This document shows positions 1-64,000 of a stretch of DNA of 64,000 nucleotides, piece by piece (the stretch's first letter is position 1; each line of letters starts with the position of its first letter). A program made the translations under genes and the position numbers. Source of the stretch: Henckelia pumila. Taxonomy: Eukaryota; Streptophyta; Magnoliopsida; Lamiales; Gesneriaceae. The stretch covers positions 12,800,201 to 12,864,200 of the forward strand of contig NC_133122.1 of assembly GCF_033568475.1 (NCBI RefSeq). The letters are read 5' to 3'. The notes beneath the pieces are model-generated. The model was not told the DNA's origin and searched no databases. It saw nothing but the letters and a program-made list of their open reading frames with translations.

Positions 1-616
1 AATAAGAATGGAGCTATCTAGGGTATGCTCATATAAGGGACTTGTTGATCCTGAATCACATGGAGATGTGAACCCACTGCTAGTTGTATCAGTGAACCAT
101 TGAGGGTCACACAAGTACTAGCTTTCTAGATTCCGTTGAGATTAAAATAAGTTCAATGTGTTGAACAACTTATAAATGAGTTTATAAGTAAAATAAATTA
201 GAAGTTTGACTTCTAAATTGGAGAATGAATGGAATAAGTAAATTTTAATTTGTGAATGTGTTCCAAGATTAAAAGTTGACTTAAAATAATTAGTTTATGA
301 AAATGGTGATTTTCTAAACTATTATTTTGAACTTAGTTAATTAATTCAAGTGTTGAATTAATTTAACACTAGTAGACATTTTAATGTACAAATAATTAAA
401 TTAATTCAAGTGTTGAATTAATTAAACACTATTGAGTCTAGTAGAGCTCAAATTAATATAGTGTTGTATAATTATTGATACTAGTGGACTTGAATGGGTT
501 CAAGTTAAATTTAATTAATTGATTAAACTTAAATGGGTTTAGGTTTAATAATTAATTAAAAATAAGTTCAAATGACATTTGAATATATATATTTATATAT
601 GTATATATATATAGGC

Positions 617-653
<37 letters not shown>

Positions 654-1234
654 ATATATATGTGTGTGTATGGAATTTGAAGGGTTGTAAGATGGTTTGC
701 AATTTTCCATGCATGTCTTGCAACTTTCCATGCATGTTTAATTGTACCCATTAAATCCTTAACCATTAATATATTATTATGAATAATATATACATATAAC
801 ACACAATATTCCATTCCAATTCAACCATAGTGGCCGAACACTCTCCAAAAAGTTTTCCTCCAAAATTTTCTTTCATTTTTTTGGGAGAAGGAAAAGAAAA
901 TCTCAATGAAAAATCCTCTAAATATTCTAGTGCATATTTAGAGTGGATTTAGATCGTCTAGTCGTGGACCTAATTCGGAGGCTCGAAGAGTTGAATCCAT
1001 TTTGAGCAAGGAGTGCTCTAGGAAGCTTGTAGATTGAGTCTACCATTTTTCAAGAGCCTAGTTGTTTATCAACTTGGTTGGAGCCATAAATCAATCCTTG
1101 AGATTGATAGGTAAAATTCTAAACACCCTATGGTTGTTTAATATTTGAATACTACACAAGTGCTCGGATTTCTTTTATTAAAATTTTTTATATTTCCGCT
1201 GCGTTTCCGGGCACGAGTTAACCGATCCCCTTCA
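1..1234 (+). repeat. 5' LTR of Copia A (3' part only)
   Basis: Nearly identical to 44153-45366, the matching part of the 3' LTR, and ends in the same CCCCTTCA. About 970 bp of the LTR start lie left of the window. The LTR contains an AT-dinucleotide microsatellite (about 588-660) that is longer than in the 3' copy. A splice-donor-like GTAAAA lies at 1111. Confidence 0.95.
588..660. repeat. AT-rich microsatellite in LTR A
   Basis: Runs of TA dinucleotides around a short GGCGTG interruption. The copy in the 3' LTR (about 44738-44800) is about 20 bp shorter, so the tract changed length after insertion. Confidence 0.9.
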
Positions 1235-1235
1235 G

Positions 1236-1247
1236 TGGTATCAAAGC
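1236..1247 (+). other. Primer binding site of Copia A
   Basis: TGGTATCAAAGC follows the LTR after one base. It differs at one position from TGGTATCAGAGC, the usual complement of the initiator tRNA-Met 3' end. Confidence 0.9.
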
Positions 1248-1368
1248 CTAGGTTACTCTTTTGTGTAGTATTTGATGGATATTATGTTGAGGTCAATTTC
1301 TAACCGCATGAGAAAATCAATATTTTAACTTTTAGGGCAAATTATATAAAAAATTATTTTTTTATTTT

Positions 1369-1422
1369 CGGGCAGCCCTTGGGCTGCCCGAAGGTTTCCT
1401 AGGGGCAGCCGTGGGCTGCCCC
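1369..1422 (+). repeat. Two GC-rich hairpins in Copia A leader
   Basis: The first hairpin (1369-1390) has a perfect 10-bp stem, CGGGCAGCCC pairing with GGGCTGCCCG, around TT. The second (1402-1422) has a 9-bp stem around GTG. They stand out in an otherwise AT-rich leader, and similar hairpins occupy this position in Copia G, B and D. Confidence 0.85.
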
Positions 1423-2435
1423 ATATTTTTAATAAAAAAAAAAAATTTTTTTTTTTAGGCCGGAATCCGGCGACGGAGTTTCGGTGACGACTATGACGAC
1501 TTGAGTTTTTCAAAAGGTGTTTTGGAATATCATGTGTCATAGGCCCTAAATTGTTAAATATATTATAGTTGATTTTTATGAAAAATTAAACTTTATAATA
1601 TGTGATTTTTCTCATAAAATAAATAGTTAAAGTGTGACTTTGATTATTTATAGTAAATTGTGATTTACAAGAAATTCAATTATAAATAAATTAATTTGAA
1701 AGTAAACAAAGGTGTTTGTTTATTTTGTTAATTTATTTTATAATTGTGGTGGTTAGTGATTGGACCAAGATATATAATATTTGATCAATTAATTATTGAG
1801 ATAATTAATTGATGGTGTATGATATGTGATATTGTGCATGAAGGATGATTAAAAGCCCAAGACCAATTTGCTAGGTGTATGCTAGGATATTTTGTGTTGA
1901 ATGGTTGTAATATTTATCAAATTATAAAGTGGGCTTGATTTATGGCCCGTTCCCACCCCATGAGATGTATCCCTATTTGCCATGGATATTTTCATGTAAA
2001 ATATTTAATAGCGGAAGTTCAAGATTGGAAGATAGTGGGCCATGATGAATTATGAAGATTCAAGACATGTAAATATTGGAAGCTTATATAATTGTTGCAT
2101 TTGCATCCCATGCATTCCCTAGGAATTGGACCTAGGCCCGTGTTTGGCTCACACGGGCCAAATAGTTTTTGGGGCGATTGATCATCCTTATTAATTAGTA
2201 TGTGCGTTATTATTTTATAATAACAAAGTTGCATGAATCCGGCAAACATACGATCAAACATGGCGATCTTTAAAATTAATGATGAGACCTTTTCAAAATT
2301 AAAAACCCTCATTTTGAATTAGATTCAAAATTTATATCAAGCCCGAAAAGGAGAATTATAAATTTGTTTATAATTTCCATGTCTTCCATCGACAATGGAT
2401 ACATGACGAACGCTACCCGTATTCAATGCTCGGCT
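1423..2435 (+). other. Untranslated leader of Copia A
   Basis: AT-rich sequence without a supported gene. It shares several blocks with the leaders of G, B and D, including a GGCCCGTTCCCACCCC stretch near 1950, which supports common descent of the four elements. Confidence 0.8.
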
Positions 2436-2718
2436 CATATTATTGGGGGGGCTTGGATGCCGGAAAGCTGTGACATCCATTGACATGGTGATGTGAACTA
2501 CGTGGAACTCCCATGACTTCGGCTCATATTATTGGGGGAACTCATGGCGACCGTCCATTAAGGTTCGATATCGATGGGTAAGGCTTGACACGTAAAGATG
2601 AACGACGTCATATTATTGGGTCCTAATCAAGCGTGAGACAAAAGTTTACGTAAGGGTTGCATGGAGATGCAATTGGAAACTACCTTTTAGAAATTATGAT
2701 TGGCTGATATTATTCGGG
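2436..2718 (+). repeat. Fourfold CATATTATTGGG leader motif, Copia A
   Basis: Copies start at 2436, 2525 and 2609, with a variant (GATATTATTCGGG) at 2706. Steps are 89, 84 and 97 bp. Copia G has the same series with steps of 88, 84 and 93 bp. Confidence 0.85.
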
Positions 2719-2913
2719 ATCGTAATTGGCTAATTGGACCTTATGTACCTACTGAGGAAAGGAGTTTCCCGTTTTTACTAGAGGGTAGTAAAAATGTCAA
2801 AACAGTGGGAGTAAAAATTTATAAAGTTAAAGTCCATACTTTATATCTTATTAAATATTTTAAAATAGTCATTGACATTTATCTGTTATTATTTTTCAGT
2901 ACAAGTTTTGACA

Positions 2914-4736
2914 ATGTCATCAATTCGCAATCCGTTGTCTGCAATACTCGACAAACATTTACTGACCGGTCCAAATTACCTCGATTGGCTAAGAAATTTG
3001 AAAATTGTCTTGAACTCGGAAAGGATTGCATACACACTTGATGAGTCGCCCCCTGATGCGGCTCCGACTGATTGTAGCCCTGAGGAGCTACAGACTTACA
3101 AGGATTGGTGTGACCATGACTTGAAAGCCAAGTGTTATATGCAGGCTTCTATGAATGATGAGCTTCAGCGACGTTTTGAGAGTGCAAATCATGCTGCTGA
3201 CATTCATTTGCATCTCAAAGAACTCTTTGGTGAACAAACACGCCCACTTCGACATGCGATTGTCAAGGAGCTAATCACTTTGCGCATGCGAGATGGGGCT
3301 TCGGTCCATGAGCATGGCCTGAAGTTGATTGGGCTCGTGGAGAAACTCGTTAGCATGGATCTTGTGCTACCAACTGAGTTGACCACAGACGTGTTGCTCT
3401 TGTCACTGCCTAGATCATTTGATCCTTTTGTGGTGAATTTCAACATGAACAGGTTAGATCCAACCCTTGAGGAGTTGGTTAACATGCTTGTTACGTTTGA
3501 ATCCACAATCAAGAAAGAGAAGACGGTTCTTTATGTGGGATCTTCATCTGGTTCAAAGAATAGACCACATGGGAAAGGAAAGAAGCGTTCCTTCCAAGCT
3601 CCCAAAAAAAACGTGCCCTTGAAGAGGCAAGATCCGAGTCCCGTTGTGGTAGCCACACCAGTTAAGGCTAACAAGACTAATGACGTCTGTCATCACTGTA
3701 AGAAACCTGGACATTGGAAGCGTAATTGCAAGGAATATCTTGACCAGAATGGTTCTAGAAAAGGTATGTTCTACATTGAAGTAAACATTTCACTTAACTC
3801 TTCTTCTTGGGTATTGGATACCGGCTGTGGCTCACATCTCTGTAATGATTTGCAGGTGATGGCAAGAAGTAGGAGACTCAGAGATGGTGAGACCTTCTTG
3901 AGGATGGGCAATGGGGCAAGAGTTGCAGCCAAAGCCATTGGAGATGTTTACTTATTGTTGGACAATGATTTTAAATTATGTTTGAGAGATGTTTTGTTTG
4001 TACCAGATTTGGTGAAAAACATTGTTTTCATTTCTATGCTTGATAAAGATGGATATTCTTGTTTATTTGGCAAAGGTGTTTGCAATATTTACAAGAATGA
4101 ATGTTTAATTGGTACAGGACAATTGGAAAATGATCTCTATAATTTAAAATTAAAAGATATTCCTATGTATAATGTCCAAGAGATATCAACAACATCCAAA
4201 AGAAAACAAGATACTCTAAATCCAGCACACTTATGGCATGCTCGATTAGGTCATATATCTTTTAAAAGGATGAACAAGCTAGTGGGAGAAGACATGTTTG
4301 ATATGTCTGATATTAATTCTCTTACTACTTGTGAACCCTGTCTAAAAGGAAAGATGACCAAAATTCCCTTTAAGGGCCATGTGGAGCGAGCCAAGGGACT
4401 GTTGGATTTAATCCATACAGATGTGTGTGGTCCACTTAGCATCACCACTAAGCACGGACATCCTTACTTCATTACCTTTACCGATGACTTCTCTAGGTAT
4501 GGGTATGTGTATTTGATGAAATACAAATCTGAAGCTTTTGAAAAGTTCAAAGAATTCAGAAATGAAGTAGAAAAACAATTGGGACAAAGCATCAAGGCAC
4601 TTCGATCGGATCGAGGTGGTGAGTACTTGAGTACTGAATTCCAAGAGTATCTTAGGGAGAATGGGATTCTCTCACAGTGGACTCCTCCTGGTATACCTCA
4701 GTTGAATGGTGTTTCAGAACGTCGTAATCGAACTTT
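2914..4736 (+). pseudogene. Copia A gag-protease-integrase, 5' part, cut by CACTA insertion
   Basis: Open frame from ATG 2914, chosen because the peptide after it aligns with the gag starts of G and D; an upstream in-frame ATG at 2872 lies before the acceptor-like site. Gag is followed by a CCHC zinc knuckle (CHHCKKPGHWKRNC, about 3690-3730), an aspartic protease motif (LDTGCGSH, about 3817), the LWHARLGHIS pre-integrase block (about 4230) and integrase core motifs (HTDVCGP, FTDDFSRYGY, RSDRGGEY). The frame stops just after the CACTA insertion site and continues at 12415. The host gene is a retroelement polyprotein that would bind, process and integrate the element's own nucleic acid. Confidence 0.93.
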
Positions 4737-4995
4737 CACTAGTAGAATTTCTGTATTTTACTTCGCCATGAGTTACTTCGGCAATTAGTAATTACGAAGT
4801 AAAATGAAACAATCAACTTCGGTAATAACACGGGCGAAGTAAAAACACACCTTTTACTTCAGATTTTAAAAAACCCGGGCTTCACTAATAATTTTGGGTA
4901 GCATTTTACTTCAGCATATCATTTTTGCTGAAGTAAAAAGTAAAAAAAATTAAATTTTTAATTATAAGAGCCGAAGTAAAATGATGAAACGGATC
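4737..4995 (+). repeat. Left terminal and subterminal repeats of CACTA element
   Basis: The terminal inverted repeat is followed by about 250 bp with repeated TTACTTCGG-like and CGAAGTAAAA-like motifs in both orientations, the likely transposase-binding region. Confidence 0.85.
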
Positions 4996-6646
4996 TCTTT
5001 GCTTATTTCACCTTTCACTTGGTAAAAATAGAAAACACTCAGCTCGCGTTGAAACAAATCAACCTTGATCCCCTTTCTTCTTCAAAACCCAAGCGGCCGC
5101 CGATTTGCATCTCCAGCCGTCCACCACCGCCGAAACCGCTCGCCAATTCCATATACATACACATTTACCATACATACACACCAGTGAAAAAAAACACCGA
5201 TCCCAAACCATCTCCCAATCTCTCTCTCGCATAGCTTAACCCCGTTACATTCCATGGACCATATTTTCTTCGTCCGACATCAGAATTTCAAATCGTTTAA
5301 GAGGTTTTGTTCCTGACATCAATAGATTCGTTTCGAACCATGAATCGCTATTTTTTATTCTCATTTCTGCCCAAATAGATCCATTTTTGTGACCTTTTTT
5401 GAGTAAACTTTCACTCACGAAATTTTCTGGTGTACGACTGATTTTAGGTCGATTCTTGGGGCTTCAAGGTCATGAGTTGTTTGTGTTCGAGCTTAGGAGA
5501 GTTTCGAACCTACCCAGCCCCTTTTCAATGATTTTCGACGGCGATTCAGATTTTTCCGGTGAGTATAGCTGCTTACTCAATTCAATCTTTTTGTATTTTG
5601 AGTTTAAGTATTTTTAAGTGTTTTATTTCAACATCTAGTGTGAAAATCAAGTTGGTTTTGTGAGGTATATAGGCTGCCCGTGATGGACAGTTTACGAGCT
5701 TCGATTTAAATATCTGTCGCCGCTAAAATCAAGGATTTTTACAAATTAGCTACGAAATTTTAGTAATTTGGGTCCGAGATGCACCCTTCACCACCCAATG
5801 TTTCCATTCTCAGCATGATTTTATTTATCTTTTTAGAGGTATTTATTGGGGTTCATGTATTTTTCAGGATATATCGAGGATTTTCTTGGTACTTCAAGTA
5901 TTTACTTTGAAGTTCTTTTCGTTGATTGGATTGAGAGAAAACAAATTTTATGTGAATTGCTCAAGTCTAATATCCATTTAATCCATTATATTGTGAGAGA
6001 GAAAGATGCTATGTAGTATGTACTTGAAATTACTATGGATGGTGATGGTCTTTTATTCATCATAACATGAGAACGTTGAGCACCTAACCTGTTGTACTTA
6101 GACTGCTTTGTTATGGTTCCGAAGAATTACAATTTATACACAGCTGCATCAGTCTTGTTTCATTGTACTTCTTTTATTTCCTTTGTCTTTTCACGCAGTA
6201 AGCAATATCTATCACTGTCAGAGCGTTATTTATATTTTGATGATATCTGATGTTAGGGAAAATAGGTACGATAAAGTTTGTCTTTAGTTAAAAAGAAAGG
6301 AGGCGGCCAATTCCACTATGTATCCTAATTCTGAATTTGATGGGCGGGGTTTGTGAGTGGGGCTAAGTATCAAAAATTAATTGTGAACAAATGTCAAATT
6401 ATAATGACAATCAAATTATAATGCGATGTGAATATAATACTGTTTTTTACTCTTCAAAGATCTATGGATGACTCACATTTTTTACTCTTCAAAGATCTCG
6501 AACCGAATTGTGTACTCCATCGAGCTCCAAATCATACAGAGAAAAACAAAGGAGGGATCGGCTAAATGACAAGTAATCACATGCCTTTTTGTGTTTCAGT
6601 ACTTGTTCTATGTTTTACTCTTACTGACTTAATTGTGCACTTTTAG
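4996..6646 (+). other. CACTA interior, 5' UTR-like and unassigned sequence
   Basis: About 5040-5240 is C/T-rich like a plant 5' leader, and 5240-5640 has short open stretches that match nothing I recognise. The rest is AT-rich and intron-like. A 20-bp direct repeat ending in CTTCAAAGATCT occurs near 6443-6463 and 6478-6498. This could be a captured promoter and leader, but the source gene is not identifiable by eye. Confidence 0.4.
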
Positions 6647-6809
6647 GTTTATGGAATTAGGCGCTGTCCTGGAGCCTGGTAGACCTGCCAAAACAGACAA
6701 GGCTGCTATCTTGTTTGATGTTGTTCGAATGGTGACTCAGCTGAGAGGTGAGGCTCAGAAGCTGAAAAACTCAAATTCAAATCTCCAGGAGAAGATTAAG
6801 GAGCTTAAG
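6647..6809 (+). pseudogene. Captured bHLH transcription factor exon (group IVc, ILR3/bHLH104-like)
   Basis: The exon is bounded by an acceptor (CACTTTTAG) and a donor (AAG|GTAGGA). It encodes the end of a bHLH domain: FMELGAVLEPGRPAKTDKAA, then helix 2 with VTQLRGEAQKL and a following coiled-coil segment (NLQEKIKELK). Wording and order match group IVc bHLH proteins, which regulate iron-deficiency and related responses. The basic DNA-binding part is absent, so the fragment alone could dimerise at most. Compared with known proteins, a phenylalanine stands where I would expect a small residue in the AAIL block. Family assignment is from memory of conserved motifs. Confidence 0.8.
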
Positions 6810-9471
<2,662 letters not shown>

Positions 9472-10969
9472 GTTCTTATGGCAGAGGATCGTGCCTCAGG
9501 AGGGTTTCTAGGTTCTGGTATTACTGTGGAAGCTGCCAGAGAAGCTGTGTGGAGTTTGCGGCAGGAGGATAATGGTAACGGTGGGAGTGCCGAGGATGTT
9601 TTGCAATCGGAGAAGTCTGCTACGGATGTGATAAATGTATTTAAATATTTTTTTAATTCCAGTTAACATATTCTTTTTCTTGAAATTGCAGGTCTTTCAC
9701 CGCCACCAACACCGGTCACTTTCTAGAAGCCCGATTATCACCTCCTCATTCTGCCTCTGCTCCCAGATTTGGTATGTAAGGTTTTCTTTTGGTGTTGTCA
9801 ATACAGACTTTGTTTTAGAATATTATAAATATAAATATTTGAAGTAGTTTTATGTTTACTCGTTCTTGGATTCGACTATTATGAACAGACTTGACTACAT
9901 GAATTTCTGATTGAAGAAGAGTCTTTTGAGAGTTTCTTGAAATTTTCGACCGAAAATATGTTCTGTTTTTTAAATCAAATTTCGAACAAAGTGTGGTGTT
10001 GTCTAAGATCTTTAAAATGCTTGTCATTTATTTTCATGTTTTCTGATTGTAGGATTATTTGGTATGCGCCGTGGACAGGAAGGCTCTAATTCTTCGACAC
10101 TAAGGAGAAATTCATCTGCCTCTGCAAGCTTGAACAGCCTTGCTTCAACCAGTACAACTGCAACTTCAGGTCTTGAAATCAGTTAGTTCATGGAATAACA
10201 TTGAAGCACACTTTATTTGGGAAAACATTTCATGCAAGCTGGATTATATTTAACCTCATAAGATTGTTCAAGCTTTCGCTCTCACTGCTTTCTCAAAATT
10301 CTTTATCTTTCAGCTCCTCTTGGCGCACAAATAGCTGGTGCTTTGATGAGAAACTATTTATACAGAAACTTTACAAGGTATAACATTTTCTTCAGATGAA
10401 TTTTTAAATATTTATTTGATGTTCTAAATTTGATACAAATGATACAGGTTCTAGTCAATGTATCAAAGATTAGTCCCATTGTCTTTTATCTGAGGGATGT
10501 CGAGTCCTCTGCAAATCGCAGAGAGTTTGTAACTTGTTCCAGAAAATGCTGGCAAAACTGTCTTGTTCCAGAAAATTTTTGAAGAATTGTTTTGGGAAAA
10601 CATGTGGAAATAGAATGTATGCTTGATTTTGTTTTGGTAAAGTAGAATAATGAATGCAGATGTCAAGTCATGTCAAAAAACATGTGGAAATAAATTGTAT
10701 TCTTGATTTTTCTTTTCCAATGGTTCTCGTTCAGATCCCATGTTCAATGAAAAGGACGTGTTTATTTTCTTTTTTTTGTTCTGTTTTTTTTTTTCACACA
10801 TTGGCTCCATTTGTATTATGGTTGAGATAAAAGGGTTGATTTTTGTTCGTATTTTATGGGTTTTGGACAGGTTTACAAGATCTCCATTGGTGCAGCTTGT
10901 AATATTTCATGGCCGTTTCATAGGCTGGTGATTCAAGTGTTGGATGATTCCACTGCTCTTGTCGTTAAG
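9472..10969 (+). pseudogene. Captured multi-exon fragment of an unidentified gene
   Basis: Five exon-like blocks with splice borders: 9472 to about 9636, 9692-9771, 10053-10169, 10314-10377 and 10871-10969. The reading frame is kept across the junctions of the second to fourth blocks (for example ...SAPRF joins GLFGMRRG, and ...TTATS joins APLGAQIAGALMRN). The first block starts with MAEDRASGGFLGSG. The second and third give a serine-rich, low-complexity region (NSSASASLNSLASTSTTATS). Preserved phase suggests one spliced source gene rather than chance. I do not recognise the family. The donor of the first block is unclear, and the last block has two possible frames, one closing at a TGA near 10931. 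Confidence 0.45.
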
Positions 10970-11151
10970 GTACATTTGGTGCTATGAATCGCGAAAAATA
11001 GGGAATCTAGAGATTTAATTTTTGTTTGTGAATATATTTTATATATTTATAAGTAACTAATCCTTTTTTTATCATTTTCTTGAAATTAGATCAGTAATCC
11101 TCACTTTTTAATTATGTATAAATGAATACTTTACTACTCAATTGGATTCCA

Positions 11152-11298
11152 ATGGAAGAAGACCAGAATAACAGCCAATGGATCAGTAATCGCCGCCGCA
11201 GAATCATCGCAATCTCTACCACGATTTTCCTCACCATCGTCGTCGTTTCACTCATCGTCGCTCTGGTCCATGATTCCACCATGGAAGAATTTGCTGAG
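11152..11298 (+). pseudogene. Captured first exon encoding an N-terminal membrane anchor (possibly pectinesterase-like)
   Basis: The ATG at 11152 opens MEEDQNNSQWISNRRRR, followed by a hydrophobic segment of about 23 residues (IIAISTTIFLTIVVVSLIVA) and a short polar tail, ending at donor GAG|GTTAGA. A basic stretch before a single signal-anchor helix is typical of type II pectinesterase precursors, but other secreted or Golgi proteins share it. The upstream ATG at 11122 is in the same frame but lies before the part that looks like a protein start. Confidence 0.5.
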
Positions 11299-11567
11299 GT
11301 TAGAAGGACATTATTTTTAATTGAGCTCTTTTGGAGGCATTTAAAGTAGTTGTGGCTTTGGCCTTGATTGTGAATAATCGAATCATGAGACCTGGAAATG
11401 GAAGCATGCAACTGAATGCGACCATTTATTTTTGTTTTTGCAGCTGTTGAAAATTTTTCCGGGTTCATCAAAGTATTTGAGAAGTATTTCCGGGTTCATA
11501 TTTTCATTCTAAGTTTGTTGCAAGTACTAGTTACTTATAAAGGATATATGTCTCTGGATTGATTCAG

Positions 11568-11638
11568 GTTTGGAGGCATTGGCGTGAGGGAACAACTGCA
11601 AATATGATAGATCCTATGTTGAAGGATGGATTAATGTA
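11568..11638 (+). pseudogene. Captured cysteine-rich receptor-like kinase fragment
   Basis: After acceptor ATTCAG the frame reads VWRHWREGTTANMIDPMLKD. This matches the late kinase-domain block of plant cysteine-rich (DUF26) receptor-like kinases, where W-x-x-W-x-x-G precedes an IDP motif. Only about 23 codons remain, and the frame then runs into AT-rich DNA. Upstream sequence does not show the rest of the kinase. Confidence 0.7.
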
Positions 11639-11876
11639 TAGTTTTTTTCCCTAGTGTTTATATAGTTAGAATTTGATTATTTTTTATAGATGCACTTTTA
11701 GTTTTGTGGAAATACTTGTGGATACATGCATATTTTTGGGTTATTTTGGTGGATATACTTATGAATTCATGGATGTTCGTTGTTTTGAAATGAATAATTT
11801 ATGAACCTTATTAGTCTATTTTAAATTTCAAAAATATATTTATATAATGTAATTATTGTATCTAAATTTTAATGAA

Positions 11877-12414
11877 GTGGAACGACAATTTCACTAATCG
11901 ACGAAGCAAAATAATAAATTGATGAAGTAAAAGCTATTCTATGGCTTCGTATCTGAAGTAAAAGCTATTCTATCACTTCGTCTGTTAATAAAATTAATGA
12001 AGTAAAAGCTATTATATGGCTTCAGTAATTTCATTAATAAGCGAAGTCGAATAATGCATTTTACTTCGGTGATAAAAGAAATTAACGAAGTAAAACACAA
12101 TCTTTCACTTCGTATACAAACCGAAGTATAATCATAGTTATTATTTCATTAAATTCATTAATTACCGAAGTATAAGCATATGTTTGACTTCGTAACTTAT
12201 GAAATGAGCGAAGTAAAATATATGTTTTTACTTCGGCACCGGTCCAATTCTGCCTTCAAAAAATGGCCAAAGACTTCGGTAATTTATGGTATAAGACTTC
12301 GGTGATTCAGCGAAGTAAAAAAGTACTCTATTACTTCACGTGACACTACTTCGGTAATTAAGTTCCTACAACTTCGGTTATTAACCGAAGTCTTACGCGA
12401 TTTTTCTACTAGTG
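11877..12414 (+). repeat. Right subterminal and terminal repeats of CACTA element
   Basis: Dense series of CGAAGTAAAA and ACTTCGGTAATT motifs in both orientations, closing with TTCTACTAGTG. It mirrors the left end and marks the second transposase-binding region. Confidence 0.88.
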
Positions 12415-13648
12415 TTTGATGGACATGGTTCGGTCTATGATGGGGTTCACGGAGTTGCCGCCATCCTTTTGGGGATATGCACTTGAGACAGCGGCACTGT
12501 TGTTGAACAATGTCCATTCAAAGGCAGTTGATAAGACACCATATGAGATATGGATGGGAAAATCTCCAAAGTATTCTTATCTAAGAATATGGGGATGCCC
12601 TGCTTATGTGAAGCAGATAGTGGGAGATAAATTGGATGCTCGATCCATTTTATGCTACTTCGTGGGATATCCAAGGAATTCGGTTGGATATTATGTCTAT
12701 CATCCCAAATAAACAAAGGTGTTTGTTTCTAGGAATGCAACCTTCTTGGAGAAGGAATTTCTATTGGATAGAAATTGGGAGATGATAGAACTCGAAGAAG
12801 TTCGAGAAACACCCACGATTGTGGAACCCACACCCGAACAGCCAAGAGAGGAGACACTAGCTCCTAGAAGATCCGAGAGGATCTCAAGACCACCTATGAG
12901 GTATGGTCTGCTTCTTGAAGAGGGCCAAGATGAGCCTGACCATGGATGTGATCCAAGGACCTTCAAGGAAGCATTGTCTGATGCCGATTCATCCAAGTGG
13001 CTTGAAGCTATGGAATCTGAGATGAATTCCATGTATTCGAACCAAGTGTGGAATCTTGTGGATCCACCTGAAGGAATTGTTCCTATAGGGTGTAAATGGA
13101 TTTACAAGAGGAAGCTTGGGACGGATGGGAAGGTTCTGACCTTCAAGGCTCGATTGGTGGCAAAAGGTTATACTCAAAGGCAAGGAGTTGACTTTGAAGA
13201 AACTTTTTCTCCAGTCGCAATGTTCAAGTCCATAAGGATATTGCTTGCCATTGCCGCATGGTATGACTATGAAATATGGCAAATGGATGTGAAGACAGCT
13301 TTTCTTAATGGGGATATTAAGGAAGAAATTTACATGTCTCAACCTGAAGGGTTCACATCTATTGGAAGTGAGCATAAAGTATGCAAACTTCAGAGATCTA
13401 TCTATGGTCTCAAACAGGCATCTAGGAGCTGGAACCTCAGATTTGATGGTACAATCAAAGAGTTTGGGTTTACTAAGAATCCTGAGGAACCATGTGTGTA
13501 TAAGAAGGTCAGTGGGAGTGCTGTGACATTCCTAATACTTTATGTTGATGACATTCTACTCATTGGGAATGATGTAGGAATGTTGCAATCAACTAAAGTA
13601 TGGTTATCGAGTAAGTTCTCGATGAAGGACTTGGGTGAAGCATCTTTT
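12415..13648 (+). pseudogene. Copia A integrase end and reverse transcriptase, middle part
   Basis: It resumes the frame broken at 4736, beginning in the LMDMVRSMM block. It contains the integrase C-terminal region, the RT start (GCKWIYKRKLGTDGK), DVKTAFLNGD, the SIYGLKQASRSWN block and the catalytic YVDDILLIGND motif (about 13540). A TAA at 12710-12712 replaces the glutamate codon found in relatives G and B. The frame ends at KDLGEASF, where Athila element F is inserted; it continues at 42285. Confidence 0.92.
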
Positions 13649-14146
13649 TGATGAAACTTAAAATTTGTAATTATTTATATGTTAAAAAGTGTGTTTTAAA
13701 ATTTAAGTTTAATTAAAATTATGAAGTTGTATTATTTTAGTGTTATGTGTTTATATTTAAATGTTTTACTAAAATGTTGTATTTTACGGTTTGCGCAGGT
13801 TTGGTAAAAATAAAATTACTCAAGCTACAGAGGTCATAATGGAGTAATCTTAAAACCTGTAGAATCACAAAAGAGGCATCTTCAACTTTGTAGAAGACAA
13901 GAAATTCCAAAAACTTCATTATGATGATCAAAATAATCAAACATCAAAATGGAGATAGATTTACTTTTACTATGACCAGCTTGGAGTAAAAATATCATAA
14001 GTATTTCATATTTTATCCAAAAGGGGTGAATGAGTTGTCCAAGCACATCTACACAAAATATCCTACGTGTTCTATGTTGAAAAGAAAGGCTGAATCGGTG
14101 GTCTAAGGCATCAAACATACCAATTAAAGTTGGGTCATGATATTGA
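13649..14146 (+). repeat. 5' LTR of Athila F, segment 1
   Basis: Matches the start of the 3' LTR at 40597. It is cut by Copia G; the last five bases (ATTGA, 14142-14146) are the duplicated target. Confidence 0.95.
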
Positions 14147-16009
14147 TGTAAGAGTGGGTGCCCAGTGAGCCAACTGTGTGGCTATGGGCTTTGTTGACTC
14201 TTTGTATAAACAATCTTTTGTTTAATATTATTTACACTTTTATGGCAATGACTTTATATTACTTCATATTGTTATATTGTGATATACTATTGTTGTTTTG
14301 ATAAAGACCTTGAATATACTATAGTGTATGTAAGATGTGGTAGAACATGGAGATGTCTATCATGAAATACATCTTATAGTCACTGTATATTCTAAAACCG
14401 TTCCTAGTCGATTGAGCCGTCCGATAATAAGGATAAGGATCGCTCGAGTTTGAGACTAGCATTTGCGATGCGGAGTACCACGTTTCATTGGTAGGGAACA
14501 TGGAGATGTTCGAAGCATGCAAATGGATATTCATAGGATGAATAGTCGAACTACCCTATCCGGACTTTCCAAGTGGTTATCACTTATCGAGTGGATAAAG
14601 TCCGCGGTTTTGGTTGTACACCATTAGTCCTTACGACTTGAAACATCATGGAGACTCTATATGCTAGTACTGTGCTTTGACTCGTTTACCGACTCTGAGG
14701 GGGTCATCAGGTGTCGAGATTGGGTACAGTTACGACACATATAGGAGTCAATGCATTGTTGTCAAGGATTCACCACATACTTGCGAGTGTGGATATCCTA
14801 TGCGATCTGAGGAGATATTAGTGTGACAAATCTCTGGCCAGAGTACTTGATGTGATTTAAGAAATGGTTTCTTAGTAGCACATGCGATGTCACTAATTTG
14901 ATCTTCAAGATGCATTGCATAGTTATCGAATCTTGAGCGACTCTCGATATACCAATGGTTGTTGATTCGATCGGGATATATGGATGAAGGGACCGTACTA
15001 TACGCTAACCAAAATCTACTGGTTCTTGTAGGCACTATCAGTGATACCTAGGGAATCATGGGGCGATGTTGCTAGGCGCTTTACCATGATTCGTTGGGCA
15101 AGTCGGAAAGTGTTGTTCCGAGTCACAAGGAGTTGTGAGCCCACGGCTAGCTGTATCCCTGAACCATTGAGGGTCACACAGTGTAATGGAGTTTTAATCC
15201 CCGTTGAGATAGTTAAATTTAAAGAGTTAAATTTAATGAACTAAGGAGTTGGACTTCTTAAATAAGAGTAAGGGAGTAGGATTTCCTAAAATGACATAGG
15301 GATGGACATTTTTGGAAACCACTGAATTCGGATTCAGGAAAATTTATTTTGACTTTAAAACGTGCAGAAATGGTTTCTGTGCACATTGGTGAAATCGTTT
15401 CATCAATCGGAGTCACGATGAATTTTATATTAATTTCTGAACGAGTGGGCTTTGCTTGTCGGGCCCCAGCTTATGACTAATGGGCCCTAAGGTGTTAGTG
15501 GCCTGCATTATAAATAAGTTATTTCAGTACAGAAATTACACACGACAGGTCATTATTTTGAGAGCAATTTTCGAAAACCCTACCCTCTCTCTCAAACATA
15601 TTTCGGCCGCCCCCTCCTTGCTCTGCCCGAGAAATTCCGGTCTGTGATTTTGAATCGCAGTAAGGAATAACGAATCAAATTCGTGTATTCTCTTCGCAGA
15701 AAACTTCTGATAGATTTTCTAGTGCAATCTATCAGAGGGATTAAACCTCTGTTCGTGGACCTGATTGAAGGCGTTCATCGGTTCCAGGGAGAGACAACAA
15801 GAGCAGAATTGTTCTGTTGGTGTCCATTAATCTCGTTGCGAGATTTGAGGTAAAATTTATTTAATTGTTATTTAAATTTTACACACACGTAATTCAATCG
15901 ATGTATGGTTGATACCCACACCATGGAAACGTTCCATGAAAAATTTTTAAACTTCCGCTGCACCGGGTATCAATCGTAATTGGTCTGGGAACTCGCCAGT
16001 TTTCCAACA
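14147..16009 (+). repeat. 5' LTR of Copia G
   Basis: It starts TGTAAGAGTGGGTGCCC and ends TTTTCCAACA, 1863 bp. A TATA box lies at 15509-15516 and a donor-like GAG|GTAAAA at 15850. Small open frames inside this LTR recur in the 3' copy and are not supported as genes. Confidence 0.96.
15509..15516 (+). promoter_or_regulatory. TATA box of Copia G 5' LTR
   Basis: TATAAATA, placed about 500 bp before the LTR end. The 3' LTR has the same box at 23295-23302. Confidence 0.7.
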
Positions 16010-16010
16010 G

Positions 16011-16022
16011 TGGTATCAGAGC
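16011..16022 (+). other. Primer binding site of Copia G
   Basis: TGGTATCAGAGC, one base after the LTR end, matches the complement of the initiator tRNA-Met 3' end. Confidence 0.95.
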
Positions 16023-16140
16023 CAGGTTGCTCAGATCAATCGATTGAATAATCAATTGTACAAAATTTTTGAGTCTCGGTTTTTGAAACAAAATAAATAT
16101 TTTTAATAAAAAAAATTTTTTTTTTCCGGGGGGCGAAACC

Positions 16141-16481
16141 CGGGCAGCGATTGGATCGCTGCCCGGAGGGGGCAGCGATGGTCGCTGCCCCCAGGGGCGG
16201 CGCACGGCGCCGCCCAAAGGGGGCGCACGGCGCCGCCCAGGGCGGCGACCGTCGCCGCCCAGGGCGGCGCACGGCGCTGCCCAGGGCAGCGCTGTGCGCT
16301 GCCCAGCGCAGCGCTGGGCGCTGCCCAGGGCGGCGCACAGCGCCGCCCAGGGGCGGCGCTCGGCGCCGCCCAGGGGCGGCGCCAGGCGCCGCCAGGGCAG
16401 CAAACGTTGCTGCCCTAAGGGGGCAGCCGGGCTGCCCCGGCCCGCGCCCCGGGTGCGGGCCGGCCCGGGAGTGTCCCGGGC
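16141..16481 (+). repeat. Array of about 14 GC-rich hairpins in Copia G leader
   Basis: Successive units of about 22 bp, each an inverted repeat with a stem of 8-11 bp and nearly always a 3-base loop. Left arms include GGGCAGCGAT (16142), GGGCAGCGA (16170), GGGCGGCGC (16195, 16328, 16351), GGGCGGCGA (16240), GGGCAGCGC (16284) and GGGCAGCAA (16395). Each right arm changes to match, or forms a G-T pair as at 16262-16282. Two units are imperfect (about 16219 and 16306). The last unit (16463-16481) uses GCCCGGGA. The open frames through this array, on both strands, are a by-product of the GC content. Confidence 0.9.
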
Positions 16482-17536
16482 GGCCCGCGGGAAAAATTAT
16501 ATTTTAATTTTAATATTTAAAATTTTATTTTTGGTCCGGTCAAAAATTGTTTTTGATTGGTTCACGAGATTTCGGATCGAATTGTTCGAGTCCGTAAATT
16601 TTAAAATTGATTTTGGATAAATTTGAATTTTTGGAAAATTTTAATATTTTATCCGTAAATTGAATTTTGAAATCAATTATTTTGGTACAATTGATGATAA
16701 GATATGATCTTATGATATATTAGATAAAATATGATTTTATTTGTAAAATTGGATTTTATAGATAAAATATGATTTTATTTGATATGGAGATAAAATATGA
16801 TTTTATATGTGAAATGTGATTTTATATATAAAATATGATTTTATCTTGTTTAAATTTGAATTGCCACAGCATGTTATCCAATAAATTAATTTTGAATTAA
16901 ATGTTATTGGATAAGGATGATCGATTGCCATAACCAATTTTGTAGGTGTATGTTAGGAATTTACATTTTGTCTTTATTGTTGTTGGTTTTATTAATGGGC
17001 CTGGTTTATGGCCCGATATGAATGTCATATGTAATAAAAGTGGGCTTGGTTTATAGCCCGTTCCCACCCCCTAAAAATGTATCCCCTACTTGTCATTGTT
17101 ATTTAATTGTAAATACATTAGATTTAGTGGGAGATCAAGATTTGAAGATGGTGGGCCCAGCAGACAATGAAGACTGAAGAAATGTAAATTGGAAGCATAT
17201 GTAATAGGATTGCATTTGCATACTGCATATTACCTAGGATTGGACTAAGACCCGTGATTGGCAACCACGGGTCAATTAGAAATGGAATCGATCATCCTAT
17301 ATAATATGTGATATTATGATTGTATGCATGTTTAGACATAAATTGCGTGAATCCGGCAATGCATGCAATAAATTAAATATGATGAGACAAATATTTTTAT
17401 AAATAAAATCCCTCATTTTAAATATGATTTAAAATTTATATCAAGATAAATAAAGGAAATTTAAATATTGTTTAAATGTTCCTACCTTCCATCAACGGTC
17501 AATGTATGTGATGCTACCCGCGGATACGGTCCGGCT
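16482..17536 (+). other. Untranslated leader of Copia G
   Basis: AT-rich leader with repeated AAAATATGATTTTAT-like stretches (about 16690-16850) and blocks shared with elements A, B and D. No gene seen. Confidence 0.75.
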
Positions 17537-17814
17537 CATATTATTGGGGGGGCCCGTCCGTCGGAAAGCTGTACATTGGATCGACAAATGTTGTAAGTTG
17601 GGTGGAACTCCCATGGGATCGGCTCATATTATTGGGGGATCCACATGGCGACCGTCCATCACAACTTAATATTGATGGGTCATCTTGACATGTCACTTTA
17701 AACGGCGTCATATTATTGGGCCCTTATTGGACATGAGGTAAATCACATGGGGGTTGCTTTGGAAGCAATTGGGCTCTACCTTTTGAGAATTATGGTTGGC
17801 TGATATTATTCGGG
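17537..17814 (+). repeat. Fourfold CATATTATTGGG leader motif, Copia G
   Basis: Copies start at 17537, 17625 and 17709, with the variant GATATTATTCGGG at 17802. Spacing matches Copia A. Confidence 0.85.
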
Positions 17815-18004
17815 ACCATAAGTTTGTCAATTGGACTCCATGTTCTCACTAAGGAAAAAGTTTCCCGTTTTCACTAGAGGGTGGTGAAATCGTTAAAATA
17901 GTGGGAGTGAGATTCATAAAATTAAATTCGCCTATTTTATGTCTTAGTAAATTGTTAAACAATCATTGATATATGTCTGTTTTTCCTTTTCAGTATTTCA
18001 TACA

Positions 18005-19891
18005 ATGAATTCGCGAAATCCTTTATTCTCGATCCTCGAACAAAACAAGCTGACTGGCGCCAACTATACGGAATGGTTCCGGAAGTTGAAGATTGTCTTA
18101 ACTTCGGAGAAAATGCTCTACGTGTTAGAGAAAGCACCTCCGAAGGAAGCACCAGCTGACATAAGTCCGGAGGAATTGGCCAAACTTGATGCATGGTGTG
18201 ACCATGACATCAAGACCAAATGCTATATGCAAGCCTCGATGTCTGATGAACTCCAGAGGCGATTTGAGGACACGGTGAATGCTGCTGACATTCACACGCA
18301 ACTCAAGGAACTTTTTGGGGCTCAGTCGAGGGCTGAAAGGTTCTCTACTGTTAAGGAGTTGATGACGTGCCGCATGCGTGAAGGGACTTCGGTCCGTGAT
18401 CATGGGGTACGAGTGATTTGGCTCATACAGAAGTTAGCGACCCTTGATTTGGTGTTGGAGCATGAACTCAATGTGGACTTGCTGCTTCTATCTCTTCCTT
18501 CTTCATTTGATGGATTCGTGATAAATTTTAATATGAACAAGATAGAGGCCACCCTTGAAGAGATGGTCAATATGCTCGTTACATATGAATCCACACTTAA
18601 GAAGGATAAGCCAGCTTTCTTGGTGGGCTCCTCATCTTCTGCTAAGAAGGGGCCAAGTATGAAGGGCAAGAAACGTTCTGCCCCACCCAAGAAAGTGGAA
18701 CCCGAGAAGAAGCAAAAGACAAAGGCTTCAAACGATGGAAAATCCAAGGATGTTTGCCATTACTGCAAGAAGCCGGGTCATTGGAAGCGCAACTGCAAGG
18801 AGTATCTTGAGCAGTTGGGAACTGCAAAGGGTATGTTCTATATCGAAATAAACATGTCACTTAATACAACTTCTTGGGTATTGGATACCGGATGTGGATC
18901 TCACATTTGCAATGATTTGCAGGTGATGACAAGAAGTCGCAGGCTTAGAATGGGTGAGACCCAGCTGAGGCTCGGGAATGGTTCCAGAGTTGAAGCTACG
19001 GCCATTGGAGATGTTTGTTTGATTTTGCATAATGGTTTTAAATTATTGTTGAGAGATGTTTTATTTGTGCCAGATTTAATTAAAAACATTATTTCTATTT
19101 CTATGCTTGATAGAGATGGTTATTCTTGTAATTTTGTGAATGGGATTTGCAATATTTACAAGAATGAATGTTTAATTGGAAATGGACAACTTGAAAACGA
19201 TCTATACAATTTAAAACTAAAAGACGTTCCAGTAAATTGTATTGACAAACCGGCGACAACAAACAAAAGGAAAATCGATAGTCAAAACCCGGCAAACCTT
19301 TGGCACGCTAGACTAGGTCATATTTCCTCAAGGAGGATGAACAAGCTAGTGGGAGAGGGCATGTTTGATATGTCTGATATTAACTCTCTACCTACTTGTG
19401 AATCCTGCCTAAAAGGGAAAATGACTAAATCTCCTTTTAAGGGGAAGCCTGAACGTAGTCAAAATCTGTTGGATTTGATCCATACAGATGTTTGTGGTCC
19501 ATTTAGAGTAGGGACTCAACATGGTCACACCTACTTCATTACCTTTACTGATGATTATTCGAGGTATGGGTATTTATATTTAATGAAATATAAGTCTGAA
19601 GCATTTGAAAAGTTCAAAGAATTCAAGGCTGAAGTAGAAAACAAGCTAGGTAAAAGTATTAAGGCACTTCGATCGGATCGAGGTGGAGAATACTTGAGTA
19701 CCGAGTTTTTGGACTATCTAAAAGAGAATGGGATTCTCTCTCAGTGGACTCCTCCTATGACACCACAGCTTAATGGTGTATCGGAGCGTCGTAATCGAAC
19801 TTTGTTGGACATGGTTCGATCTATGATGAGCTTCACTGAGCTTCCACCTTCGTTTGGGGCTATGCGCTTGAAACGGCGGTATTGTTGTTGA
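18005..19891 (+). CDS. Copia G gag-protease-integrase polyprotein (frameshifted at 3' end)
   Basis: The ATG at 18005 follows the acceptor-like CAG and starts MNSRNPLFSILEQNK. Gag comes first and ends in a zinc knuckle (CHYCKKPGHWKRNC, about 18753). It is followed by the protease motif LDTGCGSH (about 18880), LWHARLGHIS (about 19300), and the integrase core with HTDVCGP, FTDDYSRYGY and RSDRGGEY. Near 19855 the sequence reads TCGTTTGGGG where relatives have one more T, so the last 10 or so codons are out of frame and the reading continues in the next open frame. A homopolymer sequencing error is possible. Confidence 0.94.
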   Translation: MNSRNPLFSILEQNKLTGANYTEWFRKLKIVLTSEKMLYVLEKAPPKEAPADISPEELAKLDAWCDHDIKTKCYMQASMSDELQRRFEDTVNAADIHTQLKELFGAQSRAERFSTVKELMTCRMREGTSVRDHGVRVIWLIQKLATLDLVLEHELNVDLLLLSLPSSFDGFVINFNMNKIEATLEEMVNMLVTYESTLKKDKPAFLVGSSSSAKKGPSMKGKKRSAPPKKVEPEKKQKTKASNDGKSKDVCHYCKKPGHWKRNCKEYLEQLGTAKGMFYIEINMSLNTTSWVLDTGCGSHICNDLQVMTRSRRLRMGETQLRLGNGSRVEATAIGDVCLILHNGFKLLLRDVLFVPDLIKNIISISMLDRDGYSCNFVNGICNIYKNECLIGNGQLENDLYNLKLKDVPVNCIDKPATTNKRKIDSQNPANLWHARLGHISSRRMNKLVGEGMFDMSDINSLPTCESCLKGKMTKSPFKGKPERSQNLLDLIHTDVCGPFRVGTQHGHTYFITFTDDYSRYGYLYLMKYKSEAFEKFKEFKAEVENKLGKSIKALRSDRGGEYLSTEFLDYLKENGILSQWTPPMTPQLNGVSERRNRTLLDMVRSMMSFTELPPSFGAMRLKRRYCC

Positions 19892-21918
19892 ACAACGTCC
19901 ACACTAAAGCAGTGGACAAAACACCATACGAGTTATGGAATGGCAAAGCTCCTAAGTATTCGTACTTGAGGATTTGGGGATGTCCTGCTTACGTGAAGCG
20001 GACAGTGGGAGATAAGTTGGATAGTCGATCCAGCTTGTGTTATTTTGTGGGGTATCCGAAGAATTCAATCGGATATTATTTCTATTATCCTGCTGAAACA
20101 AAGGTGTTTGTTTCACGGAATGCCACCTTCTTGGAGAAGGAGTTCTTATTGGATAAGAAAGGCGAGATGATGGAACTCGAAGAAGTTCGAGAAGAACCCG
20201 AAATACAAAATAACGATCCCACACCTCAGGAACCATTGCTGGACACGCCTGCACCTAGAAGATCCGAGAGGACTTCTAGACCTCCAGTTCGATATGGTCT
20301 TCTTCTTGAAGAGGGTCAAGATGAACCCGACATTGGATGTGATCCAAGAAGCTTCAAGGAAGCAATTTCTGATGCGGATTCGAATTTATGGCTTGAAGCT
20401 ATGCAGTCAGAATTGGATTCGATGCATACTAACCAAGTCTGGACTTTAGTGGATCCTCCCGATGGAATTGTTCCAATAGGGTGTAAATGGATCTACAAAA
20501 GAAAGCTTGGGCCTGATGGTAAGGTATTGACCTACAAGGCGCGATTGGTGGCTAAAGGTTATACTCAAAGGCAAGGAGTTGACTATGACGAAACCTTTTC
20601 ACCAGTTGCAATGTTCAAGTCCATAAGAATCCTTATTGCCATAGCTGCATGGTATGACTATGAGATATGGCAAATGGATGTGAAGACTGCTTTTCTTAAT
20701 GGAGACATTAAGGAAGAAATCTATATGAAGCAGCCTGAGGGGTACACATCCATGGGAAGCGAGCATAAGGTATGCAAGCTTCAGAGATCAATTTATGGTC
20801 TAAAACAAGCATCAAGAAGTTGGAACCAGAAATTTGATGAAACAATTAAAGACTTTGGTTTCATCAAGAACCCGGAGGAACCTTGCGTGTACAAGAAAGT
20901 AGTTAAGGATGCGGTGACATTCTTAGTACTTTATGTTGATGACATCCTACTCATTGGGAATGATGTAGGGATGTTGCAGTCAACAAAGATATGGTTATCA
21001 GGTAGATTTTCGATGAAGGATTTGGGTGAGGCATCCTACATTCTTGGGATACAGATCTATAGGGATAGATCTAAGAGAATGATAGGACTCACTCAATCAA
21101 CCTACATCGATACCATATTGAAACGGTTTTCAATGGATGGGTCCAAGAGAGGACATCTACCCATGTGTCATGGAGTTTCTCTATCCAAGTCTATGTGTCC
21201 CAAGACTGATGCAGAGATAGAGAATATGACACATGTACCATATGCGTCAGCTATAGGTAGTATCATGTATGGGATGATATCTACCAGACCGGATGTAGCA
21301 TTTGCTCTGAGTGTCACGAGCAGATATCAGTCTAATCCTGGTCAGATACATTGGAAAGCCGTGAAGGACATTCTTAAGTACTTGCGAAGGACTAAGAATA
21401 TGTTCATGGTTTATGGAGGACGAGAACTCAAACTGGAAGGCTATACCGACTCTAGCTTCCAAAGTGATGTGGATGACTCGAAGTCAACCTCTGGATTTGT
21501 GTTCATGCTCAATGGTGGTGCTGTCTCTTGGAAGAGTTCCAAGCAGGACACCACAGCGGATTCCACCACTGAGGCTGAATACATTGCAGCATCAGCTGCT
21601 GCTAAAGAGGCCGTTTGGATGAGGAATTTCGTCCAAGAGTTGGGCGTCATTCCTGAATTTGTTGGTCCAGTCCCGGTGTACTGCGACAACACGGGTGCCG
21701 TTGCTCAAGCAAAGGAACCAAGGTCTCATCAAAGATCCAAACACGTACTGAGGAAATACCACATAATCCGGGAGATTGTGGAAAGAGGAGACATCAGTGT
21801 CGAACGAGTGGCCTCTGCAGACAATATCGCTGATCCACTTACTAAGCCTTTGCCAGGACCATTGTTTGACAAACATCGCGAAGCAATGGGTCTACATAGT
21901 ATGACTAGTTGGCTATAG
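19882..21918 (+). CDS. Copia G integrase end, reverse transcriptase and RNase H
   Basis: Continues the polyprotein after the single-base shift; the true junction is near 19855 and the ATG at 19882 is only the first in this frame. It contains the end of integrase (YLRIWGCPAYVK), the RT start GCKWIYKRKLGPDGK, DVKTAFLNGD, catalytic YVDDILLIGND (about 20928), the GIQIYRDRSKR block, and RNase H with TTEAEYIAAS (about 21565) and YCDNTGAVAQAK. It ends at a TAG, 14 bases before the 3' LTR. No internal stop is present in 678 codons. It would copy the RNA genome to DNA and degrade the RNA template. Confidence 0.95.
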   Translation: MLLNNVHTKAVDKTPYELWNGKAPKYSYLRIWGCPAYVKRTVGDKLDSRSSLCYFVGYPKNSIGYYFYYPAETKVFVSRNATFLEKEFLLDKKGEMMELEEVREEPEIQNNDPTPQEPLLDTPAPRRSERTSRPPVRYGLLLEEGQDEPDIGCDPRSFKEAISDADSNLWLEAMQSELDSMHTNQVWTLVDPPDGIVPIGCKWIYKRKLGPDGKVLTYKARLVAKGYTQRQGVDYDETFSPVAMFKSIRILIAIAAWYDYEIWQMDVKTAFLNGDIKEEIYMKQPEGYTSMGSEHKVCKLQRSIYGLKQASRSWNQKFDETIKDFGFIKNPEEPCVYKKVVKDAVTFLVLYVDDILLIGNDVGMLQSTKIWLSGRFSMKDLGEASYILGIQIYRDRSKRMIGLTQSTYIDTILKRFSMDGSKRGHLPMCHGVSLSKSMCPKTDAEIENMTHVPYASAIGSIMYGMISTRPDVAFALSVTSRYQSNPGQIHWKAVKDILKYLRRTKNMFMVYGGRELKLEGYTDSSFQSDVDDSKSTSGFVFMLNGGAVSWKSSKQDTTADSTTEAEYIAASAAAKEAVWMRNFVQELGVIPEFVGPVPVYCDNTGAVAQAKEPRSHQRSKHVLRKYHIIREIVERGDISVERVASADNIADPLTKPLPGPLFDKHREAMGLHSMTSWL

Positions 21919-21932
21919 GGCAAGTGGGAGAT
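21919..21932 (+). other. Polypurine tract of Copia G
   Basis: GGCAAGTGGGAGAT directly before the 3' LTR; primes plus-strand synthesis. Confidence 0.85.
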
Positions 21933-23797
21933 TGTAAGAGTGGGTGCCCAGTGAGCCAACTGTGTGGCTATGGGCTTTGTTGACTCTTTGTATAAACAAT
22001 CTTTTGTTTAATATTATTTACACTTTTATGGCAATGACTTTATATTACTTCATATTGTTATATTGTGATATACTATTGTTGTTTTGATAAAGACCTTGAA
22101 TATACTATAGTGTATGTAAGATGTGGTAGAACATGGAGATGTCTATCATGAAATACATCTTATAGTCACTGTATATTCTAAAACCGTTCCTAGTCGATTG
22201 AGCCGTCCGATAATAAGGATAAGGATCGCTCGAGTTTGAGACTAGCATTTGCGATGCGGAGTACCACGTTTCATTGGTAGGGAACATGGAGATGTTCGAA
22301 GCATGCAAATGGATATTCATAGGATGAATAGTCGAACTACCCTATCCGGACTTTCCAAGTGGTTATCACTTATCGAGTGGATAAAGTCCGCGGTTTTGGT
22401 TGTACACCATTAGTCCTTACGACTTGAAACATCATGGAGACTCTATATGCTAGTACTGTGCTTTGACTCGTTTACCGACTCTGAGGGGGTCATCAGGTGT
22501 CGAGATTGGGTACAGTTACGACACATATAGGAGTCAATGCATTGTTGTCAAGGATTCACCACATACTTGCGAGTGTGGATATCCTATGCGATCTGAGGAG
22601 ATATTAGTGTGACAAATCTCTGGCCAGAGTACTTGATGTGATTTAAGAAATGGTTTCTTAGTAGCACATGCGATGTCACTAATTTGATCTTCAAGATGCA
22701 TTGCATAGTTATCGAATCTTGAGCGACTCTCGATATACCAATGGTTGTTGATTCGATCGGGATATATGGATGAAGGGACCGTACTGTACGCTAACCAAAA
22801 TCTACTGGTTCTTGTAGGCACTATCAGTGATACCTAGGGAATCATGGGGCGATGTTGCTAGGCGCTTTACCATGATTCGTTGGGCAAGTCGGAAAGTGTT
22901 GTTCCGAGTCACAAGGAGTTGTGAGCCCACGGCTAGCTGTATCCCTGAACCATTGAGGGTCACACAGTGTAATGGAGTTTTAATCCCCGTTGAGATAGTT
23001 AAATTTAAAGAGTTAAATTTAATGAACTAAGGAGTTGGACTTCTTAAATAAGAGTAAGGGAGTAGGATTTCCTAAAATGACATAGGGATGGACATTTTTG
23101 GAAACCACTGAATTCGGATTCAGGAAAATTTATTTTGACTTTAAAACGTGCAGAAATGGTTTCTGTGCACATTGGTGAAATCGTTTCATCAATCGGAGTC
23201 ACGATGAATTTTATATTAATTTCTGAACGAGTGGGCTTTGCTTGTCGGGCCCCAGCTTATGACTAATGGGCCCTAAGGTGTTAGTGGCCTGCATTATAAA
23301 TAAGTTATTTCAGTACAGAAATTACACACGACAGGTCATTATTTTGAGAGCAATTTTCGAAAACCCTACCCTCTCTCTCAAACATATTTCGGCCGCCCCC
23401 TCCTTGCTCTGCCCGAGAGAAATTCCGGTCTGTGATTTTGAATCGCAGTAAGGAATAACGAATCAAATTCGTGTATTCTCTTCGCAGAAAACTTCTGATA
23501 GATTTTCTAGTGCAATCTATCAGAGGGATTAAACCTCTGTTCGTGGACCTGATTGAAGGCGTTCATCGGTTCCAGGGAGAGACAACAAGAGCAGAATTGT
23601 TCTGTTGGTGTCCATTAATCTCGTTGCGAGATTTGAGGTAAAATTTATTTAATTGTTATTTAAATTTTACACACACGTAATTCAATCGATGTATGGTTGA
23701 TACCCACACCATGGAAACGTTCCATGAAAAATTTTTAAACTTCCGCTGCACCGGGTATCAATCGTAATTGGTCTGGGAACTCGCCAGTTTTCCAACA
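21933..23797 (+). repeat. 3' LTR of Copia G
   Basis: 1865 bp, almost identical to 14147-16009, ending TTTTCCAACA before the ATTGA duplication. Confidence 0.96.
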
Positions 23798-23860
23798 ATT
23801 GACATTCAAGGAGACAAGCACCCACCAACTTTACTATTTCACATTTAATGAGCCTTGGAC
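23798..23860 (+). repeat. 5' LTR of Athila F, segment 2
   Basis: Short stretch of F LTR between G and E, equal to the 3' LTR near 41088-41152. It ends with TGGAC, the duplicated target of E. Confidence 0.93.
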
Positions 23861-23927
23861 TGTAGTAGCCCGTGCCCTAATTGAGTAATTAAAGGATTAA
23901 TGCTAATTAATTGAATTAGGTATCGGA

Positions 23928-24180
23928 CGGATCGGAAGCTCCGAAGGCACGATCGGAAGCTCCGAACAGGATCGGAAGCTCCGATGAGCGATCGGAGGCA
24001 CCGATGTTATTACGTTAGGCATGACGTGTGGTTGGATCGGAAGCTCCGATCAGGACCGAAAGCTCCGATCACCCCTATCCGAAGTCAACAAATGATATTT
24101 TGACACGTGGCAGATAAGGATCTTCGGAAGCTCCGATGGCAGGATCGGACGTTCCGATCGAGGATCGGAGGCTCCGATCG
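23928..24180 (+). repeat. Nine-copy ATCGGA-nnn-TCCGAT array in U3 of Gypsy E
   Basis: Units near 23930, 23950, 23969, 23988, 24033, 24053, 24122, 24143 and 24163 each carry two inverted 6-bp half sites around 3-4 bases, commonly AGC. The last unit is about 10 bp before the TATA box. The same array is in the 3' LTR (about 29866-30115). It may be a set of promoter-proximal protein-binding sites. Confidence 0.85.
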
Positions 24181-24185
24181 TTGTC

Positions 24186-24193
24186 TATAAATA
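24186..24193 (+). promoter_or_regulatory. TATA box of Gypsy E 5' LTR
   Basis: TATAAATA immediately after the repeat array; the 3' LTR copy is at 30122-30129. Confidence 0.75.
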
Positions 24194-25183
24194 GAAGGCC
24201 GAGGCTTCATTTCTCTTTGCCAATTCCGAGTTCTCCTTTCCTTTCTAGTCCTTTTGGAGCTGTTCTAGTCTTCTTAGGCTTGGTCCGGAGGTCGGCGAGG
24301 CGTTCGGTAGTCGTAGCGGAGTTGTGCCCAAGTTCTGGAGGCATCGACATCAAAGGGCTAACGACGGACGAAGGTATAGCTTTTGCTTCCTATAAATATT
24401 TAGGAGTATGCAATAGCTTAGTTAAGGCTTTTAGAGCACTTTAATGATAGTAGTATCATTTGGCAGTGTAGAGCAGACTATAGGCGTGGACCTAGAGTTG
24501 GTAGAGCTTGCACTGTTTTGAGGTACGGAAGTACTGTTCGAGATATCCTGACTGAGTATGCATGTATTATGTGACTGCATGATTTATATGCCATGATATT
24601 ATGCTGCATTCATTTGCATCTTGCTGTATCTCCTTCGAGATGTGTGTAGTAGGGTTGTACCCTATCCTGTTAGTGGATGGACTTCCATCGATTTGGGTCC
24701 GGCGTATCCACGATTATCTCGGTATGGGAGCCACCTCCTGAAGCGACGGCACAGCGTGCTACATACCAGGGCCCGGTCTGTCTCTGTTATCTGATCCTTG
24801 ACCTCGAGTCTATAGGGAGTTCACTTTGCATGCATGTATACTCATACTCTCGCACTGAGCATTTTATGCTCACGTCTCGTACTCTGTATTTTCTGGACAC
24901 CCTATTCCATGGGGCAGGTTTGCGATTGGACGAGGAGGGTGGATCCAGGAGGGGCTAGTCAGTGGTTGGCCAGCTGGAGCTTCGTCTAGGTTTTATTACT
25001 GTTGTTTGGGTTTATACAGCTATTCGATTTGGTTGTATAATATTGGATAATTACAGATTCCTTTACTTGGGATTGTATAATGTTATTGGTTTCCACAGTT
25101 TTATTCTGATATCTGTTTTATTAAGTTAATTGCATGCCTAAGTTCTGTTTAGTAGGTGATCCGGGTAAGGGTCACTACATTTA

Positions 25184-25195
25184 TGGTATCAGAGC
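25184..25195 (+). other. Primer binding site of Gypsy E
   Basis: TGGTATCAGAGC, four bases after the LTR, complementary to the initiator tRNA-Met 3' end. Confidence 0.93.
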
Positions 25196-25244
25196 ATGCA
25201 AAAGATTTCTTGGGATTTAGTCTCATCTTGAGGTATTTTTGTAG

Positions 25245-28200
25245 ATGTCAAATCGTGACGACCAGAGTTCTCATGGCAGTGTTGGTGGGCGTTGGGGTGA
25301 TGCCGACCTGGAGCCTCGTCGAGATCGGCGTCATCGTCACCATGACGACGAGCGTTTCACTGTGCGTCGATTCTTAGCTATGGGTCCTAAGCCCCTAGTT
25401 GGAGGTGAGTCTCCGGAGGATGCGGAGAACTGGTTAGACCGCATGGAGACGACTTTTCAGACTTTCCAATGCACCGAGGAGCAGAAGGTGGAGACCCTTG
25501 GCTATCTTCTGGATGGGCGTGCGCGCAGGTGGTGGAGGTTTACTTCTGCACTTTTTGTTGCTGCGAGAGGAGTGGCCACCTGGGCCGAGTTCCGCACAGC
25601 TTTCCAAAAGCGGTATTTTTACTCCTGCACTCCGTCAGTCGAAGGCAGGCGAGCTATTGAGTCTGCGACAGGGAGCCATGTCTATCGATGAGTATCAGCA
25701 GAGGTTCTTTGATCTGCTATCCTATTGCCCCGAGATTGCTGATAGCTCAGAGATGAAGTATAATCTGTTCCTTCAGGGCCTTAACCCTGAGATCCATGAC
25801 CGTGTGGCGGTTGGCGACGACATGTCCTACGAGGGTTTGGTGAGCCGTTGTCATCAGGCAGAGGACAGCATTCGGCGGAACAGGTCTTTTCCTCAGTCGA
25901 GGCCTGCTAGTTCTTTGGGTCCCCGTGCCCAAACTTTCAAGAAGTCTGGATCTTCTTCTTCCTCTGGTTCTGGAGGTATTGTCCGTTATGGTAAGAAGGA
26001 CAAGTGTGATCACTGTGGGAAGAACCATCCATCCGACAAGTGCCGCAGAGCTTCTGGAGCTTGTTTCCGTTGTGGAGAGACTGGTCATATCCGGAGGGAT
26101 TGTCCACAGTCTGGGGGAGGCGGTTCTGGATCTGGTTCAGGATCGGGTTCTCAGGCCACCGTTCAGCAGAGGTCGCAGGGACAGTCTGCTGGGAGTTCTC
26201 ATTTGAGGCCACGAGCTTCTGGCCAGGTGTTTGCCCTAAGACATGATCAGGCTGTGGAGGAGAATGAGAAAGTCATCGCAGGTACATTTATGCTTTATGG
26301 TATACCTGCTCTTGTACTTATTGACACTGGTGCATCTCATTCCTTCATTTCTGCACGTTTTGTTAAGAGGCATAAGTTACCATGCATTGCACTAGACGTA
26401 GTAATGTCTGTTTCTACTCCGACGGGCCAATCTGCTTTGGCCAAGCGTCTAGTGATGGGTTGCCCTTTAGAGTTCGAAGGGAACATTCTGTTAGCGAATC
26501 TCATGGTCCTGGCGATGGACGACTTTGATTGCATTCTGGGAATAGATGTGCTGACTACCTATCGAGCTTCAGTGGACTGCTATCAGAAATTAGTACGCTT
26601 TCATCCGGAAGGGAGTGAGAGTTGGTTTTTCTATGGTGAGGGAGCGCGACCCCCGATGCCTTTGGTATCAGCTTTGAGAGCCTGTCGAGCTCTGGAGTCT
26701 AGCGGGGAAGGCTACCTTATCTATGCAGTTGATTTGTCCGCTGAGAGTATTGGGATAGAGAGCATTCCTGTTGTGGATGAATTTCCAGATGTGTTTCCTG
26801 ATGAGATTCCGGGTTTTCCTCCTGCTAGGGAAGTCGAGTTTGGCATAGAGTTGATGCCGGGTACTTCGCCTATTTCTAGAGCACCGTATCGTTTGGCTCC
26901 GTCAGAGATGCGTGAGTTGAAGAATCAGCTACAGGATCTTTTGGACAAGGGGTACATTCGTCCTAGTGTATCTCCTTGGCTAGCTCCTGTTCTCTTCGTG
27001 AAGAAGAAGGATGGGTCGATGCGGCTGTGCATTGACTATCGGCAGCTGAACCGAGTCACTGTGAAGAACAAGTATCCGTTGCCTCGTATTGATGACTTGT
27101 TCGATCAGCTGCATGGCACGTCAGTTTACTCCAAGATTGACTTGAGATCTGGGTATCATTAGTTGAGAGTCCGTGATCAGGACGTAGCCAAGACTGCATT
27201 CCGTACTCGCTATGGGCATTACGAGTTCCTAGTGATGCCATTTGGTTTGACTAATGCGCCGGCTATATTCATGGATTTGATGAACCGCGTCTTCAGGGAG
27301 TATTTGGACAAGTTTGTCGTGGTCTTCATTGACGACATCTTGGTGTATTCGCGTAATACGGAAGAGCATGTTTCTCACTTGCGGTTGGTACTGCAGACTC
27401 TTCGAGATGAGTAGTTGTACGCCAAGCTGAGCAAGTGTGAGTTCTGGATGGATAGAGTGGTCTTTCTTGGCCATATCATATTCAGGAAGGGAATTTCTGT
27501 TGATCCAAGCAAGATTGAAGCGGTACTTAATTGGTCGCGTCCGACGACAGTTGCTGAGATCCGTAGTTTTCTGGGTCTAGCAGGGTATTATCGTCGCTTC
27601 ATTCTGAACTTCTCTCAGTTAGCTCGACCGTTGATGCAGCTTACCCGCAAGGGTGTGGATTTCGAGTGGTCCTCCGAGTGCAAGGAGAATTTCCGTGAGC
27701 TTCGACGGCGGTTGACTTCTGCGCCGGTGTTGGCATTACCGTCAGGATCTGGAGGGTATGTAGTTTACACGGATGCTTCTCTTCAGGGGTTAGGTTGTGT
27801 CCTGACTCAGAATGGGCATGTGATCGCATACGCTTCTAGACAGCTGAAGCTTCACGAGGACAACTACCCAGTCCATGATTTGGAATTGGCAGCCATTGTG
27901 TTCGCTTTGAAGATCTGGCGTCATTATCTTTATGGCGAGAAATTTGAGATCTTCACCGACCATAAGAGTCTCAAGTATTTGTTCACTCAGGCAGAATTGA
28001 ACATGAGACAGAGACGTTGGATGGACTTGCTTAAGGACTATGATTGCGAGATTAAGTACCATCCGAGAGCTGCTAATCTCACCGCTGATGCTTTGAGTCG
28101 CAAGGTGCGACTATCCGCACTTCAGACTTGTTCGATGTCTAGTGCGATCAGTGACTGTTGTACTTCAGGTTTTACCTTCAAGCATAAGAAAGGTATGCAG

Positions 28201-29661
28201 AGTATCCAGATGTTTGCGATACTATCTGAGCCAGCTTTGTACTCGCGGATCCGAGATGCTCAGATGTCTGATTCAAAGACCCAGCGTTTAGCTCGTCTAG
28301 CTAACGAGGGTAGCTCGTCTGGATTTCATTATCAGTCAGATGGCTTTCTGTGTTTGTCTGGTAGGCTTGTGATTCCACAGGATGAAGAGTTGCGAGAGGA
28401 GATTTTGTCTCAGGCACATCGCACTAAGTTGAGTATTCATCCTGGGAGCAACAAGATGTACAATGATCTACGTACTCGTTTCTGGTGGAAGGGAATGAAA
28501 CGCAGTGTTTATCAGTTTGTTTCGAGATGCTTGGTGTGTCAACAGGTCAAGGCAGAGCACCGACGACCTGGAGGATTGCTTCACAGTCTGCCTATTCCTG
28601 AATGGAAATGGGAGTTTATCACTATGGACTTTGTGACCTATTTGCCGGTATCCCCGAAGAACTATGATGCTATCTGGGTGGTGGTGGACCGACTCACCAA
28701 GTCAGCGCATTTCATTGCCTATAGCCGAGAGTACTCTGTGGATCGCATGGCACGGATGTACATTCAGGAGATCGTCCGACTTCATGGAGTGCCTGTGAGC
28801 ATTGTCAGCGATCGGGACCCCAGGTTTACTTCTAGATTCTGGGGGAGTGTTCAGCGTGCGATGGGTACTACTCTCAGTTTGAGTACAACCTATCATCCGG
28901 AGACTGATGGTCAGTCAGAGCGCACTATCCGTACGTTAGAGGATATGCTTAGAGCGTGCGTCATGGATTTTGGTTCAGCCTTGCAGGATCATTTGCCGTT
29001 GATCGAGTTCGCTTACAACAACAGCTATCACACTAGTATTGGGATGGCACCTTTTGAAGCGTTGTATGGGCGACATTGTCGTACTCCACTCTTCTAGAAA
29101 GAAGTGGGGGAGAGATAGGCTGAAGGACCGGAGTTTATCCAGCAGGCGATAGACATTGTTGATCAGATCAAGAAACGGATTAAGACTGCACAGGATCGTC
29201 AGGCCAGCTATGTTAATATCAAGCATAGGCCCTTGCAGTTCGAGGTCGGGGAGAAAGTTTTTCTGAGAGTGTCACCTTTCCGCAAGATTCTCAGATTTGG
29301 CCTTAAGGGCAAGTTGTCTCCCAGATTTATCGGTCCGTTTGAGATCTTGGAGAGCATTGGCGATTTGGCTTATCGACTAGCTTTGCCACCGCATCTATCC
29401 AGTATTCACGACGTGTTCCACGTATCTCTGTTGAGAAGGTATGTGGCGGATGAATCTCATATTCTGCAGTGGTCTGAGGTTCAGGTAGACAAGGATTTGA
29501 CTTATGTTGAGAAACCTCTTCGTATCCTGGATTATAAGGATAAGGTTTTACGGAACAAAGTCATTCCTTTGGTTTTAGTTCAGTGGCAGCGCCGAGGCAC
29601 TGAGGAAGCTACTTGGGAGCTTGAGGACAGGATGCGTAAAGACCATCCTGAGTTGTTTTGA
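25245..29661 (+). pseudogene. Gypsy E gag-pol with chromodomain, inactivated
   Basis: Gag starts at ATG 25245. An extra T in the run near 25616 shifts the frame. The rest reads through a zinc knuckle ([14 protein letters not shown], about 26062), protease ([12 protein letters not shown], about 26315), RT (LCIDYRQLN near 27027; [11 protein letters not shown] near 27320), RNase H ([10 protein letters not shown] near 27768), the integrase zinc domain and core ([12 protein letters not shown] near 28807; [10 protein letters not shown] near 28894) and a C-terminal chromodomain ([20 protein letters not shown], about 29574). TAG stops lie at 27160, 27412, 29095 and 29116. Family comparison suggests Q, Q, W and Q at these positions. 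The chromodomain normally steers integration to heterochromatin. Confidence 0.93.
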
Positions 29662-29783
29662 TTTCATTCTTTAAGTTGTATTCAGTTGCAAACTCTGTAA
29701 ACGTTTCATTGAATAAAGAATGTTTCTGATTTCTGTATTTTGCATTCGGTACTTAAGATCTGTTTTCGAGGACGAAATATCTT

Positions 29784-29796
29784 AAGTGGGGGAGAA
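29784..29796 (+). other. Polypurine tract of Gypsy E
   Basis: AAGTGGGGGAGAA directly before the 3' LTR. Confidence 0.85.
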
Positions 29797-31115
29797 TGTA
29801 GTAGCCCGTGCCCTAATTGAGTAATTAAAGGATTAATGCTAATTAATTGAATTAGGTATCGGACGGATCGGAAGCTCCGAAGGCACGATCGGAAGCTCCG
29901 AACAGGATCGGAAGCTCCGATGAGCGATCGGAGGCACCGATGTTATTACGTCAGGCATGACGTGTGATTGGATCGGAAGCTCCGATCAGGACCGGAAGCT
30001 CCGATCACCCCTATCCGAAGTCAACAAATGATATTTTGACACGTGGCAGATAAGGATCTTCGGAAGCTCCGATGGCAGGATCGGACGTTCCGATCGAGGA
30101 TCGGAGGCTCCGATCGTTGTCTATAAATAGAAGGCCGAGGCTTCATTTCTCTTTGCCAATTCCGAGTTCTCCTTTCCTTTCCAGTCCTTTTGGAGCTGTT
30201 CTAGTCTTTTTAGGCTTGGTCCGGAGGTCGGCGAGGCGTTCAGTAGTCGTAGCGGAGTTGTGCCCAAGTTCTGGAGGCATCGACATCAAAGGGCTAACGA
30301 CGGACGAAGGTATAGCTTTTGCTTCCTATAAATATTTAGGAGTATGCAATAGCTTAGTTAAGGCTTTTAGAGCACTTTAATGATAGTAGTATCATTTGGC
30401 AGTGTAGAGCAGACTATAGGCGTGGACCTAGAGTTGGTAGAGCTTGCACTGTTTTGAGGTACGGAAGTACTGTTCGAGATATCCTGACTGAGTATGCATG
30501 TATTATGTGACTGCATGATTTATATGCCATGATATTATGCTGCATTCATTTGCATCTTGCTGTATCTCCTTCGAGATGTCTGTAGTAGGGTTGTACCCTA
30601 TCCTGTTAGTGGATGGACTTCCATCGATTTGGGTCCGGCGTATCCACGATTATCTCGGTATGGGAGCCACCTCCTGAAGCGACGGCACAGCGTGCTACAT
30701 ACCAGGGCCCGGTCTGTCTCTGTTATCTGATCCTTGACCTCGAGTCTATAGGGAGTTCACTTTGCATGCATGTATACTCATACTCTCGCACTGAGCGTTT
30801 TATGCTCACGTCTCGTACTCTGTATTTTCTGGACACCCTATTCCATGGGGCAGGTTTGCGATTGGACGAGGAGGGTGGATCCAGGAGGGGCTAGTCAGTG
30901 GTTGGCCAGCTGGAGCTTCGTCTAGGTTTTATTACTGTTGTTTGGGTTTATACAGCTATTCGATTTGGTTGTATAATATTGGATAATTACAGATTCCTTT
31001 ACTTGGGATTGTATAATGTTATTGGTTTCCGCAGTTTTATTCTGATATCTGTTTTATTAAGTTAATTGCATGCCTAAGTTCTGTTTAGTAGGTGATCCGG
31101 GTAAGGGTCACTACA
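29797..31115 (+). repeat. 3' LTR of Gypsy E
   Basis: Same length and nearly the same sequence as 23861-25179, including the ATCGGA array and TATA box. Confidence 0.96.
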
Positions 31116-31138
31116 TGGACTCTTGCTCTCATTTGGCC

Positions 31139-31146
31139 TATAAATA
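31139..31146 (+). promoter_or_regulatory. TATA box of Athila F 5' LTR
   Basis: TATAAATA, now only about 24 bp downstream of the right end of inserted Gypsy E. Any F promoter elements upstream are separated from it by G and E. The 3' LTR keeps an uninterrupted copy at 41171-41178. Confidence 0.7.
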
Positions 31147-31636
31147 GATGTGTTGTATAAGCTTTGTAGTGTGCAAGAGTGTAGAGAATTCTTCATTTGT
31201 AAAATAAATATTGTGTGTGTGAGAATAAAAGTTTGAATGTGCAAGTTTCTCAAGTTCAAGTATGAAATTTCTTTTATCTTTATTCTTGAGTTTCATGTTC
31301 ATGGAAAGCTAAATCTATTTATGTCAAGGTGAAAAGGTTTCATTGTTGGTCAAGTAAGATTGTTTATATTTTGTATATTCTTTTCTTTTCTATTTTTATT
31401 TTTACTAATTGATCTTTATTTGTAGGTATAATTTTGGATGATTTGTTGTTATCTATTTACATCAAATGCTTGGTACCTTGAATGTGGTTACCTTGATTTG
31501 TTGTCAAATATGATACAATAAAGACTACAATAATTATATACTATAAATATATGTATCTATTTATAATAAAGTCATATATATTATTTAGACGATAGCGTGA
31601 CACTGTCGGTTGTTCTAAATAATATATTGTGATTTG

Positions 31637-31796
31637 AACTAACATTTACTTTCTCGCATCTAACTTTTACTTTATCGCAACTAACATTTACTTTTCCGCA
31701 ACTAACATTTACTTTCTCGCATCTAACTTTTACTTTATCGCAACTAACATTTACTTTTCCGCAACTAACATTTACTTTCTCGCATCTAACATAAAG
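31637..31796 (+). repeat. 21-bp tandem array in Athila F LTR
   Basis: Seven units of the CTAACATTTACTTT... type, in three alternating versions ending CTCGCAT, ATCGCAA or TCCGCAA, so the higher-order period is 63 bp. It is flanked by two diverged copies of a segment containing GACGATAGCGTG and CGGTTGTTCTAAAT. The 3' LTR has the same array at about 41669-41822. Confidence 0.9.
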
Positions 31797-32260
31797 TCAT
31801 ATATTTTATTTTGACGATAGCGTGGCTCTGCCGGTTGTTCTAAATGAAATATTGTGATTTGATCTAACATTTACTTTTATGTCAATTTATATTTATGCAT
31901 TTATATATATATTATGGGTACCATGTATTAAATATCGACTGATATTAATATAGTGGGAACTATATTATATGATATACTTGTTTAAATATTTCATTGTTCT
32001 TTTATGTTTATTCTTATTTTAGTTTCTTTTATTTATTTTTATTAAACAATCTTAAATAAACCAACAATGAACCTTTGAAACCTTGACAATTTTATAATTT
32101 GTGTATTTGAAGTTTTATAATAATATTTTCATCTATAATATATTATTGCTAAAATTAAACTTACAACATCCTCTCCGTGGATCGATCTCGTACTCACGAG
32201 TATATTACTTGCAGACAACCTACACTTGGGTGAATTACAATTTAAGTTGTAGCAAGTTTT

Positions 32261-32278
32261 TGGCGCCGTTGCCGGGGA
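32261..32278 (+). other. Primer binding site of Athila F (tRNA-Asp)
   Basis: TGGCGCCGTTGCCGGGGA matches the complement of the plant tRNA-Asp 3' end, the primer typical of Athila and related Gypsy elements. Confidence 0.9.
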
Positions 32279-32397
32279 GGTATAAATTAAGTTTAATTTT
32301 GTTATTATGTAAATAGTATGTTGTTTTTAATTGTATGATTGTTTGGAGTCGTAAACAAAGTGGTAGACTTGTTCGAGTAACTGAAAATATTTTAAAC

Positions 32398-33740
32398 ATG
32401 GACGATAATTCTAATAATCAAGATGATAATAATAATAATAATCATCATCAAGAACATGAACAACCAAGAACACTTAGGCACCATATGAATCCAATAAGAA
32501 CTAGTACACCATCTTGTTTAGTTTTTCCTCCTGATGTATCTAATTTCAATTTTAAGCCACAAGTCATTCAACTTTTACCAAATTTTCATGGCTTAGATTC
32601 TGAAAATCCATATTTGCATTTAAGAGAATTTGAGGAGGTTTGCAACACTTATAATGATCAAAATTGTAGCATGGATACTGTTCGATTAAAGCTTTTCCCT
32701 TTTTCCTTAAAAGATAAAGCTAAAACATGGTTGCAAAATTTGAGATCAAGTTCAATAAGATCATGGGAAGAAATGCAACAATAATTTCTAAAAAAGTTTT
32801 TTCCTTCCCATAGAACAAACTCTTTTAAAAGACAAATTACAACTTTTTCTCAAAACAAGGGGAAACATTTTATCAATGTTGGGATAGATATAAAGAGTTA
32901 CTTAATACATGCCCACATCATGGTTTTGAAATATGGAGAATAGTTTCTCACTTTTATGAAGGTTTAATACCTAAAGATAGGCAAATGATAGAATTCATGT
33001 GTAATGAAACTTTTGAAGATAAAAACCCAAATGAAGCTATGGAATATTTGGAGTCATTAGTAGAAAATGCTCAAAATTGGGATAATATAGGCTCAATTGA
33101 ACCACCAAGTAAAACCAATAATTCAACAAATGGGGGTGGTATTTATCATCTTAAAGATGATGTAGATGTTCAAGCTAAACTTGCATCTTTAGCAAGAAAA
33201 ATCGAGTCATTAGAAATGAAAAAGAGTGATCAATTAAAAAGTGTTCAAGAAATTGTTTGTCATATATGTGACACACATGATCATCTTACAAAAAATTGTC
33301 CTACTTTGCCTTCATTTAAAGAATGTCTCCATGAACAAGCCAATTATGTTAACAATTTTAAAAAACCAACATTAGATCCTTTTTCACAAACATACAATCC
33401 TGGTTGGAGAAATCATCCCAATTTTAGTTGGAGGAACGATAATAATGCACAACCTTCACAACAACCTTTTCAAAATAACAAAAATCATCAAGGTTATGCT
33501 CCTTATATCCCACCTCCAAGAAAAAATTTTGAAGATGAAATTCATGCATACATTCAAAAGCAAGAGTCTATCAATATTCAAAACATTCAATCTATGAATG
33601 ATTTGAAAGAAACTCTTGCAAAATTTGCATCTGCACTTAATATTCATGAAAAAGGAAAATTTCCATCTCAACCACAACCTAATCCTAAAAATCAAAATCA
33701 AGAAAAATTTGATCAAGTAAAATCTGTTATTACTCTTAGA
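32398..33740 (+). pseudogene. Athila F gag, broken
   Basis: It starts MDDNSNNQDD at 32398. The upstream in-frame ATG at 32335 is less likely, being close to the primer site. A TAA at 32782-32784 interrupts after SWEEMQQ, and a small indel near 32863 shifts the frame. The correct frame is open again from before 32985 and includes the FYEGLIPKDRQM and EAMEYLESLVENAQNWD blocks. A CCHC knuckle (CHICDTHDHLTKNC) lies at about 33259. The boundary with pol is approximate. Gag would form the particle that packages element RNA; this copy cannot make it whole. Confidence 0.85.
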
Positions 33741-36700
33741 AGTGGTAAAATAGTTAATGATCCATATAGTGATGAAAACAAAGATCAGTCAAACTCAAAG
33801 AGTAAGGATGAAAATCTTGATACTTTCGAGAAAGATGATACTTTGAGTCCTAAGATTAAGAAAGTTGATGATAAATTATCTGAAATAATATGTGAGTCAA
33901 ATAAACATGTTCCTTTCCCTCATGCATTAGTTAATAATAAAAAACAAAAAAATGATTCTGATATTTATGAAGTTTTTAAACAAGTAAAAATAAATATTCC
34001 ATTATTAGATGCTATTAAACAAGTGCCTTCTTATGCAAAGTTTTTAAAAGATTTATGTACTGTAAAAAGACAATTGCATGTAAAGAAGAAAGCATTCTTA
34101 ACGGAGCAAGTAAGTTCTATTATTCAAAATAATTCTACCTTGAAATATAAAGATCCCGGTTGTCCAACAATTTCATGTATTATTGGAAAGAATAAAATTA
34201 AAAAAGCTTTGTTAGATTTGGGAGCAAGTGTGAATTTAATTCCTTATTCAGTTTATGAAAAGCTTAAGTTGGGAGATTTAAAACCTACATCTGTTACTCT
34301 TTTACTAGCCGATAGGTCGATCAAAATACCTAGAGGTATCTTAGAAGATGTGTTAGTTCAAGTCGATAAATTCATATATCCTGTGGATTTTATTGTCTTG
34401 GATACACAACCAATAGAAGTACATAACGAAATTCCAGTAATATTGGGACGTCCATTTCTAGCAACTTCAAATGCTTTAATTAATTGTCGAAATGGAATAA
34501 TGAAATTGTCTTTTGGAAATATGACTTTAGAACTTAATGTGATCAATTTATGTAAACAACCAAGTATTAATGAAGATGAAGATGATAATGAAATAGAAAC
34601 AATTGTGGAAGAAAATATACACCAAGAAAATTTAAATCAACAATCTGAAGTTTGTTTAGTGGAAAGTTTTGATTCAAAAAATGTTTTTAAATCAAAGTTA
34701 TTTGAAGAAATTAATGAACTTGAAGAAGTAAAAGAAAATAATCATCCAAAACTTGAATTAAAACCCTTGCCAATAGAACTAAAATATGCTTTTCTTGGTG
34801 AAAATCAAACATATCCTATTGTAATATCTTCTACCCTCTTACCAAAACAAGAAGAAGATGTAATAACACTACTTAAAAAACACAAAAATGCAATTGGATG
34901 GACTTTGCAAGATATAAAAGGTATAAATCCTTTAATCTGCACACATAGAATTCACTTGGAAGAAAATGCTAAAACGTATCAACAACCACAAAGAAGATTA
35001 AATCCACACATGAAAGAAGTTGTTAAAAATGAAGTTTTAAAACTATTAGATGCCGGAATTATTTATCCAATCTCGGATAGTAAATGGGTAAGTCCAACAC
35101 AAGTAGTACCAAAAAAATCAGGCATCACTGTTATAAAAAATGAAAAGGGAGAATTATTACAAGCTAGGATTCCATCTAGTTGGCGTATGTGCATTGATTA
35201 TAGAAAATTAAATGATGCAACTAGAAAAGATCACTTTCCGTTACCATTTTTAGATCAAATTTTAGAGAAAGTGGCAGGTAATCCTTATTATTGTTTTCTT
35301 GATGGGTATTCGGGGTATTATCAAATACCAATATCATTAGAAGATCAAGAAAAAACTACTTTCACTTGTCCGTTCGGAACTTTTGCTTTTAAAAGAATGA
35401 CATTTGGTTTATGTAATGCCCCGGCTACTTTTCAAAGATGCATGCTAAGTATTTTTAGTGACATGATTGAAGAATTTGTGGAAGTTTTTATGGATGATAT
35501 AACTGTTTTTGGAAACTCATTTGAAAACTGTCTTAAAAATTTGGAAGAAGTTTTAAAAAGATGTGAAGAAAAAAATCTTGTTTTAAATTGGGAAAAATGT
35601 CACTACATGGTTAAATCCGGAATTGTGTTAGGGCATGTCATATCTGAAAAAGGAATTGAAGTTGATAAAGCTAAGGTTGATGTTATTGCTAATTTACCAT
35701 CACCAAACACGATCAAAGAAATTCGATCATTTTTGGGTCATGCGGGATTTTATAGAAGATTTATAAAAAAATTTAGCATAATATCGAAACCAATTTCAAA
35801 TCTTTTAACAAAAGATGCACAATTTGAATGGACTCAAGAATGTGAAACTGCTTTTAAAAAGATAATTAATCTTTTAACTACATCACCTATTTTACAACCT
35901 CCTGATTGGTCTTTACCATTTGAATTAATGTGTGATGCAAGTGATTATGTTGTAGGAACTGTGTTAGGACAAAGAAAAGAAGGTAAACCTTATGTGATCT
36001 ATTATGCAAGTAGAACCTTAAATAGTGATCAAATCAATTATTCAACAACTGAAAAAGAATTACTTTCAGTAGTGTTTGCATTAGATAAATTTCGATCCTA
36101 TTTAATTGGTTCTACTACTATTGTTTACACTGATCATTCTGCCATAAAATATTTATCAAATAAACAAGATGCTAAGCCGAGATTAATAAGATGGATTTTG
36201 TTGTTACAAGAATTTGATCTTGTAATAAAAGATAAAAAAGGAAAAGAAAATGTAGTAGCCGATCATTTATCAAGAATAATTTTTGAATCATCTCAAAATG
36301 AAATACCAATAAATGAAAATTTTCCGGATGATCAACTATTTTATGCTACTACTATGCCTTGGTTTGCTAATATTGTAAATTTTCTTGTGACAAATAAAAT
36401 GCCTTCTCATTGAAGTTCACAAGATAAAAATAAATTCTTGAAAGAGGTCAAAAAATTTTATTGGGATGATCCTTATTTGTTTAAGTATTGTCCTGATCAA
36501 ATTTTTCGACAATGCATACCCGACAATGAGGTAAGTAGTGTCATTAAATTTTGTCATTCTGAGGCATGTGGAGGTCATTTTTCGTCAAAGAAAACAGCTG
36601 CAAAAATCTTTCAATGTGGATTTTATTGGCCTTCTTTATTCAAAGATACACATTCATTTTGCAAATCTTGTGAAAATTGTCAGAAAATGGGTTCAATTTC

Positions 36701-37643
36701 AAAACGAAACATGATGCCTTTAAATCCAATCATGATTATTGAAATATTTGACAGTTGGGGAATAGATTTTATGGGTCCATTTCCATTATCTTTTGGATTC
36801 ACTTATATTTTAGTAGCTGTCGATTATGTTTCAAAATGGATTGAAGCAATTGCATGTAGAACTAATGATCATAAAGTTGTGATAAAATTTTTGAAAGAAA
36901 ATATTTTTAGTCGATTTGGAATACCTAGAGCTATAATAAGTGATGAGGGAAGTCATTTTATAAATAAATCATTTTCTTCGTTGTTAAGAAAATATGGTAT
37001 TACACATAAAGTTTCTACTCCATATCACCCTCAAACGAATGGTCAGGTTGAACTTGCAAATAAAGAAATAAAACAAATTTTGGAAAAAACAGTCAATCCA
37101 AATCGAAAAGATTGGTCTTTAAGATTAAGTGATGCATTATGGGCATATAGAACTGCATTTAAAACATCATTGGGGATGTCACCATATAGATTAGTTTTTG
37201 GAAAGCATTGTCATTTACCTGTTGAAATTGAACATAAAGCTTATTGGGCAATTAAAGTGTTTAATACTAATTTAGATGATGCATCTAAATCAAGAAAATT
37301 GCAATTAAATGAACTAGAAGAATTAAGAAATGATGCATATGAAAATGCAAAGATTTATAAAGATAAAACAAAAGCATTTCATGATAAAAATATTATGAGA
37401 AAATCTTTTGAAATCGGACAAAAAATTTTACTTTATAATTCTCGCTTGCATTTGTTTCCAGGAAAACTTAGATCGCGATGGTCTGGACCATTTATTGTTA
37501 AATTTGTCTATCCTCATGGTGCTGTTGATGTTGAAAATCCTAAAAATAATAATGTATTTAAAGTTAATGGGCAAAGACTTAAACCGTTTATAGAAAATGA
37601 AGTTCTTAATGAAGAGTTTATGCCTTTATATGATCCAACTTAA
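33741..37643 (+). pseudogene. Athila F pol: protease, RT, RNase H, integrase
   Basis: One frame with a single in-frame TGA at 36411-36413. Protease has DLGASVNLIP (about 34217), with DLG in place of the usual DTG, as in Athila. RT has RMCIDYRKLND, FLDGYSGYYQI and the catalytic VFMDDITVFG (about 35485). RNase H has CDASDYVVG and YTDHSAIKYL. Integrase has an HHCC zinc region (HSEACGGHF...CKSCENCQ, about 36556-36690) and core motifs [17 protein letters not shown] and [17 protein letters not shown]. The TGA sits where Athila relatives usually have tryptophan, between RNase H and integrase. Apart from this stop the domain set is complete. Confidence 0.92.
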
Positions 37644-37650
37644 TTGTTAC

Positions 37651-37675
37651 TTATATTTTTATTTTATTTTTGCAG
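37651..37675 (+). promoter_or_regulatory. Splice-acceptor-like site before accessory genes of F
   Basis: A T-rich run ending TTTTTGCAG lies just after the pol stop and 115 bp before the next ATG. It could allow the downstream frames to be made from a spliced RNA, as proposed for env-like genes of related elements. No matching donor was assigned. Confidence 0.4.
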
Positions 37676-37789
37676 AATTGAGTTCACTTCCCGGTTAAGT
37701 GGCGGATAACGGTACTCCGTGACTACTTTCAGTCGGTTTTATTTCAATTTCCCAAAATAATTGAATATATATATATATAAATATATATT

Positions 37790-38230
37790 ATGGATGAAGC
37801 TATTAAAAAACTTGGTAAATATTTTCCATCTGTTTCTAAAAAAGTTCTGAGAATGATTTATGAAGGCAGATGTGAAAGATTGAGAATGCTTATGCAAAAA
37901 GGAATCCCGGAGGATATTCGTCTTATAATTGAAGCCAAGGTTCGATTAGGTGGTGAAGTTCCAAAATTCTTACTTGTTCGAAATATGTCTGGACTAGGAA
38001 AAAGTACCTATGCGAAGAAAAGAAGGGCTAAAAGGTTAGATGTTTGTCATAATTGTGCCAGATGGACTTGTAATAGACAATGCAGATCTTTGGGATATGT
38101 TTCCACAAATAGAGAAGATAAAATTGATTTCATTAAGAATGGGCTGAGTAAAGAGTCATTGGATGATATCTCATTGACTCTTGAGACGCATTCTATTGGA
38201 GATGTACAAGGTCAACTTCTCCGTTTATGA
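37790..38230 (+). CDS. Carlavirus-CRP-like basic cysteine-rich protein in Athila F
   Basis: A 146-residue open frame following an AT-rich stretch. The N-terminal half is predicted helical and charged. At residues 68-82 it has GLGKSTYAKKRRAKR, followed by C86-x2-C89-x4-C94-x3-C98 and a segment with IDFIKNGL. A basic STYA-(K/R)(K/R)RRAK stretch directly before clustered cysteines resembles the small nucleic-acid-binding cysteine-rich proteins of carlaviruses (Viral_NABP family), which act in silencing suppression and gene regulation. The cysteine spacing is shorter than I expect for that family, so homology is a hypothesis. It is not an Athila env. After the TGA the same frame continues 36 codons to a TAA at 38339. 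Confidence 0.6.
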   Translation: MDEAIKKLGKYFPSVSKKVLRMIYEGRCERLRMLMQKGIPEDIRLIIEAKVRLGGEVPKFLLVRNMSGLGKSTYAKKRRAKRLDVCHNCARWTCNRQCRSLGYVSTNREDKIDFIKNGLSKESLDDISLTLETHSIGDVQGQLLRL

Positions 38231-38531
38231 AAACTATTCCAAGCGCAGCGTCATGGTGATGGTCTTGGGAATCTGACTAAAAAAGACCCTATTTGCCAAT
38301 TTATAAGAAAATTGGATGGTAAGCCAACCCTCGACTCATAAATATTGAAGGAACACTGTGAGCCACAATCACATCACTGTTTATACGCATGCATGTTATT
38401 ATTATATATTATTTTTTTTTACTATTTTCATCATTTTGTTCACATCTGTATTCCTATTTCTGTCTTATTCCTTGTTTTTCTTATAAAATCACTCAACTCT
38501 CTCTATATTTTTTAAAAGAAAAGAAAAAAAC
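38231..38531 (+). other. Spacer between the two accessory genes of F
   Basis: Includes an in-frame continuation of the upstream ORF to 38341, a donor-like GATG|GTAAGCC at 38320-38330, then a T- and C-rich stretch ending in an A/G-rich leader next to the LOG ATG. No other gene seen. The donor and pyrimidine-rich stretch might allow splicing, but this is weak. Confidence 0.4.
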
Positions 38532-39170
38532 ATGACAGGATCTTCTTCACAAAAATTGAAAAATATTTGTGTCTTTTGTGGTTCTAATACTGGAAAGAAT
38601 GAAATATTTGTTGATGCAGCAATTAATCTTGGAAAAAAGTTAGCAGAGAGAAAAATTCACTTGGTTTACGGAGGAGGCAATATTGGGTTAATGGGATCTA
38701 TTTCAACAGCAGCTCATCTTGGAGGTAGTCAGGTTTTGGGTATTATTCCTACAGTTTTAGCTGAAGGAAATATTACAGGTGTTACGGTTGGGGAAGAGTT
38801 GAAAGTTTCATCAATGTACGAGAGAATAACTAAAATGATAGAAAATTCTGATGCTTTTATTGCCTTACCTGGTGGTTTTGGTACTTTAGAAGAAATTTTT
38901 CATGTTGTTTCTTGGGCACAACTTAATATCCATAATAAACCTGTTGGCTTGTTGAATATCAATAACTATTATGATGGTTTGTTGACTTTTCTCGATGTAG
39001 CCGTGGAACAAAATTTTATTTCAGAAAATTCACGAAGGATGCTCATCTCTGCTTCGAATGAAGACCAATTAATTGATAATCTCCAAGCTTTTGTTCATCA
39101 ACCTGATTCAGCTATAACAAAGATCAATTGGTCTCAACCAACCAGTAAGAAAAGAAAACTGGATCATTGA
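38532..39170 (+). CDS. LOG: LONELY GUY (LOG)-type cytokinin riboside 5'-monophosphate phosphoribohydrolase inside Athila F
   Basis: A 212-residue intact frame, close to the usual length of plant LOG proteins. LOG enzymes release active free-base cytokinin from its nucleotide in one step, in the cytosol and nucleus. The Rossmann-like fold begins at KNICVFCGSNTGK (10-22), followed by LVYGGGNIGLMG (44-55) and GIIP (70-73). The catalytic arginine is in MYERITKM (R98) and the phosphate-binding motif PGGFGTLEE is at 113-121; then SWAQLNIHNKPVGLLN. The C-terminal KKRK (206-209) resembles a nuclear signal. Plant LOG genes have several introns; this one has none. It lies between pol and the 3' LTR, in the same orientation, and is AT-rich like the rest of F. 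It is better preserved than gag or pol. Confidence 0.93.
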   Translation: MTGSSSQKLKNICVFCGSNTGKNEIFVDAAINLGKKLAERKIHLVYGGGNIGLMGSISTAAHLGGSQVLGIIPTVLAEGNITGVTVGEELKVSSMYERITKMIENSDAFIALPGGFGTLEEIFHVVSWAQLNIHNKPVGLLNINNYYDGLLTFLDVAVEQNFISENSRRMLISASNEDQLIDNLQAFVHQPDSAITKINWSQPTSKKRKLDH

Positions 39171-39766
39171 TTCAACATGTCATAAAATGGTTTGTGTTTG
39201 TTCCTCATCTTCAATAATTCCAGGTGATATCTCTTTCATCATGTACTCTTTATTTTTCTTTAAAAAAAAAAAAAATTTAAAATTTAAAAAAATATTTATA
39301 TTTCTATAATAATATTTATTTTTTTTTTCAATGGCAGAGTAAGGAGTCAAAAACTCCTGACACGCATTAGTTTTTATTTATCATCTTATCACAATAGATT
39401 AGATTTTAATATTCCGTATATATTTAAATTGCAAACTACTAAGAAAATGAAGTCTTTTTGTATAGATGTCTATTTATTCTTCTTTTTATCAATTTAATAG
39501 AAAATATATAATTGATGGGATATAAGTTATAAATAATATATAATTGTGTGTTTTGAAATACATATTTTCTAAAACTTTTATGAGTATATAATTAAAGTGA
39601 TATTGATTGAATAAATAATAACATGTATAATTGAGGGAATTAATTTGTAAAAGTGCAATAGTTACTCACATAAATTTTGTGAGTGAGGGGTAAGAATTGA
39701 GAAAACAACTTATAAGCTTTTATTGATTATTAAGAAATGGTTGATTACTAGATTAAACCCATTTTC

Positions 39767-39797
<31 letters not shown>

Positions 39798-40586
39798 GAA
39801 AATTGGCTGCAAAGTTGTTTGAAGTTTGATTGTAAAGATGTAGAGTATTAATATCTCTACTATAATTATTAATGTAATAGATTTACCTCATAAAAAATAA
39901 AAAAATAAATAAACTTTGAAAAAAAAAATGTTACATTTTCAAAGTTTATTGGAGGTATTTGATTATGTAAAAACAATTTTGCAGCCAAGCAAAAAAAAAA
40001 AAAAAAACAAAAAAAACAAAACAAAAAAACAAAAAAAACAAAACAAAAAAACAAAAAAAAAAAAAACAAAAAAAAATGGGTTTATTCTTTGTAAATCATC
40101 CTATCTTATTTTCAATATTAGGTTATTTGATTGTCTGCTTTACTAGCCATTTTCAAAGAGTGTATAATTTTCTTCCAACTCCATGAGTGAAAAACAGCTA
40201 TATATGAAATACTTTAACCCGAGAGAATATGAAGTTGAGACTTTTACATTAATATTCCTGATGATATACATGTTATGAAAATGATTTCTATTATCCTTTT
40301 AATTATATTATTCTCAAAGTTTTTAGAAAATATTTATGTAAAAAAAAATTATATATATTTAATATTTTGATATTGTGTGAAATATATATGTATAGCCCAT
40401 CCAATTACATATTAATATATTGGTTGATAATGAGATTTATAAATAAACATATGATCTCCTCACAAGTGTGTTTTTAAAATTTCAAAGTTTGCAAATTTGA
40501 ATATATATATTAAGGAATAAAAATCTAACTTGTGATTTTATGATATTTTATGATATTTTATTACTAAGGGACTAGTAATTAGCCGG
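39171..40586 (+). other. 3' non-coding region of Athila F
   Basis: AT-rich. A run of 14 A lies about 90 bp after the LOG stop (39262-39275), and long A-rich tracts occur at 39768-39795 and 39990-40075. A lysine-rich open frame over the latter is an artefact of the A tract. No gene is supported. Confidence 0.7.
39750..40090. repeat. Imperfect inverted repeat with A-rich arms
   Basis: TAAACCCATTTT near 39754 pairs with AAATGGGTTTA near 40073, and TTGGCTGCAAA near 39802 pairs with TTTTGCAGCCAA near 39976, in matching order. Within it, 39911-39952 is a second inverted repeat (AAACTTTGAAAA / TTTTCAAAGTTT). It may be a decayed small transposon or a structured RNA region. Confidence 0.6.
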
Positions 40587-40596
40587 TTTGGGGGTG
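40587..40596 (+). other. Polypurine tract of Athila F
   Basis: TTTGGGGGTG directly before the 3' LTR; short and interrupted by pyrimidines, so weaker than those of the other elements. Confidence 0.6.
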
Positions 40597-42284
40597 TGAT
40601 GAAACTTAAAATTTGTAATTATTTATATGTTAAAAAGTGTGTTTTAAAATTTAAGTTTAATTAAAATTATGAAGTTGTATTATTTTAGTGTTATGTGTTT
40701 ATATTTAAATGTTTTACTAAAATGTTGTATTTTACGGTTTGCGCAGGTTTGGTAAAAATAAAATTACTCAAGCTACAGAAGTCATAATGGAGTAATCTCA
40801 AAACCCGTAGAATCACAAAAGAGGCATCTTCAACTTTGTAGAAGACAAGAAATTCCAAAAACTTCATTAAGATGATCAAAATAATCAAACATCAAAATGG
40901 AGATAGATTTACTTTTACTATGACCAGCTTGGAGTAAAAATATCATAAGTATTTCATATTTTATCCAAAAGGGGTGAATGAGTTGTCCAAACACATCTAC
41001 ACAAAATATCCTACGTGTTATATGTTGAAAAGAAAGGCTGAATCGGTGGTCTAAGGCATCAAACATGCCAATTAAAGTTGGGTCATGGTATTGACATTCA
41101 AGGAGACAAACACCCACCAACTTTACTATTTCACATTTAATGAGCCTTGGACTCTTGCTCTCATTTGGCCTATAAATAGATGTGTTGTATAAGCTTTGTA
41201 GTGTGCAAGAGTGTAGAAAATTCTTCATTTGTAAAATAAATATTGTGTGTGTGAGAATAAAAGTTTGAGTGTGCAAGTTTCTCAAGTTCAAGTATGAAAT
41301 TTCTTTTATCTTTATTCTTGAGTTTCATGTTCATGGAAAGCTAAATCTATTTATGTCAAGGTAAAAAGGTTTCATTGTTGGTCAAGTAAGATTGTTTATA
41401 TTTTGTATATTCTTTTCTTTTCTATTTTTATTTTTACTAATTGATCTTTATTTGTAGGTATAATTTTGGATGATTTGTTGTTATCTATTTACATCAAATG
41501 CTTGGTACCTTGAATGTGGTTACCTTGATTTGTTGTCAAATATGATACAATAAAGACTACAATAATTATATACTATAAATATATGTATCTATTTATAATA
41601 AAGTCATATATATTATTTAGACGATAGCGTGACACTGTCGGTTGTTCTAAATAATATATTGTGATTTGAACTAACATTTACTTTCTCGCATCTAACTTTT
41701 ACTTTATCGCAACTAACATTTACTTTTCCGCAACTAACATTTACTTTCTCGCATCTAACTTTTACTTTATCGCAACTAACATTTACTTTTCCGCAACTAA
41801 CATTTACTTTCTCGCATCTAACATAAAGTCATATATTTTATTTTGACGATAGCGTGGCTCTGCCGGTTGTTCTAAATGAAATATTGTGATTTGATCTAAC
41901 ATTTACTTTTATGTCAATTTATATTTATGCATTTATATATATTATGGGTACCATGTATTAAATATCGACTGATATTAATATAGTGGGAACTATATTATAT
42001 GATATACTTGTTTAAATATTTCATTGTTCTTTTATGTTTATTCTTATTTTAGTTTCTTTTATTTATTTTTATTAAACAATCTTAAATAAACCAACAATGA
42101 ACCTTTGAAACCTTGACAATTTTATAATTTGTGTATTTGAAGTTTTATAATAATATTTTCATCTATAATATATTATTGCTAAAATTAAACTTACAACATC
42201 CTCTCCGTGGATCGATCTCGTACTCACGAGTATATTACTTGCAGACAACCTACACTTGGGTGAATTACAATTTAAGTTGTAGCA
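40597..42284 (+). repeat. 3' LTR of Athila F
   Basis: Complete 1688-bp LTR, TGATGAAAC... to ...GTTGTAGCA, followed by the CTTTT duplication. It contains a TATA box (41171-41178) and the 21-bp array. It is uninterrupted, unlike the 5' copy. An open frame running from it into Copia A is a chance fusion. Confidence 0.96.
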
Positions 42285-43168
42285 CTTTTGTATTGGGAAT
42301 ACAAATCTATCGGGATAGATCGAAAAGATTGCTTGGTCTCACCCAGTCCACATACATTGATACCATCGTGAAGAGGTTCTCGATGGATGAGTCTAAAAGA
42401 GGACATCTACCAATGTGTCATGGCGTGTCTCTATCCAAGTCCATGTCTCCCAAAAATGATGCAGAGATAGAGACGATGACACGCATTCCATATGCATCTG
42501 CAATTGGTAGTATCATGTATGCGATGATATCTACACGTCCTGACGTGGCCTTTGCACTTAGTGTTACAAGTAGATATCAATCGAACCCTGGTCTTCCACA
42601 CTGGAAAGCTGTGAAAGACATTCTCAAGTATTTGAGAAAGACTAAGAATATGTTCTTGGTTTATGGGGGTGGAGAACTAAAATTGGAAGGCTATACCGAC
42701 TCTAGCTTCCAAAGCGATGTTGATGATTCGAAGTCAACTTCCGGTTTTATATTCATGCTCAATGGTGCTGCTGTTTGTTGGAAGAGTTCCAAGCAAAATA
42801 GCACTGCGGATTCAACCACTGAGGCAGAATATATTGCTGCATCCGATGCTGCAAAGGAAGCTGTTTGGATTAGGAATTTCGTCCAAGAGTTGGGCGTTAT
42901 TCCTAATGGAGTTGATCCAGTCCCAGTGTACTGCGACAACACTGGTGCAGTTGCTCAGGCAAAAGAACCAAGGTCTCATCAGAAATCCAAACATGTACTG
43001 AGAAAATACCACATCATCCGGGAAATTGTGGAACGAGGAGATGTCTTGTTAGACAGAGTCGCCTCCGCAGATAATGTTGCTGATCCACTAACTAAGCCTT
43101 TACCAGGACCTTTGTTCGAAAAGCATCGCGAATCAATGGGTTTGAAGAATATGGGTAGTTGGCTCTAG
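42285..43168 (+). pseudogene. Copia A reverse transcriptase end and RNase H, 3' part
   Basis: Resumes with VLGIQIYRDRSKR after the CTTTT duplication, continues with RNase H motifs (TTEAEYIAAS, YCDNTGAVAQAK, SKHVLRKYHIIRE) and ends at TAG in GSWL. It has no internal stop. The open frame extends upstream into the Athila LTR by chance; the real coding part begins at the insertion border. Confidence 0.93.
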
Positions 43169-43170
43169 TG

Positions 43171-43182
43171 AAAGTGGGAGAT
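43171..43182 (+). other. Polypurine tract of Copia A
   Basis: AAAGTGGGAGAT directly before the 3' LTR. Confidence 0.85.
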
Positions 43183-45366
43183 TGTTAGAGTAGGTGCCCG
43201 TCGAGCCAATGTGTTGGCCGATGGTCCTTGAGAGAACTCTTGTATGACAATCTTTATTTTAATAATATTTGACATTATTTAATTTGGCACATCTTTATCT
43301 TTATACCCATGCAAGCTGCATAGATAAAGCCCTTGAATATACAAATAGTAGAAAGAATATGAGATGGTCATGTGATGACTATCATGAAACTCATATTTGG
43401 AATACTGTATATTCTAAACTGTTCCTAGTCGATTCAGCCGCCATAAAGAAGGATAAAGGCCGCTCGAGCTTGAGACTAGTATTTGCGATGTGAGTACCAT
43501 GTTTCATTGGTAGGAGACATGGAGATGTCCAAGCATGCAAATAGGTGCTCCTTGTAGAGTGCACTGAACAATCCTCCCTAAAGGATTTTCCAAGTGGTTC
43601 TCACTTATCGAGTGGAGAAGTCCTAGTTTATGGTTGTACACCATTAGTCCTATAACCCGGGACAACATGGAGACTCTATATGCTAGTGCTTCACTTTGAC
43701 TTGTTTACCGACTCATCTGGGGTCATCAGGTGGCAATGTTGGGTGTTGTGACGAAACATATAGGAGTCAATGAATTGTAGTCGGGGATTCACCGCTTACC
43801 TACGGGTATGGATATCCTATGTTATATCATGCATACGTAGCTTGAAATCTTTGATCAGAGTAAGTGGTAATTAAGAAAGGAGTTTCTTGAATTACACTTT
43901 CGATGCAACTACGGCATGACACATAGTTATCGATTCAATGACAACTCTCGATAAACCAATGGTTGTCGAATCGGTCGGGATATATGAGTTGAAGGGACCG
44001 TACTGTATGCTAACCATAATTGATTGGTTCTTGCAGGCACTATCATTTGATACCTAAGGAGTCATGTAAGCAATGCTGCTAGATGTTTACATGACTGGTT
44101 GGGTACTATCAGACTTGAGTTTTCTGACGTTCTTATTGTCAATGTGTTGATTAATAAGAATGGAGCTATCTAGGATATGCTCATATAAGGGACTTGTTGA
44201 TCCTGAATCACATGGAGATGTGAACCCACTGCTAGTTGTATCAGTGAACCATTGAGGGTCACACAAGTACTAGCTTTTTAGATCCCGTTGAGATTAAAAT
44301 AAGTTCAATGTGTTGAACAACTTATAAAGGAGTTTATAAGTAAAATAAATTATAAGTTTGACTTCTAAATTGGAGAATGAATGGAATAAGTAACTTTTAA
44401 TTTGTGAATGTGTTCCAAGATTAAAAGTTGACTTAAAATAATTAGTTTATGAAAATGGTGATTTTCTAAACTATTATTTTGAACTTAGTTAATTAATTCA
44501 AGTGTTGAATTAATTTAACACTAGTAGACATTTTAATGTACAAATAATTAAATTAATTCAAGTGTTGAATTAATTAAACACTATTGAGTCTAGTAGAGCT
44601 CAAATTAATATAGTGTTGTATAATTATTGATACTAGTGGACTTGAATGGGTTCAAGTTAAATTTAATTAATTGATTAAACTTAAATGGGTTTAGGTTTAA
44701 TAATTAATTAAAAATAAGTTCAAATGACATTTGAATATATATATTTATATATGTATATATATATAGGCGTGTATATATATATATATGATATATATATGTG
44801 TGTGTATGGAATTTGAAGGGTTGTAAGATGGTTTGCAATTTTCCATGCATGTCTTGCAACTTTCCATGCATGTTTAATTGTACCCATTAAATCCTTAACC
44901 ATTAATATATTATTATGAATAATATATACATATAACACACAATATTCCATTCCAATTCAACCATAGTGGCCGAACACTCTCCAAAAAGTTTTCCTCCAAA
45001 ATTTTCTTTCATTTTTGTGGGAGAAGGAAAAGAAAATCTCAATGAAAAATCCTCTAAATATTCTAGTGCATATTTAGAGTGGATTTAGATCGTCTAGTCG
45101 TGGACCTAATTCGGAGGCTCGAAGAGTTGAATCCATTTTGAGCAAGGAGTGCTCTTGGAAGCTTGTAGATTGAGTCTACCATTTTTCAAGAGTCTAGTTG
45201 TTTATCAACTTGGTTGGAGCCATAAATCAATCCTTGAGATTGATAGGTAAAATTCTAAACACCCTATGGTTGTTTAATATTTGAATACTAAGTGCTCGGA
45301 TTTCTTTTATTAAAAATTTTTATATTTCCGCTGCGTTTTCGGGCACGAGTTAACCGATCCCCTTCA
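43183..45366 (+). repeat. 3' LTR of Copia A
   Basis: 2184 bp from TGTTAGAGTAGG to CCCCTTCA. The last 1.2 kb match 1-1234. Right of it is minus-strand integrase of element C. Confidence 0.95.
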
Positions 45367-45628
45367 CAGAACTGGTTCTTCAGATCGTTGTACATCCTAC
45401 GACCTCCAGGGTGAACACTGAACCGACTGCAATGAGCCTCTCGGAGAATACGCTGTCTCAACTCCAAAATATCGGGCACAACAATACGGTTATTCACAAA
45501 CAAAACGTCATCTCTAACCTGGAATTCAGACTGATGCCCAGATCTGACTTTCTCTACTGAAACTTGAATGCTCGTATCAGACTTCTGTGCTTCTTTGATC
45601 GCAATAAACCACTCCGGCTCGACTTGAA
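45367..45628 (-). pseudogene. Gypsy C integrase zinc-domain fragment
   Basis: On the minus strand this reads VEPEWFIAIKEAQKSD, then LFVNNRIVVPDILELRQRI, and the integrase zinc-binding start (AHCSRFSVHPGGRRMYNDLK). It is cut on its C-terminal side by the Copia A 3' LTR and on the other side by Copia B. The rest of integrase should lie left of the window. Between this piece and the RT piece at 53635, the RT core and RNase H (roughly 1 kb) are missing. Confidence 0.88.
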
Positions 45629-46786
45629 TGTTGGAGAACGGCGATCAGATCAATCAGGATTGATACCCGGTGCAGCGGAAGTTTAAAAATTTTATATGGA
45701 ACGATTCCATAATGGGTATCAAAACATTACGATTAAATTGTGTGTGTAAAAATTAAATAACAATTATAAATTTTACCTCCAATCTCGAATCGAGATTATG
45801 GACACCAACAGATTACTCTGCTCTTGTTGTATATCCCAGGAACTGATTGACGAACTGTTCTTCAATTAGGTCCACGAACAGAGATTTAATCCCTCTGATA
45901 GATTGCACTAGAAAATATATCAGAAGTTTCTACGAAGAGAATTAATGAATTTGATCCGTTAAACCAGACTGCAAATTCAAAATTCACAGGCTGGAATTTT
46001 CCCGACAGAGAGAGGGAGGGGGCGGCCACTTTAGAGAGAAAACAACTAGGTTTTCGAAAATTGTGACCTCTGTTGTGTAATTTCTGTACTGTAATAACTT
46101 ATTTATAATGTGGGCTGCTAATTTCTGTACTGCAATATCCACACTCGCAAATATGTGGTGAATCCTTGACAACAAAGAATCGTCTCCTATATGTGTTGTA
46201 ACTGTACCCAATCCCGACACCTGATGACCCCAATAGAGTCGGTAAACGAGTCAAAGCACATTACTAGCATATAGAGTCTCAATGATGTTTCAAGTAGTAA
46301 GGACTAATGGTGTACAACCAAAACCGCGGACTTTATCCACTCGATAAGTGATAACCACTTGGAAAGTCCGGATAGGGTAGTTCAATCATTCATCATATGA
46401 ATATCCATTTGCATGCTTTGAACATCTCTATGTTCCATACCAATGAAACGTGGTACTCGGCATCGCAAATGCTAGTCTCAATCTCGAGTGATCCTTATCC
46501 TTATTAACGGACGGCTCAATCGACTAGGAACTGTTTAGAATATACAGTGACTATAAGATGTGTTTCATGATAGTCATCCCCATGTACTACCACATCTTAC
46601 ATACACTATAGTATATTCAAGGTCTTTATCAAAACAACAATAGTATATCACAATATAACAATATGAAGAAAGATAAAGTCATTGCCATTAATAAAAGTGT
46701 AAATTATATTAAACAAAAGATTGTTTATACAAAGAATCATCAAAGCCCTTAGCCACAAGTTGGCTCACCGGGCACCCACTCTTTCA
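45629..46786 (-). repeat. 3' LTR of Copia B with internal deletion
   Basis: Matches 51792-53634 at both ends but lacks about 700 bp. At the junction, 16 bp (46121-46136, ATTTCTGTACTGCAAT) copy a sequence found about 40 bp earlier in the same LTR, so the deletion was sealed with templated filler DNA. Confidence 0.92.
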
Positions 46787-46800
46787 ATCTCCCACTTGCC
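46787..46800 (-). other. Polypurine tract of Copia B
   Basis: On the minus strand GGCAAGTGGGAGAT, next to the 3' LTR, identical to that of G. Confidence 0.85.
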
Positions 46801-49800
46801 CTAAAGCCAACTAGTCATACTACGTAGACCCATTGCTTCGCGATGTTTGTCAAATAATGGTCCTGGCAAGGGCTTAGTAAGTGGATCAGCGATATTGTCT
46901 GCAGAGGCCACTCTTTCGACAGTGATGTCTCCTCTTTCCACAATCTCCTGGATGATGTGGTATTTCCTCAGTACGTGTTTGAATCTTTGATGAGACCTTG
47001 GTTCCTTTGCCTGAGCAACGGCACTCGTGTTGTCACAGTACACCGGGACTGGACCAACAACTTCAGGAATGACGCCCAACTCTTGGACGAAATTCCTCAT
47101 CCAAACGACCTCTTTAGCAGCAGCTGATGCTGCAATGTATTCTGCCTCAGTGGTGGAATCCGCTGTGGTGTCCTGCTTGGAACTCTTCCAAGAGACAGCA
47201 CCGCCATTGAGCATGAACACAAATCCAGAGGTTGACTTCGAGTCATCCACGTCACTTTGGAAGCTAGAGTCGGTATAGCCTTCCAATTTTAGTTCTCTTC
47301 CTCCATATACCATGAACATATTCTTAGTCCTTCGTAAGTACTTAAGAATGTCCTTCACGGCTTTCCAATGCATTTGACCGGGATTAGCTTGATATCTGCT
47401 CGTGACACTCAGAGCAAATGCTACATCCGGTCTGGTAGATATCATCCCATACATGATACTACCAATGGCTGACGCATATGGTACATGTGTCATTTTCTCT
47501 ATCTCTTCATCAGTCTTGGGACACATAGACCTGGATAGAGAAACTCCATGACACATAGGTAGATGTCCTCTCTTGGACCCATCCATTGAAAACTGGTTAT
47601 CTTTGTTGACTGCAACATCCCTATATCATTCCCAATGAGTAGGATGTCATCAACATAAAGTACTAAGAATGTCACAGCATCCTTAACTACTTTCTTGTAC
47701 ACGCATGGTTCCTCCGGGTTCTTGATGAAACCAAAATCCTTTATTGTTTCATCAAATTTCTGGTTCCAACTTCTTGATGCTTGTTTGAGACCATAGATCG
47801 ATCTTTGAAGCTTGCATACCTTATGCTCGCTTCCCATGGATGTGTATCCCTCAGGCTGCGTCATATAGATATCTTCCTTAATGTTTCCATTAAGAAATGC
47901 AGTCTTCACATCCATTTGCCATATCTCATAGTCATACCAAGCAGCTATGGCAATAAGGATTCTTATGGACTTGAACATTGCAACTGGTGAAAAGGTTTCA
48001 TCATAGTCAACTCCTTGTCTTTGAGTATAACCTTTCGCCACCAATCGTGCCTTGTAGGTCAATACCTTACCATCAGGCCCAAGCTTTCTCTTGTAGATCC
48101 ATTTACACCCTATTGGAACAATTCCATCGGGAGGATCTACTAAAGACCAAACTTGGTTTGTATGCATCAAATCTATTTCCGACTGCATAGCTTCAAGCCA
48201 TAAATTTGAATCCGCATCAGAAATTGCTTCCTTGATGTTTCTTGGATCACATCCAACATCGGGTTCATCTTGATCCCCTTCAAGAAGAAGACCATATCGA
48301 ATGGGAGGTCTAGAAGTCCTCTCGGATCTTCTAGGTATAGGCGTGTCTATCAATGGTTCCTGAGGTGTAGGATCATTATTTTGTATTTCGGGTTCTTCTC
48401 GAATTTCTTCGAGTTCCATCATCTCGCCTTTCTTATCCAATAAGAACTCCTTCTCCAAGAAGGTGGCATTCCTTGAAACAAACACCTTTGTTTCAGCAGG
48501 ATGATAGAAATAATATCCGAATGAATTCTTCGGATACCCTAAAAACTAACATAAGGTGGATCGACTATCCAACTTATCTCCCACTGTCTGCTTCACGTAA
48601 GCAGGACATCCCCAAATCCTCAAGTAAGAATACTTAGGGGCTTTGCCATTCCATAACTCGTATGGTGTTTTGTCCACTGCTTTGGTGTGGACGTTCTTCA
48701 ACAACAACATCGCCGTTTCAAGCGCGTAGCCCCAAAAAGAAGGTGGAAGCTCAGTGAAGCTCATCATGGATCGAACCATGTCCAACAAAGTTTGATTACG
48801 ACGTTCCGATACACCATTCAGCTGTGGTGTCATAGGACGAGTCCACTGTGAGAGAATCCCATTCTCTTTCAGATAGTCCAAAAACTCGGTACTTAAGTAT
48901 TCTCCACCTCGATCCGATCGAAGTGCTTTAATACTTTTACTTAGCTTGTTTTCTACTTCAGCCTTGAATTCTTTGAACTTTTCAAATGCTTCAGACTTAT
49001 ATTTCATTAAATATAAATACCCATACCTTGAATAATCATCAGTAAAGGTAATGAAGTAGGTGTGGCCATATTGAGTACTAACTCTAAATGGACACAAACG
49101 TCTGTATGGATCAAATCCAACAGATTTTGACTACGCTCAGGTTTCCCCTTAAAAGAAGATTTAGTCATTTTTCCTTTCAGGCAGGACTCACAAGTAGGTA
49201 GAGAGTTAATATCAGACATATCAAACATGCCCTCTCCCACTAGCTTGTTCATCCTCCTTGAGGAAATATGACCTAGCCTAGCATGCCAAAGGTTTGCCGG
49301 GTTTTGACTATCGATTTTCCTTTTGTTTGTTGTTACCGGTTTATCAACATAATTTATTGGAACGTCTTTTAATTTTAAGTTATATAGATCGTTTTCAAGT
49401 TGTTCATTTCCAATCAAACATTCATTCTTGTAAATATTGCAAATCCCATTCACAAAATTGCAAGAATAACCATCTCTATCAAGCATAGAAACAGAAATAA
49501 TGTTTTTAATCAAATCTGGAACAAATAAAACATCTCTCAAAAGTAACTTAAAATCGGTTTGCAAAATTAAACAAATATTTCCCATAGCTATGGATTTAAC
49601 TCTGGAACCATTCCCGAGCCTTGACTGGGTCTCACCCATCCTTAGCCTATTACTTCTTGTCATCATTTGCAACTCATTGCAAATATGAGATCTACATCTG
49701 GTATCCAATACCCAAGAAGTAGTATTAAGAAAAACATGTAAAACATACCCTTTGCAGTTCGCAACTGCTCGAGTTATTCCTTGCATTTACGTTTCCAATG

Positions 49801-50074
49801 ACCGGGTTTCTTGTAGTGATGGAAAACTTGTTTAGACTTGTCCAATTTTGCATGTAACATTTGGCCTTGAGATCATGGTCCAACCATTTCTCTAGTTCGG
49901 CCAATCTTTCGGCAGTTACATCAGCCGGGGCTGTTTTCGGAGAAGCCTTTTCTAACACTTAGAAAATCTTTTCCGAACTTAGGACAATCTTAACTTATGG
50001 AATCATTCTGTATTGTTTGCGCCAGTAAGTTTGTTTTGTTGGAGAATTGAAACATGTGGATTACGAAGATTCAT
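46801..50074 (-). pseudogene. Copia B gag-pol remnant
   Basis: Gag start near 50074 (MNLRNPHV), with an early TGA where relatives have W. Gag is deleted from the KCYMQ block (about 49850) to the zinc-knuckle region, which is itself degraded. Protease (49730 downwards; LDTRCRSHIC, with the second G of the motif changed to R), integrase (HTDVC, RSDRGGEY) and RT (YVDDILLIGND, about 47640) follow in shifted frames. About 130 bp after the YVDD block are missing near 47600, and the RNase H part (47586-46801) is open to the TAG. It cannot make functional protein. Confidence 0.9.
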
Positions 50075-51779
50075 CATAATGATATACTGAGATGAAACAG
50101 ACAATTATCGATGATTGTTTAATTAATTTACTAAGACATAAAATAGGCAAAATTTATTTTATGAATCTCACTCCCACTATTTTAACGATTTCACTACCCT
50201 CTAGTAAAAACGGGAAACTGTTTTCCTTAGTGAGAACATGGAGTCTAATTGACAAACTATGGTCCCGAATAATATCAGCTAACCATAATTTTCAAAAGGT
50301 AGAGCCCAATTGCTTCCAAAGCAACCTCCACGTTTTTACCTCATGTCCAATAAGAGCCCAATAATATGACGCCGTTTATTGTAACATGTCAAGATGACCC
50401 ATCAATATTAAGTTGTGATGGACGGTCGCCATGTGGATCCCCCAATAATATGAGCTGATCCCATGGGAGTTCCACCCAACTTAAAACATGTGTCGATCCA
50501 ATGTACAACTTTTCGACGAACGGGCCCCCTCAATAATATGAGCCGAACCGTATCCGCGGGTAGCATCTCATACATTATTCGTTGATGGAAGGTAGGAACA
50601 TTTAAACAATATTTAAATTTTCTTTGTTTATCTTGATATCAATTTTAAATCATATTTAAAATGAGGGATTTTAATTTTGAAAATTTGTCTCATCATTTTA
50701 AAAATTTGTATGCTTGCGGGATTCATACAATTTTGTCTAAAACATGCATACAACTATAATATCATATATTATATAGGATGATCGATTTCATTTCTAATCG
50801 ACCCGTGGTTGCCAATCACGAGTCTAAGTCCAATCCTAGGTAATATGCAGGTATGCAATGCAATCCTATTACATTGAGCTTCCAATTTACATTTCTTCAG
50901 TCTTTATTGTCTGCTGGGCCCACCTCCGTCTTTAAATCTTCATCTCCCACTAAGTCTAATGTATTTATAATAAATAACCAAGACAATTAGGAGATACATT
51001 TTAAGGGGTGGGAACGGGCCATAAACCAGTCCCACTTTTATTACATATGACAATTCATATTGGGCCATAAACCAGGCCCATTAATAAATCCAACAACAAT
51101 AAAAACAAATGTAAATTCCTAACATACACCTACAAAATTGGTCATGGCAATCGATCATCCTTATCCAATAACATTTAATTCAAAATTAATTTATTGGATA
51201 ACATGCAATGACAATTAAATTTAAAAGGATAAAATCATATTCCATATATAAAATCTTATTTTACATACAAAATCATATTATCTTTTTATCAAATAAAATC
51301 ATATTTTACATATAAAATCCAATTTTATACATAAAATCATATTTTACTCAATATTTCCATAAGATCATATCTTATCATCAATTGTACCAAAAATAATTAA
51401 TTTCATAAAATCTGATTTAACGGATAAAATCTATAAATTTTCCAAAAATTCAAATTTATCCAAAAATCAATTTTAAAATTTTCGGACTCGAACAATTCGA
51501 TCCGACACCTCGTGGACCAATCAAAAACAATTTTCGATCGGACCAAAAATAGAATTTTAACATATTAAAATTTTAATTTTAAAATTAAAAATTAATTTTC
51601 GCGGGCCGCCTGGGACGCTCTTGGGCTGCCCGCGCCCCAAAGGGGCTCGGGCCGGGCAGCCCGTGTTTTTGCCCGAAAAAATTTTATTTTTAAAAAAAAA
51701 TTTATTTTGTTTCAAAAACCGAGGCTTAAAAAATTTTTGTACAATCGATTAATTTAATCGCTTGATCTGAGCAACCTAG
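50075..51779 (-). other. Leader of Copia B
   Basis: Contains (plus-strand coordinates) CCCAATAATATG-type copies at 50264, 50357, 50441 and 50529, the reverse complement of the leader motif in A and G. An acceptor-like CAG lies at 50087-50089, just before gag. A donor-like GAG|GTAAAA lies in the 5' LTR at 51940. No gene seen. Confidence 0.75.
51623..51662 (-). repeat. GC-rich hairpin in Copia B leader
   Basis: GGGCTGCCCG (51623-51632) pairs with CGGGCAGCCC (51653-51662) around a smaller GCCCC/GGGGC stem. Same position and motif as the hairpins of A, D and G, but only one main unit. Confidence 0.8.
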
Positions 51780-51791
51780 CTCTGATACCAC
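51780..51791 (-). other. Primer binding site of Copia B
   Basis: On the minus strand TGGTATCAGAGC follows the LTR after one base; initiator tRNA-Met type. Confidence 0.92.
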
Positions 51792-53634
51792 TGTTGGAGA
51801 ACGGCGATCAGATCAATCAGGATTGATACCCGGTGCAGCGGAAGTTTAAAAATTTTATATGGAACGATTCCATAATGGGTATCAAAACATTACAATTAAA
51901 TTGTGTGTGTAAAAATTAAATAACAATTATAAATTTTTACCTCCAATCTCGAATCGAGATTATGGACACCAACAGATTACTCTGCTCTTGTTGTATATCC
52001 CAGGAACTGATGGACGAACTGTTCTTCAATCAGGTCCACGAACAGATATTTAATCCCTCTGATAGATTGCACTAGAAAATCTATCAGAAGTTTCTACGAA
52101 GAGAATTAACGAATTTGATCCGTTAAACCAGACTGCAAATTCAAAATTCACAGGCTGGAATTTTCCCGACAGAGAGAGGGAGGGGGCGGCCACTTTAGAG
52201 AGAAAACAACTAGGTTTTCGAAAATTATGACCTCTGTTGTGTAATTTCTGTACTGCAATAACTTATTTATAATGTGGGCTGCTAACAGCTTATGGCCCAT
52301 TAGTCATAAGTTCAAGCCTGACAAGCAAAGCCCGCATGTTCAGAAATTAATATAAAATTCATCGTGACTCAGATTGATAAACCAATTTCACCAATGTTCA
52401 CAGAAACCATTTCTGCATCTTTTAGAGTCAAGATAAATTTTCTGAATCCGAATTCAGTGATTTCCAAAAATGCCCATCCCTATGTCATTTTAGGAAATCT
52501 TACTCCTCTACTCTTAAATAAGAAGTCCCACTTCTTTGTTCATTAAATTTAACTCTTTAAATTTAACTATCTCAACGGGGATTAAAAATCCATTACTCTG
52601 TGTGACCCTCAATGGTTCAGGGATACAGCTAGCCGTGGGCTCACAACTCCTTGTGACTCGGAACAACAATTTCCGACTTGCCCATCGAATCATGGTAAGA
52701 GCGCCTAGCAACATCGCCCCATGATTCCCTAGGTATCACTGATAGTGCCTGCAAGAACCAATAGATTTTGGTTAGCGTACAATACGGTCCCTTCATCCAT
52801 ATATCCCGATCGAATCAACAACCATTGGTAAATCGAGAGTCGTTCGAGATTCGATAACTATGCAATACATCTTGAAGATCAAATAGTGACATCGCATGTG
52901 CTACTAAGAAACCATTTCTTAAAACACATCATGTACTCTGGCCAGAGATTCGTCACACTAATATCTCCTCAGATTGCATAGGATATCCACACTCGCAAGT
53001 ATGTGGTGAATCCTTGACAACAAAGCATCGACTCCTATATGTGTTGTAACTGTACCCAATCCCAACACCTGATGACCCCAATAGAGTCGGTAAACGAGTC
53101 AAAGCACAGTACTAGAATATAGAGTCTCAATGATGTTTCAAGTAGTAAGGACTAATGGTGTACAACTAAAACCGCGGACTTTATCCACTCGATAAGTGAT
53201 AACAACTTGGAAAGTCCGGATAGGGTAGTTCGATCATTCATCGTATGAATATCCATTTGCATGCTTTGAACATCTCTATGTTCCATACCAATGAAACGTG
53301 GTACTCGGCATCGCAAATGCTAGTCTCAATCTCGAGCGATCCTTATCCTTATTAACGGACGGCTCAATCGACTAGGAACTGTTTAGAATATACAGTGACT
53401 ATAAGATGTGTTTCATGATAGTCATCCCCATGTACTACCACATCTTACATACACTATAGTATATTCAAGGTCTTTATCAAAACAACAATAGTATATCACA
53501 ATATAACAATATGAAGAAGGATAAAGTCATTGCCATTAATAAAAGTGTAAATTATATTAAACAAAAGATTGTTTATACAAAGAGTCATCAAAGCCCTTAG
53601 CCACAAGTTGGCTCACCGGGCACCCACTCTTTCA
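51792..53634 (-). repeat. 5' LTR of Copia B
   Basis: 1843 bp, complete. On the minus strand it starts TGAAAGAGTGGGTGCCC and ends GTTCTCCAACA. A TATA-like TTATAAATA lies on the minus strand near 52264-52272. Confidence 0.94.
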
Positions 53635-55598
53635 TTGATTCAGTTGACGGTAGTCAATACAGAGCCTCATAGAACCATCCTTCTTCCGAAAAAATAGAAC
53701 AGGAGCACCCCAAGGCGATACACTAGATCTGATGTATCCCTTGGCAATCAAATCCCCAAGCTGCTCCTTCAAATCTCTCAGTTCAATAGGTGCCATACGA
53801 TAAGGAGCTTTGGAAATAGGTTGAGTACCTGGCACTAAGTCAATGCTGAATTCGATCTCTCGAATAGGCGGCAATCTAGGAACATCTTCCGGAAACACAT
53901 ACACAAAATCTCTAACCACTGGTATATCAACCAATGCTGGGCCAGATTTCAGTACATCAACTGAATAAACCAAAAATCCTTCTGGACCTCTCTGTAACAA
54001 ACGAGTCATAGATAACACTGAAATCAAAAAAATTCTAGATTGAGAACCCTTACCAAAGAATTTCCACTCGTCTGTCATTTCAGGTCTGAACCTGACTACT
54101 TTCAAAAAACAATCGACGGTTGCCTGTACTTGGTTAAAGCATCTATACCGATAATACAATCAAAATCTGACAGCCCAAGTACAATACAGTCGAACTCTAA
54201 AATATTTCCCTCAAAACAGAGTTCACAGTTCCTGACTAATCGGACAGAAACAATTCCTCCACCCAAAGGTGAAGTAACAGCTACTACAGTAGGAAACAAC
54301 TCAATAGGCAAAGCATGCAATAACACAAATTTCTCAGAGATAAAGGAATGGGAAGCACCTGTATCTATCAAAACATGAGCAGAATAACCGAAAATCGAAC
54401 AGTTACTTGCTATAACATCGTCCGGTGCTGCCTGAGCCTGATCCTCTGTCAGAGCAAAGACACGTGCCTGCTGTCTCGGAGGCTGGTTCGCACTAGAGTT
54501 ACCTCCCTGTCTATTTTGCTGCTGGGGCTGGAAGGAGTGAACTGTAGAAGAATGTCTCTCAGGCTGTGCTGTAGGTCTAGATGAACTCCCACTCTGAGCT
54601 AGATCTCTACTAAGCTGAGGGCACACCTTAGAAAAGTGTCCCGGTTGCTGACAGGTGTTGCAGTTTCCGAAGACTCCCACACACTGATCCGTTGAGTGTA
54701 TACCCCCAAACTTACTGCAGTACATGGATGAAGATCCAGAACTCTGTCCTGAACCGAACTACTTGGAACCACTAAAACTAGAAGAATTGTTCCCCTGCCT
54801 CTTGAACTGTTTCCCCCTTGCTTTGTACTGATCCCTTCTGTTTCCCCCACTGTTTCCACCTTCATACCTCTGCTGTTGGTTCTGATACTGAGGTGGATGA
54901 TTCTGATGCTGAGATTGTTGGTTCTGAGACTGCCTCTGTTGCTGAGACACCAACTGATTACCTCTCTGCCTCCACAAGCCTGCTTCAGCTCCCTTTGCAT
55001 GATTCATGGCATCCGCAAAGTTATCTGGCCTAGCAGTGTTCACCAACGTGAAGATGTCGGGATTCAAGCCATTGATGAACTGATCAGCTTTGGCTTCTTT
55101 ACTGTCGGCAATGTGCGAGGCAAAACGCAACAAGCTGTCCAACTTGGCTACGTACTCCATGATGTTCAGATTCCCTTGCCTCAGATTGGAAAACACTGAT
55201 CCCTTGTCCTTCCGGTACGAAACAGGGAAAAACCTCTTATAAAACTCAGTTTTGAAAAGACACCAATTGACAACTGTACCTCTGTTCTCCATGGATCTCT
55301 TTGTCATGATTCACCAGTTCTTGGCAACACCACGAAGCTGATGAATGACTAACTTGGTTCGGCGGTCATCTGTGTAATAAATGAAATCGAACAACTGATC
55401 AATGTCATCCAACCAACTCTCATAGTCAACTGGATTCTCAGTACCCATCAACAACTGCGGATTAAAAGACTGAAACCTCTTCAGCAAGGTTTCCATAGCA
55501 GTCGCTGTAGCATCTAACTGATCAACTTCAGTGCTAGCTTGCTCAGTAGCAGGAATAACTGGCGGTGAGTTTCTGTTTATCACTCGACGAGGACCCAT
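53635..55598 (-). pseudogene. Gypsy C gag-protease-RT fragment
   Basis: Gag starts at 55598 (MGPRRVINRNSPPVIPATEQ). The gag domain includes NPVDYESWLDDIDQLFD and LNPDIFTLVNTARP, a Q-rich spacer, a zinc-knuckle remnant (CNTCQQPGHFSKVC) and protease ([12 protein letters not shown], about 54350). The RT start is [16 protein letters not shown] up to [10 protein letters not shown] at the Copia B border. Defects are a TGA at 55311-55313 (W in relatives), a TAG at about 54759 and a single-base loss near 54125. The order and wording match Tekay-like chromoviruses. It is the oldest element of the stack. Confidence 0.9.
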
Positions 55599-55902
55599 CT
55601 GATAATCAAAGGTTAGGACACAAGATATCTCAATCGCTACAATTCGGTGCCCTTACAACCGCTTGGAATACCGGATACCAGTCGATAACAGAAGCAGTTA
55701 TATCTCAAGTAGTTCATGCTTTACAAATTAAATCACACAGTCATGTAATTAAATTAATTCTCAAGTAATAAGGCATGCTTGCATGGTATTAATTAAACAA
55801 TTAAAGAACTCAAACACATGTGAGGAGCCAATACATGTGGACTCGAACTACCCCACTCGCTCTAGTTCAACCAAGAATATTAACGTCTCTGATACCACTT
55901 AA
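55599..55902 (-). other. Leader and primer binding site of Gypsy C
   Basis: Minus-strand TGGTATCAGAG (complement at 55887-55897) marks the initiator tRNA-Met primer site. The rest of the leader has no gene. Confidence 0.8.
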
Positions 55903-56341
55903 TGTGAGACCTCGGTTCTAAACAGCTAATCTCGGATTAATCAACAATTAAGCATACAAGATCCAAGACTAAAAGCAAAGCAAGAATTTTTTTTTAAAAT
56001 AGGGCTGCGCTCGATCGCATGAACTCGTGCGATCGAGCGCACCAAAATTCCTCAAGTTCTGCCGAGAATCATCAATCCGTGCGCTCGATCCTATGAACTC
56101 ATGGGATCGAGCGCACCAAAAAAAATTAAATTCTCTGCCTCGAAAATTTGAAGGGCCGCGCTCGATTATATGTACTCATGCGATCAAGTGCGCCTTCTGC
56201 CCAGAAAATAAAAAATAGAACAATAAGCAAGGCTAACCAATTCCATTCAAGCCAATCAATGCTTCAAAACATAAACATGCATTACAACTCAATTCCTCCA
56301 ATTAGTACATGAAATTCTGGAGTTCAACAACTGCTCAAAAG
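55903..56341 (-). repeat. 5' LTR fragment of Gypsy C
   Basis: Starts next to the primer site (plus-strand TGTGAGACCTCGG) and is cut at 56341 by Copia D. The remainder should lie right of D, outside the window. It contains three palindromic units. Confidence 0.75.
56007..56195 (-). repeat. Three palindromic GCGCTCGATC units in Gypsy C LTR
   Basis: Unit 1 (56007-56040) has a perfect 13-bp stem, GCGCTCGATCGCA with its complement, around TGAACTCG. Unit 2 (56079-56116) also has a 13-bp stem, but with GATCC/GGATC where unit 1 has GATCGCA/TGCGATC. Unit 3 (56157-56195) is decayed. Units repeat about every 75 bp. Confidence 0.85.
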
Positions 56342-58238
56342 TGTTGGAACACGCGTTCTCGGATCAAAGATGTGATACCCGAAGCAGCGGAAGTTTAAAA
56401 ATTTTATTTTTCGATATGGAACGATTCCATATCGTGGGTATCAAATCCAAACGATTAAAGTCTTGCAAGTAAAAATAAAAATCACAATTAAATATTTTTA
56501 CCTCTTCAAGCTAAGTCTTGATTATGGACTCCAACAGATAATCTGCTCTTGTTGTAAATTTCGGGAACCGATAACTCGCTCGATCAATCTCCGGAATCAG
56601 GTCCACGAATAGAAAACAGAAACCCTTTGATTGATTGCACTAGAAATCAATCAGATGTTTATCATAAAGAATAAATAGATTTGATCTGTCAATTCAGAAA
56701 GTGACTTTTCAGAAAAATCACAGACTGAATTTTCTCAAAAAGGGAGAGAGGATTTTCGAAAAACCCTTCTTTTATTTTTTTGTGATTTTAGAAAATACTA
56801 AGTAGGAATTAGTGTAGTGTTTTCGAAAACTTCACATGTATTTATATATAATTTCTAGACTGGATTAAGTTATATCTCTATTAGGACTCTAACTCCTTAG
56901 GGCCCATAATCCATAAATTAAGCCCAACAAGCCAAGCCCGTTATTATAGAAATTAATATAAAATTCATCATGACTTCGATTGATAAACCGATTTCACCAA
57001 TGTGCACAGAAATCATATCTTCACCTTTTAAAGTCAAAATAATTTTTTCTAAATCCGAATTCAGTGATTTCCAAAAATGTCCATCCCTATGTCATTTTAG
57101 GAAATTCCACTCCCTTTAGTTAAGAAGTCCAACTTCTCTTTCATTAAATTTAACTCTTTAAATTTAACTATCTCAACGGGGTTTAGTAATCCATTACTTG
57201 TGTGACCCTCAATGGTTCAGGGATACAGCTAGCCGTGGGCTCACAACTCCTTGTGACTCGGAACAACAATTTCCGACTTACCCAACGAATCATGGTAAGA
57301 GCATCTAGCAACATCGCCCCATGATTCCCTAGGTATCACTGATAGTGCCTGCAAGAACCAGTAAGTTTTGGTTAGCGTACAGTACAGTCCCTTCATCCAT
57401 ATATCCCGATTGAATCAACAACCATTGGTACATCGAGAGTCATTCGAGATTCGATAACTATGCAATGCATCTTGAAGATCAAATAGTGACATCGCATGTG
57501 CTACTAGGAAACCAAGTAACCTAAATCACATCGAGTACTCTGGCCAGAGATTTGTCACACTAATATCTCCTCAGATCGCATAGGATATCCACACTCGCAA
57601 GCGTGAGGTGAATCCTTGACAACAAAGCATCGACTCCTATATGTGTCGTAACTGTACCCAATCCTGACACCTGATGACCCCATAGAGTCGGTAAACAAGT
57701 CAAAGTACAGTACTAGCATATAGAGTCTCAATGATGTTTCAAGTAGTAAGGACTAATGGTGTACAACCAAAACCGCGGACTTATCCACTCAAATAATAAT
57801 AATAACCACTTGGAAAGTCCGAATAGGGTAGTTCGATCATTCAGCATATGAATATCCATTTGCATGCTTTGAACATCTCCATGCTCATTACCAATGAAAC
57901 GTGGTACTTGGCATCACAAATGCTAGTCTCAATCTCGAGCGATCCTTATCCTTATTAGCGGACGGCTCAATTGACTAGGAACTGTTTAGAATATACAGTG
58001 ACTATAAGATGTGTTTCATAATAGTGATCTCTCTTTATTCACTATCTCATCTTACTTAAACTATAGTATATTCAAGGTCTTTATCAAAATAACAATAGTA
58101 TATCACAATATAACAATATGAAGAAAGATAAAGAAAATGATATTAATAAATGTAAATTATATTAAACAAAGATTGTTTATGCATAGAGTCATAAAAGCCC
58201 TTAGCCACAAGTTGGCTAACCGGGCACCCACTCTTTCA
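56342..58238 (-). repeat. 3' LTR of Copia D
   Basis: 1897 bp between TGTTGGAACACG and CTCTTTCA on the plus strand. Contains an intact donor-like GAG|GTAAAA at 56501 (minus strand) and a TATA-like ATATAAATA near 56838. Confidence 0.94.
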
Positions 58239-58252
58239 ATCTCCCACTTGCC
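58239..58252 (-). other. Polypurine tract of Copia D
   Basis: Minus-strand GGCAAGTGGGAGAT next to the 3' LTR, same as G and B. Confidence 0.85.
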
Positions 58253-61200
58253 CTAAAGCCAACTAGTCATACTACGTAATCCCATTGCTTCGCGATGTTT
58301 GTCAAACAATGGTCCTGACAAGTGCTTAGTAAGTGGATCAGCGATATTGTCTGTAGAGGCCACTCTCTCGACAGTGATGTCTCCTCTTTCCACAATCTTC
58401 CGGATGATGTGGTATTTCCTCAGTACGTGTTTGGATCTTTGATGAGACCTTGGTTCCTTTGCCTGAGCAACGGCACCAGTCTTGTTGCAGTACACCGGAA
58501 CTGGACCAACAGCTTCAGGAATGACACCTAACTCTTGGATGAAATTCCTCATCCAAACGGCCTCTTTAGTAGCAGCTGATGCTGCAATGTATTCTGCCTC
58601 AGTGGTGGAATTCGCTGTGGTGTCCTGCTTGGAACTCTTCCAAGAGACAGCACCGCCATTGAGCATGAATACAAATCCAGAGGTTGACTTCGAGTCATCC
58701 ACGTCGCTTTGGAAGCTAGAGTCGGTATAGCCTTCTAATTTCAATTCTCTTTCTCCATAAACCATGAATACATTCTTAGTCCTTCTTAAGTACTTAAGAA
58801 TATCCTTCACGGCTTTCCAATGCATTTGACCGGGGTTGGCCTGATATTTGCTCGTGACACTCAGAGCAAAGGCTACATCCGGTCTGGTAGATATCATCCC
58901 ATACATAATACTACCTATGGCTGACGCATATGGTATGTGTGTCATTTTCTCTATCTCTTCGTCAGTCTTGGGACACATAGACTTGGATAGAGTAACTCCA
59001 TGACACATAGGTAGATGTCCTCTTTTGGACACATCCATTGAAAACCTTTTCAATATAGTGTCGATGTAGGTTACTTGAGTGAGTCCTATCATTCTCTTAG
59101 ATCTATCTCTATAGATCTGTATCCCTAGAATATAGGAGGCCTCACCCAAATCCTTCATCGAGAATCTACCTGATAACCATATCTTTGTTGACTACAATAT
59201 CCCTACGTCATTCCCAATGAGTAGGATGTCATGAACATAAAGCACTAAGAACGTCACCGCATCCTTAACTACTTTCTTGTACACGCACGGTTTCTCCGGG
59301 TTCTTGAAGAAACCAAAATCCTTTATTGTTTCATCAAATTTCTGGTTTCAACTCCTTGATGCTTGTTTGAGACCATAAATTGATCTCTGAAGCTTGCATA
59401 CCTTATGCTCGCTTCCCATGGATGTGAATCCCTCGGGCTGCATCATATAGATTTCTTCCTTATTGTTTCCATTAAGAAATGCAGTCTTCACATCCATTTG
59501 CCATATCTCATAGTCATACCATGCTGCTATGGAAATAAGGATTCTTATGGACTTGAACATTGCGACTGGTGAAAAGGTTTCATCATAGTCAACTCCTTGT
59601 CTTTGAGTATAACCTTTTGCTACCAATCGTGCGTTGTAGGTCAGTACCTTACCATCAGGCCCAAGTTTTCTCTTGTAGATCCATTTACACCCTATTGGAA
59701 CAATTCCATCGGGAGGATCTACTAAAGACCAAACTTGGTTTGTATGCATCGAGTCTATTTCCGACTGCATAGCTTCAAGCCATAAATTCATCAGAAATTG
59801 CTTCCTTGAAGTTTCTTGGATCACATCCAATGTCGGGTTCACTTTGATCCCCTTCAAGAAGAAGACCATATCGAATAGGAGGTCTAGAAGTCCTCTCGGA
59901 TCTCCTAGGTGTAGGCGTGTCCACTGAAGGTTCTTGAGGTGTGGGATCGTTATTTTGTATTTCGGGTTCTGGTTCTTCTCGAATTTCTTCGAGTTCCATC
60001 ATCTTTCCTTTCTTATCTAATAAGAACTCATTCTCCATGAATGTGGCATTCCTCGAAACAAACACTTTTGTTTCAGTAGGATGATAGAAATAATATCCGA
60101 TTGAATTCTTCGGATACCCTACAAAATAACATAAGGTGGATCGACTATCCAACTTATCTCCCACTGTCTGCTTCACATAAGCAGGAAATCCCCTAATCCT
60201 CAAGTACGAATACTTAGGAGCTTTGTCATTCCATAACTCGTATGGAGTTTTATTCACTGCTTTGGTGTGAACATTGTTCAACAACAATACCACCGTTTCA
60301 AGTGCATAGCCCCAAAACGAAGGAGGGAGCTCAGTGAAGCTCATAATAGATTGAACCATGTCCAACAAAGTTCGATTGCGACGCTCCGAGACACCATTCA
60401 GCTGAGGTGTCATAGGAGGAGTCCACTAAGAGAGAATCCCATTCTCTTTTTGATAGTCCAAAAACTCGGTACTTAAGTATTCTCCACCTCGGTCCGATCG
60501 AAGTGCTTTAATACTTTTTCCTAGTTTGTTCTCTACTTCAGCCTTGAATTCTTTGAACTTTTCAAATGTTTCAGAATTATATTTCATCAAATATAAATAC
60601 CCATACCTAGAAAAATTATCAGTAAAGGTAATGAAGTAGGTGTGTCCAAATTTAGTACCAATACTAAATGGACCACAAACATCTGTATGGATCAAATCCA
60701 ACAGATTTTGACTACGCTCAGGTTTTCCTTTAAAAGGAGATTTAGTCATTTTTCCTTTTAGGCAGGACTCACAAGTAGGTAGAGAGTTAATATCAGACAT
60801 ATCAAACATGCCCTCTCCCACCAGCTTGTTCATCCTCCTTGAGGAAATGTGACCTAGCCTAGCATGCCAAAGGTTTGCTGGGTTTTGTCTATCATTTTTC
60901 CTTTTATTTGTTGTTACCGGTTTATCAACATAATTAATTGGAACGTCTTTTAATTTTAAGTTATATAGACCATTTTCAAGTTGTCCATTTCCAATTAAAA
61001 ATTCATTCTTGTAAATATTGCAAATCACATTCACATAATTGCAAGAAAAACCATCTCTATCAAGCATAGAAACAGAAATAATATTTTTAATCAAATCTGG
61101 CACAAATAAAACATCTCTTAAAAGTAACTTAAAATCGTTTTTCAAAACTAAATAAACGTCTCCCACTGCTTTGGCTTCAACTCTGGAACCATTTCCGAGC

Positions 61201-62165
61201 CTCAGCTGGGTCTTACCCATCCTAAGCTTACGACTTCTTGTCATCACCTGCAAATCATTGCAAATGTGAGATCCACATCCGGTATCCAATACCCAAGAAG
61301 TAGTATTAAGTGAAACATTTATTTCAATGTAAAACATACCCTTTGCAGTTCGCAACTGCTCGAGGTATTCCTTGCAGTTACGTTTCCAATTATCGGGTTT
61401 CTTGCAGTGATGACAAACATCTCCAAATATGTTCACATTTGAAGCTTTTGTCTTGCCCTTCTTCTTTGGTACAATTTTCTTGGGTGGGGCAGAACGTTTC
61501 TTACCCTTTCTACTTGGCCCCTTCTTGGAGTAAGAAGAGGAGCCAACCAAGAGTACCGATTTTTCCTTCTTTAATGTGGCCTCATAAGACACAAGCATAT
61601 TGACCATCTCTTCAAGGGTGGCCTCTATCTTGTTCATATTGAAGTTCACCACAAATCCGTCAAACGACGAAGGAAGTGAAAGAAGCAATAAGTTCGTATT
61701 CAATTCATGCTCCAATGTCAAACCGAGTGTTACCAACTTCTCAATTAGCCCAATCATGTGTACCCCATGCTCACGGACAGAAGTCCCATCTCGTATGCGG
61801 CATGTCATGAGCTCTTTGACGGTGGCATACCTCTCCGACCTTGACTGAGCTCCAAAAGGTTCCTTGAGGTGCATGTGTATGTCAGCAGCATTCAAGGCAT
61901 CCTCAAATCGCCTCTGGAGTTCATCAGACATTGAAGCTTGCATATAGCATTTAGCCTTGATATCATGGTCCCACCATTGATCAAATTTTGCCAATTCTTC
62001 CGGACTTATATTAGCCGGTGCTTCCTTTGGAGGATTCTTTTCTAACACGTAGAAAATTTTCTCCGAGTTTAGAACAATCTTTAATTTATGGAACCATTCC
62101 ATATAGTTTGCGCCAGTCAATTTGTTTTGTTCGAGAATTGAGTATAGTGGATTGCGCGAATTCAT
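58253..62165 (-). pseudogene. Copia D gag-pol, inactivated
   Basis: Gag starts at 62165 (MNSRNPLYSILEQNK), chosen by alignment with G. Order: gag, zinc knuckle (CHHCKKPDNWKRNC, with GH changed to DN), protease LDTGCGSH, pre-integrase LWHARLGHIS, integrase, RT and RNase H. Defects: TAG at 60426-60428 where G has CAG; a small deletion near 59787 replacing the SDADSN block; TGA at 59348-59350 where G has TGG; further damage around the YVDD region (about 59180-59340). The RNase H part 59158-58253 is open. Confidence 0.91.
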
Positions 62166-63779
62166 TGTAATGAAATACTGAAAAGAAACAGACAATAATC
62201 AGTGATTGTTTAATTAATTTACTAAGACATAAAATATGGCAAAATTTAATTTTATGAATTTCACTCCCACTGTTTTAACGATTTCACTACCCTCTAGTGA
62301 AAACGGGAAACTTGTTTCCTTAGTGGGAACATGGAGTCCAATTGACAAACTATAGTCCCGAATAATATCAGCCAACCATAATTTTCAAAAGGTAGAGCCC
62401 AATTGCTTCCAAAGCAATCCCCATGTTTTTACCTCATGTCCAATAAGAGTCCAATAATATGACGCCGTTTATTGTGACATGTCAAGATAACCCATCAATA
62501 TTAAGTTGTGATGGACGGTCGCCATGTGGATCCCCAATAATATGAGCCAATCCCATGGGAGTTCCACCCAACTTACAATTTGTGTCGATCCAATGTACAG
62601 CTTTCCGATGCCCCAATAATATGAGCCGGACCGTGCCCGCGGGTAGCATCTCATACATTGATCGTTGATGGAAGGTAGAAAAATTTAAACAATATTTAAA
62701 TTCCCTTTATTTATCTTGATATCAATTTTAAATCATATTTAAAATGAGGGATTTTTTTAATTTTGAAAATTGTCTCATCATTTAGTATTTGTATGCTTGC
62801 GGGATTCATACAATTTATTCTAAACATGCATACAACAATAATATCATATATTATTTAAAGGATGATCGACCCCAATAACTAATCGACCCGTGGTTGCCAA
62901 TCACGAGTCTAAGTCCAATCCTAGGTGATATACAGGTATGCAATGCAATCCTATTACATTGAGCTTCCAATTTACATTTTTTCGGTCTTTATTGTCTGCT
63001 GGGCCCACCATTGTCTTCAAATATTTATCTCCCACTACGTCTATTAAATTTACAATAAATTTCGATGACAAGTAGGGGATACATATTTAAGGGTGGGAAC
63101 GGGCCATAAACCAGACCCACTTTTTATTACAAATGACAATTCAAATTGTGCCATAAACCAAGCCCATTAATAAAACCCAACAACAATAAAACCAAATGTA
63201 AACAACCTAACATACACCTACAATATTGGTCATGGCAATCGATCATCCTCTTATCCAATAATTAATTCAATAATTAAATAATTGGATAACATGCAATGAC
63301 ATCATAATTAAAAAGATAAAATCAAATTTTATCTACTATTCTCATAAGATCATATCTTATCATCAATTGTATCAAAATAATTAATTTTATTAAATCTAAT
63401 TTAATGGATAAAATTTAAAAATTTTCCAAAAATTTAAATTTATCCAAAAATCAATTTTAAAAATTTCGGACTCAAACAATTTGATCCGATGCCTCGTGGA
63501 CCAATCAAAAACAATTTTTGATCGGACCAAAAACTAAAATTTCAAATTTCAACAAAAATCAAATTTTTATTTTCCAGGCTGCCCGGGACATTCCCGGGCA
63601 GCCCCGCCTCCACGTGGGACAGGTCTGCCCACGTGGAGGTGGGCAGCTCGTCGCTGCCCGTGATGCCCTTGTTTCCTTTAAAAATTTTAATTTAAAAAAT
63701 TTCGTTTTGTTTCCAAAACCCGAGGCTAAAAATTTTGTACAATCGATTAATTTAATCGTTTGATCCGAGAGCAACCTGG
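62166..63779 (-). other. Leader of Copia D
   Basis: Carries the acceptor-like CTTTTCAG just before gag (62178), four AATAATATG/C motifs between about 62350 and 62620 (reverse complement of the A and G motif), and GC-rich hairpins near the primer site. No gene seen. Confidence 0.75.
63577..63659 (-). repeat. Three GC-rich hairpins in Copia D leader
   Basis: Hairpin 1 (63577-63603) has a perfect 12-bp stem starting GGCTGCCCGGGA around CAT. Hairpin 2 (63607-63639) has a perfect 12-bp stem starting CCTCCACGTGGG around 9 bases. Hairpin 3 (63641-63659) pairs GGGCAGC with GCTGCCC. Confidence 0.85.
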
Positions 63780-63791
63780 CTCTGATACCAC
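63780..63791 (-). other. Primer binding site of Copia D
   Basis: Minus-strand TGGTATCAGAGC, one base from the 5' LTR. Confidence 0.92.
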
Positions 63792-64000
63792 TGTTGGAAC
63801 ACGCGTTCTCGGATCAAATATGTGATACCCGGAGCAGCGGAAGTTTAAAAATTTTATTTTTCGATATGGAACGATTCCATATCGTGGGTATCAAATCCAA
63901 ACGATTAAAGTCTTGCAAGTAAAAATAAAAATCACAATTAAATATTTTTTCCTCTTCAAGCTAAGGCTTGATTATGGACTCCAACAGATTTAATCTGCTC
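63792..64000 (-). repeat. 5' LTR of Copia D (3' end only)
   Basis: Matches 56342-56550. The donor-like GT present in the 3' LTR is changed to GA here (plus strand 63950-63951), so this copy's proposed leader splice donor is lost. Confidence 0.92.

Follow-up and report, generated by a model that had tools for sequence, protein, structure and literature searches.

Plant LTR retrotransposons are usually thought to replicate with gag and pol alone. Athila elements reportedly hold extra open reading frames (ORFs) in their 3′ region, and Steinbauerova et al. are said to have described, in 2011, two Athila-like elements with similarity to LOGL4. A LOG (YgdH) domain has been reported in Gypsy consensus sequences of Citrus and Populus (PMC9289625), and section 12 of that account makes no mention of selection on LOG, of a C-terminal tail or of an NABP-like partner. 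The same paper describes a Phalaenopsis Gypsy element with an m6A demethylase, the activity of which was demonstrated in vitro (PMC9289625). The terms LOG, lonely guy and cytokinin are absent from the main text of a review of additional ORFs (PMC7264820). In the open-licence literature that we searched, outside which most subscription papers lie, we found nothing on an NABP-like partner, on the tail, on selection acting on LOG, on a separate rosid and asterid LOG clade or on LOG exchange between element subfamilies.

Here we analyse a window of 64,000 nucleotides (the whole stretch of Henckelia pumila DNA that was examined), in which a LOG gene lies inside an Athila-like retrotransposon designated F. 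As in the Citrus and Populus cases, a LOG-domain ORF sits within a Gypsy element; as in Phalaenopsis, an LTR element acquired and retained a gene for a cellular enzyme, although enzyme, host and element differ. The initial annotation of this DNA overstated the novelty of a LOG gene in a retrotransposon, since Gypsy elements with a LOG domain have been published before (PMC9289625).

Architecture of element F

Element F is a Ty3/gypsy element, with reverse transcriptase, RNase H and integrase of gypsy type between its LTRs and a 5-bp duplication at its ends. F is labelled Athila-like on account of its primer-binding-site string, which would be of the Asp-tRNA type of Athila. The features, by position in the window, are as follows.

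13644-13648, + strand: target-site duplication CTTTT, left copy
13649-14146, + strand: 5′ LTR of F, first piece, 498 bp (8 mismatches to 40597-41094)
14147-23797, no strand assigned: nested LTR element X1 within the 5′ LTR of F (LTR pair 14147-16009 and 21933-23797, 99.8%; duplication ATTGA)
23803-23860, + strand: 5′ LTR of F, middle piece, between the nested elements
23861-31115, no strand assigned: nested LTR element X2 within the 5′ LTR of F (LTRs about 23858-25180 and 29794-31116, 99.2%; duplication TGGAC)
31121-32254, + strand: 5′ LTR of F, last piece (3 mismatches and 2 gap positions against the 3′ LTR over 1139 columns)
32261-32278, + strand: primer-binding-site string TGGCGCCGTTGCCGGGGA
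32317-32781, + strand: 5′ part of gag, in a frame that differs from the remainder (Pfam Retrotrans_gag, 24.4 bits, cut-off 24.1)
32985-36413, + strand: part of gag, protease-like stretch, reverse transcriptase and RNase H, 1142 aa (Pfam RVT_1, RT_RNaseH)
36438-37643, + strand: integrase, 401 aa, with a stop between it and pol (Pfam rve, Integrase_H2C2)
37790-38230, + strand: NABP-like gene, 146 aa in the window copy, which ends early (Pfam Viral_NABP, Carla_C4)
38532-39170, + strand: LOG gene, 212 aa, tail KKRKLDH (ORF, profile matches, copy comparison)
40590-40596, + strand: polypurine-tract-like purine-rich run GGGGGTG, abutting the 3′ LTR
40597-42284, + strand: 3′ LTR of F, 1688 bp, holding a 21-bp tandem array
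42285-42289, + strand: target-site duplication CTTTT, right copy

The boundaries first proposed for F, a pair of LTRs and the CTTTT duplication, hold as described, with the addition that the 5′ LTR is split in three pieces because two LTR elements with their own duplications inserted in it. A deletion in this LTR was considered and discarded, the 53 bp that were first unexplained in the self-comparison being those between X1 and X2. The gag-pol region of F is indeed broken, as had also been proposed: gag changes frame, and a single stop separates the RNase H frame from that of integrase; the Asp_protease_2 match in 32985-36413 scored 23 bits, slightly below its cut-off of 24.3. Between integrase and LOG lies the ORF at 37790-38230, which the earlier finding did not include.

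The LTR copies of F differ at 8 of 498, 1 of 55 and 3 of 1139 aligned columns, plus two gap positions, giving 12 differences over 1692 aligned sites and, at a substitution rate of 1.3e-8 per site and year, an age of roughly 0.3 million years. The divergence is uneven, with 8 mismatches in the 498-bp outer piece and 3 in 1139 columns of the inner one. Both LTRs contain the 21-bp tandem repeat array (31576-31834 and 41608-41866).

The LOG gene and its copies in the genome

The LOG ORF runs on the + strand from ATG to TGA over 212 open, intronless codons. ORF and profile matches agree with the initial annotation, which had placed an intact frame of this kind between pol and the 3′ LTR in element orientation, and the family assignment that it proposed to check was borne out by Pfam Lysine_decarbox (133.9 bits, cut-off 27) and NCBIfam TIGR00730 (177.6 bits, cut-off 96.35). 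Against NCBIfam's narrower equivalog NF058542 CtkRMPhLog, a model that may or may not suit plant LOGs, the protein reached 122.6 bits, below the cut-off of 300. An Arg and the motif PGGxGTxxE are LOG active-site residues; R98 and PGGFGTLEE were both found in the window protein, as claimed earlier, and all 79 copies compared from the same genome keep R98, while 78 of the 79 keep E121. The closest solved chain was Arabidopsis At2g37210 (PDB 2a33, 220 bits), presumably LOG3, in agreement with the matches from our search for relatives. The window LOG thus shares domain, length and active-site residues with plant LOG1/LOG3-type phosphoribohydrolases, and would be expected to cleave cytokinin nucleotides, but it differs from them in that it is intronless, belongs to a distinct clade, ends in a basic tail, and is mobile and multicopy.

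In the 884,658,702-base genome, LOG is present in at least 150 copies, whose proteins are 96-99% identical to the one encoded in the window. The search gave 466 candidates, of which 150 were scored, and 137 of these scored rows (window included) had no stop over the matched stretch; an internal stop was found in 9 of 106 copies. One identical LOG protein is encoded by 29 of 79 copies, and that of the window differs from this majority at two residues. Upstream of LOG, an NABP-like ORF of at least 97% identity was present in 48 of the 50 loci read, window included; of the remaining two, L037 has a diverged NABP-like part and L048 has none. Conversely, when every third of 150 ranked NABP-like loci was examined, 49 of these 50 were followed by a LOG match at the expected distance. 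We then probed ten other copies at their expected ends only, with 601 bases each and the interiors partly read. Perfect 5-bp target duplications flanked nine of them, all mutually different (CGGCA, AAAAC, CAGAG, CTTGC, AGCAT, ACTAG, CAACC, GGAGC and CCCCC); for the tenth copy, the match to the 3′ LTR ended inside the 601-base piece. These different duplications mark separate insertions, each of which carried LOG along. The search for further copies that the initial annotation had called for therefore upheld its claim, as many other copies hold LOG at the same position: LOG is a gene of the mobile unit and is mobilised with the element.

That LOG might simply be a host gene that happens to lie beside an LTR has practically no chance of being correct. 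We found no point in its favour, it is refuted by the repeated insertions of the LOG unit with its own target-site duplications, and eight intron-bearing host LOG loci, located with a last-exon query, lie elsewhere in the genome, in contrast to the intronless window gene. A 95-aa host-exon query gave only element-type matches, at 51-54% identity, among the 150 scored rows listed. Two of the host loci, L144 and L145, are LOG5-type genes on different chromosomes that gave the same tblastn exon translations, yet their 3.1-kb stretches are non-identical.

The NABP-like partner

Carlavirus cysteine-rich proteins (CRPs) have been reported as silencing suppressors, one of them being a transcription factor that induces hyperplasia (PMC12172455), and are described with a zinc finger of spacing C-X2-C-X12-C-X4-C and with KKRR or RRRR runs (PMC9559581). 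The window's NABP-like ORF scored above cut-off with both Viral_NABP (26.7 bits, cut-off 23) and Carla_C4 (22.8 bits, cut-off 20.9). At least 150 copies of this gene occur in the genome, most of the 150 scored rows being open for about 186 aa. Among the 120 relatives listed, out of 139 found, all named ones were plants (Xanthoceras, Orobanche, Rhamnella and Parasponia).

The resemblance to carlavirus CRP/NABP proteins consists of these profile matches and a KKRR-type basic run immediately before the first Cys pair; the differences are another zinc-finger spacing and the encoding by an LTR retrotransposon. The spacing is C-X2-C-X4-C-X3-C in 112 of the 120 relatives listed and the carlavirus spacing occurs in 0 of the 120, and we therefore named the gene NABP-like rather than filing it as a member of the carlavirus family. 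Somewhat short of an even chance, in our estimate, is that this is an unrelated basic zinc-finger protein of non-carlavirus descent that reached the Pfam cut-offs by convergence. The spacing counts are in keeping with such convergence, as are a search of viral_contigs that found no relative and a PDB search that gave no significant match; against it, the two Pfam models are each matched by 38 of 41 relatives, with best E values of 1.5e-8 and 2.3e-8, and carlavirus CRPs, too, are reported to have runs of the KKRR type (PMC9559581), like the one before the first Cys pair here. By analogy with those proteins, the NABP-like gene may oppose silencing.

Relatives, origin and C-terminal tail of element LOGs

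Among the 120 matches listed, the best of 7970 below threshold, were proteins of Xanthoceras, Reevesia, Diplodiscus, Pterospermum, Melia, Populus and Parasponia and of the asterids Primulina and Paulownia, and some clusters hold hundreds of members (327 in Pterospermum). Taxonomic records were consulted for Xanthoceras, Reevesia, Primulina and Parasponia; Diplodiscus, Pterospermum, Melia, Populus and Paulownia are placed by their usual classification. Linkage to an element is direct for one Xanthoceras protein (P0004), in which LOG is joined to 38 residues that share 55% identity with gag-pol of the window, and for the published Citrus and Populus cases, and is presumed for the others; P0005, examined likewise, had no gag-pol piece. 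Many relatives of both LOG and the NABP-like gene lie on contigs of 0.7-2 kb that resemble transcript assemblies, in which case both genes would be transcribed. LOG matches in viral contigs comprised 28 loci (L094-L121) with best segments 26-50% identical, and were set aside as not being these elements.

The phylogeny with host LOGs that had been proposed earlier placed the element LOGs in a clade of their own. Its 26 element-like rows formed one clade with support 98/94 (bootstrap not fully settled), beside all host rows, which include LOG1/3/4-, LOG5- and LOG8-type genes of H. pumila itself and a gymnosperm LOG. The remaining rows were 15 host matches, 7 own host sequences, 2 Arabidopsis and 2 bacterial; the root consists of two distant bacterial chains, the own-plant host rows are partial and the element set was chosen by similarity to the window protein. 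A FastTree run concurred with support of 0.997 on 117 of 121 element-like rows, chosen by length, and 32 host rows, taken by length and then every third. The Populus proteins share the clade with the window LOG. Related LOGs of rosids and asterids thus appear to form one clade outside the sampled host LOG types, of which the simplest reading would be one old capture of a cellular LOG. The intronless form together with the tree points to an old capture by reverse transcription, followed by long residence inside elements.

Basic tails can act as nuclear signals, and LxLxL is known as an EAR motif that recruits TOPLESS. Among the 120 element-like matches listed, 107 had a basic cluster (3 of 4 K/R) within the last 24 residues and 98 had LxLxL within the last 12, compared with 1 and 0, respectively, of 120 host LOG3-like sequences. 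The own-plant host loci whose last exon aligned to the end (L140-L142) lack the tail; in the other five the alignment ended before the C-terminus. The window's lineage has the basic part only: SKKRKLDH ends 77 of 79 copies, with one change each in the other two, and LxLxL is absent from all 79 copies whose tails were read. Judged by the motifs, the tails may serve as nuclear signals and, where LxLxL is present, in an EAR role.

These tails raise the question of whether the LOG fold was kept for a role other than cytokinin supply, either action in the nucleus on nucleotide monophosphates of another kind or, where LxLxL occurs, that of a TOPLESS-recruiting regulator that uses the tail. We consider this rather unlikely. 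The tail counts argue for it, as do the deeper branches of the element-like proteins (median tip depth 0.74 versus 0.22 for host proteins, the two sets having been picked by different queries), but PGGxGTxxE is retained in 108 of 120 element-like matches listed, exactly as in 108 of 120 host matches, shared variants among copies are mostly silent (see below), and LxLxL, on which the regulator version depends, is missing from the window's lineage.

The LOG gene also seems to have been swapped between element subfamilies, judging from three loci (L134, L136 and L137) in which the LOG DNA is 95-97% identical to the window's, the NABP-like gene is 70-74% identical over its aligned part and no spacer match to the window was detectable. 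In L132, L133, L135 and L138, LOG, NABP-like gene and spacer all match the window. Recombination among distantly related Athila elements has been reported (PMC2410132).

Selection on LOG

Our primary sample was every third of 150 loci ranked by the NABP-like gene, hence chosen regardless of LOG; 44 of the 50 were gap-free and 6 were dropped. Taking an opportunity of 4.3 nonsynonymous (N) to silent (S) changes, singletons (55 N, 8 S, 4 stops) gave a ratio of 1.6, variants in two or three copies (14 N, 9 S, 0 stops) 0.36, and those in four or more copies (3 N, 7 S, 0 stops) 0.10, the first and last classes differing with a Fisher p of 2.3e-4 when stops are counted with N. A larger set of 106 usable copies out of 122 (of 121 loci, 15 were gapped or truncated and were dropped, as was L193, which gave no match) gave 96 N, 24 S and 8 stops among singletons and 8 N, 14 S and 0 stops among variants in four or more copies (Fisher p = 4e-5). 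Its class of two or three copies (31 N, 6 S, 2 stops; ratio 1.23) looks neutral, which the deliberate choice of decayed copies may have caused. An earlier set of 79 copies, left from 93 loci after removal of 13 gapped or truncated ones and of one window duplicate, gave N:S:stop counts of 83:23:5 versus 5:11:0 (p = 2e-4). In 35 copies ranked by the spacer alone, the counts of 19:5:0 versus 2:3:0 were not significant (p = 0.11), and the same was true of the NABP-like gene, where the first 146 codons of 45 copies (6 loci dropped) gave 38 N, 16 S and 4 stops versus 4 N and 4 S (p = 0.23).

In 49 copies, shared variants amounted to 0.072 per S site and 0.006 per N site, and the spacer between the NABP-like gene and LOG had 0.049 per site (51 copies). 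Two further non-coding stretches had 0.016 (20 copies) and 0 (32 copies, 134 columns), and the latter speaks against a simple picture of selection. Single variants were more uniform, at 0.150 per S site, 0.113 per N site and 0.139 in the spacer. Few shared variants entered these counts, and classes of frequency were used in place of a copy tree. Pairwise dN/dS against the window ranged from 0.25 to 0.72 in seven diverged copies (7 of the 8 loci L132-L139), values that mix the phases of spread and decay.

Shared variants being mostly silent and private ones near neutral, LOG is under constraint during spread and decays once inserted; with private, post-insertion variants near 1, a plain average over copies would mislead. 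A dN/dS near 1 among copies had been named in the initial annotation as evidence against its view, and the shared variants gave a dN/dS-like value of about 0.1. As read from these variant classes, purifying selection keeps LOG while the elements multiply, with about neutral decay after each insertion, which suggests that the elements use the gene. That LOG is instead a recently captured passenger, its frame open merely because the copies are young, is accordingly very improbable, and the shared-variant tests led us to reject it. The 12 differences in 1692 LTR sites of F and the neutral look of private variants are what such a passenger would produce, but the shared variants are strongly biased towards silent changes in a sample that was not ranked by LOG, with the spacer undepleted, and the deep clade of rosids and asterids keeps the length of the protein and, in 98 of 120 matches listed, the whole tail.

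Discussion

Our preferred explanation, to which we assign a probability of roughly 0.55, is that LOG belongs to an Athila-like family as a permanent accessory gene, holding a fixed place behind the NABP-like gene and supplying cytokinin to the element's benefit. Under this explanation, a cellular LOG would have been captured long ago by reverse transcription and would have gained its new basic C-terminal tail inside the elements. Wherever the element is expressed, its LOG would release cytokinin bases from nucleotide precursors within the cell, perhaps within the nucleus; the additional active cytokinin would favour proliferating, meristem-like cells, and in these the element would have a better chance of being copied and of entering the next generation. 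At the same time, the NABP-like neighbour may blunt silencing, as carlavirus CRPs do. Both the enzyme activity and the gain for the element are predictions from sequence: selection indicates that the protein matters to the element, and cytokinin as the reason does not follow from selection.

A broader picture, which we offer only tentatively and think doubtful as a whole, is that of a eudicot retrotransposon lineage with a two-gene cassette, in which the NABP-like protein would weaken silencing, while a nucleus-directed LOG with a modified tail would raise cytokinin or consume another nucleotide signal. In lineages with LxLxL, it might also act through TOPLESS, and the LOG module would move between subfamilies of elements by recombination.

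Collectively, selection on a putative hormone-activating enzyme in a young and numerous family points to a benefit that an element can draw from altering the physiology of its host cell, and the function of the extra ORFs in such elements thereby becomes experimentally approachable.
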